Assembly: GCF_900101985.1 (NCBI RefSeq)
Contig: NZ_FNAR01000021.1
Span: 1-47,347, forward strand
Length of the DNA stretch: 47,347 bases
Direction: 5' to 3'
From: Bhargavaea beijingensis
GTDB lineage: Bacteria; Bacillota; Bacilli; Bacillales_A; Planococcaceae
Positions within the stretch are counted from its first letter, which is position 1. Each line of letters opens with the position of its first letter. The position numbers were made by a program, and so were the translations under genes. The notes beneath the pieces are model-generated. The model made no database searches, was not told the origin of the DNA, and saw only the letters and a list, made by a program, of their open reading frames with translations. This document shows, in pieces, positions 1-47,347 of this stretch.

Positions 1-72
1 CTCCGGGACCATTTCATCAAGTGAGATCATTTCCAGTTGATCGCGATTGGTTCCATTCGATTTCGACAGCAT
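1..72 (-). CDS. IS1182-family transposase, N-terminal 24 codons only (cut by window edge)
   Basis: The minus strand starts at ATG 72-70 and stays open to the window edge. It reads MLSKSNGTNRDQLEMISLDE followed by MVPE, which closely matches the start of IS1182-type transposases of Bacillales (typically MLSK..NRDQ.EM.S...LVP). A GGGTGAT ribosome site lies just upstream; ATG 78 is an alternative two-codon extension. The catalytic DDE part lies outside the window, so it cannot be said whether the element is intact. The left-hand terminal repeat of the element was not located. Confidence 0.7.
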   Translation of the reverse strand, partial: MLSKSNGTNRDQLEMISLDEMVPE

Positions 73-143
73 ATTCATCACCCGTTTTGTAGTCTGTTCA
101 TTCGATTATATAAACAGGTACGGTTTGCCTCAATAAGCCATAT

Positions 144-268
144 GGCGGATTGAAGCGGAGGGCCCGAGACACCTGCGGGAAAAGCGTTAGCCGAAGACCC
201 CGCAGAGCGAAGCTCGAGGAGGCTAAGGCAACGCCCGCGGTAAGCGAGGGCCCGCAGCGGAAATCCGG
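144..268. repeat. Structured Bacillales-type intergenic repeat
   Basis: About 125 bases rich in nested complementary pieces: ACCTGCGGG pairs with CCCCGCAG, GTTAGCC with GGCTAA, and the ends carry AGCGGAGGGCCC and GGGCCCGCAGCGG. Similar elements (gcgggaaaagcg...cccgcag...gaggaggct...cccgcgg...gcagcggaaatc) are scattered between genes in many Bacillaceae and Planococcaceae; I recognise it from memory and its function is unknown. It sits between the transposase start and the alcohol dehydrogenase pseudogene. A 91-codon reading frame across it is a by-product of the repeat and not a gene. Confidence 0.65.
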
Positions 269-334
269 AGGATTTTATGGAAAAGAAAAAACTGCAGACA
301 ACGGAGTAATATACTCACTTTGTCTACAGTCTGA

Positions 335-358
335 AGCAACCTTTACGGTTGCTTTTTT
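335..358 (+). terminator. Rho-independent terminator
   Basis: AGCAACC (335-341), a five-base loop and GGTTGCT (347-353) form a perfect 7-bp stem followed by a run of T. Just upstream, CTGCAGACAA (292-301) and TTGTCTACAG (320-329) form another imperfect inverted repeat. No gene that it would terminate is visible upstream on the plus strand. Confidence 0.65.
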
Positions 359-574
359 AATTAACAAGGGTTTTACGCTTGATATACTATTGAAATCAAG
401 CCTTTTATGCTTTTCGGGTTGGTAAATACTAGGCTTAGATTCGGAATTCGTTGCAAATGAAACATTATATTATTATTGTGATCAGTAGTCAGAAGAAATG
501 AAATAGATTGACGCTTATGCCCCCATAAGCTACCCTTTTTCTAAAACGTCGTTCAAACAAAAGGGGGAAACATC

Positions 575-1775
575 ATGAATGCTAGCAAGGGGTTTCTTAC
601 ACCGCCTTCCATCGTCTATCTGCAGGGGGCGTTTCAGCAGATCGGCAAGCAGGCGCTGAACTTAAAGGGGAGCAAGGCGCTGATCAGCAGCGATGCCATC
701 ATGGACAAGCTCGGGTATGTAGATGAGTGCCGGAAGCTGCTTCAAGATGACGGAATTGAAAGCGCTATCTATATTGGGGTGGCATCAGAACCGACCGATG
801 AGTTTGTAGCCGAGGCGCTGTACATTTTCGGGGAGGAGCGCTGCGACCTGATTATCTCGCTGGGGGGCGGGAGCTGCATCGATACGGCGAAGGCGGTGTC
901 GATCTTGGCGACGAACGGGGGCTATATCGGGGACTACATGGGCGGCCGGAAGCTGGCTGATCAGCGTCCGGTGTCACATATCGCCATTCCGACAACAGCC
1001 GGGACCGGAGCGGAAGCGACGGACGTCACCGTGATCACCAACTCCACGACACAGGTGAAGATGATGATCAAGCAGCCCGCGTTCATGCCGGACGCCGCGA
1101 TTGTCGACCCAATGCTGACACTGTCCACGCCGGATAAAGTAACCGCCGCGACAGGTGTCGACGCGCTCAGCCACGCAGTCGAGGCATACATCTCCAGGAA
1201 GGCGCACCCGATGACGGACATGCTGGCTCTCTCCGCCATCCGGCTGATTGCGGCCAATCTCCAGCGGGCTTACGACAATGTATAAGATCTTGAAGCGAAA
1301 GAAGCGATGTCGCTGGCGGCACTGCAGGCGGGCATGGCCTTCTCGAACGCTTCCGTCTGCCTGGTCCACGGCATGTCCCGGCCGATCGGCGGTCCCGCAC
1401 GGCTTCTCCAATGCGATGCTGCTGCCGGCAGTCCTGGAATACAGCAAAGATGCCTGCGTGGAACGGCTGGCGGATATCGGCCGGATCTTCTCTCCGGATG
1501 AAGAGATGACCGATGAAGAGGCCGCAGAACGGACCGTTCAAGCAGTGAAGGAACTCTGCCATTCCCTGAACATCCCGAACCTGAAGGAATGGGGCATCGA
1601 TGAACAGGAATTCATGAACGCCAGAGAAAAAAAGGCCAAAGACGCCCTGGACAGCGGCAGCCCGGCGAACAACCCGAAGGTGCCGACGAGTGAGGAGATT
1701 ATGGGGCTTTATCAAGTCTGTTATGACTATCTAACGCAGGGGAAAGTGGGCCAAAAGGTGTGGAAAATCGAGTAG
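575..1775 (+). pseudogene. Iron-containing alcohol dehydrogenase, broken by a stop codon and a frameshift
   Basis: Residues 1-236 after ATG 575 (AAGGGGGAAA ribosome site at 561-570) show the group III dehydrogenase fold: the nucleotide-binding GGGSCIDTAKA motif, PTTAGTGAEAT and the metal-ligand segment GVDALSHAVEAY. An in-frame TAA at 1283-1285 interrupts it after AYDNV, yet the same frame continues with DLEAKEAMSLAALQAGMAF and the ligand segment VHGMSRPIGG. There the frame changes: the family's GGLFHVPHG becomes GG|VPHG, which fits an 11-base deletion at about 1391-1392. The rest, to 1775, continues in the third frame (GFSNAMLLPAVLEYS to the end). Two independent lesions make this a decayed gene rather than one sequencing error. 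Family members oxidise alcohols such as ethanol, butanol or 1,3-propanediol using NAD(P); the original substrate cannot be told. Confidence 0.9.
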
Positions 1776-1979
1776 CAACGGTGAATCATAATCAATTCAC
1801 GCTGAATTCTTACGAGCAGGTCCGAAATCCAACCAACGATGGAGGAATCACTCCAAAACAACATGACCCCAACTTTTTCAGCGAACTATCTAGATAAGAG
1901 TAAAAAGTATTTGAAAGCCGATTGTTTTTATTGTTTACTACTATAAGTAATTAAATTTTCATCAAATTCAAAAAAGTCG
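1776..1979. other. Intergenic DNA without visible gene
   Basis: AT-rich DNA after the broken dehydrogenase. I see no reading frame with a family signature, no convincing terminator and no repeat beyond short matches such as TGAAT/ATTCA. The promoter of the next operon begins at its right end. Confidence 0.5.
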
Positions 1980-2008
1980 TTGACAGGTATTTGGTTATCT
2001 GCGATAGT
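1980..2008 (+). promoter_or_regulatory. Predicted sigma-A promoter of the diaminopropionate operon
   Basis: A perfect TTGACA (1980-1985) is followed after 17 bases by GATAGT (2003-2008). The TG at 2000-2001 makes it an extended -10 type (TGcGATAGT). It lies about 115 bases before the first gene, leaving room for a structured leader. Confidence 0.6.
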
Positions 2009-2026
2009 ATTAATCAACTGAGGGAT

Positions 2027-2061
2027 GCGCTTTCATTTTTGGGAAAATAAAATGAAAGCGC
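2027..2061 (+). promoter_or_regulatory. Perfect 13-bp inverted repeat in the operon leader
   Basis: GCGCTTTCATTTT (2027-2039) and AAAATGAAAGCGC (2049-2061) are perfectly complementary around a nine-base loop. It begins about 12 bases after the expected transcription start and is not followed by a U-run, so it is not a simple terminator. It could be an operator for the regulator encoded next, a CcpA-type roadblock (GAAAGCGC resembles half a cre) or an mRNA stabiliser. Confidence 0.6.
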
Positions 2062-2087
2062 GTCTTGCATTTTATCATTAAAGGACA

Positions 2088-2107
2088 TTAAAGGATTTTT
2101 CCTTTAA
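2088..2107 (+). promoter_or_regulatory. 8-bp inverted repeat before the ribosome site
   Basis: TTAAAGGA (2088-2095) and TCCTTTAA (2100-2107) flank a four-base loop, directly before the GAGGAGGGGG ribosome site of the regulator gene. It may modulate access of the ribosome; this is an inference from position only. Confidence 0.4.
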
Positions 2108-2124
2108 GAGGAGGGGGTGAGGAG

Positions 2125-3447
2125 TTGAATGTGAAGATTGGGTTTATTGGAAACGATATTTTGTTGCCAACTTTAAATAAAGTGGCAAAGTCTTTAAATG
2201 ATGTGAAGCTTAGTTATTATTTCTACAACGATGATCAAGAAGCCATAGACAAAGTTAAAGAGGCAGAAAGCAGAGAAGATATTCTGTTATTTGGAGGACC
2301 AGTCCCTTATTTTAGAGTGAAAAATTCTTATCAGAGTTCTCTCCCGATGATCTACCTCTCTTATGATGGATCTGCATTTTACAAAGGATTGATGCAGGTT
2401 GCCTTTATGGGTGGATGTCATTTGGAACGAATAAGTATTGATGGTATTCAAGAGGCAGCTGTTAGGGATATTTATAAAGAATTAGGCTTATCAAGTCAGG
2501 CGATTCATTGTTATGGCAATCCAAGTGAGGAACAAAAAAAACTACGTGAGTTTCACGAAAAGCTTTATAACAAAGGCGTTTCCACTTGCGCAGTCACTTC
2601 CGTAAAATCCGTTCATGAGTACTTGGTAATGAATGATATCCCATCAGTCCTTATTTTAGCCACGGAATCTTCAATTAAGGTTGGCATACAGCATTCTGTG
2701 CTTGAAAGCCGCTCGCACTACTTTAAGAAATCTCAAATTGCTGTGGGGCATATTCGTTTTTTTGACGAGGTAGACCTATCCGGGTATAGGAGACAACAAT
2801 TGCATTTGGAGAGGCATCAAAAATTGTTGGAGTATGCCAAGCTGCTAAGTGCGGACTTATTTGCACTTAGTGAAGGGGAATTTGTCTTTTACACCACGAG
2901 GGGGATGATCGAGAAAAGGAATATTGATTTTATTGAACGGCTGTATAGAGAGATGGACACTAGCCACGAAAACAGAGTCATCCATGTGGGGCTGGGGTTT
3001 GGTACATCTGCTCAGGTGGCAGGTGACCGTGCCAGAAAGTCGCTCGCCTATTCTGCGACTAAGAGAGGCAATCAGTGTTACCTGATACAAGATGAGGAAC
3101 AAGTAGTCAATATACTTAGTAATCAACAAAAAGAATACCGGACAAGTGATCGGAATGTCTTTGAACTTGCAAAAAAATATGAGGTATCGGCAATGGTCAT
3201 TCGCCGTGTACTCGAGGCAATGCAGGCGCTCGGGAAGAACCGCCTTACCGCTGAAGAATTGTCAAAGGAACTCAACCAGACCATCAGGAACAGTCGGAGA
3301 ACTTTGAATGAATTTGTTGAGAAGGGTCTTGCAGTCCAAGCGGGAGAGGAGCATTTTGGGGGCAAAGGAAGGCCTAAGTTTGTGTATCAATTATTAATGA
3401 ACGAAGTGGGGGAAGAGAATTATGAAGAAAATAAAGTTGGTCAATAA
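2125..3447 (+). CDS. Putative transcription regulator: sensory N-terminus, GGDEF-like palm domain, C-terminal winged helix
   Basis: 440 residues from TTG 2125; GTG 2131 is also possible because GGAGG (2110-2114) suits the first and GAGGAG (2119-2124) the second. Residues 1 to about 215 look like an alpha/beta sensory domain (GFIGNDILLPTLNKVAKSL, ILLFGGPVPYF), reminiscent of PrpR-N type ligand domains. Residues about 220-325 resemble a degenerate nucleotidyl-cyclase/GGDEF palm, with VIHVGLGFGTSAQVAGDRAR then KSLAYS and CYLIQDEEQVV, as in PucR-type or GTP cyclohydrolase III-like proteins. The catalytic acidic pair is not evident. Residues about 345-425 form a helix-turn-helix (FELAKKYEVSAMVIRRVLEA, then TAEELSKELNQTIRNSRRTL and a GGKGRPKFVY wing). 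Its 3' end overlaps the lyase gene by 26 bases, so it is the first gene of the operon and probably controls it. The family name is not known to me; the regulator role is inferred. Confidence 0.7.
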   Translation: MNVKIGFIGNDILLPTLNKVAKSLNDVKLSYYFYNDDQEAIDKVKEAESREDILLFGGPVPYFRVKNSYQSSLPMIYLSYDGSAFYKGLMQVAFMGGCHLERISIDGIQEAAVRDIYKELGLSSQAIHCYGNPSEEQKKLREFHEKLYNKGVSTCAVTSVKSVHEYLVMNDIPSVLILATESSIKVGIQHSVLESRSHYFKKSQIAVGHIRFFDEVDLSGYRRQQLHLERHQKLLEYAKLLSADLFALSEGEFVFYTTRGMIEKRNIDFIERLYREMDTSHENRVIHVGLGFGTSAQVAGDRARKSLAYSATKRGNQCYLIQDEEQVVNILSNQQKEYRTSDRNVFELAKKYEVSAMVIRRVLEAMQALGKNRLTAEELSKELNQTIRNSRRTLNEFVEKGLAVQAGEEHFGGKGRPKFVYQLLMNEVGEENYEENKVGQ

Positions 3448-4642
3448 CACGGTTAGAGGCACTGGACATCATGCTGATCTGCTGAATTTCTTACAAAAGG
3501 ACAGCATTGAACCAATCACCCGATTTCATAAAAGCTACGAGGGTTATAACGAGACACCGCTCGTAAGGCTGGAAGAATTGTCCAAGGTTATAGGTGTGAA
3601 AGATATTTATGTAAAAGACGAGTCGAAACGTTTTGGGTTAAATGCATTTAAAGTGTTGGGAGGTCTTTATGCAATAGGCCGATATCTTAGTGAAAAAGCC
3701 GATATTCCTTTAGAAGAACTCACATTCGAAAGGTTGAATTCAAAAGAACTAAAGAAAAAAGTGGGAAATGTGGTATTTGCCTCAGCCACTGACGGGAATC
3801 ACGGACGGGGGGTTGCCTGGGCGGCAAAAAAGCTGGGATTTCATGCTGTGATTTACATGCCAAAGGGCTCTTCCTTACGAAGATTAAAGCATATTACCGA
3901 CACTGGGGCGGAGGGGTTCATCACAGAGTGGAATTATGATGATACCGTCCGATACGTGGCAGAGCAAGCTGAAAAGAATAACTGGGTGGTCGTGCAGGAC
4001 ACTGCATGGGAGGGATATGAAAAGATTCCAGAATGGATCATGCAAGGGTATTCCATGATCGGCGCGGAGTTAGAAGAGCAATTGAAGGAACAAAGACCGA
4101 CACATCTTTTCCTCCAGGCTGGCGTTGGGTCGTTTGCAGCGGCAGTGTTAGGATATATGGCTCTACTGTATGGAGAGGAATTGCCTAAAACGTATATTGT
4201 GGAGCCGGATGTGGCCGATTGCTATTACCAGTCATTTAAGGCTAATAGCAGCCATGCAGTGAACGTCGGAGGGGCCATGCAGACAATCATGGCTGGACTT
4301 GCTTGCGGAGAACCGAATGAAACAGCTTGGAACATAATTTCGGAGTATGCTCATGGTGGTTTCTCGTGTGACGACTGGATTGCAGAATTGGGAATGCGGG
4401 TGTTGGGGAACCCGTTGGGCGAAGACGACCGGGTAATATCGGGGGAATCGGGAGCAGCTCCAGTGGGGCTCGTGTATGATCTCATGACTGCGGAGGATTC
4501 CATTGGAATCGCTAAAGAAATTGGGTTGGATGAAAAGTCTGTGATTCTTGTAATTAGTACGGAAGGCGATACAGATCCAAATCACTACCGAAAAGTGGTT
4601 TGGGGTCATATAACTAGCGAAGTGGGGGTTGGACAAATATGA
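3422..4642 (+). CDS. dpaL: 2,3-diaminopropionate ammonia-lyase (YgeX/DpaL)
   Basis: A PLP enzyme of fold type II that splits D- or L-2,3-diaminopropionate into pyruvate and two ammonia. The 406-residue length fits the family (about 400). Residues 41-48 (GYNETPLV) and DESKRFGLNAFKVLGG place the PLP lysine at residue 77, the position known for E. coli YgeX. SATDGNHGRGVAWAAKKLG and the glycine-rich LFLQAGVGSFAAAVLGY are the phosphate-binding and family signatures. ATG 3422 has a GTGGGGGAAGAG ribosome site inside the regulator gene. It overlaps the following hydrolase gene by four bases (ATGA), a sign of coupled translation. In E. coli ygeX is also next to ygeY. Confidence 0.93.
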   Translation: MKKIKLVNNTVRGTGHHADLLNFLQKDSIEPITRFHKSYEGYNETPLVRLEELSKVIGVKDIYVKDESKRFGLNAFKVLGGLYAIGRYLSEKADIPLEELTFERLNSKELKKKVGNVVFASATDGNHGRGVAWAAKKLGFHAVIYMPKGSSLRRLKHITDTGAEGFITEWNYDDTVRYVAEQAEKNNWVVVQDTAWEGYEKIPEWIMQGYSMIGAELEEQLKEQRPTHLFLQAGVGSFAAAVLGYMALLYGEELPKTYIVEPDVADCYYQSFKANSSHAVNVGGAMQTIMAGLACGEPNETAWNIISEYAHGGFSCDDWIAELGMRVLGNPLGEDDRVISGESGAAPVGLVYDLMTAEDSIGIAKEIGLDEKSVILVISTEGDTDPNHYRKVVWGHITSEVGVGQI

Positions 4643-5859
4643 CGAACCAGCACAAGCAAGAGCTGCTTCTTAAGATGTGCCAAACTTTAATCCAGAATAA
4701 GAGCTATTCCGGAGAAGAAGGTGGTGTAGCAGAAGCAGTAAAAGAAATGTTTCAGTCTCTCGGATACGATGATGTAAAAACTGATGAATATGGAAATGTA
4801 ATCGGCAGGATCATTGGTGAAAAGCCAGGGCCGGTTGTGCTATTTGACGGTCATATCGATACGGTGCCTGTTAATCAAGAAAACTGGACAGTTCCTCCTT
4901 TTGAAGGACTAGTGAAAGATGGAAAGTTATATGGCCGTGGAGCAACAGATATGAAAGGAGCCGTTGCTTGTGCAATCGCAGCAGGAGCATCATTTGCTGA
5001 AGCAAATGGGAGAGCATTTGCAGGGGAAATTGCCGTTTCATGCAGCGTGCATGAAGAATGTTTTGAGGGAGTGGCCACCAGAAAAGTCAGTGAAGCAATA
5101 AAGCCTGATGTTGTGATCATAGGAGAAGCATCTGGTCTCACCATAAAACATGGGCAGAGGGGCCGTGCGGAAATCGTAGTTGAGACATTTGGTAAGCCTG
5201 CTCATTCTTCGAATCCTGATGAGGGGATCAATGCGGTTAATCAGATGATGAAATTAACAGGGAAAATTAGTGAACTCCCAAAGCCCACCCATTCTGTTCT
5301 TGGAGAAGGAATCTTGGAGCTTACGGATATCAAATCAGCTCCGTATCCTGGAGCTTCGGTTGTTCCTCACTATTGCAAAGTCACATATGACCGAAGAACA
5401 TTGGTGAATGAAACGAAAGAAAGCATTTTAGCCCCGATTCAGCAGATAATTGATGAATTTTCTGCAAAGGATCCGAACTTTAAAGCAAAAGTCTCATTTG
5501 CTACGGGGGAAGCGAAATGTTATACCGGGAATTTGATAAAGGCTGAGCGCTACTTCCCAGCTTGGTTGCTGGATCCTGAGGATCCCTTGATTCAAGCGTT
5601 GCGTGATAGCCTAAAATCAAAAGGGTTTTCAGAAAATCTCTCTCATTATGCTTTCTGTACCAATGGAAGCCATTTTGCCGGAGAGGCTGGTATTAAGACA
5701 ATCGGATTTGGACCATCAATTGAGACTCTAGCTCATACAGACGACGAGTATATCGAACTAGAAGCGCTATATAGTGCCTTTGAGGGATATATTGCGATAT
5801 TCGAAACCCTATGCTTGCAAGAAATTGCGACACTGAAAGGTGGACAACTTTATGTATGA
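4639..5859 (+). CDS. YgeY-like M20 metallohydrolase
   Basis: 406 residues of the M20 (ArgE/DapE/CPG2) family, closest in appearance to YgeY, which accompanies YgeX in enterobacteria. The zinc motifs are GHIDT (His72, Asp74), RGATDMKG (bridging Asp104) and the catalytic HEE at about 138-140, with the later ligand GEASG and a C-terminal AHTDDEYIE. The middle domain (KHGQRGRAEIVVETFGKPAH) is the usual dimerisation insert. It hydrolyses an amide bond in an N-acyl amino acid or small peptide; the exact substrate is unknown. Context suggests release of 2,3-diaminopropionate or a related amine-bearing amino acid for the lyase. Cytoplasmic: no signal peptide. Confidence 0.87.
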   Translation: MTNQHKQELLLKMCQTLIQNKSYSGEEGGVAEAVKEMFQSLGYDDVKTDEYGNVIGRIIGEKPGPVVLFDGHIDTVPVNQENWTVPPFEGLVKDGKLYGRGATDMKGAVACAIAAGASFAEANGRAFAGEIAVSCSVHEECFEGVATRKVSEAIKPDVVIIGEASGLTIKHGQRGRAEIVVETFGKPAHSSNPDEGINAVNQMMKLTGKISELPKPTHSVLGEGILELTDIKSAPYPGASVVPHYCKVTYDRRTLVNETKESILAPIQQIIDEFSAKDPNFKAKVSFATGEAKCYTGNLIKAERYFPAWLLDPEDPLIQALRDSLKSKGFSENLSHYAFCTNGSHFAGEAGIKTIGFGPSIETLAHTDDEYIELEALYSAFEGYIAIFETLCLQEIATLKGGQLYV

Positions 5860-7477
5860 TCTCCTACTTAAGAACGCAAAAATTATTGATGGAACGGGCT
5901 CACCATGGTATTACGGGGACATTGCAATTGGAGGTGGACAGATAAAGAAAATTGGAAAGCTCGATGTAGCCGCAAATCGAACCATTGATGTGGGAAAGAA
6001 GGTAGTAAGTCCAGGATTTATTGATATGCATACTCACTCTGACTTGGTGATCTTGGATCGCCCTATGATTGAAGAGAAAATACGTCAGGGAATCACAACA
6101 GACCTGTTAGGGCAGGATGGCATTGCTGCAGCTCCGTTACCAGTTGAATACTTAACAGACTGGCAGAATAATCTGGCCGGTCTTGATGGAACACCACCAA
6201 TCCAATGGAACTTCACTACAATAGCAGAGTATTTGGAGCAAATTGAATTAAAACAGCCAAGCTATAATCTCGCGACACTTGCACCGCATGGAAATATTCG
6301 AATGGAAGTCATGGGACTTGCTAACCGTCCTGCAACAGACGAAGAGATTTCCCAAATGCAAGAGGTTCTGCGCCGATCTTTGGATGAGGGAGCGGTTGGT
6401 CTTTCTACAGGCCTCATCTATCCTCCCTGCTGTTTCGCAGAAATGAAAGAATTGGAGGCGCTCTGTCAAGTAATTGCAGAATATGGTGCCCCTTTGGTTA
6501 TTCATCAGCGTAGTGAAGGTGATGAAATTCTTGAGTCGATGGATGAACTTATTACAATGATGAAACGTTGCGGTGCTCATCTCCATTTCTCACACTTAAA
6601 GAACTGTGGAAAAGATAACTGGTACAAGACCCCGGATGTCCTGAGAAAAATTGATGAGGCTAGAAATGAGGGGTTGGAGGTAACGTTTGACCAATATCCT
6701 TATACAGCGGGAAGCACGATGCTAAGTGCTATTCTCCCTCCGTGGGCACATGATGGCGGATCGGAAGCCATGCTAGAACGCCTGCAAGACCGCGCCCTTA
6801 GAGACCGGATGGTAGCGGAGATGGAAACTGCAGGAAAGGGTTGGGACAGTATGTCTAAATGGGCAGGCTGGGATGGAATTGTCATTACTTCTGTAGCTTC
6901 TACTAACAGGCAGTCCTGTGTCGGCAAAACAATTAGAGAAATTGCTATGGAAGAGGGAAGGAAGGATTATGCGTATGTAGCGCTCGATCTAATTTTGAGT
7001 GAGCGAAACGCTGTTGGGATGATTGATTTTGTAATGAATGAAGAATCTGTAAAACAAATCTTGGCACACCCGGCTGGTACAATCGGCAGTGATGGTCTTC
7101 TCGGCGGTGAACCCCACCCGAGAGCCTATGGATCCTTCCCGCGTGTTCTAGGTAAGTATGTAAGAGAGGAGAACATCACCAGCCTGGAAGAGATGATTCG
7201 TCGGATGACCTCCCAACCTGCTCGGATCATCGGTCTTCAAGATCGGGGAATTGTCAGAGAGGGGTTAAGGGCGGACCTAGTTGTCTTTAATCCGGAGACG
7301 GTTTCTGATCGGGCAACATACGATAATCCTAAACAATTTAATGAAGGTATCTTGTTTGTTATTGTAGGAGGCCATGTTGTGATAGATGGGCCAAAAGCGA
7401 TAGACCAAGGTTCAGGAGAGGTTATCCGACGAGCATACAATAAAGATAGAGAATCTATTCTGGAGCAAATCCAATAA
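5852..7477 (+). CDS. N-acyl-D-amino-acid deacylase (D-aminoacylase)
   Basis: 541 residues from ATG 5852, chosen over GTG 5840 because AAAGGTGG (5836-5843) is correctly spaced for 5852. It overlaps the M20 gene by eight bases. Amidohydrolase superfamily: metal ligands in FIDMHTHSDL (His60, His62), the D-aminoacylase signature GLSTGLIYPP with the cysteine-containing CCF just after, HFSHLKNCG, a FDQYPYTAGST segment and the late IGSDG aspartate. C-terminal residues ADLVVFNPETV and the short beta domain are typical. The enzyme frees D-amino acids from N-acyl-D-amino acids. Its place beside a lyase that accepts D-diaminopropionate suggests that the operon handles an N-acylated or D-configured amino acid. 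Confidence 0.9.
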   Translation: MYDLLLKNAKIIDGTGSPWYYGDIAIGGGQIKKIGKLDVAANRTIDVGKKVVSPGFIDMHTHSDLVILDRPMIEEKIRQGITTDLLGQDGIAAAPLPVEYLTDWQNNLAGLDGTPPIQWNFTTIAEYLEQIELKQPSYNLATLAPHGNIRMEVMGLANRPATDEEISQMQEVLRRSLDEGAVGLSTGLIYPPCCFAEMKELEALCQVIAEYGAPLVIHQRSEGDEILESMDELITMMKRCGAHLHFSHLKNCGKDNWYKTPDVLRKIDEARNEGLEVTFDQYPYTAGSTMLSAILPPWAHDGGSEAMLERLQDRALRDRMVAEMETAGKGWDSMSKWAGWDGIVITSVASTNRQSCVGKTIREIAMEEGRKDYAYVALDLILSERNAVGMIDFVMNEESVKQILAHPAGTIGSDGLLGGEPHPRAYGSFPRVLGKYVREENITSLEEMIRRMTSQPARIIGLQDRGIVREGLRADLVVFNPETVSDRATYDNPKQFNEGILFVIVGGHVVIDGPKAIDQGSGEVIRRAYNKDRESILEQIQ

Positions 7478-7503
7478 GGACACCCAAAATGGAGGAGATC
7501 TGA

Positions 7504-8979
7504 GTGGGGACGAATATGGTGGTTATTTCCGTAGTTGTAGTCTACCTTGCGGTCATGGTCCTAATTGGTTATTTAGCATCCAGAAAGATACAAAACAACG
7601 AAGATTTCTTAGTAGCTGGCCGGAAAATGGGACCATGGTTGCTTGCTGGAAGTCTTGCTGCCACAGAAGTAGGTGGAGGCTCAACAATGGGTGTTGTGGA
7701 AAAAGCTTATGGAGATTGGGGCTTCTCAGCATTTTGGTATGTTAGTGCTATGGCAGTATCATTTATCGTTCTTGCCTTCATCGCTCCTATGCTTCGCAGA
7801 GCGATGGTTAAGACGGTACCGGAGTATTTTACGAAGCGCTATGGGAAGAAAAATGGATTGGTTACAGCGATTATCATGATGTTGCCGATGGTGGGTCTGA
7901 CAGCAGTTCAGATTATCGCTTCGTCTACGATTCTTTCAGTAATGACGGGTTGGGATTATACCCTATCTGCTTTCATCGTCACTGCAGTCGTAGCTGTATA
8001 CAGTGTAATGGGCGGGATGTACAGTGTAGTCTATACAGATGTTGTACAATGGCTGCTCATCTTGGTTGGTATGGCATTAATCATCCCATTTGCACTGGAT
8101 GCAGGCGGTGGCTTTACAGCGTTGACTGCCGATGTCCCTGAAGCCAAATGGAGCATGACTGACGGTACTGGAATAGGGACAATTACTGCACTGGTGATTA
8201 TGTATATCGCTTCATTTACTGTCGGCCAGGAAGCCGTCCAGCGCTACTATTCTGCAAAAGATGAGAAGGCGGCGCGAAACGCTTCAATTATTACCTCGAT
8301 TGTTTATGCGATCTTTGCTTTTATTCCGGCATTCATTGGGATCCTTATGTACGGCATGGTGCAAAATGGTCTCATTGACGGTAGCGTTATGGCTGAACAG
8401 GGTGCTAACTACGCATTACCTTTAATGGCAGTGGAAGTCCTCCCATCTTTTGTCGTTGGAATGCTATTTGCAGCTTTAATATCGGCCACAATGTCTAGTG
8501 CATCTAGTAACTTGCTTGCGGCAGGGTCCATCTTTACCAATGACATCTACAGCCAATACTTCAATAAGAATGCTGATGATAAACAACTACTTAAAATGAT
8601 CCGTTGGACAATGTTCATCGTGTGTGGACTAAGTCTGATCATAGCTGTAGCTAACTTCACAGATATCATTACACTGCTTGTCTTCTCGTTCACCTTACGA
8701 GCAGGGGGTGCGTTTATCCCTTATGTAGTGGGACATTTTTGGGAGCGTGCAACAGCTGCTGGTAGTATGGCCTCGTTGATATTAGGCAGTATTACTGTTG
8801 CTCTAGCCGAAAATGGTATTGTGGGCTTCGGCGGATTGGATCCTATTTTTCCGGCATTGGCGGTCAGCATCATTACATTCTTTGGGGTGTCACTGTTAAC
8901 TAAAAATAAGCCATCAGAAATGATAGATGGTGAAGAGGCGGACATCCCAGAAGCGCGATTGTCAAAGACATTCGAATGA
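7504..8979 (+). CDS. Sodium:solute symporter (SSS family)
   Basis: 491 residues, about 13 membrane segments, start GTG 7504 with GGAGGAG at 7491-7497; ATG 7516 would be too far from that site. SSS hallmarks are DFLVAGRKMGPWLLAGSLAA, then GGGSTMG, the conserved GGMYSVVYTDVVQ and GQEAVQRYYSAKDEKAARNA. Such proteins bring in amino acids, sugars or carboxylates with Na+. As the last gene of the operon it is the likely importer of the compound broken down by the three upstream enzymes; that substrate assignment is inferred. Ends before a terminator at 9022. Confidence 0.9.
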   Translation: MGTNMVVISVVVVYLAVMVLIGYLASRKIQNNEDFLVAGRKMGPWLLAGSLAATEVGGGSTMGVVEKAYGDWGFSAFWYVSAMAVSFIVLAFIAPMLRRAMVKTVPEYFTKRYGKKNGLVTAIIMMLPMVGLTAVQIIASSTILSVMTGWDYTLSAFIVTAVVAVYSVMGGMYSVVYTDVVQWLLILVGMALIIPFALDAGGGFTALTADVPEAKWSMTDGTGIGTITALVIMYIASFTVGQEAVQRYYSAKDEKAARNASIITSIVYAIFAFIPAFIGILMYGMVQNGLIDGSVMAEQGANYALPLMAVEVLPSFVVGMLFAALISATMSSASSNLLAAGSIFTNDIYSQYFNKNADDKQLLKMIRWTMFIVCGLSLIIAVANFTDIITLLVFSFTLRAGGAFIPYVVGHFWERATAAGSMASLILGSITVALAENGIVGFGGLDPIFPALAVSIITFFGVSLLTKNKPSEMIDGEEADIPEARLSKTFE

Positions 8980-8981
8980 AT

Positions 8982-8995
8982 TGAAAGCGGTTTCA
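8982..8995 (+). promoter_or_regulatory. Orphan cre site (CcpA box), perfect match
   Basis: TGAAAGCGGTTTCA fits the CcpA consensus TGWAANCGNTNWCA at all 14 positions. It lies two bases after the symporter stop codon and before a terminator, with no promoter-bearing gene start next to it. It may be left over from the lost 5' part of the carotenoid oxygenase gene cluster downstream. Confidence 0.55.
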
Positions 8996-9021
8996 GGTAG
9001 TTTGATATTGATCTGGGAACA

Positions 9022-9049
9022 AAAAAGCAGCTATCCCCGGCTGCTTTTT
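9022..9049. terminator. Bidirectional terminator
   Basis: AAAAAGCAGC (9022-9031) and GCTGCTTTTT (9040-9049) form a 10-bp perfect stem with an eight-base loop, A-tract on one side and T-tract on the other. It ends the symporter operon and is also the former terminator of the MFS relic on the minus strand; nearly the same hairpin follows the intact MFS gene at 13301-13325. Confidence 0.85.
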
Positions 9050-9057
9050 CTCATTCT

Positions 9058-9166
9058 CCAATAATTCCACGGTTTCCCGGAAGACGTGAGCTTTAGTTCA
9101 GGTTCTTGCAGATCACCAAGTACCGCATGCTTCTCGCACTGCGTAATCGTCCCGGGTGTCCGGCGA
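9058..9166 (-). pseudogene. Relic of an MFS transporter 3' end
   Basis: Read on the minus strand, this stretch gives SPDTR, then after one extra base TITQCEKHAVLGDLQEPELK and LTSSGKPWNY. It matches the last residues of the intact MHS transporter encoded at 13335-14672 (SPDTRTVTQYEEHAELGDLG, EPEMKITPSGKQLNY). The stop TGA has become TGG (9058-9060) and the frame is shifted by one inserted base. A hand alignment over about 117 bases gives roughly 83% identity, and the following terminator is conserved too. Upstream of position 9166 the similarity fades, so only the tail of the gene is left. Confidence 0.8.
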
Positions 9167-9199
9167 TCATAAACTCACTGATCAGATATCCAGCCTAAG

Positions 9200-9739
9200 A
9201 TGCCGGCTGTCGGTGAGAAAAATAGTGATCCTTACGAGCGGATATTGGCTCATCTGGACAAACATAATACAAAAACTCATATGTGGCGTTTCCGCTTTAA
9301 CATGAAGACCGGAAAGACGACCGAGCAATGCATTGATGACGAAGTGACTGAGTTCCCAGTGGTCAATAACCACTATGTGGGCTATCAGTACCGCTACAGC
9401 TACAACACCCTTTTCGAGAAAGGAAACTGGCTGTTCATCGGTATCAAGAAATATGATTTACTGACCGGAAACGCAACCCGCTATGAATATGGAGAAGGAC
9501 GGTATGGAGATGAACCGCAGATTGCCCTAAGACCAAACCCGAAGGCGGAAGATGATGGTTATGTGATTACGATGGTGCTCGACATGAAGAATAATCAGTC
9601 CGAAGTTCTGATTTTGGGCGCTGCGGAAATTGAGCGCGGACCCATTGCCCGAATCATTCTTCCTCATGTTGTACAAACCGGAACACATGCATGTTGGGTA
9701 GAGGGAGAGCGTCTTTACCGAGAAAATCCGGTTAGATGA
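9200..9739 (+). pseudogene. Carotenoid oxygenase family, C-terminal fragment
   Basis: 179 codons resembling the C-terminal third of carotenoid cleavage/lignostilbene dioxygenases (RPE65 family, usually 450-500 residues): THMWRFRFNMKTGKTTEQ, EFPVVNNHYVGYQYRYSY, YEYGEGRYGDEPQIALRPN, GYVITMVLDMKNNQSEVLIL and IARIILPHVVQTGTHACWV. The last motif carries the fourth iron-ligand histidine. The other three histidines and most of the beta-propeller are absent: upstream of 9200 the sequence changes to the MFS relic. It therefore cannot be a working dioxygenase. Intact relatives split a C=C bond of carotenoids, stilbenes or similar compounds. It is followed by a hydrolase and a BKACE gene, perhaps once a single pathway. 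Confidence 0.8.
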
Positions 9740-9756
9740 CAAAGGAGGGGATGACA

Positions 9757-10467
9757 ATGAGCCAGCTTATGCTCGTGCCCGGACTAAATAATACCCGAGA
9801 TATTTGGAGCTAAGTTGAAGCCGGGCTTCCGGAATGTTTGAGCATTCTCTCTGTTGATGTACCGGACGTTGATTCTTTGGGTATCATTGCTGACCGACTC
9901 CTTGAAAAGGTTGATCAACCGTCGTATCTATGCGGGTTTTCGTTCGGTGGGTATGTCGTACTGGAGATGTATCGGAAGGCGCCTGAACTTGTGAAAGGCC
10001 TTATACTGATGGGTTCCACTACCGAAGCAGACACGACGGCGCAATTCGAAGGACGGAAAAATTCCATCGGCCGCGCCCGAAGAGGAGAATACTTCGACAT
10101 GGTTGAAGCAAACGCTTCACTTACCTTTTCACCCGCCGGGTTGGAAGACACACAGTTGATGGAGAAGAGAAAGAAAATTGTCCGGGATTATGGGCCGGAG
10201 CGATTTATCAGCCATGTTACGGCTGCCATGCACCGTCAGGATTATACGGAACTGCTCTCTCATGCAAATCTCCCTGTTCTTATTGTGGCAGGCGGAGAGG
10301 ACCGGCTGTTTTCTCCGGAGCGGCTGAAGGAACTGGCCGGCCGAATCCCGGGTGCAGACTTCGAAATTATTGAAAAAACTGGACACATGATGCCAATGGA
10401 ACAGCCGCAACAGATTGTCCAAGTTTTGGGGCAGTGGATTCAAAATCAAGAAGGAAAGAAGGGGTGA
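9757..10467 (+). pseudogene. Alpha/beta hydrolase interrupted by an in-frame TAA
   Basis: The ribosome site AAAGGAGGGG (9741-9750) serves ATG 9757. The frame reads MSQLMLVPGLNNTRDIWS, meets TAA at 9811-9813, then continues unbroken with VEAGLPECLSILSVDVPDVD to 10467. The catalytic parts remain: nucleophile elbow GFSFGG, acid in VAGGEDRLFSPERL and histidine in KTGHMMPMEQ. Family members are esterases or C-C hydrolases of about 235 residues. Apart from the one stop the gene looks healthy, so recent inactivation, or restart at TTG 9838 without the oxyanion-hole strand, are the options; I favour a pseudogene. It overlaps nothing and is followed after three bases by the BKACE gene. Confidence 0.8.
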
Positions 10468-10470
10468 ACC

Positions 10471-11316
10471 GTGGAAAAACTGGTGATTACACTAGCGCCA
10501 AACGGTGGTCTTCATATGAAAGGAAACAACCCGAATATCCCGCTGACAACCGATGAAATTGCCGAAGACGTCTCAAAGGCTTGCGAGGCAGGTGCTTCCA
10601 TCCTGCATCTTCATGTCCGGGGAAATGATGGCACACCGACCGCAGAATTGGATGTTCTCAAAGAAGCCGTCCAAAAGATTCAAGAGAAGTGTGACATTCT
10701 GATCGGATTGACGACTGCCTCCAAGCTGAATGGCACCGAAGAAGAACGTCTTGGCATTTGTCGGCTATCTCCCCAGCTTGCCTCGCTTAATGTGGGTTCT
10801 CTAAATTTTGGAGAGGTGGCTTTCATTAACACGCCTGAATATTTAAGGAAAGCAGCGAAGACGATGCAGGAAGCGAAAATCAAGCCCGAGCTGGAAGTGT
10901 TTGATCTGGGGATGATGGAAAATGCCAAAAAACTGATTGCAGAAGGACTCATCTCCCCGCCCTATCACTTCCAATTCATCCTTGGTGCTCCAGGGGGAGC
11001 GCCTGCAACACCGAGAGCACTGCTCAGCTATATTGATCATCTTCCCGAGAACTCCACTTGGGGTGTAATCGCACTTCAAAACCAATTGCTTCTCCATACA
11101 ATGGCCATCGGAATGGGCGGACATGTAAGGGTCGGCATGGAAGATTCCATTCATTACAAGCCGGGTGAATTGGCCGAATCCAACGCTCAGCTTGTCAGCC
11201 GCCTTGTACAAATTGCCAAAGAACTTGGACGCGAAGTTGCCACTCCTGATGAAACGGAAGAAATTTACCAGCTCCCGCGTCGCCGTATCAAATCCAATAC
11301 AGCTATTAAAAGCTAA
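10471..11316 (+). CDS. BKACE-family protein (beta-keto acid cleavage enzyme, Kce-like)
   Basis: 281 residues from GTG 10471, with AAGGAAAGAAGGGG just upstream. The TIM-barrel family once named DUF849 condenses a beta-keto acid with acetyl-CoA and splits it into acetoacetate and a new CoA ester. Seen here: ITLAPNGG at the start, the zinc pair in SILHLHVRG (His46, His48), LNVGSLNFG, ELEVFDLGMMENAKKL, the FILGAPGG loop, GMGGHVRVGMEDS with the acidic ligand, and a C-terminal PDETEEIYQLP. Substrate specificity cannot be read from the sequence. It is the only intact gene in the 9.0-13.3 kb decay zone. Confidence 0.88.
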   Translation: MEKLVITLAPNGGLHMKGNNPNIPLTTDEIAEDVSKACEAGASILHLHVRGNDGTPTAELDVLKEAVQKIQEKCDILIGLTTASKLNGTEEERLGICRLSPQLASLNVGSLNFGEVAFINTPEYLRKAAKTMQEAKIKPELEVFDLGMMENAKKLIAEGLISPPYHFQFILGAPGGAPATPRALLSYIDHLPENSTWGVIALQNQLLLHTMAIGMGGHVRVGMEDSIHYKPGELAESNAQLVSRLVQIAKELGREVATPDETEEIYQLPRRRIKSNTAIKS

Positions 11317-11321
11317 GCGTG

Positions 11322-11350
11322 AAAGGCAGGCTGCAATCGCCTGCTTTTTC
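11322..11350 (+). terminator. Rho-independent terminator after the BKACE gene
   Basis: GCAGGC (11326-11331), a seven-base loop and GCCTGC (11339-11344) followed by TTTTT. Confidence 0.75.
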
Positions 11351-11452
11351 GTCTGTTTTCCTCCTCATGTTAGGCGTAATGGGAAGTGTGGTAAAATGAT
11401 GACGATTGATATAGTGGACTCGAATGGCGCCGCAAAGATCAGGAGGGAGTTC

Positions 11453-11991
11453 GTGAATTCACTCGCATATGCTATTTTAGGGATCTTATCCAGGATGAAT
11501 GCATCAGGAAATGAAATTGGAAAAAACTTGAACTGCTTTGGGCGGCGAACCTTAGTCAAATCTATCCTTTGCTCTCCAAGTTGGAAAAAAAGGGATACGT
11601 TCAGCACGGAGTGATCGAACAGCAAGGTAAGCCAAACAAAAAGGAGTACTACATTACAGACAATGGCCGTTCCAAGTTAAAAGAGTGGATAGAAGACGAA
11701 AAACCTTCGGAGCCTATTTTCAGAGATGAATTCATCATCAAGATTTATTCATCATGGCTGTCAGGACCCGAAACTACGATTACACTTCTCAAGGAACGGC
11801 AACACTTCACTGAAGAACTGGAAAAACTCAAAAATGATCAGGATGCCGATTTTACTGACTACCAAAAAGGCTATTCAAGCAGATACTATTTGTTGTCAAG
11901 AAGGCTTGCCATTATTAACATTGAACTGGAATGGACAGACCGTCTGCTTAAGAGTCTGCTGGCGCAGATGACCGGATCTGCCAACAAATAA
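11453..11991 (+). pseudogene. PadR-family regulator with a one-base deletion
   Basis: From GTG 11453 (AGGAGGGA at 11441-11448) the frame reads MNSLAYAILGILSRMNASGN and EIGKNL. At the A-tract 11521-11526 the frame slips. The other frame gives KLELLWAANLSQIYPLLSKL, EKKGYVQ and the winged-helix wing KKEYYITDNGRSKLKEWI, then the C-terminal coiled helix to 11991. The family's sequence is restored if the run holds seven A instead of six. PadR proteins repress genes for aromatic stress response or transport. Slippage in a homopolymer could be reversible (phase variation), a fixed mutation or an assembly error. Confidence 0.85.
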
Positions 11992-12164
11992 AATCATGAT
12001 ACCCTTGTTTGCCGCGAGTGTGATGTGGTGGACGAGGGTATTGCTTTGTCGGCTTTCAGAAAATGTCACTCTTGACGATCAGCTTGATAAGCAGGATTCG
12101 ACATCAATCGAATCGAAGAAAAGGAAAGATAATTTTGTATGCAACGTGGAGGGGAGGGGGCATC

Positions 12165-13119
12165 GTGGCCATCGGTCTTGTGTATCATTCCATCGCGGTT
12201 ATCACGATGATGATCATGATCGGCGCTCAATTGACGCGGACGTTCCATTTTAATGAAGACACAAGGAATGTGTTCATCAGCCTGATAGTAAATGTGGGAA
12301 TGCCCTGCATTATCTTATCGAGTATTTTTCAGGTGGAGATTGACGGGAGCCTGCTGAAGAAAATTTTGTTTGTGTGTCCTTTCGGTATTTGTTAATGTGG
12401 CGGGAATTGGAATTGGCTACCTGTTTGCCGTGCTATTCCACAAGAAAGTCAACCGGACAAAAGAACTTGCGCTGTTGTCGGGTCTCGGCAATACCGGGTT
12501 TATCGGCATTCCGCTGTGCGCCGTCCTGCTCGGTCCGGAGGGCGCCCTGTATGCGGCGATGTTCGATGCGGGTGTGGATGTGACGCTCTGGACGCTCGGC
12601 GCCTTTATGCTCCAGAAGGACCGGCGGATCGGCCTCGGGATGCTCAGGACCATGATCAACACACCAATCATCGCCATCGTGGCAGGGCTGGGAATGGCCG
12701 CTGCCCGGTTCCGGCCGCCCGAAGTGCTGGTCGACCTGATTGACCGGCTGGCCGCCATCGCCGCTCCGCTCGCCATGTTCTACATCGGCATCCTCGTCAT
12801 GACCCTCTTCAGAAAAAGGGCGGAAGGCAGTCTCGGACAGAAAAAGGCCACCCTCTGGTTGCCCGTCTCCGTCAAGCTGATCATTCTTCCGGTGTTTGCA
12901 GCGATGCTTGGCAAAGGGCTGGCGCTGGACGCGACCATGCTGCAGACGGTCATGATCCAATCGATGATGCCGACGCTGACGCTCGCTTCCATGCTCTTCG
13001 CCAAGTACTCGGCAGACGAGGAGATGGGCGCCATCACGACCGTCTGCTCGACACTCGTGGCTTTGCTGACAATTCCACTCATGATTTACGCACTGAATGC
13101 GTGGGTGGTTGGAGGATGA
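12165..13119 (+). pseudogene. Auxin efflux carrier (AEC) family transporter, frameshifted
   Basis: From GTG 12165 (GGAGGGGAGGGGG at 12149-12160) the first part reads MAIGLVYHSIAVITMMIMIG, QLTRTFHF and VGMPCIILSSIFQVEID up to about 12370. The second part, in another frame, goes on with LSVFVNVAGIGIGYLFAVLF, SGLGNTGFIGIPLCAVLLG (the conserved N-G-F-x-G-x-P motif) and the C-terminal membrane half to 13119. The total, about 318 codons, equals a full AEC protein, with the frame changed near 12371-12375 by what fits a two-base deletion. Ten membrane segments and export of an organic acid would be expected of the intact form. Confidence 0.85.
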
Positions 13120-13300
13120 CAGACTGCCTCGGGAGGAGCTGGGGGAGCGCATGGACAAAGGCTGCAGGTTATTATAGTAGGAATAAGAAATGCTGGGTTC
13201 TTGAAGCTGGCGAAGCTTCCGATGCTTTTGCCGCGCTTACTGTCAATCGGATAGGATTTCTGATAGTAGATAACAACTTGGATATAATACAAATCAAAAG

Positions 13301-13325
13301 AAAAGCAGCCACCCCGGCTGCTTTT
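13301..13325. terminator. Bidirectional terminator
   Basis: AAAAGCAGCC (13301-13310), five-base loop, GGCTGCTTTT (13316-13325). It serves the minus-strand MFS gene and lies downstream of the plus-strand carrier pseudogene. The copy at 9022-9049 is its counterpart. Confidence 0.85.
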
Positions 13326-13334
13326 CCTCATTCC

Positions 13335-14672
13335 TCAATAATTCAACTGTTTCCCGGAAGGCGTGATCTTCATTTCGGGTTCTCCTAGATCCCCAAGTTC
13401 CGCATGCTCCTCGTACTGCGTCACCGTCCGGGTATCCGGCGAGAAGATGGACAGAATCAGGGAGATCAGGAGTCCGCCGATCATGAAGCCGCCGAACAGG
13501 TACGGGGCGGCGCCGAACCGGTCGCCCATGGTGGCCCAGAGCATCGGGCCGAAGCCGACGATGGCGGCGGCGACCTGGTAGCCGAGCGAGAGTCCGGTGT
13601 AGCGGACGTTGGCCGGGAACAGTTCGGAGAAGAACGTTCCCTGTGTGGCGAAGATCGATGCCCATACGACGCCGAGCAGGAGGATCTGCATCGTGAAGAA
13701 CCAGCCGGTGCCTGCAGGGACTGCCAGGAAGTACGGGATGGCAAGTGCAATCATGGCGACAAGGCCTGCGATGTAGATGGTTCTGCGGCCGATAAAGTCG
13801 GAGATGTAGCCGACGATCGGGATCGTGATGATCATCGTGGCGCAGCTGAGTGTCAGGGCAAGAAGGGCCTGGTCACGGGAATACCCGACGTAGGTTGTCG
13901 CGTAGACGAGGATGAATGACATCAGGAAGACATTGAAGAATCCGTCGCCGAGTTTCAGGCCGATCACACGGAACAGGTCCTTTTTGTTGTTGCGGAACAG
14001 GTCGGCCACCGGAATCTTTGCGATCTGTCCGGATTCTTTTTTCTTCTGGAATTCCGGTGTTTCTTCAATGGTGCTCCGGATCCAGATGGCGAGTACAATC
14101 AGGACGGCACTAAAGAGGAACGGAATCCGCCATCCCCAGGCCATGAATTGCGCTTCCGTGGTAAACGCACTAATGGCCGTGAAGCTGAATGTTCCGAGGA
14201 CGAGACCGATCGGTACGCCCAGCTGCGGGATGGAGCCGAACAGGCCGCGGAGCCCTTTGCGCGCCGATTCTGTTGCGAGAAGAACGGCGCCGCCCCATTC
14301 TCCGCCGAGAGCGATGCCCTGGATAAGGCGCAGGAGGACAAGGAGGGCGGGTGCGAGCACACCGACCTGGGCATAGGTGGGGAGGAGTCCAATTAAGAAG
14401 GAGCTGCCGCCCATCCCGATCAGGGTCAGCATCAGTGAAGCTTTTCGCCCGATCCTGTCCCCGATGTGGCCGAAGATGATACTGCCGATCGGCCGCGCCG
14501 CATAGCCCGCCCCGAATGTCGCGAAGGCAATCAGGATGGAGATGGCCGGGTCATGGTTGGGGAAGAACAGGGTCGAGAACACGAGGGCGGTCGCGGTCCC
14601 GTACAAATAGAAGTCGTACCATTCAATGACAGAACCCGAGAGGCTGGCCAGCAGGACTTTTCCTTTTTTCAT
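13335..14672 (-). CDS. MFS transporter, metabolite:H+ symporter (MHS) type
   Basis: 445 residues with about 12 membrane helices. MHS hallmarks: SGSVIEWYDFYLYGTATAL at the N-terminus, the loop 2-3 motif GHIGDRIGRKASLMLTLIGM and LRLIQGIALGGEWGGAVLLA in helix 4. The family (ShiA, ProP, KgtP, CitA) carries organic acids, shikimate or betaines with protons. The gene lies 33 bases after the CaiC-like ligase on the same strand, so the pair probably imports an acid and ligates it to CoA. A decayed duplicate of its last 36 codons lies at 9058-9166. Confidence 0.92.
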   Translation of the reverse strand: MKKGKVLLASLSGSVIEWYDFYLYGTATALVFSTLFFPNHDPAISILIAFATFGAGYAARPIGSIIFGHIGDRIGRKASLMLTLIGMGGSSFLIGLLPTYAQVGVLAPALLVLLRLIQGIALGGEWGGAVLLATESARKGLRGLFGSIPQLGVPIGLVLGTFSFTAISAFTTEAQFMAWGWRIPFLFSAVLIVLAIWIRSTIEETPEFQKKKESGQIAKIPVADLFRNNKKDLFRVIGLKLGDGFFNVFLMSFILVYATTYVGYSRDQALLALTLSCATMIITIPIVGYISDFIGRRTIYIAGLVAMIALAIPYFLAVPAGTGWFFTMQILLLGVVWASIFATQGTFFSELFPANVRYTGLSLGYQVAAAIVGFGPMLWATMGDRFGAAPYLFGGFMIGGLLISLILSIFSPDTRTVTQYEEHAELGDLGEPEMKITPSGKQLNY

Positions 14673-14705
14673 ATGGATGCCTTCTTCCTATATATAGTGT
14701 AATTC

Positions 14706-16262
14706 TCAAGCGAGGACGGATTGGCGGATCAGGTGCTTCTGAATTTTTCCGACGGCCGTTCTCGGGAAGTCTTGAACCACATCGATGGTGTCCGGCACTT
14801 TGAAATTGGCGAGACGTTCCCGGCAGTAGTCCAGCAGTTCTTCGGAAGTGGCGCACGCGCCGTCGTGCAGGATGACAAACGCCTTGATGGCTTCGTCTTT
14901 GATCGGGTCCGGCACGCCGACGACGGCAGCTTCATAGACTGCTTCGTGATCGGTCAGAACACTTTCCACTTCGCCGGCCGCGACGTTCTCGCCGGAGCGC
15001 TTGATCATATCCTTCAGGCGGTCGACAAAGTAGAAGCGGCCGTCTTCCCCGAGCCGGGCGTTGTCGCCGGTCAACAACCAGCCGTTCTGGACGGTGGCGG
15101 CAGTGGCTTCGGGATTCTTGAAATAGCCTTTCATGATGGTCCGTCCAGGGACACCTTTCACTGCAATCTGTCCGGTTTGTCCAGCAGGAACCTCGTTGCC
15201 TTCCTCGTCGATCAGCTTCACTTCATATCCTAGAGTCGGACGCCCGATGCTCAGGTTGTTGGGCGTTCCGTGCGGCTGATTCATCAGCGGGATCCCGACG
15301 GTTTCGGTCATGCCGTACAGCTGATACAGGAGGGTGTTGAACTGATCCTCGAACTGGTCGAGCTCCTGCTGTCCGACCGACTGGGCAAACAAGATGAGGC
15401 GGAGCGGGTTGTCCCGGTCCGCCGGGTCGTACTCCTTGGAGAGAATCATGCGGATCGGAGCGGCGAAGAGGGAACCGACTGTCCCGCCGAGCGCCTTGGC
15501 CTGCTTGAAGTAGCGGGAAGCGCTGAACTTCTCGGTGAGCGCAATGCTTCCGCCCGCCATCAGTGCCGGCATGCAGGTGTAGTACTGCGCGTTGCCGTGG
15601 AACATGGGGAGCACAGTGAATGTCCGGTCGTCCGGCGTGAGCCCGATTGTCTTGGACATCAGCTCACCGGTGAAAATGTAATTCGCATTCGTCACCTGGA
15701 CGCCTTTTGGCTTGGACGTCGTGCCGGAAGTGTAAAGCATGCCGACAACGTCTTCTGCGTGGACTTCGGGAAATTCTAAGCTGAGCTGTCTGCCTTCTTC
15801 AACAAGCTGATCGAAAGAATGGGTGCCTTCGTGGCCGTTGGAGCGTGTCAGTATGGTATGCCGGATATTCGGGATCTCGTCTTTGATGTTTGTGAACTTC
15901 TCCAGGTATTCTTCTTCGGTGATGAGCAAAACCGAATCCGAGTGGTTGATCAGATAGTTCATCTCGTCTGCGGTTGAGAGGATATTGGTCGGCACCATGA
16001 CGGCCCCAAGCTTTGCCGCTGCAAACCAGATTGTCAGGAACTCCGTGTTGTTCGGCAGGTGGACGGTGAAATGGTCTCCCTTTTGGATACCGAGCTTGAG
16101 GAGCGAGCGGCTGAACGCGAGTACTTCCTCGTGAAACTCACTGTATGTCTTGCGCGTCTGGTTGCCCTTCGCGTCTTCGAATGCGATGAACTCTTTGTTC
16201 CCGTACTGCTCCGCCTTTTCCTTCAGAAGCGTGCTGAGCGTCCGGTTTCCGATGATATCCAT
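14706..16262 (-). CDS. CaiC-like acyl-CoA ligase (AMP-forming)
   Basis: 518 residues, the same length as E. coli CaiC (517) and similar along the chain: it begins MDIIG, has the P-loop-like MLYTSGTTSKPKGV (about 173-186), LYGMTETVG, GRTIMKGYFKNPEATAA, the hinge WLLTGDNARLGEDGRFYFVD, RLKDMIKRSGENVAAGEVE and the catalytic lysine region PRTAVGKIQKHLIRQ. It converts an organic acid to its CoA ester with ATP. Carnitine or crotonobetaine are possible substrates, but none of the other cai genes is adjacent, so the substrate is open. It is the first gene of a two-gene unit with the MFS transporter and is divergent from a TetR regulator that is its likely repressor. Confidence 0.88.
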   Translation of the reverse strand: MDIIGNRTLSTLLKEKAEQYGNKEFIAFEDAKGNQTRKTYSEFHEEVLAFSRSLLKLGIQKGDHFTVHLPNNTEFLTIWFAAAKLGAVMVPTNILSTADEMNYLINHSDSVLLITEEEYLEKFTNIKDEIPNIRHTILTRSNGHEGTHSFDQLVEEGRQLSLEFPEVHAEDVVGMLYTSGTTSKPKGVQVTNANYIFTGELMSKTIGLTPDDRTFTVLPMFHGNAQYYTCMPALMAGGSIALTEKFSASRYFKQAKALGGTVGSLFAAPIRMILSKEYDPADRDNPLRLILFAQSVGQQELDQFEDQFNTLLYQLYGMTETVGIPLMNQPHGTPNNLSIGRPTLGYEVKLIDEEGNEVPAGQTGQIAVKGVPGRTIMKGYFKNPEATAATVQNGWLLTGDNARLGEDGRFYFVDRLKDMIKRSGENVAAGEVESVLTDHEAVYEAAVVGVPDPIKDEAIKAFVILHDGACATSEELLDYCRERLANFKVPDTIDVVQDFPRTAVGKIQKHLIRQSVLA

Positions 16263-16298
16263 GATGTGCCCTCCTTCATTAAAGCGCTTACAACTTTC

Positions 16299-16327
16299 AT
16301 AGACCGCGGTCTTGGACTATAGTCTAT
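16299..16327. promoter_or_regulatory. Candidate TetR operator in the divergent promoter
   Basis: ATAGAC (16299-16304) and GTCTAT (16322-16327) are outer arms, GTC and GAC inner arms, of a 29-base dyad. It also contains a perfect 12-base palindrome AGACCGCGGTCT (16301-16312) and the 10-base GACTATAGTC (16315-16324). It overlaps the -10 regions of both divergent promoters, so binding would block both genes. Confidence 0.6.
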
Positions 16328-16330
16328 AAT
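16325..16330 (+). promoter_or_regulatory. -10 element of the TetR gene promoter
   Basis: TATAAT (16325-16330) lies 73 bases before the TetR start codon; no good -35 hexamer is present at 17 bases upstream. It overlaps the dyad, suggesting autoregulation. Confidence 0.4.
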
Positions 16331-16357
16331 ATAAGCAATAGATGAATGATCTGTCAA
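16328..16357 (-). promoter_or_regulatory. Promoter of the ligase-MFS operon
   Basis: On the minus strand TTGACA (16357-16352) is followed after 18 bases by TATATT (16333-16328). The predicted start of transcription falls inside the 16299-16327 dyad. Confidence 0.6.
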
Positions 16358-16402
16358 TAATATTTTGAATAATTACTATATAAGACTTGAAAGGAGAGCG
16401 AC

Positions 16403-17017
16403 ATGACCATCACAAACCGGCAAACCCAGGCAGAACAGACCAGGCAGCGCCTGTTCGACACCGCACTTGAACTGTTCAAGAAGAAAGGCTTCGACAACGT
16501 CAGCGTCGATGAAATCGTCAAGCAGAGCAACAGCTCCAAAGGCGCTTTCTACGGCCACTTCAAATCCAAATACGGCATCTTCATCGAGAAATTTAAAGAG
16601 ATCGACTCCTTCTACGAAGAATTCGTCGGGACGATTCCGGAAGAGGCTACTTTTAAGGGAAAAATCCTCCTCCTGTTTGAAGGGCAAATGGACTACCTCG
16701 CAAACATCCTCGGCAAAGACCTGATGAGAACCGTCTACATCAGCGGTCTCAACGACACCGATGAAAACTTCTTCGCCAACTCCGAACGGAGCCTGTACCG
16801 CATTGTGAGGGGAATGATCAACGAAGCGATCGAGCGGGGAGAACTGCAGGGGGCCGTCGACATCCAGCAGCTCACCTGGCAGATCACCCGCTGCATGCGC
16901 GGGACGCTTTATGACTGGCATGCATTCGGGGAGGCGTTTGATCTTCAGAAGGAGAGCAGGATGTATATCGAGGTGTTTATGGATGGGGTGATGGGGAGAT
17001 ACGGGGTCAACGAGTGA
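16403..17017 (+). CDS. TetR/AcrR-family regulator
   Basis: 204 residues, ATG 16403 with GAAAGGAGAG upstream. The N-terminal helix-turn-helix spans about residues 10-57 (RQRLFDTALELFKKKGFDNV, VDEIVKQSNSSKGAFYGHF, KSKYGIF). The C-terminal ligand domain (about 60-200) is not diagnostic. Divergent orientation to the CaiC-like ligase and the shared dyad argue that it represses the ligase-MFS operon, and the CoA ester or the acid itself is a likely inducer. That control is inferred. Confidence 0.88.
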   Translation: MTITNRQTQAEQTRQRLFDTALELFKKKGFDNVSVDEIVKQSNSSKGAFYGHFKSKYGIFIEKFKEIDSFYEEFVGTIPEEATFKGKILLLFEGQMDYLANILGKDLMRTVYISGLNDTDENFFANSERSLYRIVRGMINEAIERGELQGAVDIQQLTWQITRCMRGTLYDWHAFGEAFDLQKESRMYIEVFMDGVMGRYGVNE

Positions 17018-17073
17018 TTACCTAAGTCACCCGAGTGTTTACCGGGGCTCCGACTCCCATATAACTCCATACA

Positions 17074-17106
17074 AAAAGGACGAACCCGCCAAAGGTTCGT
17101 CCTTTT
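17074..17106. terminator. Bidirectional terminator between convergent genes
   Basis: AAAAGGACGAACC (17074-17086) and GGTTCGTCCTTTT (17094-17106) form a 13-bp perfect stem with a seven-base loop, between the TetR gene and the minus-strand YfcC gene. Confidence 0.9.
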
Positions 17107-17126
17107 CCGTTTCATTTATTTTTCGA

Positions 17127-18515
17127 TCAGAATGGTCCCCAGTCCATCCAGACACCGATGACCAGGAAGATGATCGCGAGAACAGACCAGATCAGCAACA
17201 GAGGTGCAACAAACTTGGCCCATTTCGTCCAAGGCACGCCGGCAACAGCGAGGCAGGCCATCAGTACGCCGGATGTCGGGGTGATGACATTGGTGAAGCC
17301 ATCCCCCATCTTATAAGCCTGGACAGCGATTTGGCGAGGGACATCCATAATATCGGCAAGCGGTGTCATGATCGGCATGACGATGACGGCCTGTCCGCTG
17401 CCCGATGTGACGAGGAAGTTAAACAAGGCATTTGCAATGAACATGACGACGGCTCCGGTCGCGCTTGTAAACGGACTCATCATGGCAGCCATGCCTTCAA
17501 CGATCGTATCGAGAATCTTTCCGTTCTCAAGGATGACGACGATAGAACGGGCCATCCCGATAATCAGTGCGCCATACACGAGCCCTTTCGCGCCGTTAAA
17601 GAATTCAGCGACCAGTCGGTTTGGCGTGATGCGGTCGATGAAAGCCGTTCCCACAGCAATTATCAGGAAGATGGCGGCCATTTCGTTCAAGCCCCACTGA
17701 TGCCGGAAAACACCATAGACATAAATTCCGATCCCAATGACGAGCCAGAGCAGGACCAGTTTGTGGACGCCGGTCATTTCGACGTTCGTATCAGCCTGCC
17801 CATTTTCAACTTTTGGGAAGGGGTTATCGCTCAAGACACCCTTGGAAGGATCTTTTTGGATTTTTTTCGCGTACCAGAATATGTAAAGAATCGTAGCTAA
17901 TACGACGGTGGCAAAGATGACAACCCTGTAGCCGACTCCTGAGAAGATTGGGAGTTCGGCAATCTGCTGGGCAGTCCCGACTGTCAGCGGATCAAGGAAT
18001 GCGGTGGCGAATCCGGAATAGGCGCCGAGATAGATAATGGATACCCCGACAATTGCGTCAAATTTCATGGAGCGGGCAAGGATGATGCCGATTGGGATAA
18101 AGGCGATGACTGCATTGACGACGATGCCCAGTGCTCCGAAAACTGAGAAAAGCACCATGACTCCCGCAATCAGAATGAGTTCCTTATTTTTCGTTTTCTC
18201 GATGGTTTTCAGGATCAGTGCATCAATTGCTCCGGTTGCTTCAATGACTGCGAACGATCCGCCGATGATCAAAACCAAGAAAATCAGTGGCGCAGCCGCA
18301 ATCATCCCTTCTTGTATCGCAAGAAAGACATCCATGAGGTTGGCGGGTTCCGAATGGATTTGTGAGTAACTGCCCGGAACGACAACTGTGTTGTCTTTCG
18401 TTTCTACTCTTTCGTATTCTCCTGCAGGGACCACCCAAGTCATGATGGCTGCCAGCGCCAGGATGACGAATAGGATGATATAAGCATCCGGTAATGCTGC
18501 AAATCTCTTTTTCAC
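17127..18515 (-). CDS. YfcC-family (DcuC/ArcD-like) membrane carrier
   Basis: 462 residues from GTG 18515. That start has AAAGGGAGTG correctly placed before it; TTG 18539 would add eight residues and has no such site. About 12 membrane helices. Family traits: WVVPAGEYERVE after the first helix, GGSFAVIEATGAIDALI, FGALGIVVNAVIAFIPIGI, AFLDPLTVGTAQQIAELP and near the end TSGSGQAVIVMPIMTPLAD and GDGFTNVITPTSGVLMACLA. The family includes uncharacterised YfcC and amino-acid or peptide-derived solute carriers. It is divergent from an RpiR regulator and an M20D amidohydrolase, so the solute is perhaps an N-acyl amino acid or dipeptide (inferred). Confidence 0.88.
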   Translation of the reverse strand: MKKRFAALPDAYIILFVILALAAIMTWVVPAGEYERVETKDNTVVVPGSYSQIHSEPANLMDVFLAIQEGMIAAAPLIFLVLIIGGSFAVIEATGAIDALILKTIEKTKNKELILIAGVMVLFSVFGALGIVVNAVIAFIPIGIILARSMKFDAIVGVSIIYLGAYSGFATAFLDPLTVGTAQQIAELPIFSGVGYRVVIFATVVLATILYIFWYAKKIQKDPSKGVLSDNPFPKVENGQADTNVEMTGVHKLVLLWLVIGIGIYVYGVFRHQWGLNEMAAIFLIIAVGTAFIDRITPNRLVAEFFNGAKGLVYGALIIGMARSIVVILENGKILDTIVEGMAAMMSPFTSATGAVVMFIANALFNFLVTSGSGQAVIVMPIMTPLADIMDVPRQIAVQAYKMGDGFTNVITPTSGVLMACLAVAGVPWTKWAKFVAPLLLIWSVLAIIFLVIGVWMDWGPF

Positions 18516-18554
18516 GAAATCACTCCCTTTTGTGTCCAATGTTCTGAAATTTTG

Positions 18555-18584
18555 TTGACTAATGAAAATAATAAACCTTATAAT
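18555..18584 (+). promoter_or_regulatory. Promoter of the RpiR-amidohydrolase operon
   Basis: TTGACT (18555-18560), 18 bases, perfect TATAAT (18579-18584), 45 bases before the RpiR start codon. Confidence 0.65.
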
Positions 18585-18596
18585 TTATTTTGACAA
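18568..18596 (-). promoter_or_regulatory. Promoter of the YfcC gene
   Basis: On the minus strand TTGTCA (18596-18591), 17 bases, then TATTAT (18573-18568). It overlaps the promoter for the RpiR gene. Confidence 0.6.
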
Positions 18597-18607
18597 TAAT
18601 AAATTAT
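18580..18607. promoter_or_regulatory. Candidate RpiR operator
   Basis: ATAATTTATT (18580-18589) and AATAAATTAT (18598-18607) are perfect 10-base arms with an eight-base spacer. The dyad covers the plus-strand -10 and the minus-strand -35, so a bound protein would affect both divergent promoters. Confidence 0.55.
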
Positions 18608-18628
18608 TAAATTCATAGGAGGCCTAAG

Positions 18629-19426
18629 ATGCCTTATCGTGAAAGAACGGAGCAACACTATGATTCATTAACACTCGGTTTGAAAAAAGTTGGGGAGGCC
18701 CTGCTTGCAAACCCGATTCTTTTTGCCACACGGTCTGCCAAACAGATTGCAGAAGTATTGGGTGTAAGTGAGACGATGATTGTCCGCTTTTCTAAGGCCA
18801 TCGGCTTTGATGGATTTGGAGAATTACAGAAAGATATTCAGCAGACTCTATTGGCCGGGCCTGTTGTGACAGATGAAAATCCGGGAGATCACGAAAACCC
18901 ATTTGGCCAAGTCATGAGCAGTGATGTGCGGAATATCCAAAAAGCGGCCGCGGAAATGGATGCAGCCGTTGCGGGCCGATTTGTCGATATCCTTGCTGAA
19001 TCCGAAACCGTCCAGGTAGTCGGGTATTACCAGTCGTTCCCGTTCGCTCACTGGTTTGCTTTCTTATTGAACACCTTGACCGGGACAGCTTCCTTGTACC
19101 GACCCGAGACTGATATCGGGATCATTAAGCAAGGCAGCGACCATTGTGTCGTGATTTTCTCGTACTACCGCTATGCCATGGGCACGATCCGGCTGGCGGA
19201 AGAGGCAAGGAATAACGGGAACCTGGTGCTGGTGATTACAGATTCTTCTCATTCACCGGTTGTTCGGTACGCTGACCACACGCTGGTGCTACCGGGAGCG
19301 GAAAGATCGGTTTTGGAAAAAGGGCCTGTCACGTTTTCGGTGATGAACACCTTGCTGCTCCACATTGCCAAAACGCTCGGGAAATTGGATTTCATCAATC
19401 CTGCAAACCAATATTATGTGAAATAA
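18629..19426 (+). CDS. RpiR/MurR-family regulator
   Basis: 265 residues, ATG 18629 with TAGGAGGCC upstream. The N-terminal HTH_6 domain (about 1-75) includes NPILFATRSAKQIAEVLGVS and ETMIVRFSKAIGFDGFGELQ; the C-terminal SIS domain (about 110-255) has VQVVGYYQSFPFAHWFAFLL and VVIFSYYRYAMGTIRLAEEA. RpiR proteins usually sense phosphosugars with the SIS domain, but here the neighbours are an amidohydrolase and a carrier and no sugar gene, so the ligand may differ. Followed by the amidohydrolase gene after 17 bases. Confidence 0.9.
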   Translation: MPYRERTEQHYDSLTLGLKKVGEALLANPILFATRSAKQIAEVLGVSETMIVRFSKAIGFDGFGELQKDIQQTLLAGPVVTDENPGDHENPFGQVMSSDVRNIQKAAAEMDAAVAGRFVDILAESETVQVVGYYQSFPFAHWFAFLLNTLTGTASLYRPETDIGIIKQGSDHCVVIFSYYRYAMGTIRLAEEARNNGNLVLVITDSSHSPVVRYADHTLVLPGAERSVLEKGPVTFSVMNTLLLHIAKTLGKLDFINPANQYYVK

Positions 19427-19443
19427 GAGAGGGGACCTTCGTG

Positions 19444-20571
19444 ATGAAAGATCTAAAAGATAAAGTGTTGCACACGTTTCAACATTTTCATGCGCATCCT
19501 GAACTGAGCTGGGAGGAGACGGAAACGACCAAGACAGTTGCCGGATTGCTGGCGGAAACCGGATGCCGGGTCCGGACATTCGAAGATTGCACAGGCGTGA
19601 TCGGGGATATCGGGAATTTCTCGGATGGGAATCCGATCATTGCCTTGCGGGCAGACATGGACGCCCTGTATCAGGAAGTTCAAGGCGAGATGAGGGCCAA
19701 CCACTCCTGCGGCCATGATGCTCATATGACGATGGTTCTCGGAACCTTATGGAATCTCTGCAAGCAACCCGGACTTCTCGAGAAAATCGGTGTCCGCTTT
19801 ATTTTTCAACCGGCTGAAGAAGTGGGGACCGGTGCCTTGAAATTGGTGGAACAGGGGGTCGTAGATGACGTGGACTACTACTACGGAATCCATCTCCGCC
19901 CTCACCAGGAAACCCCTGACGGCAAAGCCGCTCCGGCGATCGTGCACGGGGCAACCGGGGCCATCGCCTTTGAAATCAGAGGAGATGACGCGCACGGGGC
20001 ACGGCCGCATCTGACACATAATGCAGTGGAGATTGGCACCTATCTGGTCAATGCTTTCCACACCATTCATCTGGACCCGAATGTCCCGCATACTGCAAAA
20101 GTCACCAGGTTTCTGGCGGGAGGCCGGAACATCAACATTATCCCGGGCAATGCCTCTATCGCACTGGATATTCGTGCGCAGACGAACGACGCCATGGAGC
20201 AGCTCCGCACCCGGATACTGGAAATGATCCAATCCGCACGGGACCTGTTCCATGTCGAGATCAAGATTACAGATGACTTCGGCATTGCAGCGGCGGAAGT
20301 GCATCCGGAAGCAGAGGAAGTGGCCCGGCAGGCCATTGTCCGCACCATCGGAGAAAACAACCTGACCGAACCGATCGTCACACCGGGAGGAGACGACTTT
20401 CACTTTTACACAATCAACCGTCCGCATTTGAAAGCCACGATGGTTGGGCTGGGTTGCGGGCTGGCGCCGGGCCTTCATCACCCGGACATGACGTTCAACC
20501 CGGAGGCCATGATGAATGGGATTGAAATCCTGAGCGAGATTGTAGCAATTCATGCGGAGCGGGCGAAATAG
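19444..20571 (+). CDS. M20D-family amidohydrolase
   Basis: 375 residues from ATG 19444 (GTG 19441 directly before is equally possible; AGAGAGGGG lies at 19426-19434). M20D hydrolases (hippurate hydrolase, N-acetyl-diaminopimelate or IAA-conjugate hydrolases) cleave N-acyl amino acids. Seen here: HFHAHPELSWEE, ALRADMDAL, the metal motif SCGHDAHMTM (Cys89, His91, His94), FQPAEEVGTG (Glu125-Glu126), a YGIHLRP loop and the dimerisation domain with GDDAHGARPHL. The final histidine ligand lies in APGLHHPDM. In one operon with the RpiR regulator and opposite to the YfcC carrier: an import-then-hydrolyse module. Cytoplasmic. Confidence 0.9.
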   Translation: MKDLKDKVLHTFQHFHAHPELSWEETETTKTVAGLLAETGCRVRTFEDCTGVIGDIGNFSDGNPIIALRADMDALYQEVQGEMRANHSCGHDAHMTMVLGTLWNLCKQPGLLEKIGVRFIFQPAEEVGTGALKLVEQGVVDDVDYYYGIHLRPHQETPDGKAAPAIVHGATGAIAFEIRGDDAHGARPHLTHNAVEIGTYLVNAFHTIHLDPNVPHTAKVTRFLAGGRNINIIPGNASIALDIRAQTNDAMEQLRTRILEMIQSARDLFHVEIKITDDFGIAAAEVHPEAEEVARQAIVRTIGENNLTEPIVTPGGDDFHFYTINRPHLKATMVGLGCGLAPGLHHPDMTFNPEAMMNGIEILSEIVAIHAERAK

Positions 20572-20577
20572 TCTTAA

Positions 20578-20612
20578 AAAGCAGCCGGAGGAGCGTTTTC
20601 TTCGGCTGCTTT
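20578..20612 (+). terminator. Rho-independent terminator
   Basis: AAAGCAGCCG (20578-20587) and CGGCTGCTTT (20603-20612) with a 15-base loop, after the amidohydrolase gene. Confidence 0.8.
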
Positions 20613-20719
20613 CATAGTTTTCAGACAAGAATTATCCGAAACTATTCATCCCACCCCCAATAACCATTATGATAGATGCAATAAGACCTGAACCGATTGA
20701 CCTATAAAGGAGCCTTCCC

Positions 20720-22312
20720 ATGTTCTCCAATGTCTCCATGCAAACGAAAATACTCGGACTGGTCACCGGTCTGATCCTTCTCGTCTCCCTTCTTCTGACC
20801 GTTTTTTACGCCGTCATGGAATACCAGCGGATCGAACAGGAGACGGGGGAGAAGGGGCTGAGGATGGCACAGGTGGTGGCGAAGATGCCGTCGGTGCGCA
20901 ATGCGTTCGACGACGCGAATCCTGAGGTGATCCTGCAGCCGATCGCGACGGAGGTGCGGATTTTGTCCGGGGCGGAGTATGTCGTCATCGGGAACACGGA
21001 AAGCATCCGGTATGCGCATCCGGATCCGGACAAGATCGGGAAGAAGATGGTCGGGGGAGACAATGACCGGGCGCTGGTTGGCGGAGAGTCGTACATCTCG
21101 GAGGCGGTCGGCAGCCTTGGCCCGGCTGTCCGGGGAAAGGCGCCGATCCTGGATTACGATGACCGTATCGTCGGGGTCGTTTCCGTGGGCTACATGGTCG
21201 AAGATACTCGCTCCATCATCCGCGAGCGGCTCGGCAAGATCATCGCGCTTGCCCTGCTCATCATCGTCATCGGTATGATCGGCGGCATCCGCCTGGCCGA
21301 CAGCATCCGGAAGGACACGATGGGGCTGGAGCCGGCGGAAATTGCATCCCTTTACACCGAGCGGACGGCCATTTTGTCTTCCGTTCACGAGGGGATCATC
21401 GCGGTGGACAAAGCGGGAGAAATCACGATGCTGAATGACTCCGCGCGGCGGTTGCTCGGGCTTTCGGAAAAGCAGGATATTCACCGGCTGGATGAGGTCA
21501 ATCCGAACCCGGACGCCCGGCGATTCCTCCGGCCGGACGCCCGCCTGGCGAATGAGGAAGCGGTCATCAACGACCGTCATGTGATCGTGAATGCGTTGCC
21601 GGTCGAGCGGGACGGCCAGCCAGCGGGCGCCGTCTTTAGTTTCCGGGACAAGACCGAGCTGAAAGAACTTGTCGATACGCTGTCTGAGGTGCGGGAGTAC
21701 TCGGAATACCTGAGGGCCCAGACCCATGAATACACGAACAAGCTTTATGTCCTCTCGGGGCTCATGCAGCTCGGGAAGTACAACGAAGCGATCGAGCTGA
21801 TCTCGGACGAGCTCGACACGGCCCGCAGCCAGAACCGGATTTTGTTCACGCAAATCCAGGACCCGACCGTGCAGGCGATCCTCATGGGCAAAATCGGGAA
21901 GGCGTCAGAAAACAAGATCCGGTTCACCATCGATGACAACAGCGGCCTCGGCCCGCTCCCCGGACACATCGGCATCGCCCAGATTGTCACCATCCTCGGA
22001 AACCTCCTCGACAACGCCATGGAAGAAGTGCGGGATGCAGACCGCAAGGAAGTCACGTTTTTTGCGACGGACATCGGCCGGGAGATTCTCTTTGAAGTCG
22101 CGGACAGCGGAGGCGGCCTGCCGGAAAAGAATCCGGACCGGTTATACGAGCAGGGGTTCTCCACAAAAGCAGCCGACGGAAGAGGCTACGGCCTTTCGCT
22201 TGTGCGTGGGGCGGTGGACGAACTCGGCGGCTATATCGAAGCGCATAACAGCCAGGAAGGCGGAGCGGTGTTTACCGTGTTTATACCAAAACAGACAGGA
22301 GGGGTTGGATGA
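20720..22312 (+). CDS. CitA/DcuS-type sensor histidine kinase
   Basis: 530 residues, ATG 20720 with AAAGGAG at 20705-20711. Order of parts: membrane helix 1 (about 10-32), extracytoplasmic PAS-like sensor (33-170, with the carboxylate-sensor signature RYAHPDPDKIGKKM), membrane helix 2 (172-190), a cytoplasmic PAS (about 210-315), the Spo0B-like dimerisation helix with phospho-accepting His336 in LRAQTHEYTNKLYVLSGLMQ, and the ATPase with LDNAMEEV, ADSGGGLP and GRGYGLSLVRGAVDELGG. Kinases of this class (DcuS, CitA, DctS, MalK) sense di- and tricarboxylates. The tct transporter genes downstream are the likely target. Confidence 0.92.
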   Translation: MFSNVSMQTKILGLVTGLILLVSLLLTVFYAVMEYQRIEQETGEKGLRMAQVVAKMPSVRNAFDDANPEVILQPIATEVRILSGAEYVVIGNTESIRYAHPDPDKIGKKMVGGDNDRALVGGESYISEAVGSLGPAVRGKAPILDYDDRIVGVVSVGYMVEDTRSIIRERLGKIIALALLIIVIGMIGGIRLADSIRKDTMGLEPAEIASLYTERTAILSSVHEGIIAVDKAGEITMLNDSARRLLGLSEKQDIHRLDEVNPNPDARRFLRPDARLANEEAVINDRHVIVNALPVERDGQPAGAVFSFRDKTELKELVDTLSEVREYSEYLRAQTHEYTNKLYVLSGLMQLGKYNEAIELISDELDTARSQNRILFTQIQDPTVQAILMGKIGKASENKIRFTIDDNSGLGPLPGHIGIAQIVTILGNLLDNAMEEVRDADRKEVTFFATDIGREILFEVADSGGGLPEKNPDRLYEQGFSTKAADGRGYGLSLVRGAVDELGGYIEAHNSQEGGAVFTVFIPKQTGGVG

Positions 22313-22995
22313 TTCGCGTGCTGATTGTGGAAGATGATTTCAGGATTGCCGGCATCCATGAAGGGTTCCTCAAGGAGATTCCGGAGGTGGTGGTGGTCGG
22401 GAACGTGTTGTCGGGCAGCGACGCAGTGAAGGCCGTGCAGGCAGAGAAAGTCGACCTGGTGCTGCTTGACGTTTACCTGCCTGACATCACGGGTGTCGAA
22501 CTGATTCCGAAGCTGCGGATGATCCGCCCGGAACTCGACTTCATCATCATCTCGGCCGCGGTCGAGCACGATGTCGTCAGCCGGCTCCTCAACCAGGGCG
22601 TCACCGACTACATCATCAAGCCGGTGAAAAAGGAGCGGTTTATCGAGGCGGTTGCGCGTTTTAAGATGAAGACCAAGCGAATCGGCGACGCCGGGGACTT
22701 TGACCAGGCGTTGCTTGACCGGATGCTCGGTGTGCCGGCGGAGGCGGTTCGGACGTCGCAGGCCCAGACTCCGAAAGGCATCGATCCCCTCACGCTGGAC
22801 AAGGTCCGGAATACCTTGAAGCCGCTTGAAGCCGGCATCACCGCGGAAGAAATGGGCGAACAGATCGGCGCTTCCCGCACGACCGCCCGCCGCTATCTCG
22901 AATACCTCATCTCCGAAAATGAAGCCATCGCCGACCTGGAATACGGTGCGGTAGGAAGGCCGGAACGGAAATACTTCATGAACAGGAACAACTGA
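22309..22995 (+). CDS. CitB/DcuR-type response regulator
   Basis: 228 residues overlapping the kinase gene by four bases. The receiver domain (1-120) has Asp9-Asp10, phospho-acceptor Asp54 in LVLLDVYLPDITGVEL and the lysine of IIKPVKKERF. The C-terminal helix-turn-helix (about 165-225: ITAEEMGEQIGASRTTARRY, LEYLISENE) is typical of CitB, DctR and DcuR. Phosphorylated, it probably activates the tctCBA operon 183 bases downstream; this target is inferred. Confidence 0.92.
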   Translation: MIRVLIVEDDFRIAGIHEGFLKEIPEVVVVGNVLSGSDAVKAVQAEKVDLVLLDVYLPDITGVELIPKLRMIRPELDFIIISAAVEHDVVSRLLNQGVTDYIIKPVKKERFIEAVARFKMKTKRIGDAGDFDQALLDRMLGVPAEAVRTSQAQTPKGIDPLTLDKVRNTLKPLEAGITAEEMGEQIGASRTTARRYLEYLISENEAIADLEYGAVGRPERKYFMNRNN

Positions 22996-23021
22996 ACGTC
23001 GCCCGGGAGCGGCGTTTTTTT
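22996..23021 (+). terminator. Rho-independent terminator
   Basis: ACGTCGC (22996-23002) and GCGGCGT (23009-23015) pair with one T-G wobble, followed by seven T. It separates the two-component genes from the tct operon. Confidence 0.8.
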
Positions 23022-23081
23022 GATGAGTGATCACCGCGTGCGAATGGTTACACCCCTTTCCGTGAACACAATGAACAAAAC

Positions 23082-23120
23082 GCCCAATAATTTGCAAACG
23101 TTTACAGTGCGTAATTGGGC
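23082..23120 (+). promoter_or_regulatory. cre site inside an inverted repeat upstream of tctC
   Basis: TGCAAACGTTTACA (23093-23106) fits the CcpA consensus at 13 of 14 positions. It is enclosed by GCCCAAT (23082-23088) and ATTGGGC (23114-23120), a perfect 7-base dyad that may bind the response regulator. Dual control by a carboxylate two-component system and CcpA is known for citM in Bacillus subtilis and is the model here. Confidence 0.6.
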
Positions 23121-23178
23121 TACTAAACTGAAAACTGAGTTATTGAAGAAGTTCGTATAAACGAAGGGGGAACCACCA

Positions 23179-24189
23179 TTGAAGAAATTACTACTGCCCG
23201 CCGCACTGGGCTTGTCCATGATGCTGGCCGCATGCGGCAGTGATGACGGCGCATCAGGGAACGCCGAATCCGGCGGCGGTGAGTTCAAGCCGACCGAATC
23301 GATCGAAATCGTCGCGCCTGCAGGCGCGGGCGGCGGCTGGGACACGACCGCCCGTATGGCGGCGAAAGTCCTTCAGGAAGAAGAGATCATCGACGGCAAA
23401 ATCGGCGTCACGAACAAAGAAGGCGGCGGCGGTGCCGTAGGCTGGTCGTACATCGCCAACTATGAAGGTAATCCGCACAAATTGTTTGTGACATCGCCTC
23501 CGATGATCTTCATCCCGCTAAACGGCCAGTCCGAATATGACCATGAAGACTTCACGCCGATTGCGAATGTCATCGCCGACTATGCGGCTTTCGCGGTGCG
23601 CGAAGACGCAAAGTGGCAGGACCTGAACGAACTGTTTGAAGACATGAAAAAAGATCCGGCAAGCATCACGGTTGTCGGCACGTCGTCCCCTGGCTCGATG
23701 GACCACATGCAGTTCGTCCAGATCGCCAAAGCCGCAGGCGTTGACATAACGAAGATCAAGTATGTGTCCGCACAGGATGCGGGCGGAATGACACAGCTCC
23801 TGAACGGCAGCGTGGATGTCTACTCCACGGGTGTTGCCGAAACGGTCGAGCAGGTCAAGGCAGGCAAGGTCCGCGTCCTCGGCGTGACTTCCGAAGAGCG
23901 CCTGGAAGGCGAAGTCCTCGAAGACTTCCCGACTGCCAAAGAACAGGGCATCGATGAGACATTCATCAACTGGAGAGGCTTCTTCGGCCCTGCAGACTTG
24001 GAACCTGCTGCCGTCGAGTACTACGAAGAGAAGTTCAAGGAACTCAGTGATTCCGAAGCATTCGCGGAAATCCGCGAACAATTCGGCTGGAACGAAATGT
24101 ACCTCGACAGCGAAGAGTATAAAGCATTCCTCGACGAGCAGCGTGAAGACATCCAGGTGCTTCTTGACGAGCTTGGCCTTGCGAAGTAA
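23179..24189 (+). CDS. tctC: TctC-family substrate-binding lipoprotein of a tripartite tricarboxylate transporter
   Basis: 336 residues from TTG 23179 with AAGGGGG eight bases before. Lipoprotein signal peptide MKKLLLPAALGLSMMLAAC, with the lipidated cysteine at 19. The mature part has the TctC pattern: IVAPAGAGGGWDTTARMAAK, VGWSYIANYEG, PIANVIADYAAFAV, GTSSPGSMDHMQF and YVSAQDAGGMTQLLNGSVDV. It captures a carboxylate outside the membrane and hands it to TctAB. The true substrate (citrate, tartrate, terephthalate and others occur) is unknown. Confidence 0.92.
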   Translation: MKKLLLPAALGLSMMLAACGSDDGASGNAESGGGEFKPTESIEIVAPAGAGGGWDTTARMAAKVLQEEEIIDGKIGVTNKEGGGGAVGWSYIANYEGNPHKLFVTSPPMIFIPLNGQSEYDHEDFTPIANVIADYAAFAVREDAKWQDLNELFEDMKKDPASITVVGTSSPGSMDHMQFVQIAKAAGVDITKIKYVSAQDAGGMTQLLNGSVDVYSTGVAETVEQVKAGKVRVLGVTSEERLEGEVLEDFPTAKEQGIDETFINWRGFFGPADLEPAAVEYYEEKFKELSDSEAFAEIREQFGWNEMYLDSEEYKAFLDEQREDIQVLLDELGLAK

Positions 24190-24251
24190 GCAGGCCGTCC
24201 GACGAACCATTCCGGAATGGCCGGCTCCGCCTGTCTTCCAATAAGATTTCT

Positions 24252-24285
24252 GAACCCCCGGCTTCTGCAAAGAGGCGGGGGGTTC
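24252..24285 (+). promoter_or_regulatory. Intercistronic hairpin between tctC and tctB
   Basis: GAACCCCC (24252-24259) and GGGGGTTC (24278-24285) make an 8-bp perfect stem with no T-run after it. Such hairpins usually protect the upstream binding-protein mRNA, giving more TctC than membrane subunits. Confidence 0.6.
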
Positions 24286-24345
24286 CCGCCATCTTGGGCG
24301 CGAAAAATGACGAACCATCAATACAGCAACACAGGAGATGTTCCC

Positions 24346-24804
24346 ATGCTTAAAACGTTGAATCAGAAAGTCAGCCTGATCCTTATCGCGATCGCTGCGC
24401 TGTATCTGTTCGGTGCGTTCCGCATCCCGAGCTATCCGTATGCCATCGTCGATGCCGACGTCCTGCCGAAAACGCTCGGCGTGCTGCTGATTGTCCTGTC
24501 CATTTTCCTGTTCTTCGCAAAAGATTCCGAAACGGAAGAACAGAAAAAGCGGCGCGACATCCCGAAAAGAGAAATCGGCATGCTCCTCGGCGTCGCCGGA
24601 TTGATCCTGGCATACATCCTGCTTCTTGAAGTGATCGGCTTTGTCCTTACGACAGCGCTGTTCATTTTCTTCTGTTCGTTTTTCCTCGGGTACCGGAACC
24701 ACGTCGCGAACGGCATCACGGCGGTCGTGTTCCCGCTCGTCCTTTACTTTATGTTCACGGAACTGCTAAGCATCACGCTGCCTAGCGGGATCCTGCCGTT
24801 CTGA
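24346..24804 (+). CDS. tctB: TctB-family small membrane subunit
   Basis: 152 residues from ATG 24346, preceded by AGGAG (24333-24337). A longer frame from 24217 runs through the hairpin and lacks a ribosome site, so it is not used. Four membrane helices (about 10-28, 42-58, 80-98 and 108-145), with the short DADVLPKTLGVLLIVLSIFL segment between the first two, as in the DUF1468/TctB family. It partners TctA. Confidence 0.88.
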   Translation: MLKTLNQKVSLILIAIAALYLFGAFRIPSYPYAIVDADVLPKTLGVLLIVLSIFLFFAKDSETEEQKKRRDIPKREIGMLLGVAGLILAYILLLEVIGFVLTTALFIFFCSFFLGYRNHVANGITAVVFPLVLYFMFTELLSITLPSGILPF

Positions 24805-24817
24805 TTAGGAGGTTACT

Positions 24818-26320
24818 ATGGGTTCTTTAGATGGAATCATCACAGGCTTTCAGACTGCGTTCAGTCTTGAAGCCATCCTGTTCGTGATCATCGGTGTCTT
24901 TGTAGGAACGATTATCGGGATGCTTCCGGGGCTTGGCCCGATCAGCGCCATCGCTGTCATGATCCCGATGACATTCGGAATGGATCCGGCGACGGCGCTC
25001 ATCATGATGGCGGGCGTTTACTATGGCGCCATCTTCGGAGGTTCCACCTCGTCGATTCTCCTGAATGCGCCGGGCGTTTCGGGTGCGGTTGCAACGTCAT
25101 TCGACGGCTATCCGATGGCCCAGCAAGGCAAGGCCGGGAAAGCGCTCGCCATCGCGGCGATTGCTTCATTCACCGGCGGTACGGTGTCGGTAGTCCTGCT
25201 GATGCTTCTGGCCCCGGCACTGTCGAGCGTGGCGGTCTCGTTCGGACCGGCCGCTTACTTTGCCCTGATGCTCCTCGGCCTTACCGCCATTGCCAGCCTG
25301 TCCGAAGGCTCGACGATCAAAGCGCTGATTTCGGCTGTTGCCGGCTTCATGGTTGTCACGATCGGCATCGATGCCCAGACAGGCACGCAACGTTTTACAT
25401 TCGGCAACATGAACCTGCTTGAGGGCCTCGACTTCCTCGTCATTGCGCTCGGTCTGTTTGCGATTGCGGAAGTGTGCTCGCTCGTTTTGAACCGGAAAGA
25501 CAAGTCGGTCAAGGACACGCACAACATCGGCAGCCTAAAGCTCGATAAACAGGATCTGAAAGATATGAGCGGACCGATGACGCGCCACTCGTTCCTCGGA
25601 TTTATCCTCGGGGTCCTTCCGGGAGCAGGGGCGACGATCGCATCGTTTATCTCGTACATCTTTGAAAAGCGGCTCTCGAAAAACCCGGATGAGTTCGGTA
25701 AAGGCTCCGTCAAGGGCTTGGCCGCTCCGGAAACGGCAAACAACGCCGCGACGAGCGGTGCCTTTGTCCCGCTCCTGAGCCTCGGGATCCCGGGTTCCGG
25801 AACGACCGCCGTCATGCTCGGCGCGTTCCTCGTCCTTGGCGTCCAGCCGGGCCCGATGCTCATGACCGACCGGCCGGAAATCTTCTGGGGCGTCATCGCA
25901 TCGATGTACATCGGGAACATCTTCCTATTGATCATCAACCTGCCGCTCATCCCGTACTTTGCGAAGATCCTCAAGATCCCGCGCCCGCTGCTGATTTCAC
26001 TTGTCATTGTCTTCAGTATGATCGGGGTGTATGCGATCAGCTTCAACACGTTCGACCTGTACATGCTGTTGCTGTTCGGGGTCATCGGGTTCCTGATGAG
26101 GCTCTTCTCGTTTCCGGCACCGCCGTTCATCCTGGCATTTATCCTCGGCGGCATGCTCGAGCAGTCGCTGCGCCAGGCGATGACCATCTCGAACGGCAGC
26201 CTGTCGATTTTCTTGGATGACAAGATCGCACTCGGCCTGCTGATCCTCGCTTTGCTGTCATTTGTCTTCCCGCTCCTCAAGCAGCTTCGCAAAAACAAAG
26301 AGAAAGCAGCGGAAGCGTGA
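24818..26320 (+). CDS. tctA: TctA-family large membrane subunit
   Basis: 500 residues, usual for TctA, with TAGGAGGTT before ATG 24818. Conserved stretches are GTIIGMLPGLGPISAIAVMI, GVYYGAIFGGSTSSILLNAP, the related second-half motif LGVLPGAGATIASFISY, GKGSVKGLAAPETANNAATS and LSLGIPGSGTTAVMLGAF. These duplicated PGLGP/PGAGA regions form the translocation core. With TctC and TctB it completes a cation-coupled carboxylate importer. Confidence 0.95.
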   Translation: MGSLDGIITGFQTAFSLEAILFVIIGVFVGTIIGMLPGLGPISAIAVMIPMTFGMDPATALIMMAGVYYGAIFGGSTSSILLNAPGVSGAVATSFDGYPMAQQGKAGKALAIAAIASFTGGTVSVVLLMLLAPALSSVAVSFGPAAYFALMLLGLTAIASLSEGSTIKALISAVAGFMVVTIGIDAQTGTQRFTFGNMNLLEGLDFLVIALGLFAIAEVCSLVLNRKDKSVKDTHNIGSLKLDKQDLKDMSGPMTRHSFLGFILGVLPGAGATIASFISYIFEKRLSKNPDEFGKGSVKGLAAPETANNAATSGAFVPLLSLGIPGSGTTAVMLGAFLVLGVQPGPMLMTDRPEIFWGVIASMYIGNIFLLIINLPLIPYFAKILKIPRPLLISLVIVFSMIGVYAISFNTFDLYMLLLFGVIGFLMRLFSFPAPPFILAFILGGMLEQSLRQAMTISNGSLSIFLDDKIALGLLILALLSFVFPLLKQLRKNKEKAAEA

Positions 26321-26360
26321 CCGCATGATTGAACAGAAGGGCGGCATTGCTGCTCACCAT

Positions 26361-26404
26361 CGGGCTGATGATCCTGCTTGGCGGGATTAATCAGCCCGTT
26401 TTTT
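26361..26404 (+). terminator. Terminator of the tct operon
   Basis: CGGGCTGAT (26361-26369) and ATCAGCCCG (26390-26398) pair perfectly over a 20-base loop, followed by six T. Confidence 0.75.
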
Positions 26405-26845
26405 GTGCGGATTTGGCGGGGGACAGCAGATGACACCATGCTGACACTGATGTTTCTGTTTGGGCTGGCGGAAATCGTCGAGGAAGTCCTGGAGGTCAAT
26501 AGGTCATTACGGAAATCCTGATTAAACTGAGCAAAGGTGGACCGGCCGCGATCATCGCGGAACTCCCAGTTTGTTCATGATTGGCGTGCTCCATCAAAAT
26601 GCCACCATGTAATCACAAATTAAAGAAAAGGAGCTATCTGGCCACTTTTCTTTTATCTATGTATTATTTCACTTTGTCCTTATTAACTGCTGAAGGGAAA
26701 TAATCTTCGTAATCATTTGATTCCTTTTCTCGGGTAATCAAGAAAGGTACCAATGGTCGAAGACCGCCTAGAGAAGTAGACTCTTTAGGCGGTTTTTGTA
26801 TTTGAAGTATGGAGAGTTACCCCGGAAGGCGAATGGTTACCTGCA
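26405..26845. other. Gene-poor stretch with possible coding debris
   Basis: No intact gene. A short frame (MLTLMFLFGLAEIVEEVLEV) at 26438-26497, and a second frame beyond it (VITEILIKLSKGGPAAIIAE), look membrane-protein-like and may be the shattered remains of a transporter; I cannot name it. AAAGAAAAG (26622-26630) and CTTTTCTTT (26645-26653) form a weak hairpin, followed by the clear terminator at 26763. Confidence 0.35.
26763..26797 (+). terminator. Rho-independent terminator
   Basis: ACCGCCTA (26763-26770) and TAGGCGGT (26786-26793) pair perfectly and are followed by a T-run. No intact gene precedes it. Confidence 0.7.
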
Positions 26846-26916
26846 TTGATGATTACAGTATTTGGAAATGATATAGTTGAAGGAGTACTTCACACGTCTT
26901 CTCGGGAGGGAGCCGG

Positions 26917-27168
26917 ATGTGCAAAATTACCAACGGCACAGCAGTTAAATTCAATTCAACGACATTCTCTGATGTTGCTTGTAAAGAAAGTGATGTCGAA
27001 GAGTTGTTGCGCAAGAATATCTACATGATATGCGATGAAGAGGAGTCCATGCTGATTGTCGGCAAGCAAGTCCGGAACGCTCAGCGCGGCATCAGTGATC
27101 TCACGGCGAATTGCCTGTTTTTCGAATGGATGAAAATCTGTTCTTTTTCAATCAAATTCAAAAGTTAA
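26917..27168 (+). pseudogene. Fragment resembling the N-terminus of a DUF91/NucS-type nuclease-like protein
   Basis: 83 codons. The part NGTAVKFNSTTFSDVACKES, DVEELLRKN, then MICDEEESMLIVGKQVRNAQ and RGISDLTA resembles the start of conserved proteins of the endonuclease NucS/DUF91 kind, which continue with a D-E-N-G and an E-I-K catalytic segment. Here the match ends at SDLTA and an unrelated tail follows to the stop, so the catalytic core is missing. A gene of the full family has roughly 300 codons. I treat it as a truncated remnant; family recognition is from memory. Confidence 0.5.
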
Positions 27169-27280
27169 CGCAACAGAGAGCAAATCATTACACATTTGAC
27201 TACAGTGGATTAACTTTGGCAAGGGACGAATGAGTAAAAGCGTAAAGGGGCAAGCGTGATCAATACAACATACCAACGGA

Positions 27281-27463
27281 TTGATGATAAAACCAGGGAC
27301 CTATGTCGCCACCGCCGACGAGGGCGACGGATATGTTGCCATCATGTCCGGACCGGTTGGCAACAGTGATATTGTCGACAATGAAATCTTCTCCGGCCGG
27401 TTCCAGTTTACCGTCCAAGATGGCCAATACCTGAAACTATCGGATGCAACAATTGAACAATAG
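27281..27463 (+). pseudogene. Small beta-domain fragment of a secreted/lipoprotein-type family
   Basis: 60 codons from TTG 27281: IKPGTYVATADEGDGYVAIM, NSDIVDNEIFSGRF and QFTVQDGQYLKLSDATI. The pattern (G-x-Y then a repeated D-N-x-F-x-x-R-x-x-x-T-V-x-D-G-Q-Y-L-x-L) is that of a C-terminal repeat domain common in Bacillota surface proteins. No signal peptide or ribosome site precedes it, and an in-frame stop lies just upstream, so it is likely the tail of a lost gene. A clean terminator follows. Confidence 0.5.
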
Positions 27464-27480
27464 TAAAAGAATAAAAAGTG

Positions 27481-27516
27481 GATTCCAGCGTTTTCGACGC
27501 TGGAATCTGCTTTTTT
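27481..27516 (+). terminator. Rho-independent terminator
   Basis: GATTCCAGCG (27481-27490) and CGCTGGAATC (27498-27507) make a 10-bp stem, followed by TGC and six T. Confidence 0.85.
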
Positions 27517-27728
27517 ATATGCTCGGAAATATCATCAGTACTCCAAAAATGAGCAAATGATAACTTTTATTCAATAGTAATTATGAAGCAGCAGCAAACC
27601 ATTATTACTTCGCAAGACAGCAGATATTCCGTTATAAGACAGAATAACAAGAGTGAATCAATAAGAAATTACTCCGGCACGAAAAACTATATCAAAGTAA
27701 GTAACTAAAATATTAATAATATTCTGTA

Positions 27729-27757
27729 TTGCCATTCAACTTTCCCTCTGCAATAAT
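27729..27757 (+). promoter_or_regulatory. Predicted promoter of the acyl-CoA dehydrogenase operon
   Basis: TTGCCA (27729-27734), 17 bases, AATAAT (27752-27757), with TG at 27749-27750 making an extended -10. The rest of 27517-27728 is AT-rich and shows no gene. Confidence 0.55.
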
Positions 27758-27784
27758 CGCCTTAACTTATTAATCTAAGATAAC

Positions 27785-27799
27785 CGTTACCGTATAACG
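27785..27799. promoter_or_regulatory. Candidate operator CGTTA-N5-TAACG
   Basis: CGTTACCGTATAACG lies about 20 bases after the expected transcription start. It shares GTTACCGTA with the palindrome AGTTACCGTAACT at 35919-35931, just beyond the IclR gene that ends this operon. It may be that regulator's site. Confidence 0.35.
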
Positions 27800-27835
27800 A
27801 TAAATGGTCATGGTTATTCAAATGGAGGGGAAGGC

Positions 27836-28990
27836 ATGAAGGAACTACAGCTACCGCTGGTGCGGCTGACTCCTGAGCAAGAAGCGTTCCGGCATGAGGT
27901 CAGGAGTTTTCTGGACGAGGAGCGGAAGAAGGGGACGTTTGCGACGCATGCGGATTCATGGCTGAGCGGGTACAGCGCTGAATTTTCCAAAATGCTTGGG
28001 AAGCGCGGGTGGATCGGAATGACCTGGCCAAAAGAATATGGGGGCAGTGAGCGCTCGGCGATTGACCGGTATATCCTCACTGAAGAATTGCTTGCGGCTG
28101 GTGCACCTGTTGCGTCCCACTGGTTTGCAGACAGACAGTCAGGGCCACTACTTCTCAATCTTGGGACTGAGGAACAGAAGGATTTCTTCCTTCCGAAGAT
28201 CACCAAAGGAGAGTGCTTCTTCTCAATCGGTTTGTCTGAACCGAACTCTGGGTCTGACCTGGCTTCACTGAAAACTAGAGCCGAAAAGGTGGAGGGCGGA
28301 TGGGTCGTCAACGGGATGAAGACATGGACGTCCGGTGCGCACCATTCCCACTACATGATCACGCTCTGCAGGACTTCGCCGCAGGACGAGAAGCGCCGGC
28401 ATGACGGGATGAGTCAGCTGATTATCGACCTGTCCGCGGAAGGGGTCAGCATCCGTCCGATCCAGTTCCTTACAGGTGAGCATCACTTTAACGAAGTGTT
28501 TCTTGAAAACGTTTTCGTCCCGGATAACCGGGTCATCGGCGAGGTCGGTAATGGCTGGAAGCAGGGCATGCTGGAGCTTGCCTATGAGCGGAGCGGCCCG
28601 GAACGGATCCTCAGCACATTCCCGCTCCTGCAGGAGGCACAGCGCCTCCTGACCGAGCAACAAGATCAAAAGGGCCTGGCCGAAGTGGCCAAGCTAAATG
28701 CAAGACTCTGGTCGCTCCGGAACATGTCGATCGGGGTTGCCCAAATGCTGGAGGGAGGCAAGGACGTCGCACTGGCGGCTTCGCTTGTGAAGGACCTGGG
28801 CACCTTGTTCGAACAATCTGTTGCGGAAGCGGTTCGTCTGCTGTTGCCGATGCGGCCGTCCGTCACGGCGGAGCGTCTGCTTGACCGGCTGATGGCGGAA
28901 TCAGTCTTGCACGGACCGGGCTTCACCATCCGCGGAGGTACAACGGAGATTCTGAGGGGAATTGTTGCGAAGGGAGTGGCATCAGCATGA
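27836..28990 (+). CDS. Acyl-CoA dehydrogenase, catalytic-type subunit
   Basis: 384 residues, ATG 27836 with GGAGGGGAAGG upstream. Acyl-CoA dehydrogenase fold: helical N-domain (LTPEQEAFRHEVRSFLDEER, GWIGMTWPKEYGG), beta-domain with FSIGLSEPNSGSDLASLKTR and WVVNGMKTWTSGAHHSHYM, and a helical C-domain. Glu251 in LELAYERSGPER stands where isovaleryl-CoA-type enzymes keep the catalytic base. The C-terminal FAD-adenine motif GPGFTIRGGTTEILRGIVAK is present, but the usual R-x-Q-F-G motif is missing. That arginine motif appears in the next gene instead, which suggests a mixed complex of the two proteins, as described for steroid-side-chain dehydrogenases (ChsE4-ChsE5, IpdE1-IpdE2). Substrate not known. 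Confidence 0.9.
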   Translation: MKELQLPLVRLTPEQEAFRHEVRSFLDEERKKGTFATHADSWLSGYSAEFSKMLGKRGWIGMTWPKEYGGSERSAIDRYILTEELLAAGAPVASHWFADRQSGPLLLNLGTEEQKDFFLPKITKGECFFSIGLSEPNSGSDLASLKTRAEKVEGGWVVNGMKTWTSGAHHSHYMITLCRTSPQDEKRRHDGMSQLIIDLSAEGVSIRPIQFLTGEHHFNEVFLENVFVPDNRVIGEVGNGWKQGMLELAYERSGPERILSTFPLLQEAQRLLTEQQDQKGLAEVAKLNARLWSLRNMSIGVAQMLEGGKDVALAASLVKDLGTLFEQSVAEAVRLLLPMRPSVTAERLLDRLMAESVLHGPGFTIRGGTTEILRGIVAKGVASA

Positions 28991-30051
28991 GTGAAATGCT
29001 GGAATTCATTGCAGACTCGGCAAAAAAGATCTTTAGAGACCAGGTGACGAAAGAACTCAACGAGTCGGTGGAGTCCGGAGCGTTTCCGGAAGAACTATGG
29101 CAGGTGCTTGCAGAGTCCGGAATGCTATCAATCGGGGTACCGGAAGCACTGGGAGGCGTAGGTGGAGACGTGGAGGATGCGCTGGCTGTCCTTCATCTGG
29201 CAGGCAAGCATGCCGTGCCGGCTCCACTGCTTGAAACGTTAGGGGCTGTATGGACACTGGCAGAATTCGGGGAAGAGGCAGAACCTCTACCGATGTCCTT
29301 TGTAATCGGCGACTTCCTGATCGAAGAAGGGACTCCGCTTAAGCTTGAGCACGTGCCATGGGGAAGAGTGGCTTCCAAGGTGATCGTGGCTGGGACGATC
29401 AACGGGAAGCCAGGGATCGGACAATTCTCCACTGATGGAATACAAGTCGTGGAAAACCAAAACCTCGCGGGCGAGCCGCTCGATCAATTGGTGATTAATG
29501 ACCCGGATATCGAACTTCTCAGCGAGGGTGAACAGGCAAAGCAGGCGACGGCACGATTGCTTGAAATCGGGGCAGCCGGACGATCTGCCATGATGGCAGG
29601 GGCTATTGAACATGTTCTCAACCTTTGTGTCTTCTACGCAAAGGAACGGCAGCAATTTGGCAGGCCGCTTACACGGTTCCAGGCCATCCAGCATCATATC
29701 GCGGCAATTGCAGGCGAAGCAGCAGCTGTGCTCGGTGCACTTAGCGGCAGTAATGATGCTTTAAGCAGAGGTACCGGCAGCGATGAGATAGCAATGGCCA
29801 AGATCCGCATTTCTGAGGCTGCCGGCACGGTCTCCTCGAGGGCACACCAGCTGCATGCGGCAATCGGAATGACGTATGAACATGAACTTCACCTGTCCAC
29901 ACGCCGTCTCTGGACGTGGCGTGAAGAATACGGAAACGAGACTTACTGGGCCAACGTGCTGGCTGAACGTTACCTGACGAAGGAAGAGTCACTGTGGGAA
30001 TCCATTACTAAAACAAAGCGAGGGAATGTCCATGCCGGATCTGTTGTTTGA
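28987..30051 (+). CDS. Acyl-CoA dehydrogenase, partner subunit without catalytic base
   Basis: 354 residues overlapping the first dehydrogenase gene by four bases. It has the family's N-domain (LWQVLAESGMLSIGVPEALG), a shortened and divergent beta-domain, and a C-domain with YAKERQQFGRPLTRFQAIQH, the FAD-pyrophosphate arginine motif absent from its partner, and QLHAAIGMTYEHELHLSTRR. At the position of the partner's Glu251 it reads GAAGRSA, so no base is seen there. The C-terminal glycine motif (GGTxEI) is also lacking. The two halves complement each other, so an alpha2-beta2 enzyme is the best reading. Confidence 0.85.
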   Translation: MSEMLEFIADSAKKIFRDQVTKELNESVESGAFPEELWQVLAESGMLSIGVPEALGGVGGDVEDALAVLHLAGKHAVPAPLLETLGAVWTLAEFGEEAEPLPMSFVIGDFLIEEGTPLKLEHVPWGRVASKVIVAGTINGKPGIGQFSTDGIQVVENQNLAGEPLDQLVINDPDIELLSEGEQAKQATARLLEIGAAGRSAMMAGAIEHVLNLCVFYAKERQQFGRPLTRFQAIQHHIAAIAGEAAAVLGALSGSNDALSRGTGSDEIAMAKIRISEAAGTVSSRAHQLHAAIGMTYEHELHLSTRRLWTWREEYGNETYWANVLAERYLTKEESLWESITKTKRGNVHAGSVV

Positions 30052-30862
30052 CCACCAAAATGGAATTGCAAGCATCACACTTAACCGACCTAAGGCCCTG
30101 AACGCGTTCAGCGGAGAAATGCTCGACCTTTGGATCGAAGCACTGGAGGAAGTGAGGGACTCGGACGAAATCCGTGTTCTCATCGTCCAGGGTGCAGGCA
30201 AGGGGTTCTGTTCCGGGGGCGACATCAAGGAAATGATCGCCGGACAGGGATTCTACAAATCCGATAAAGATCAGATATCTTCCGGACTTAAGCGCAAGAA
30301 TTCCCTCTGGAAGAAAGTGCAGCGGATTCCGCTTCTGCTTGAAGAGATCGACAAACCGGTGATCGCCAAGATTCATGGCCCGGCTTTCGGCGCGGGTCTG
30401 GACATGGCGCTGATGTGTGATATCCGGATTGCGGGTGAGTCGGCGACACTTTCCGAGAGCTATGTGAAAGTGGGACTGGTTCCCGGCGACGGTGGAGCTT
30501 ATTTCCTTCCTAAACTGGCAGGACTGGACATGGCCCTTCATATGCTCTGGACGGGCGAGGCCATCACCGCACAGGAAGCAAAAGAGCGTGGAATTGTCTC
30601 CTTTGTTGTGAGTGACGAAGAACTGAACAGCTACACCCAAGCCTATGCCGAGCGCCTGGCAGCAGGACCACAGCAGGCCATCCAGCTAATCAAGCGTGCC
30701 GTCTATGCAAATCGTGATATGTCGCTCCGTTCGTCCCTTGATTTCATCTCCTCGAAGATGGGGCTGATCATGGAAGAGGCCGATTTCAAGGAAGGTGTAC
30801 AGGCAGTAATTGAAAAGCGGAAACCAGTATTCAATGCGAAAGACGAGGAGGTCAGAGCATGA
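30032..30862 (+). CDS. Enoyl-CoA hydratase/isomerase (crotonase family)
   Basis: 276 residues from ATG 30032, for which GAGGG at 30020-30024 is well spaced; ATG 30026 is too close. It overlaps the dehydrogenase gene by 20 bases. Crotonase motifs: ITLNRPKALNAFSGEM, the oxyanion loop GKGFCSGGDIKEMIAG, and IHGPAFGAGLDMALMCDIRI. At the second catalytic site the family's P-G-A/E-G-G is PGDGG, so the usual second glutamate is an aspartate; the sequence SESYVKVGLVPGDGGAYFLP is seen. It would hydrate or isomerise the unsaturated CoA ester made by the two dehydrogenase subunits. Confidence 0.9.
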   Translation: MPDLLFDHQNGIASITLNRPKALNAFSGEMLDLWIEALEEVRDSDEIRVLIVQGAGKGFCSGGDIKEMIAGQGFYKSDKDQISSGLKRKNSLWKKVQRIPLLLEEIDKPVIAKIHGPAFGAGLDMALMCDIRIAGESATLSESYVKVGLVPGDGGAYFLPKLAGLDMALHMLWTGEAITAQEAKERGIVSFVVSDEELNSYTQAYAERLAAGPQQAIQLIKRAVYANRDMSLRSSLDFISSKMGLIMEEADFKEGVQAVIEKRKPVFNAKDEEVRA

Positions 30863-31839
30863 AGATGAGAAAGTGGTTGGGGCTGGTTATTGCCGCCTGC
30901 CTGATCTTATTTGTAAGCGCTTGCAATTCATTTGGTGCTGAAGGAGAAAGCAGTTCATCAAAAGTGACGTTCACAACTGGCACCACGACCGGCGTCTATT
31001 ATCCGCTGGGCGCTCTGCTGGCGACGCATTGGACAAATGATGCAGAGATTCAGGTCACTTCCCAAGGTTCCAATGGATCCGTGGAAAACCTCAAGCTGAT
31101 GCAAAAGGATCAGGCGGACATGGCGTTTTCGACAGTGAACATTATCTGGGAGGCATATAACGGTAAAAACAGCTTTGAAGGAGATGCCTACGACGATATC
31201 CGGATTATGGCGAACCTCTATCCGAACGTGAGCCATATTATCGCCCTTGATGATTCAGGAATCGAATCCGTCGAGGACATCTCTGGCAAATCTTTTGTGT
31301 TGGGAGCGGCAGGATCCGCCACTGAACTGGAGTCCAAGCTGATTCTTGAATCCCACGGTGTAGATATCGGAAAGGTCAATGAGAACTACGTCGGGTTCAC
31401 CGAAGCCGTAGACCTAATGCGCAACAAGCAGGCGCAGGCCGTAAATATCTATACGGGCGTTCCGGCCTCCGCTGCGACCGAACTGATTTCTACCGTCGAT
31501 TCGAAAGTACTGAATATGACGGATGAGGGCATTGCCAATATGACTTCCGATGACTATCCGTGGAACTTCGAGTATGTGATCGAGAAAGGAACCTACGATG
31601 GGCAGGAAGATGAGATCCGGACGGTTGGACAGTTCAGTTCCATCGCCGTAGATGCCAACCTCGATGAAGAAACTGTGTACGAAATGACGAAATCCCTTTG
31701 GGAGAACCTCGACAAGCTCGCTGAAGGTCACTCGGTCGTGAAACAGTTCAAGCCGGAAGATGCCGTACAAGGAACAGCTGATGTACCGCTCCATCCAGGT
31801 GCTGAACGGTACTACAAAGAAATTGGAGTCCTTAAATAG
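30859..31839 (+). CDS. TAXI-family TRAP transporter binding lipoprotein
   Basis: 326 residues, start ATG 30859 overlapping the hydratase stop. A lipoprotein signal ends in LILFVSAC with Cys22. The mature protein has the TAXI pattern: FTTGTTTGVYYPLGALLA, VTSQGSNGSVENLKLMQKDQ and ADMAFSTVNIIWEAYNGK, then KSFVLGAAGSATELESKLIL. It binds an organic acid or amino acid outside the membrane for the fused permease encoded next. The window gives no direct clue to its ligand beyond the CoA-dependent enzymes around it. Confidence 0.92.
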   Translation: MKMRKWLGLVIAACLILFVSACNSFGAEGESSSSKVTFTTGTTTGVYYPLGALLATHWTNDAEIQVTSQGSNGSVENLKLMQKDQADMAFSTVNIIWEAYNGKNSFEGDAYDDIRIMANLYPNVSHIIALDDSGIESVEDISGKSFVLGAAGSATELESKLILESHGVDIGKVNENYVGFTEAVDLMRNKQAQAVNIYTGVPASAATELISTVDSKVLNMTDEGIANMTSDDYPWNFEYVIEKGTYDGQEDEIRTVGQFSSIAVDANLDEETVYEMTKSLWENLDKLAEGHSVVKQFKPEDAVQGTADVPLHPGAERYYKEIGVLK

Positions 31840-31853
31840 GAGAGGTGACATCC

Positions 31854-33800
31854 ATGAACAATGAGCAAACTGCAGTCGTCGATCTGGAGGATGGCGGAGG
31901 ACAGAGAAACTTCCTGGGGATGTGGGCAAAGGTCTTACTGGTTCTTGCGGTCATCTGGACATTCTTCCAATTGTACATGAGCAGTTATGGTGTCATGGAT
32001 GCCATCAAGTTCAGGGCTTGGCATCTGCTGTTCCTGCTCCTGTTCAGTTTCCTTCTCTATCCGGCGAGAAAAGGCATGAAAAGAAAAAAGCCTGCTGTTA
32101 CGGACCTGGTGCTGATTGGGCTTGCCATTTCAGTATTTGCTTATTTCCTTATTACTTATGACACTTTCATCCGTGACCGTTTCGGAGTAAACACAACGCT
32201 GGATTATGTCGCTGGAGGCATCGCGATGCTGCTTCTATTTGAGGCAGCCAGAAGAGTGGTGGGCAATGGGCTGACAATCATTGCAGGGATTTTCCTGTTG
32301 TATAACTTCTTCGGCGGTTTTATTCCGGGTATATTCGGACACACCGGATTTACAGTCGAACGGGTGATCAACGTGATGTTCTGGGGCGGCCAGGGCATCT
32401 TCGGAACTGCACTCGGTGTCTCGGCCACTTACATCTTCGTCTTTGTCATGTTCGGGGCTTTCCTGAAAAACAGCGGATTCTCCGACTTCATCAATGATTT
32501 AGCCTTAACCATTGCGGGACGGTCCTCGGGTGGACCGGCAAAGGTTGCAGTTTTTGCAAGCGGACTGATGGGAATGATGAGCGGCTCTGCGGTCGGTAAC
32601 GTGGTGACTACCGGTACCGTCACGATTCCGCTCATGAAAAAGACCGGCTACTCAAAGAGCTTTGCCGGAGCAGTTGAGGCGGTCGCCTCTACCGGCGGCC
32701 TTCTGGCTCCGCCAATCATGGGAGCTGCGGGCTTCATCATGGCTGAATTCCTCGGCGTTCCGTATACGACCGTCATGCTGGCTGCCATCATCCCGGCAAT
32801 ATTGTATTACGCGTTTCTGTTCATGTCTGTCCACTTCGAAGCTAAAAGGCTTGGCCTGTCTGGGATTGCAAAAGAGAATATCCCAAATGCGGTGAAAGTG
32901 TTGAAGGAAGGCGGACACCTGCTGATTCCGCTGGTTGTGTTGCTGGCGACTCTCATGACTGGAGTTACCCCTTTGTTCGCTGCCATATGGGCACTTGTTT
33001 CCACTGTGCTGGCAAGCTGGCTCAGAAAATCTACCCGGATGAATCTCAGGCTCATCCTCCAGTCGATCGAAGAAGGGGCCAGAGGGGCGGTGAATGTCGG
33101 GATTGCCTGTGCGATTGTAGGGATTGTCATTGGTACCATTACACTGACGAGTGTCGGACTGACACTAGGCAATAACGTGATTGCGATTGCAGGAGGGAGC
33201 GTCTTGTTCGCTGCCCTTCTGACGATGGTCATCAGCGTGTTCCTCGGCATGGGGGTACCAGCCACTGCGGCTTATATTATCGTCGCAATGATTTCTGTGC
33301 CAATTCTGGTCAATATGGGGGTGCCCGCTCTGGCTGCCCACATGTTCGCTTTTTACTATGCGGCTCTTTCTGGAATCACTCCGCCTGTTGCGCTGGCCTC
33401 TTATGCGGCTGCCGGGATTGCGGGGGAAGATCCAACCAAAGTATCTGTGGCATCGCTTCGCTTGGCTGCGGTAGCGTTTATCTTGCCGTTTTTCTTCCTA
33501 TTCAATCCGGTGCTGTTGTTTGATGGACATTCCTACGGGGCTTCCATGATGGCTGGTGCCATGGCATTAATCGGCGGAATCGCTTTGGCATCAGCCGTTT
33601 CCGGCCGGGTCGTTGCAAAGATGGGATGGTTTTCAAGGGTGCTTGTGGGAGCTGGCGGCCTGATGATGATCGATGCGGGAACATTAACAGACCTGATCGG
33701 CATCGCTTTGATCACTGTAGGTATGTTCGGTCAGCTGAAAGTGCTTAAAGAACAAAAAGTCATAAGTCCGATCAAAGTCAACAATGGGGAGGGTGTATGA
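31854..33800 (+). CDS. TRAP transporter permease, fused 4TM/12TM (TAXI type)
   Basis: 648 residues from ATG 31854; AGGAGAGG (31838-31845) is eight bases before, which rules out GTG 31845. The N-terminal part (about 1-190) is the DctQ-like small subunit plus linker, the rest the DctM-like large subunit with FGAFLKNSGFSDFINDLALT, AGRSSGGPAKVAVFASGLMG, SGSAVGNVVTTGTVTIPLMK and AVEAVASTGGLLAPPIMGAA. A second repeat shows FLGMGVPATAAYIIVAMISV and ALSGITPPVALASYAAAGIA. Na+-driven uptake with the TAXI lipoprotein. Confidence 0.94.
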   Translation: MNNEQTAVVDLEDGGGQRNFLGMWAKVLLVLAVIWTFFQLYMSSYGVMDAIKFRAWHLLFLLLFSFLLYPARKGMKRKKPAVTDLVLIGLAISVFAYFLITYDTFIRDRFGVNTTLDYVAGGIAMLLLFEAARRVVGNGLTIIAGIFLLYNFFGGFIPGIFGHTGFTVERVINVMFWGGQGIFGTALGVSATYIFVFVMFGAFLKNSGFSDFINDLALTIAGRSSGGPAKVAVFASGLMGMMSGSAVGNVVTTGTVTIPLMKKTGYSKSFAGAVEAVASTGGLLAPPIMGAAGFIMAEFLGVPYTTVMLAAIIPAILYYAFLFMSVHFEAKRLGLSGIAKENIPNAVKVLKEGGHLLIPLVVLLATLMTGVTPLFAAIWALVSTVLASWLRKSTRMNLRLILQSIEEGARGAVNVGIACAIVGIVIGTITLTSVGLTLGNNVIAIAGGSVLFAALLTMVISVFLGMGVPATAAYIIVAMISVPILVNMGVPALAAHMFAFYYAALSGITPPVALASYAAAGIAGEDPTKVSVASLRLAAVAFILPFFFLFNPVLLFDGHSYGASMMAGAMALIGGIALASAVSGRVVAKMGWFSRVLVGAGGLMMIDAGTLTDLIGIALITVGMFGQLKVLKEQKVISPIKVNNGEGV

Positions 33801-34981
33801 TGCAACCGTTGGATGATATACGAGTATTGGATGTATCCCGTGTGTATGCGGCTCCGGCAGGTGCGATGACTCTTGGAGACCTGGGAGCGGATGTGATTCG
33901 CGTTGAACCGCCGGGCGGATCAGACAGCATGAGAGACTGGGGGCCTTTCGTCGAAGGGGAAAGCACCTATTATATGAGTGCAAACCGCAACAAGCGGTCT
34001 GTGACGATTAATCTGAAAGACCCCGAGGGGAAAAGGCTGTTTCTGGACTTGGTGAAGACAGCAGACGTGGTGATCGAGAACTTCAAAACCGGAACGATGG
34101 AAAATCTTGGAGTCGGTTATGAGACGCTGAAAGAGGAAAATCCGGGAATTATCCTTTGCTCGGTGACCGGCTTTGGCCATACCGGACCTCTCAGCCGGAA
34201 TCCGGGATTTGACCCGGTTATCCAGGCGATGAGCGGTCTGATTGATGTAACCGGTCACCCGGACAAGGAAGGAACGAAAGTTGGGATTCCGATTGCAGAT
34301 ATCATCACCTCTTCCTATGTGGTGATCGGGGTGCTTGCAGCGCTCCGGCAGCGTGAGCGGACCGGCGAAGGCCAGGCCATCGACCTATCGCTTTTGGATG
34401 TCCAAATGGCCAGCATGGCGAACGTCGGCAGTGCCTATCTGAACACCGGGATGGTATCAAAGCGGCTCGGTAACCAGCACAATAACGTGACGCCTTATCA
34501 GGTGTTCCAGACCGCAGACGATCCAATCATGATCTGTGCGGGAAATGACGGGCTGTTTGCAAAACTGGCCGATCTTCTTGGCCATCCGGAATGGGCGACT
34601 GATCCACAATACCGGACGAATGCGGATCGGAAAAAGAACGAAAAAGAAATTGTGAGTAACATACAGGAGCTGTTGTACGGGAAGAAATCAGATGAATGGC
34701 TGACCCTCCTGCAAAAAGCAGGTGTGCCTGCCGGAAGGGTGAACACCATTTCCCAGGCGCTGGAGCAGGAGCAGGTGGTGGCGCGTGGCGGGGTAGAGTC
34801 CGTAAAACATCCAAAAGCAGGAGAAATCAAGCTCTTGGCAAGCCCCCTAAGATTCAGTAATCTGGGGATAGAAACCCGGCTGCCGCCGCCTGGGCTCGGA
34901 GAGCATAACGAGGAAGTGTTCGGCGAATTGTACCAATGCGCGACAGATGAGTACAAGGCGGTGGGACAGGGGAAAGGGTAA
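33797..34981 (+). CDS. CaiB/BaiF family III CoA-transferase
   Basis: 394 residues, ATG 33797 overlapping the permease stop (ATG 33800 possible). Family III traits: IRVLDVSRVYAAPAGAMTLG, DLGADVIRVEPPGGSD, NRNKRSVTINLKDPEGKRLF and VIENFKTGTMENLGVGYETL. The catalytic aspartate is Asp139 in NPGFDPVIQAMSGL. These enzymes move CoA from one acyl-CoA to a carboxylate without ATP. It would activate the imported acid for the dehydrogenase pair; no separate CoA ligase is in the operon. Confidence 0.92.
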   Translation: MMQPLDDIRVLDVSRVYAAPAGAMTLGDLGADVIRVEPPGGSDSMRDWGPFVEGESTYYMSANRNKRSVTINLKDPEGKRLFLDLVKTADVVIENFKTGTMENLGVGYETLKEENPGIILCSVTGFGHTGPLSRNPGFDPVIQAMSGLIDVTGHPDKEGTKVGIPIADIITSSYVVIGVLAALRQRERTGEGQAIDLSLLDVQMASMANVGSAYLNTGMVSKRLGNQHNNVTPYQVFQTADDPIMICAGNDGLFAKLADLLGHPEWATDPQYRTNADRKKNEKEIVSNIQELLYGKKSDEWLTLLQKAGVPAGRVNTISQALEQEQVVARGGVESVKHPKAGEIKLLASPLRFSNLGIETRLPPPGLGEHNEEVFGELYQCATDEYKAVGQGKG

Positions 34982-35011
34982 GAAAAGCAGGTTGATTGGA
35001 GAGCGTGCAAT

Positions 35012-35797
35012 ATGGAAAATTTAAAAGATCAAGAGAAAATGAATGCCCATTATTCGATGTCTTCCGTACATCGGGTTATCCAGGTATTGCGTGCTTTTAA
35101 AGGTGGTGATAAGCAACTGTCACTGACCGATATCCATAAACGGACAGGGATCGGCATTTCCAGCTTGCAGCGGATGCTTTGGACGCTTGTGTATGAAGGT
35201 TTCCTAGTGAAAGAAGAAGATACCAAGATGTATTCGTTGGGGCTGGAACTCTTCTTCCTCGGCCGGCTTGTCGAGCAGAGCGATGCGTTCCTATCCATAG
35301 CAATCCCCATAATGGAAAGGCTAAATGAAGAGACGAGTGAAAATGTATCGATCAGTATCATTGAAAATGGTGAGCGAAAGTGTCTTCATAATCTGCCAAG
35401 CCGTCACGAACTTTCGGCTCTTACGTTCATCGGACACACCTCTCCACTCTACGCAGGGGCTTCTGCAAAAGCCCTGCTCGCTTTTCAGAGTGATGATTAC
35501 GTCAGGGACTACCTGGATAGAATCCAGTTTGTCCCCATCACGGACATCACGGTGAATTCCAAGGAACAGCTTCAACAAGATCTCACCCAGATACGGAAGA
35601 AAGGATATGCCATCACCTACGGGGAACGGGTGAAGGGCGCCATGTCCATCTGCGCTCCCATCATGATGGATGACGTCGCCTTCGCTGTTTTTACACTCAC
35701 AATTCCCCGGGCACGTGAAGAAGATTACGATATTGATGAGCTAATAAAGAAAGTTATCGGCGCCGCAAGGGAAATTGAGGCACGTATGAAGAAATAA
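35012..35797 (+). CDS. IclR-family regulator of the dehydrogenase-TRAP operon
   Basis: 261 residues, ATG 35012 with TTGGAGAGCG upstream, 30 bases after the CoA-transferase gene and in the same direction. The winged-helix domain (about 15-80) has SSVHRVIQVLRAFKGGDKQL, DIHKRTGIGISSLQRMLWTL. The C-terminal effector domain (about 95-260) has SENVSISIIENGERKCLHNL and PLYAGASAKALLAF, with the conserved GYAITYGERVKGAMSICAPI. Probably controls its own operon; the effector may be the substrate of the pathway. Confidence 0.9.
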   Translation: MENLKDQEKMNAHYSMSSVHRVIQVLRAFKGGDKQLSLTDIHKRTGIGISSLQRMLWTLVYEGFLVKEEDTKMYSLGLELFFLGRLVEQSDAFLSIAIPIMERLNEETSENVSISIIENGERKCLHNLPSRHELSALTFIGHTSPLYAGASAKALLAFQSDDYVRDYLDRIQFVPITDITVNSKEQLQQDLTQIRKKGYAITYGERVKGAMSICAPIMMDDVAFAVFTLTIPRAREEDYDIDELIKKVIGAAREIEARMKK

Positions 35798-35798
35798 G

Positions 35799-35833
35799 TA
35801 AGGGCTTGGAGGGTATTCTTCCAGGCCTTTTCT
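35799..35833 (+). terminator. Probable terminator after the IclR gene
   Basis: AAGGGCTTGGA and TCCAGGCCTT form an imperfect stem, ending in TTTTC. Confidence 0.6.
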
Positions 35834-36143
35834 TGAATCCTTATTAACATTAATGGTTGTGATAGGCAATTATCAGATTTGTCCAGAAGGGGTGCTGGAT
35901 ATGATATCGCAACAGATCAGTTACCGTAACTCGACTGTTTCGCACTCTACTACGGTGCGTTTTTTGTTTGCTCTCTACATATTTAATAGGGTTTCAAAAA
36001 TGATTAAAAAGAAATAGTGCAATCGCCCCGATTTCAGGAAAGCGCTTTCCGATTCAAGTACTTCTGTATGATAGGCATGTTTTGGCATCTCCGATAAACT
36101 TGTTAGAAAGTACTGATAATTTAACGGGAGAGAAGGGGAGAGC
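35834..36143. promoter_or_regulatory. 310-base intergenic control region
   Basis: It holds no gene. Visible: a 6-base-arm palindrome AGTTACCGTAACT (35919-35931); a terminator-like hairpin CGCAC (35941-35945)/GTGCG (35955-35959) with six T, which closes no visible gene; and a 14-base perfect palindrome GGAAAGCGCTTTCC (36037-36050) that fits the CcpA consensus at 12 of 14 positions, just before the muropeptide operon. No strong -35/-10 pair was found by eye. Confidence 0.5.
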
Positions 36144-37787
36144 ATGCTGAAAGTAACGAAGAAAGCCGGGGTGGCGGCAGTGCTGGCGGGAACGATGGCT
36201 CTCGGTACCGTCTTTGCAGTGCCAGTCGAGGCAGGCGGGGGAGCGGAGAACAAGCAGTGGGACCGGCCGGGGCCGATGTCGCCTGTTTTGCATCCGGGTT
36301 CCGTGAAGGGGGCCGGTATGGTACAGGCTCCGCTGGATTCGATTGATGGGGCAATCGAGAAGAGCATCGCGGACCGGACTTTCCCGGGAGCCGTAGTTTT
36401 GGTGGCGAGGAACGGCCATGTCGTGAAGCATGAGGCTTATGGGCATTCGGCGCTTTACACGGATGACCGGTTCACGGAGATGGACGAGCCTGTCGCGATG
36501 ACGGAGGAGACGATTTTCGACCTGGCCTCCATCAGCAAGATCTTCACGACGACCGCTGCAATGAAGCTGTATGAGCAGGGTCTTTTCTCGCTGGATGATC
36601 CGGTTGCCGATTACATCCCGGAGTTTGCCGACAACGGTAAGGAGGATGTGACGATCCGCCAGTTGATGACGCATACGTCCGGATTCACGGCTTGGGTGCC
36701 TCTGTATAGCCAAGGCAAAAGCCGGGAGGACCGCCTGGATATCGCACACCGTTATCCGCTCGCCAATCCTCCTGGGACCAAGTACACGTACAGCGACCTG
36801 AACATGATCACGCTCGGTTCCCTGGTGGAGCGGCTCTACGGAAAGCGCCTGGACACGTTTATCAAGGATGAGATCACCGGGCCGCTCGGCATGAAGGATA
36901 CGATGTACAATCCGCCGGCTTCCCTTAAGAACCGGATTGCCGCTACCGAATACCAGCCGGCGCTCGGCCGAGGCATCGTGTGGGGCAGTGTCCATGATGA
37001 AAATGCCTGGTCGCTGGACGGTGTGGCGGGGCATGCGGGCGTGTTCTCGACGGCGCCAGATCTCGCCAAGTTCGCGCATATGTTCCTGAACGATGGCCGG
37101 TACGGCGGCAAGCGGATCCTGAAGCCGGAAACGGTCCGCCTGCTTGAGGAAAACCAGATTCCGGGGTTCCCGGGCAATGACCACGGGCTCGGATGGGAGC
37201 TGAACCAAGGCTGGTACATGGACGCACTGGCTGATTCGGGGACTGCAGGACATACCGGCTACACCGGTACGAGCATCGCCGTCAGCAAGAAAAACCAGAC
37301 GATCGCCATCCTGCTGACGAACCGGGTCCATCCTTCCAGGAACACGATTTCCCTGAACACAATCCGGCGGACAGTCGCTCGCCATGTGGCGGATGCTATT
37401 CCGGCGCCGCTTCCGAAGCATGATGAAATGTGGTTTTCCGGCTACGGGGACCAGTTGGAGCGGACGCTGGAATTCAAACTGAGTGGTGATGCCTCCGAGC
37501 TTTCATTTGATTCCTGGCACCGCCTGGAGGACGGATCGGACTTTGGCCGTGTGGAAGTCTCCGCCGACGGGGAGAGATGGACGGAACTTGCGGCACTGAC
37601 CGGCAACGGAGGGGATCTGGAGCGGGTGACGGCCGAACTGCCTGAAGGCACCGGGTTTGTCCGCTTCCGCTATGACACCGACGCGTCCGTGAACGGCCGG
37701 GGCTGGTATGTCGGCAACGTGGAGGCAGACGGGGAAATTGTAGAGCCTGTCGGTGCTTCCGCCGGCTGGGCACTGAGGGATTATTAA
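36144..37787 (+). CDS. amiE: AmiE-like exported serine hydrolase (beta-lactamase fold) with extra C-terminal domain
   Basis: 547 residues, ATG 36144 after AGAAGGGGAGAG. Signal peptide MLKVTKKAGVAAVLAGTMAL followed by GTVFAVPVEA. The penicillin-binding/beta-lactamase fold has Ser129 and Lys132 in FDLASISKIFTTTAAMKL, YTYSDLNMITLG and GHTGYTGTSIAVSKKNQTIA. B. subtilis AmiE (YbbE), an N-acetylmuramyl-L-alanine amidase, has about 440 residues. Here about 105 more follow (from 430), beta-rich with FGRVEVSADGERWTELAAL and FVRFRYDTDASVNGRGWYVG, like the sandwich domain of immune-inhibitor A-type proteins. The next genes are nagZ and namZ homologues, as in B. subtilis ybbEDC. Role: remove peptides from muropeptides. 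Confidence 0.85.
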   Translation: MLKVTKKAGVAAVLAGTMALGTVFAVPVEAGGGAENKQWDRPGPMSPVLHPGSVKGAGMVQAPLDSIDGAIEKSIADRTFPGAVVLVARNGHVVKHEAYGHSALYTDDRFTEMDEPVAMTEETIFDLASISKIFTTTAAMKLYEQGLFSLDDPVADYIPEFADNGKEDVTIRQLMTHTSGFTAWVPLYSQGKSREDRLDIAHRYPLANPPGTKYTYSDLNMITLGSLVERLYGKRLDTFIKDEITGPLGMKDTMYNPPASLKNRIAATEYQPALGRGIVWGSVHDENAWSLDGVAGHAGVFSTAPDLAKFAHMFLNDGRYGGKRILKPETVRLLEENQIPGFPGNDHGLGWELNQGWYMDALADSGTAGHTGYTGTSIAVSKKNQTIAILLTNRVHPSRNTISLNTIRRTVARHVADAIPAPLPKHDEMWFSGYGDQLERTLEFKLSGDASELSFDSWHRLEDGSDFGRVEVSADGERWTELAALTGNGGDLERVTAELPEGTGFVRFRYDTDASVNGRGWYVGNVEADGEIVEPVGASAGWALRDY

Positions 37788-37801
37788 AGGGGGAATGAAG
37801 A

Positions 37802-39907
37802 ATGCCGAGTTTACGGAAAGCGCTGCTGCCGTTTTTGATCGCGGTGCTGATTGCGACGCCCGTTATGACGGGCATGGGCACTGTGAGTGCCGCGGAAGCA
37901 TCGGACATCAACGATCTGGTGATTCTCCAGAACGTGCCGGAGATCGACCATGAAGCTGAAAATGGGGAGCTGCAATTGGATGCACTCCATGTATATCAGG
38001 ACGGACATTTCAAGAAGTCGGGCGAACAGTCTTGGAGCTCTTCCAATCAGAATGTCGCAACAGTGGATGCGGCAGGGAAGGTGACGGCCACCGGTAAACC
38101 CGGAAAAGCGTTTATCCAAGTAACCGACGGAAAGTCTTCCGACCGGATCGCCATCCAGGCGAAGCCGGACCCGGAAGCAAAAGAAGGCAAGGGGAAACCG
38201 CCTGTAAAAATCTCGGTCGTGAAGGAAACGGGTGAGCGGTACAACCTCGTGGACAACGCCATCCGCCAGATGACGATGGAGGAAAAGGTCGGGCAGATGC
38301 TCATGCCGGACTTCCGCAACTGGAATGGGAAAAACGTGACCGAAATGCTTCCGGAAATCGATCGTCTCGTAAAAGACTACCACCTCGGCGGCGTGATTTT
38401 ATTCCGTGAAAACGTCGTGACAACCGAACAGACGACCCGTCTTGCCGACGCCTACCAGGCGGCCTCCGAAAAGTACGGGATGTTCCTGACGATTGACCAG
38501 GAAGGCGGCATCGTGACACGTCTCCAATCGGGAACCGACATGCCGGGCAATATGGCGCTCGGGGCGACCCGTTCAAAGGAACTGGCCTATGACGCCGGAC
38601 GGGTGATCGGCGAAGAGTTGGCGTCTCTCGGCATCAACTTCAACCTGGCGCCGGCGCTCGACGTCAACAATAACCCGGACAACCCGGTGATCGGCGTCCG
38701 TTCCTTTGGCGAGGACCCCAAACTTGTCGCGAATCTCGGCACCTCATATATACAGGGCCTCCAGGATACGGGAACCGCCGCGACGGCGAAGCATTTCCCG
38801 GGCCACGGAGACACGGCAGTTGATTCCCACCTCGGCCTGCCGGAAGTGCCTTATGACAAGGAGCGCTTGATGGAAGTCGAGCTTTATCCCTTCCAGCAGG
38901 CGATGGATCACGGGATCGATGCCATCCTGACGGCGCACGTCACTTTCCCGAAGATTGATGATACCACCGTCATTTCCAAAAAAGACGGCACGGAAATCCA
39001 TCTTCCGGCTACGCTTTCCCACAAAGTGCTGACGGGGCTCATGAGAGAAGAAATGGGTTATGATGGCCTGATCTTCACGGATGCCCTAAACATGAAGGCG
39101 ATCGCCGACCACTTCGGCCCGGTCGACACGGTCATCAAGGCGATTCAGGCAGGCACAGATATCGTGCTGATGCCGGTCGGGCTGGAGCCTGTCGCGGAAG
39201 GTGTTTATGATGCGGTCCGCTCCGGCGAAATCTCCGAAGAGCGCATCGAAGCATCCGTCCGCCGGATCCTGACACTTAAGCTGGAGCGCGGCATCCTCAA
39301 AGAAGAAAATCCGCGGCCGGTGGAAGAAAAGATCGCCAACGCCCTGAAAGTGGTCGGATCGGATGAGCACAAAGCCGTGGAACGCGCGGCGGCCGAACAA
39401 TCCGTGACGCTCTTGAAAAACGAAGAGGTCCTTCCACTTGTACCAAATGCGGATGACCGGATCATCGTCGTCGGCAACACGTATATCGAAGACCTGTACA
39501 ATGCGGTAAAAGAAAAGCATGCCAATACAGTGCTGATCAAAGCAAGCGCGCCGTTGACTGAAGAGCAGCTGGCCCAAGTGGGGGAGGCAAAGGCGGTCAT
39601 CGCGGGCACCGTCACATCCACCGTCGCCCAGCGCTCCGTGACCAGCCCGCAGATGCGGTTGGTCAACCAGCTGATCACGGAAACCGAAACACCGGTGATC
39701 GGTGTCGGCATCCGAAATCCGTATGACATCATGGCGTATCCGGATGCGGATGCCTATCTTGCACAGTACAGCTTCCGGACTGCGAGCTTCAAAGCGACCG
39801 CATCGATCCTTTTCGGCGAAGTCGCGCCGGCCGGAACGCTGCCGGTTACGATCCCGGGTGCTGATGGCAGTGTCCTCTACGGATACGGCCACGGACTGAC
39901 ATACTGA
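37802..39907 (+). CDS. nagZ: NagZ-like exported beta-N-acetylglucosaminidase (GH3) with Ig-like N-terminal domain
   Basis: 701 residues, ATG 37802, ribosome site AAAGGGGGAATG. Signal peptide up to VSAAEA (about residue 33). Residues about 50-120 resemble a bacterial Ig-like (BIG2) domain: GEQSWSSSNQNVATVDAAGK and VTATGKPGKAFIQVTDGKSS. The GH3 domain then shows MEEKVGQMLMPDFRNWNG, LTIDQEGGIVTRLQSGTDMP, GHGDTAVDSHLGLPEVPYD with the acid/base D-S-H at 341-343, and the nucleophile Asp427 in LIFTDALNMKAIADHFG. A second C-terminal domain is present. It trims GlcNAc from MurNAc-containing fragments. B. subtilis NagZ has about 640 residues; the Ig-like part explains the extra length. Confidence 0.9.
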   Translation: MPSLRKALLPFLIAVLIATPVMTGMGTVSAAEASDINDLVILQNVPEIDHEAENGELQLDALHVYQDGHFKKSGEQSWSSSNQNVATVDAAGKVTATGKPGKAFIQVTDGKSSDRIAIQAKPDPEAKEGKGKPPVKISVVKETGERYNLVDNAIRQMTMEEKVGQMLMPDFRNWNGKNVTEMLPEIDRLVKDYHLGGVILFRENVVTTEQTTRLADAYQAASEKYGMFLTIDQEGGIVTRLQSGTDMPGNMALGATRSKELAYDAGRVIGEELASLGINFNLAPALDVNNNPDNPVIGVRSFGEDPKLVANLGTSYIQGLQDTGTAATAKHFPGHGDTAVDSHLGLPEVPYDKERLMEVELYPFQQAMDHGIDAILTAHVTFPKIDDTTVISKKDGTEIHLPATLSHKVLTGLMREEMGYDGLIFTDALNMKAIADHFGPVDTVIKAIQAGTDIVLMPVGLEPVAEGVYDAVRSGEISEERIEASVRRILTLKLERGILKEENPRPVEEKIANALKVVGSDEHKAVERAAAEQSVTLLKNEEVLPLVPNADDRIIVVGNTYIEDLYNAVKEKHANTVLIKASAPLTEEQLAQVGEAKAVIAGTVTSTVAQRSVTSPQMRLVNQLITETETPVIGVGIRNPYDIMAYPDADAYLAQYSFRTASFKATASILFGEVAPAGTLPVTIPGADGSVLYGYGHGLTY

Positions 39908-39921
39908 GGAGGGAGAACTCA

Positions 39922-41181
39922 TTGAAAAAACGGCTGATCGTCCTGCTGACGGCCTTGCTTGTTTTGTCCACACTGACGGTCGCCTTCGCCGACCATGACA
40001 AAGGCAACGGCAAATCGCAGGACCACAACAAGCATCGCAAAGGGCATGAAATTTCTCTCGGGGTGGACGTGCTGCTGGACGAACAAAAGCACTTAATTGA
40101 AGGCAAGCGCGTCGGACTCATCACGAACCCGACCGGCGTCGACAAGGACCTGAACAGCATCGTCGACCTGCTGCACAATGACCCGGACGTCGAGCTGACG
40201 GCACTTTATGGGCCTGAACACGGTGTCCGGGGCGACGCGCAGGCGGGCCAATACGTCGAGTACTACATCGACGACGTCACCGGCCTTCCGGTCTACAGCC
40301 TTTACGGCAAGACACGCAAGCCAACACCGGAAATGCTCGAGAACGTAGATGTGCTTGTGTTTGACATCCAGGACGTCGGAACGCGCTTTTACACGTACAT
40401 CTACACGATGGCGCTCGCGATGGAAGCGGCAGAGGAACAGGGCATCCCGTTTATCGTGCTCGACCGCCCGAGCCCGCTCGGCGGGGAAAAAGTCGAGGGG
40501 CCGGTGCTTGATCCGCAATTTGCTTCCTTTGTTGGACAGTATGCCATCCCGCTCCGCCACGGCATGACTGTCGGCGAATTGGCGAAACTGTTTAATGCCG
40601 AATTCGGCATCGGCGCGGACCTGACTGTCGTGGAAATGAAGAAATGGAAGCGCAAATCCTACTTTGACGAAACAGGACTTCCGTTCGTCCTGCCGTCCCC
40701 GAACATGCCGACATTGGATACGGCGATCGCCTATCCGGGCACCGCGCTCATTGAAGGGACGAATGTCTCCGAAGGCAGGGGCACGACCAAACCGTTTGAA
40801 CTCATCGGCGCCCCGTTCATCAACAGCACCGAACTCGCGGCCGAACTGAACGCACTGGCACTCCCGGGCGTCACGTTCCGCGCGGCTTCGTTCACACCGA
40901 TGTTCTCCAAGCACTCCGGCAAGCTGTCCCACGGCATTCAGGTCCACATCACGGACCGTGACGACTACAAGCCGGTCGAAACCGGACTCCACATCGTCAA
41001 AACGATCCACGACCTGTATCCGGAAGACGTTACGCTCACCAACTTCTTCGACAACCTGATCGGAAACGGCTGGATCCGCGAAGGCATCGAAAACGGCATG
41101 ACCGTTGAAGAAATGAAAGCGGAGTGGGAAGAGGAGCTGGAGGCGTTCAAGAAGGTGCGGAAGAATTACCTCCTGTATTGA
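39922..41181 (+). CDS. namZ: NamZ-like exported exo-beta-N-acetylmuramidase (DUF1343)
   Basis: 419 residues from TTG 39922 with GGAGGGAG before it. Signal peptide MKKRLIVLLTALLVLSTLTV AFA, then a short charged stretch (HDKGNGKSQDHNKH). DUF1343 motifs: GKRVGLITNPTGVDKDLNSI, LTALYGPEHGVRGDAQAG, DVLVFDIQDVGTRFYTYIYT, LDRPSPLGGEKVEGPVLD and the TNVSEGRGTTKPFELIGAPF segment. NamZ (B. subtilis YbbC) removes terminal MurNAc. Together the three exported enzymes can reduce peptidoglycan pieces to GlcNAc, MurNAc and peptide. Confidence 0.92.
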   Translation: MKKRLIVLLTALLVLSTLTVAFADHDKGNGKSQDHNKHRKGHEISLGVDVLLDEQKHLIEGKRVGLITNPTGVDKDLNSIVDLLHNDPDVELTALYGPEHGVRGDAQAGQYVEYYIDDVTGLPVYSLYGKTRKPTPEMLENVDVLVFDIQDVGTRFYTYIYTMALAMEAAEEQGIPFIVLDRPSPLGGEKVEGPVLDPQFASFVGQYAIPLRHGMTVGELAKLFNAEFGIGADLTVVEMKKWKRKSYFDETGLPFVLPSPNMPTLDTAIAYPGTALIEGTNVSEGRGTTKPFELIGAPFINSTELAAELNALALPGVTFRAASFTPMFSKHSGKLSHGIQVHITDRDDYKPVETGLHIVKTIHDLYPEDVTLTNFFDNLIGNGWIREGIENGMTVEEMKAEWEEELEAFKKVRKNYLLY

Positions 41182-41205
41182 AGAGAGCTGTAAAAAGCGA
41201 CAAAG

Positions 41206-41243
41206 AAAAAGGGATTGGCGCGCCGGCGCCAATCCCTTTTTTT
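41206..41243. terminator. Bidirectional terminator
   Basis: AAAAAGGGATTGGCG (41206-41220) and CGCCAATCCCTTTTT (41227-41241) make a 15-bp perfect stem with a six-base loop, between namZ and the convergent IclR gene. Confidence 0.95.
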
Positions 41244-41254
41244 GATTCCGATTC

Positions 41255-41992
41255 CTATGAACTCATCCCCATCAGCGAAGAAATCCGGCCGGCTGCCGCA
41301 ATGACGCTTTCCGTGAACTGTTCCAACTGTTCGTCGGTGGTCTGGGATTCCAGCGTCTCGATGCTGACGGCGGCGATGAGACGGCTTTCGAAGTCGAAGA
41401 TGGGGGCGCAGACGGCGATGGTGCCTTCGGTTTTTTCCCCTCTGCTGATGGCGGCACCGGAACGGCGGATGGCCTGAAGCTGCTGCTTCAGCAGGTTGCG
41501 TTCAACTGGATCAGGTATTACGCGCTCAAGGAGCGGTCCGGTGTCAGCCGGCGGGCTGAAAGCAAGGAAGATTTTGTTGGCGGCGCCGATCGGCATCGGG
41601 ATGCGTTCGCCGATGCTGTCAATGATGCGGACATTCCGGGGGCTGTCGATCCGGTCTACGATGATCGAAGAGCCGTCCCTCGGGGCGTTCAGGTAAACGG
41701 TTTCCCGGACTTCCTGCGCCAGGGCTTCAAGGATGGGCCTCGACACCGCTCGGATATCCAGTTTTTCGTATTTTTTCAGGCCGAGTTCCATCCATTTGTC
41801 GCCCAGTTCGTAGTGTTTCGTCTGCGGATGCTGAGTGACGAGGCCGTGTGTCTCAAGAGATTGGAGGAGACGATACACGGTACTGATGGGCAGGCCGGTC
41901 TTGTCGGCCAGTTCAGCCACGAGCCACTGGTCTTTTTCCGGTCCGGATATGGTCCCGATCAGCTGCATCGCGCGGTCAATCGACTGAATCAT
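41255..41992 (-). CDS. IclR-family regulator
   Basis: 245 residues from ATG 41992-41990, preceded by AGGGGGAG at the right spacing; the ATG at 42019 would lie upstream of that site. The HTH domain (about 1-65) has SIDRAMQLIGTISGPEKDQW, DKTGLPISTVYRLLQSLETH. The effector domain shows VRETVYLNAPRDGSSIIVDR and RIPMPIGAANKIFLAF, ISRGEKTEGTIAVCAPIFDF. Divergent from the AGCS symporter gene, whose promoter carries two 17-base operator-like repeats. It probably represses the symporter-peptidase operon. Confidence 0.9.
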   Translation of the reverse strand: MIQSIDRAMQLIGTISGPEKDQWLVAELADKTGLPISTVYRLLQSLETHGLVTQHPQTKHYELGDKWMELGLKKYEKLDIRAVSRPILEALAQEVRETVYLNAPRDGSSIIVDRIDSPRNVRIIDSIGERIPMPIGAANKIFLAFSPPADTGPLLERVIPDPVERNLLKQQLQAIRRSGAAISRGEKTEGTIAVCAPIFDFESRLIAAVSIETLESQTTDEQLEQFTESVIAAAGRISSLMGMSS

Positions 41993-42079
41993 TGAACTTC
42001 TCCCCCTGTCTGTCCCCATTGTATCAAAAATCCATGACGAATCGGGCCGAATCGTCGGACCGTTCAGAAGAAAAAGAGA

Positions 42080-42108
42080 TTGACAATACTAAAGTGCAGA
42101 AATAGAAT
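42080..42108 (+). promoter_or_regulatory. Promoter of the symporter-peptidase operon
   Basis: Perfect TTGACA (42080-42085), 17 bases, TAGAAT (42103-42108). Transcription should begin near 42115. Confidence 0.75.
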
Positions 42109-42119
42109 GTAAGCAAACG

Positions 42120-42155
42120 GTTTCACAATGCAGAATGTATTCCACAATGCGGAAT
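42120..42155 (+). promoter_or_regulatory. Tandem operator-like repeats, likely IclR sites
   Basis: GTTTCACAATGCAGAAT (42120-42136) and ATTCCACAATGCGGAAT (42139-42155) are near-copies 19 bases apart, each a dyad with ACAATGC in the middle (ATTCC/GGAAT in the second is perfect). They begin a few bases after the predicted transcription start, suited to repression. Confidence 0.65.
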
Positions 42156-42172
42156 AATAAAAGGGGATTTAT

Positions 42173-42186
42173 TGAAAGCGATTTCG
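42173..42186 (+). promoter_or_regulatory. cre-like site
   Basis: TGAAAGCGATTTCG fits the CcpA consensus at 13 of 14 positions and lies in the leader of the symporter gene. Confidence 0.45.
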
Positions 42187-42220
42187 TATTGCGCGCGGAC
42201 ATAGAAAGGGTTGAGGGAAA

Positions 42221-43639
42221 ATGGATCGTTTTACGGCTTGGATTGCGGAGATTTCGAACTTCATTTGGGGGATTCCGCTCATGATCATCTTGATCGGGGG
42301 CGGACTGTTTCTGACGGTGCGCCTCGGGTTTTTCCAGTTCAGGTACTTGCCGCATATTATCGGGCAGACGTTCGGCAAGATGTTCTCGAAAAGTGAGGGG
42401 CAGGGGACACTGACGCCTTTCCAGGCGACGACGAGTGCGCTCGCTTCCACGATGGGTGCAGCCAATATCGTCGGTGTGCCGGTCGCGATTGCGCTCGGAG
42501 GGCCGGGAGCGATTTTCTGGATGTGGCTCGTGGCGCTGATCGGGATGGGGACGAAGTTCTCGGAAGTCGTGCTCGGGATGCATTACCGGGAGAAAAACCA
42601 GAAAGGCGAGTATGTCGGCGGCCCGATGTATTACATCAAAAAGGGGCTCGGCTGGAAAAAGGTCGCTGCGTTTATCGCGCTCGCACTCATGATCGAGATT
42701 GTGGCGAGCACGATGGTCCAGTCCAACTCGATTGCCCAGACGATGAGCGGATCGTTCGGCCTGCCGCCGTTTGCGACGGGGCTGATTGTTGCTTTCATCG
42801 TCATTTTGGTCACGTACGGCGGGATCAAAACGATCGGAAAAGTGACGGAAAAGCTGATTCCGTTCATGGTCGTGGTCTACCTTGTCTCGGCGCTGGCCGT
42901 CCTGTTCGTGAACTTCAAGGAAGTGCCGCAGGCGTTCGCCATGATTTTTGAATATGCATTCCGTCCGCTCTCGGCTGCAGGCGGGTTTGCCGGAGCCGGC
43001 GTAGCCGCTGCGATCCGTTGGGGGCTGGCCCGGGGGCTGTACTCGAACGAGGCGGGGATGGGGACGGCGCCGATCGCGCATTCCGCCGCCATTACGAGCC
43101 ATCCTGTCAAGCAGGGGTTCTGGGGTGTGTTTGAGGTGATTGTCGATACACTGGTCGTCTGCACGATCACCGCATTGGTCATCCTGACGTCCGGTGTATG
43201 GAAAACGATCGGCCCGGATGAGGCGTCGACGATGGTGACGGAAGCGTTCACCCCGATTTACGGGTCGTCCATTGCGGGGATGATTGTTTCCGCGACATTG
43301 TTCCTGTTTGTCATCACAACAGTCGTTGTCATCATCTTTTACGGGGAGAAGCAGGCTGAATTCCTGTTCGGCACTTCTTTCTCCAAATGGATGCGCTTCG
43401 TTTACATTGTGGCCATCATGGTCGGAGCGGTCGGCGGGCTGCAGTTTATCTGGCAGTTCCTGGACCTGCTGCTGGCACTGGTTGTCATTCCGAACGTGAT
43501 TGCCGTCCTGTTCCTGAGCGGAAAGGTCAAAGAGCTTACAGCGGATTATTTTGCCAATCACTATCCCGTTGAGAAACAGGCCAAGAAAAAAGGAGGAAAC
43601 GCCCATGTACGAACAGCTTCGGAAGATGGAAATCGCTGA
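42221..43639 (+). CDS. AGCS-family alanine/glycine:sodium symporter
   Basis: 472 residues with about 11 membrane helices; ATG 42221 with TTGAGGGAAA before it. AGCS markers: TPFQATTSALASTMGAANIV, GPGAIFWMWLVALIGMGTKF, GEYVGGPMYYIKKGLGWKKV, LYSNEAGMGTAPIAHSAA and PVKQGFWGVFEVIVDTLVVC. It imports a small neutral amino acid or a related compound with Na+. Its 3' end overlaps the RocB-like gene by 35 bases, so the two are co-translated. Confidence 0.93.
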   Translation: MDRFTAWIAEISNFIWGIPLMIILIGGGLFLTVRLGFFQFRYLPHIIGQTFGKMFSKSEGQGTLTPFQATTSALASTMGAANIVGVPVAIALGGPGAIFWMWLVALIGMGTKFSEVVLGMHYREKNQKGEYVGGPMYYIKKGLGWKKVAAFIALALMIEIVASTMVQSNSIAQTMSGSFGLPPFATGLIVAFIVILVTYGGIKTIGKVTEKLIPFMVVVYLVSALAVLFVNFKEVPQAFAMIFEYAFRPLSAAGGFAGAGVAAAIRWGLARGLYSNEAGMGTAPIAHSAAITSHPVKQGFWGVFEVIVDTLVVCTITALVILTSGVWKTIGPDEASTMVTEAFTPIYGSSIAGMIVSATLFLFVITTVVVIIFYGEKQAEFLFGTSFSKWMRFVYIVAIMVGAVGGLQFIWQFLDLLLALVVIPNVIAVLFLSGKVKELTADYFANHYPVEKQAKKKGGNAHVRTASEDGNR

Positions 43640-45296
43640 GCAGGCAGAGTGGATCACACGCCATCTGGTCGGCCTGAACAGCATCAATGGTACGGTCGGT
43701 GAGGTCAGGATCGTCAGGGAAATCCATCAGATCCTCAGTACCTTCCCTTATTTCCGTGAACATCCCGATCATCTGTATCTCCAGAAGATTGAAGGGGATC
43801 CGCTCGGACGCCAAAATGTGTTCGCCTTCGTGGAAGGGACGGGACATTCGGATTCAACGGTTCTCTACCACGCCCATATCGATACGGTGGCTGTCGAGGA
43901 CTTTGGCCCGTTAAAGGAGCATGCGTTTTCACCTGATGCGCTCGAGGCGTTTTTCACGGAATACGAAGCCGACCCGGAAGTCCGGGAAGAAGCGCAGTCC
44001 GGCGACTGGATGTTCGGCCGCGGTTCGGTTGACATGAAAAGCGGAGCGGCCGTTCACATCGCCAACATCCTGTACTTTTCTGAGCATCGGGAGGAACTTG
44101 ACGGAAACGTCCTTCTGCTTTGCAACGGAGACGAGGAAAGTGAACACCGCGGCATTGTCGGCGCGCTGTCGGAACTGAACCGCCTGAAGCATGAACGCAA
44201 CCTCGACTTTGTCTCGGCGATCAACACCGACTTTATCACGCCGCTATACGACGGGGACCCGCACCGGTACATCTATACGGGCGCGGCCGGAAAGATTCTG
44301 CCTTGCTTCCATATTTACGGACGGGAGGTGCATGTCGGGGACACGCTTTCCGGCATCGATCCGAACTTTATCGCGGCGAAGCTGACCGAGCGGATCCACA
44401 ACCGGTACCGCCTCGCGGAGAATATCCCGAATGAACTCGTTTTGCCGCCGACGTGCCTCCAGCAGCGGGATACAAAAGAACTGTACACCGTCCAGACTGC
44501 CATCAGCAGCCATCTGTACTTCAACTACTTTATCTATGAAGAAACACCGGCCCGGATTTTGGAGAAGCTGATGGATGAAGCCTCAGCGGCATGCCGGGAA
44601 GCCGAGACGTATATGAAGGAACAGTTCGACGAGTACTTGGGCGTGACCGGACTGCCGGCGCGCAACCTCTCCTGGTCGGTCGATGTCACCACATACGAGG
44701 ACTATGTGGACTACCTCGGGAAATGCGGGGTGGATGTCCGCGCCGTGATCGCCAAAGCGCTTGAAGATGCGGAAGGAGAAGCGGGAGACCTGCGGGACCT
44801 CAGCTTTTCCATCGTCAGCGCGCTCCAGGCGGCCGACCCGGAAAAGAAAGCCCGTGTGATTCTGTTCTTTGCGCCGCCGTTCTTGCCTCACAACTACCTG
44901 AAAGCCGACCAGGAACGCGATATGCAGATCCAGGCATCGGTCGAAGGCGTGCTCCGGGAAATGGGCGAAACCACCGGCGAACAGTTCGCTCTTAGAAAGT
45001 TCTTCCCATATCTCGCGGACGGCAGCTTCCTGTCGCTCCACGAAACCGAAGATGAGCTGGCGCCGCTGGTCGGAAACTTGCCGGAATGGGGCAATCTGTA
45101 CACCATCCCGTTCGGCTCCATCCAAAAGCTCGACATCCCGTCCATCAACATGGGCGTGTACGGCAAAGACGGCCACAAATGGACGGAACGCGTCTACAAG
45201 CCTTACTCTTTCGGCATCCTGCCGGAACTCATCCGGAAAACGACGGTCAGCCTGCTGAAGCAGGGAGCGGAAAAGCGGATGCTGGAGATGGCCTGA
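43605..45296 (+). CDS. RocB-like M20 peptidase
   Basis: 563 residues from ATG 43605, with AGGAGG at 43591-43596; a longer frame upstream has no ribosome site. It resembles RocB, an M20 relative encoded with arginine-degradation genes in Bacillus (about 560 residues). Metal motifs: LYHAHIDTVAV, FGRGSVDMKSGAAVHIANIL, NGDEESEHRGIVGAL and the late TERVYKPYSFG segment; the dimerisation-like part is replaced by a longer middle region. The reaction of RocB is not established. Here it follows an amino-acid symporter rather than rocA/D/F genes, so release of an amino acid from an amide or peptide is only a guess. Confidence 0.85.
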   Translation: MYEQLRKMEIAEQAEWITRHLVGLNSINGTVGEVRIVREIHQILSTFPYFREHPDHLYLQKIEGDPLGRQNVFAFVEGTGHSDSTVLYHAHIDTVAVEDFGPLKEHAFSPDALEAFFTEYEADPEVREEAQSGDWMFGRGSVDMKSGAAVHIANILYFSEHREELDGNVLLLCNGDEESEHRGIVGALSELNRLKHERNLDFVSAINTDFITPLYDGDPHRYIYTGAAGKILPCFHIYGREVHVGDTLSGIDPNFIAAKLTERIHNRYRLAENIPNELVLPPTCLQQRDTKELYTVQTAISSHLYFNYFIYEETPARILEKLMDEASAACREAETYMKEQFDEYLGVTGLPARNLSWSVDVTTYEDYVDYLGKCGVDVRAVIAKALEDAEGEAGDLRDLSFSIVSALQAADPEKKARVILFFAPPFLPHNYLKADQERDMQIQASVEGVLREMGETTGEQFALRKFFPYLADGSFLSLHETEDELAPLVGNLPEWGNLYTIPFGSIQKLDIPSINMGVYGKDGHKWTERVYKPYSFGILPELIRKTTVSLLKQGAEKRMLEMA

Positions 45297-45314
45297 AAAA
45301 TCAAATAGACAGGG

Positions 45315-45349
45315 AAAGGGATTGGAGCACCGGCTCCGATCCCTTTTTC
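45315..45349 (+). terminator. Rho-independent terminator
   Basis: AAAGGGATTGGAGC (45315-45328), four-base loop, GCTCCGATCCCTTT, then TT. One T-G pair in the stem. Confidence 0.9.
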
Positions 45350-45565
45350 TGATGTCTTCATTTATCATGTACGGAACCTGACTGCAGGGCGATTCGGTGT
45401 GTAAGGTAGCCGAGCCCCCCAGCATCCTGCAGCCCGCCTCAAGCCCGCCTGCAAGCCTTGTCGCGTAAACGTGCCCGAGCGTCACAAATAAATGATGATC
45501 GAATGCTCTTCGGCCATCCGTAAGCGCGACAGCCGGCGAGGGGAAGTACGTTCGGAAGAGAATAT
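45350..45565. other. Intergenic DNA with an unassigned minus-strand frame
   Basis: No gene could be assigned. A minus-strand frame runs through (for example RAFDHHLFVTLGHVYATRLA then GGLEAGCRMLGG) but has no ribosome site, no family I recognise, and continues as antisense of the peptidase gene. It may be chance or old debris. Confidence 0.3.
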
Positions 45566-45605
45566 GAAAAACCCTTGAACCTTCCAATGGAAGCGTTCAA
45601 GGGTT
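45566..45605 (-). terminator. Terminator of the cell-wall hydrolase gene
   Basis: On the minus strand AACCCTTGAAC (45605-45595) pairs with GTTCAAGGGTT (45580-45570), with an inner TTCC/GGAA, followed by a T-run (45570-45566). Confidence 0.85.
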
Positions 45606-45622
45606 CATAGGAGAAGCGGTTA

Positions 45623-46741
45623 TTAAAGTGCAGAGTAGTGGCGCTTGTACTCACGCTTGAACTTGCCCCAGTAGCTGTCGTTCACGCTGCTGACTGTGAT
45701 GCCCTGCGAGGAGCTGGCGTGGATGAACTTGCCGTTGCCCAGGTAGAAGCCCATGTGAGAAACGTTGTTCGCTCCGCCGTAAGTGCCGCGGAAGAAGACG
45801 AAATCGCCAGGCTGTGGGCTGCTGATCTTGAAGGAACGGTCATAGTAGCCTGCAGCCGACGTACGGGAGTGGCTGACGCCCGCTTGCTTGAGAACATAGT
45901 AGATGAAACCGCTGCAGTCGAATCCGGCTGTTGTTGTGCCGCCCCACTTGTAAGGAATGCCCTTCAGGCCTTGTGCAATGGAGACAAAGTTGGAAAGGGA
46001 CGCCGATGCGTTAGCTTCATTTTTTGGAGCCGATGCATGTTCGACCTTTGAAGAAGACGACGAGCCGGATACTTTATTGTTGGTTTTAACAGGAGTTCCG
46101 CTTACCTTCAGCTTTTGCCCCGCATAAATGATGGTCGAACGCAGGCCGTTCAGATCCATCAGCTTACGGTAAGACATTCCGTGCTTATTGGCGATCTTCG
46201 AGAGCGTGTCTCCGCTTTTCACCACATAAGTGGACGAATTGGCCGATGGCTTTGCAGTTGATGTGTTTTTGTTCGTTGTCGTGTTCTTCGAAGGAGCGGA
46301 AGAAGGTGCGCTTGCTTTTCCGCTGACTTTCAGAACCTGTCCGACTAGAATCAGGTCACTGCGCAGACCGTTGAGAGATTTGATCTTGGAAACGCTTGTG
46401 CCGTGGACAGCCGCAATCTTGCCCAGCGTATCGCCGCGCTTGACGGTGTAGCTGGAGGCCGAAGATTGGCTGGCCGGCTTGGAAGCCGCCTGGCTGGAAG
46501 ATGGCTTTTGGGCTGTTGTCGAACCTGTCAGCTCAAGCACCTGGCCAGGGAAGATGACATCGCTGCTGAGATTGTTGTAGTTTTTGAGGGATGCAACGCT
46601 GACGTTGTTTTGAAGAGAAATTTTCCAGAGGGTGTCCCCGGACTTAACTTGATAAGTATCGGAAGAGGCTTCAGCATCTCCAGTGGCGATAAACGTGGCA
46701 AGCGCTGCAGTTGTTAAAGCCGAAAATACGATTTTTTTCAA
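45623..46741 (-). CDS. LysM x3 NlpC/P60 DL-endopeptidase (LytE/CwlS-like)
   Basis: 372 residues from TTG 46741, preceded by AGGGGGA (46755-46749); an ATG further up lacks a site. Signal peptide 1-26 (MKKIVFSALTTAALATFIAT ending DAEA). Three LysM domains at about 29-72, 97-140 and 171-214 (each with V-K-x-G-D-T-L), joined by Ser/Thr/Lys-rich linkers. The C-terminal NlpC/P60 domain (about 250-372) has the triad Cys276 in FDCSGF, His329 in SHMGFYLG and His341 in FIHAS. It cuts D-gamma-glutamyl-diaminopimelate (or lysine) bonds in the wall, for growth or cell separation. A WalR box upstream supports an essential-autolysin role. Confidence 0.95.
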   Translation of the reverse strand: MKKIVFSALTTAALATFIATGDAEASSDTYQVKSGDTLWKISLQNNVSVASLKNYNNLSSDVIFPGQVLELTGSTTAQKPSSSQAASKPASQSSASSYTVKRGDTLGKIAAVHGTSVSKIKSLNGLRSDLILVGQVLKVSGKASAPSSAPSKNTTTNKNTSTAKPSANSSTYVVKSGDTLSKIANKHGMSYRKLMDLNGLRSTIIYAGQKLKVSGTPVKTNNKVSGSSSSSKVEHASAPKNEANASASLSNFVSIAQGLKGIPYKWGGTTTAGFDCSGFIYYVLKQAGVSHSRTSAAGYYDRSFKISSPQPGDFVFFRGTYGGANNVSHMGFYLGNGKFIHASSSQGITVSSVNDSYWGKFKREYKRHYSAL

Positions 46742-46843
46742 CGTTATTTCCCCCTGAGTTAGAATAGTTTTATATGTCACAGACTTTTACGCTAAATTTA
46801 ATGGTGTTTAGGAAATTCTATCTAGTTTAATAATCTATTGCTC

Positions 46844-46852
46844 ATTTTAGCA
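46844..46852 (-). promoter_or_regulatory. Extended -10 of the LysM-NlpC/P60 gene
   Basis: TGCTAAAAT on the minus strand (46852-46844), 22 bases after the WalR box; no good -35 is present, as expected for an activated promoter. Confidence 0.5.
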
Positions 46853-46871
46853 GAGTCATAGGGGTTAATAG

Positions 46872-46888
46872 ATTACAGTTAGATTACA
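46872..46888 (-). promoter_or_regulatory. WalR (YycF) binding site
   Basis: On the minus strand TGTAAT-CTAAC-TGTAAT matches the WalR consensus TGTWAH-N5-TGTWAH at every fixed position. It lies 131 bases before the start codon of the cell-wall hydrolase, just upstream of where the -35 would be. WalR drives autolysin genes in Bacillus and Staphylococcus. Confidence 0.8.
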
Positions 46889-47025
46889 AATTGCTTCATG
46901 TTTGTAATAATTGCTACGGAATTTTACAGCCAAATTAATAAATAGGCGCATTCAAATGAAAAAGCTCGATAATTGAACGCCGTCCAACCCTTAGAAACGA
47001 ACTTACAATCTGTTCATTCCGGACA

Positions 47026-47085
47026 TGAAAAAGCTCCCTTCAATTGGAGCGGAGAATCAGGATTCTCTGTCCAAAATGAAGGGAG
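47026..47085 (-). terminator. Large terminator hairpin
   Basis: On the minus strand CTCCCTTCA...TTGGA (47085-47071) pairs with TCCAATTGAAGGGAG (47048-47034), with an inner perfect GAGAATC/GATTCTC hairpin (47052-47067) and a T-run after it (47031-47027). It ends the peptidoglycan-binding protein gene. Confidence 0.8.
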
Positions 47086-47109
47086 ATCAGTTCAGGAAAA
47101 AGGGAGGAG

Positions 47110-47347
47110 TTATTTAAGCAGGCTGGCCATCTTCTTCTGGGAAGCCGGTCCGAAGTATCCGTCCGCCGTGAGTCCGTGCTTTTTCTGGAAGGCGATCGCC
47201 GCGGAGCGGGAGCCTTGCCCAAAGATGCCGTCAACGTCCAGTTTGAACCCGGCTTTGTTCATGTCACGCTGCCAGTTCCTGACGGCTGTGCCGGTTGACC
47301 CGAGCGATAGCGTTTTGCCGTAGATCATGCCGTTTGACGGGGAAGGG
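47110..47347 (-). CDS. Protein with C-terminal peptidoglycan-binding domain (5' end outside window)
   Basis: The minus-strand frame is open to the window edge: after PSPSNG it reads MIYGKTLSLGSTGTAVRNWQ, RDMNKAGFKLDVDGIFGQGS and AFQKKHGLTADGYFGPASQK, then KMASLLK and stop at 47112-47110. This is a complete PG_binding_1 domain (about 65 residues). Such domains close amidases and endopeptidases of the cell wall. An internal ATG at 47328 would yield only the domain and has no ribosome site, so the gene most likely continues upstream beyond the window. The enzyme part is unknown. Confidence 0.75.
   Translation of the reverse strand, partial: PSPSNGMIYGKTLSLGSTGTAVRNWQRDMNKAGFKLDVDGIFGQGSRSAAIAFQKKHGLTADGYFGPASQKKMASLLK

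Follow-up and report, generated by a model that had tools for sequence, protein, structure and literature searches.

Operon layout

The window, that is, the whole 47,347-nucleotide stretch of Bhargavaea beijingensis contig NZ_FNAR01000021.1 that was analysed, carries seven genes on the + strand at 27836-35797. All seven had been named in an earlier note on this DNA and are present with the domains that it foresaw:

27836..28990, + strand: acyl-CoA dehydrogenase alpha subunit, 384 aa, with Glu E251 (domain and model searches, alignments, Foldseek)
28987..30051, + strand: acyl-CoA dehydrogenase beta subunit, 354 aa, with the FAD motif R221-Q223-F224-G225 (domain and model searches, alignments, Foldseek)
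30026..30862, + strand: crotonase-type enoyl-CoA hydratase, 278 aa (ECH_1, 204.3 bits)
30859..31839, + strand: TAXI-type solute-binding protein, 326 aa (TIGR02122, 282.2 bits, cut-off 84.35)
31845..33800, + strand: TRAP fused permease, 651 aa, GTG start (TIGR02123, 668 bits, cut-off 320.65)
33797..34981, + strand: family III CoA-transferase, 394 aa (CoA_transf_3, 435.2 bits; nearest solved relative human SUGCT)
35012..35797, + strand: IclR-family regulator, 261 aa (HTH_IclR and IclR_C domains)

As the note had it, most of the genes overlap (four of six junctions): by 4 bases at alpha/beta, hydratase/TAXI and permease/CoA-transferase, and by 26 bases at beta/hydratase (20 with the third hydratase codon as start). 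Gaps of 5 and 30 bases precede the permease and the IclR gene, respectively. The top NCBIfam model of the hydratase is PRK09245 (243.5 bits, under the cut-off of 354), and the Pfam domain search returned no middle-domain match for the beta subunit. The thiolase that the note reported missing is indeed absent from the operon, as is a 3-hydroxyacyl-CoA dehydrogenase, and "complete" beta-oxidation is therefore too strong a description. Elsewhere in the genome there are five thiolase matches above cut-off, four of them full length, and 3HCDH matches in C15 and C11.

The solute-binding protein, whose N-terminus is lipoprotein-like (lipobox found by eye), and the adjacent fused permease both score above their NCBIfam cut-offs, which identifies them as a TAXI-TRAP importer. 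Excerpts of PMC12344293 give Y45 and Q93 of VcGluP and Y219 and Q263 of BP0403 as ligand residues of glutamate-type TAXI proteins. At the corresponding positions, located via the 48-residue spacing in the 9ibo alignment, Tyr is retained in three of four sequences and Gln is replaced by Thr in all four, which disfavors a glutamate importer. The CoA-transferase has, besides its CoA_transf_3 domain, an Asp conserved in all 17 aligned sequences, which we take to be catalytic and which places it in family III. Human SUGCT is nearest to it among solved structures, and it scores under the cut-off of the SUGCT model NF052585 (364.1 of 750 bits).

A putative heteromeric acyl-CoA dehydrogenase

The two dehydrogenases, encoded by adjacent paralogous genes, appear to complement each other as the two halves of a single heteromeric enzyme in which the conserved Glu is found on one subunit only. 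E251 of alpha is invariant in all 20 aligned alphas, where R252 follows it and an invariant Trp lies 10 residues before; it aligns with a Glu of 4x28_A and is presumably the catalytic base, and the usual C-terminal Glu site reads RGG in 20 of 20. In all 20 aligned betas, R221, Q223, F224 and G225 of the RxQFG FAD motif are invariant; the column matching the alpha Glu, located through the 6fah_C alignment, is Gly in the window protein and not conserved, with Glu in six betas. A joint alpha-beta alignment wrongly set alpha ERSGP against beta ERQQFG and misplaced the catalytic segment; it was discarded, so that the residue argument relies on the other alignments. Identity to the window proteins is 52-79% for alpha relatives and 27-51% for beta relatives, the beta subunit being less conserved.

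Single-chain structure predictions of alpha and beta were compared with solved structures by Foldseek. Alpha has 8hk0_A/B, 6wy8_B, 6wy9_A and 4x28_A/B as its top six matches and beta has 6wy8_C/A, 6wy9_B and 4x28_C as its top four, so that the two subunits match different chains within the same solved complexes. They may assemble as an alpha2beta2 heterotetramer that would pass its electrons to ETF.

Comparison with known systems

The steroid enzymes ChsE4-ChsE5 and Tcur3481-Tcur3483 are likewise encoded by two adjacent genes and account for chain-by-chain fold matches; according to excerpts of PMC8399759, steroid heteromeric dehydrogenases carry the catalytic Glu on one subunit only and bind FAD at the dimer interface. 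However, their operon partners differ, identity to the solved steroid enzymes is 30-31% for alpha and 18-24% for beta, and alpha belongs to a different clade, outside which the Mycobacterium ipd-locus relatives fall. With beta at 94 of 450 bits against IpdE2 and alpha outside the ipd-locus rows, steroid ipd orthology was rejected by cut-off, identity and tree.

PimCD and PimCD-like pairs also consist of adjacent large and small subunit genes, and the best NCBIfam model of alpha is pimC_large (TIGR03204). Yet alpha reaches 189.7 bits vs. a cut-off of 623.85, beta 62.5 of 652.7 bits against TIGR03203 (PimD), and PimC lies outside the alpha clade in both trees described below, so PimCD orthology was rejected as well. 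The Fic32-33 complex (8hk0) of Streptomyces ficellus, which presumably has a role in antibiotic formation, ranks first among the Foldseek matches of alpha, at 28% identity. The statement that such dehydrogenases are known mainly from steroid and bile-acid degraders is too narrow, given this fold match and the PimCD-like pairs of beta-proteobacteria, for which excerpts of PMC12543098 report fitness effects on C8-C12 dicarboxylates and only suggest a heteromer.

The window operon shares a TAXI-TRAP importer close to catabolic genes with the anaerobic o-phthalate clusters, in which, according to excerpts of PMC13040137, a succinyl-CoA:phthalate CoA-transferase activates the substrate. After activation, the o-phthalate clusters proceed with a decarboxylase, whereas the window operon offers the dehydrogenase pair and the hydratase.

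The carnitine cai operon contains a CoA-transferase, an acyl-CoA dehydrogenase and a crotonase, all three of which recur here. Identity with the carnitine operon was rejected on the low scores of the transferase (125.3 of 413 bits) and alpha (72.9 of 540 bits) against the carnitine models. The literature search, which covered open-licence papers, found neither the operon nor the alpha clade described, and comparison with literature and structures found no characterised close homologue; it is the existence of such a homologue that the earlier note had named as evidence against its own reading.

Distribution and gene neighborhood

The dehydrogenase is not confined to this Bacillales genome, in which the earlier note suspected a new pathway: relatives of alpha occur in 57 of the 261 genomes of the host's family, the host genome counted, as well as in three or more further phyla. 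None of the seven sibling genomes searched has alpha. The alpha relatives form a separate clade in two trees, with PimC and the ipd-locus proteins of a Mycobacterium (labeled so only by an IpdE2 model match and adjacency) outside it. The second tree, of 63 rows, places the ipd-side Mycobacterium proteins nearer to the clade than PimC; its nearest non-clade rows all come from Mycobacterium, first a protein of L176 and then long ORFs (about 700 aa) that score as alpha-like and beta-like. The Mycobacterium with the ipd-locus group also carries an alpha-clade member. The motif HW.[AG]DRQ marks the alpha clade and is missing from 68 other alpha-type sequences; the motif count of 102/102 is partly built in, because the loci were picked by IGLSEPNSG or ELA[FY]ERSGP; the HW motif itself played no part in choosing them. 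We suggest that the motif points to a polar element. A plasmid origin of the operon was rejected, as there was no near match; the beta protein search returned 38 records, all below 60% identity.

The order alpha-beta-hydratase is found in all 30 loci L009-L038, of which L009 is the window itself with its hydratase cut off by the locus end, and this arrangement is beyond chance. Among 37 Bacillota loci, including two repeat rows, beta is found in 37, the hydratase in 35, the transferase in 24 (missing nearby in 13), IclR in 19 and TAXI-TRAP in 3. The conserved unit is thus alpha-beta-hydratase, usually with the CoA-transferase and in about half with IclR, and TAXI-TRAP is one among several importers paired with this core. 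AMP- or ATP-grasp ligases lie near the core in some relatives. Deriving the substrate from the neighbors was rejected, because they vary too widely (sigma-54 factor, GlcD/GlcF, HpaB, ligases, ABC, DctP). The region of C. metallidurans came without annotation.

Candidate regulatory sites

Three putative regulatory features flank the genes:

27729..27757, + strand: sigma-70-like promoter TTGCCA-17-AATAAT with TG before the -10 (10/12 matches)
27787..27803, + strand: operator candidate TTACCGTATAACGATAA (TTAYCG-N5-CGRTAA), 33-49 bases upstream of the alpha start
35941..35959, + strand: terminator-like hairpin followed by a T run

Promoter and hairpin are suggested by their fitting positions; the region holds seven sigma-70-like sites vs. 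8.7 in shuffles, weak alone, and seven terminator-like hairpins vs. 8.9. Across the 2.99 Mb genome the operator candidate has no second exact copy; since we estimate about 0.7 exact sites by chance per 3 Mb, its uniqueness speaks for specificity, not significance, and within the window alone it is not beyond chance (19 of 100 shuffles matched with at most one mismatch). The pattern was derived from palindromes of L039, L040, L046 and L051 together with the window sequence. It matches with at most one mismatch in 8 of 29 distinct independent upstream regions, always within 60 bases of the start, vs. 0.29% of mononucleotide-shuffled 300-base regions; the count omits L045, L059 and L067, whose palindromes were found together with those that gave the pattern, and becomes 9 of 32 with them. 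The best match has three to four mismatches, like most shuffles, in 16 of 32 distinct non-source upstream regions, and L041, L042, L044 and L072 show such matches yet have an IclR gene. Judged from these upstream regions, the candidate palindrome recurs ahead of alpha in relatives, and IclR probably binds it just upstream of the first gene.

Proposed pathway and alternatives

We propose that the operon, linked to its IclR regulator, probably serves uptake of an organic acid, its activation by CoA transfer and the first two oxidation steps. The TAXI lipoprotein and the fused TRAP permease would import the acid anion, onto which the family III transferase would place CoA from a donor that may be, e.g., succinyl-CoA or the pathway's own product. 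The alpha-beta dehydrogenase, in which alpha carries the Glu and beta the FAD motif, would then introduce a 2,3 double bond that the crotonase would hydrate; enzymes encoded elsewhere in the genome would carry out later steps, and IclR would act at TTACCGTATAACGATAA. The gene content supports the earlier proposal that a single unit takes up the acid, activates it without ATP, desaturates it by means of a split dehydrogenase and hydrates the product; no positive evidence for a substrate with "ring or branched chain" was found in this analysis. Our weak best guess, drawn from family resemblance and doubtful in itself, is a polar or dicarboxylic acid of small to medium size.

A somewhat unlikely alternative is a cai-like beta-hydroxylation, in which the transferase would move CoA from the 3-hydroxyacyl-CoA product to the incoming acid and release a free beta-hydroxy acid without ATP, making a thiolase superfluous. 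The operon holds just the transferase, dehydrogenase and hydratase that this would take, and among 35 Bacillota loci that extend for 5 kb or more on each side (L063 and L096 being repeats) 3HCDH is found near the core in 0 and thiolase in 1, although the neighbor searches used one to three query proteins per family and may have missed some. Aldehyde dehydrogenase lies near the core in 4 of the 35, two of which (L071 and L196) exceed the GucD cut-off, and L200 and L126, both non-Bacillota, have a 3-hydroxyacid-dehydrogenase-like gene; however, the frequency of aldehyde dehydrogenase is just a little higher where the transferase is present (4/27) than where it is missing (3/56). Housekeeping 3HCDH and thiolase are present in the genome, and the transferase falls far under the carnitine CoA-transferase model. 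Beta-oxidation of dicarboxylates by a PimCD-type enzyme, which we regard as unlikely, is favored by pimC_large as top model of alpha, by the dicarboxylate phenotypes cited above (excerpts of PMC12543098) and by the nearness of the transferase to SUGCT, but alpha is far under that model's cut-off, and the second tree puts PimC farther from the clade than the ipd-side proteins of Mycobacterium, which weakens this reading somewhat.

A role in breaking down steroid, bile-acid or comparable ring side chains, the idea of the earlier note, is quite unlikely: one Mycobacterium has both a clade member and an ipd-locus group, and alpha lies outside the latter; a SUGCT-like transferase with a TRAP importer would be ill-suited to a large hydrophobic acid. 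Nevertheless, the closest solved structures after Fic32-33 are steroid enzymes, Mycobacterium proteins are the nearest non-clade rows of the 63-row tree, the long ORFs among them (about 700 aa) are similar to CasC, a fused bile-acid enzyme described in excerpts of PMC8399759, and L040 carries, upstream, genes for a thiolase and an OB_ChsH2_C protein. Ordinary degradation of short branched-chain acyl-CoAs by an enzyme of unusual subunit layout would fit the branched-chain-type ABC genes that L068, L113 and L200 have close to the core, but we hold it to be improbable, as such importers also transport aromatic and other organic acids, and HW.[AG]DRQ suggests a polar element.

Implications

We tentatively suggest, as a rather doubtful extension, that the clade, recognisable by HW.[AG]DRQ and present in no fewer than four phyla, may represent an uncharacterised family of heteromeric dehydrogenases that would act on small polar or dicarboxylic acyl-CoAs, and that in Bacillota it may form with the transferase and hydratase a portable, single-operator cassette for CoA-recycling beta-hydroxylation with varied importers. 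In the open-licence literature found, split acyl-CoA dehydrogenases are linked to steroids and, as a suggestion, to dicarboxylates. A separate and common clade that has its own diagnostic motif, keeps a conserved gene core and comes with a candidate operator offers a direct handle on the substrate through a single regulator, operator, binding protein and enzyme pair. The clade would also account for a catabolic trait scattered among many bacteria.

Organization of the operon

ORF, domain and model searches identify the products of the seven ORFs, from first to last, as a pair of acyl-CoA dehydrogenase-like proteins (alpha, then beta), a crotonase, a TAXI solute-binding protein, a fused TRAP permease, a CoA-transferase of family III and an IclR regulator. 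Neighboring genes overlap at four of the six junctions (by 4, 26 or 20, 4 and 4 bases) and are separated by 5 and 30 bases at the other two.

27836-35797, + strand, seven-ORF operon
27729-27757, promoter-like site upstream of the operon
35941-35959, terminator-like hairpin downstream of the operon

Promoter-like and terminator-like sites are not more frequent in the region than in shuffled sequence, so it is their position that speaks for these two candidates. The stretch 26500-27813 is without an ORF of at least 90 aa and contains apparent scraps of coding sequence; the surrounding G+C content is 0.43-0.48.

The pattern TTAYCG-N5-CGRTAA, built from palindromes upstream of alpha in the window and at four relatives' loci (L039, L040, L046 and L051), has a single exact site in the 2,988,557-base genome, at 27787-27803, where by our own estimate about 0.7 is expected by chance. 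Within the window, matches with at most one mismatch are not beyond chance. The support for this candidate operator comes from the relatives: 8 of 29 distinct upstream regions not used for finding the pattern carry it with no more than one mismatch, in every case no farther than 60 bases from the start, and the rate in mononucleotide-shuffled 300-base regions is 0.29%. For 16 of 32 upstream regions, including those of the IclR-bearing loci L041, L042, L044 and L072, the top match does not exceed what most shuffles give. We infer that IclR binds at 27787-27803.

A split acyl-CoA dehydrogenase

Alpha possesses an N-terminal domain, a middle domain and a weakly scoring C-terminal one (21.9 bits versus a cut-off of 22.4), while beta possesses N- and C-terminal domains without a match to the middle domain. 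E251 is invariant among 20 aligned alphas and aligned with a Glu of 4x28_A, a solved steroid heteromeric dehydrogenase chain, and RGG occupies the usual C-terminal Glu site in all 20. Among 20 betas, R221, Q223, F224 and G225 are invariant; the column matching the alpha Glu, located via an alignment with 6fah_C, is unconserved, being Gly in the window but Glu in 6 of the 20 betas, and the joint alignment of alpha and beta breaks down at this column. When predicted models (mean pLDDT of 81.8 for alpha and 90.0 for beta) were searched against the PDB, the six top matches of alpha were 8hk0_A/B (Fic32-33 of Streptomyces), 6wy8_B, 6wy9_A and 4x28_A/B, and the four top matches of beta were 6wy8_C/A, 6wy9_B and 4x28_C, which are of the other chain kind. 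The complementary residues and opposite-chain matches back the earlier note's proposal of a heteromeric dehydrogenase, a single enzyme into which alpha and beta would assemble. The host genome has a second adjacent acyl-CoA dehydrogenase pair (contig C38, 91680-93255; L008 and L058), which is outside the clade of the window alpha.

Phylogenetic placement

Alpha scores 189.7 bits against pimC_large (cut-off 623.85). A first tree, built from 55 hand-picked alphas that include PimC (over its cut-off) and other dehydrogenases of the host genome, places the window alpha in a 34-row clade (support 100/100) with members from Bacillota, Actinomycetota, Pseudomonadota and Chloroflexota, and PimC and the host's other dehydrogenases fall apart from it. 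The clade persists (27 rows, support 100/99) in a 63-row tree to which paralogues of Mycobacterium sp. shizuoka-1, including its steroid-side ipd locus, were added. A steroid-side relationship of the pair has a point in its favor in this tree, where the nearest rows outside the clade are Mycobacterium proteins, the first from locus L176, followed by long Mycobacterium ORFs scoring as both alpha- and beta-like, and PimC is more distant than these. However, the ipd-locus rows are outside the clade, though the same Mycobacterium also has a clade member, and beta scores only 94 bits against IpdE2 (cut-off 450). By profile score, the 102 clade alphas (at least 465 bits) stand apart from 68 others (at most 226), and the motif HW.[AG]DRQ is found in 96 of the former and none of the latter, both sets containing some repeats. 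As a split acyl-CoA dehydrogenase, the pair belongs to a so far uncharacterised type.

Distribution and gene neighborhood

The system is not peculiar to this genome. Of 261 genomes belonging to the host's family, 57, the host included, have alpha relatives (E <= 1e-60), and these span 14 of its 19 genera; at this threshold none is found in the seven other genomes of the host's genus. A scan of named genomes gave at least 595 places, of which 80 were kept. In a set of 37 Bacillota loci (L063 repeats L048, and L096 repeats L057), beta lies near alpha in all 37, a hydratase in 35, a transferase in 24, an IclR gene in 19 and TAXI-TRAP in 3. A DctP-type TRAP and an ATP-grasp ligase stand in at L041, DctP at L057 and branched-chain-type ABC genes at L068. 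The alpha-beta-hydratase core is therefore conserved, while the importer is swapped.

A sigma-54 factor gene adjoins the core at L048, L050 and L052, each from a different genome within the family. In Oceanobacillus senegalensis (L061, 7104-20331), three near-identical alpha-beta copies (99.9-100%) are found, the first and second separated by a transposase-like ORF (rve, Mu-transpos_C_2); this triplication is either a recent amplification or an assembly artefact.

Substrate and later steps

The operon had been described as encoding complete beta-oxidation, a claim that does not hold, as a 3-hydroxyacyl-CoA dehydrogenase (3HCDH) is missing as well as a thiolase. Among 35 Bacillota loci, counted with repeats, that extend 5 kb to either side, a thiolase is near the core in one and 3HCDH in none. 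Both completion of the later steps by housekeeping beta-oxidation and recycling of CoA by the transferase would fit the missing thiolase.

Human SUGCT is nearest to the transferase among solved structures, yet the score is below the SUGCT family cut-off. The TAXI pocket has Thr in four of four at the position where glutamate-binding TAXI proteins use Gln (PMC12344293). Published work describes o-phthalate systems that pair TAXI-TRAP with a succinyl-CoA-dependent transferase (PMC13040137) and fitness effects of PimCD-like pairs on C8-C12 dicarboxylates (PMC12543098). Two Peribacillus loci have, adjoining the core, an aldehyde dehydrogenase that exceeds the GucD cut-off. A small polar or dicarboxylic acid is tentatively favored as the substrate, with low confidence.

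Genomic location

Upstream, 20720-26320 encodes a sensor kinase (sCache domain) and a regulator (DpiA-like domain), followed by three genes read as TctC-TctB-TctA from their translations, and is perhaps a tricarboxylate uptake unit; only a single sibling has a TctA 97% identical to that of the window. Further organic-acid genes (MFS transporter, AMP-dependent ligase and DcuC-type carrier) are on the minus strand at 13335-18539. Downstream, a beta-lactamase-family hydrolase, a GH3 glycosidase and a NamZ exo-muramidase follow in succession at 36144-41181, which looks like a cell-wall recycling cluster.

In six siblings, the stretches compared with the window match it solely from 35,995-36,060 rightwards, adjoining the terminator-like hairpin on its downstream side; one of these stretches, L203, stops where its contig does. 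On the left, matching stops at 26,434, past the TctA gene, in sibling G005, and in the remaining five TctA relatives reach no more than about 50% identity; in the seventh sibling, G003, neither flanking gene was found at threshold. The operon thus lies in a variable segment whose gain or loss probably took place in one piece. The operon is real, conserved and catabolic, and it is probably mobile.
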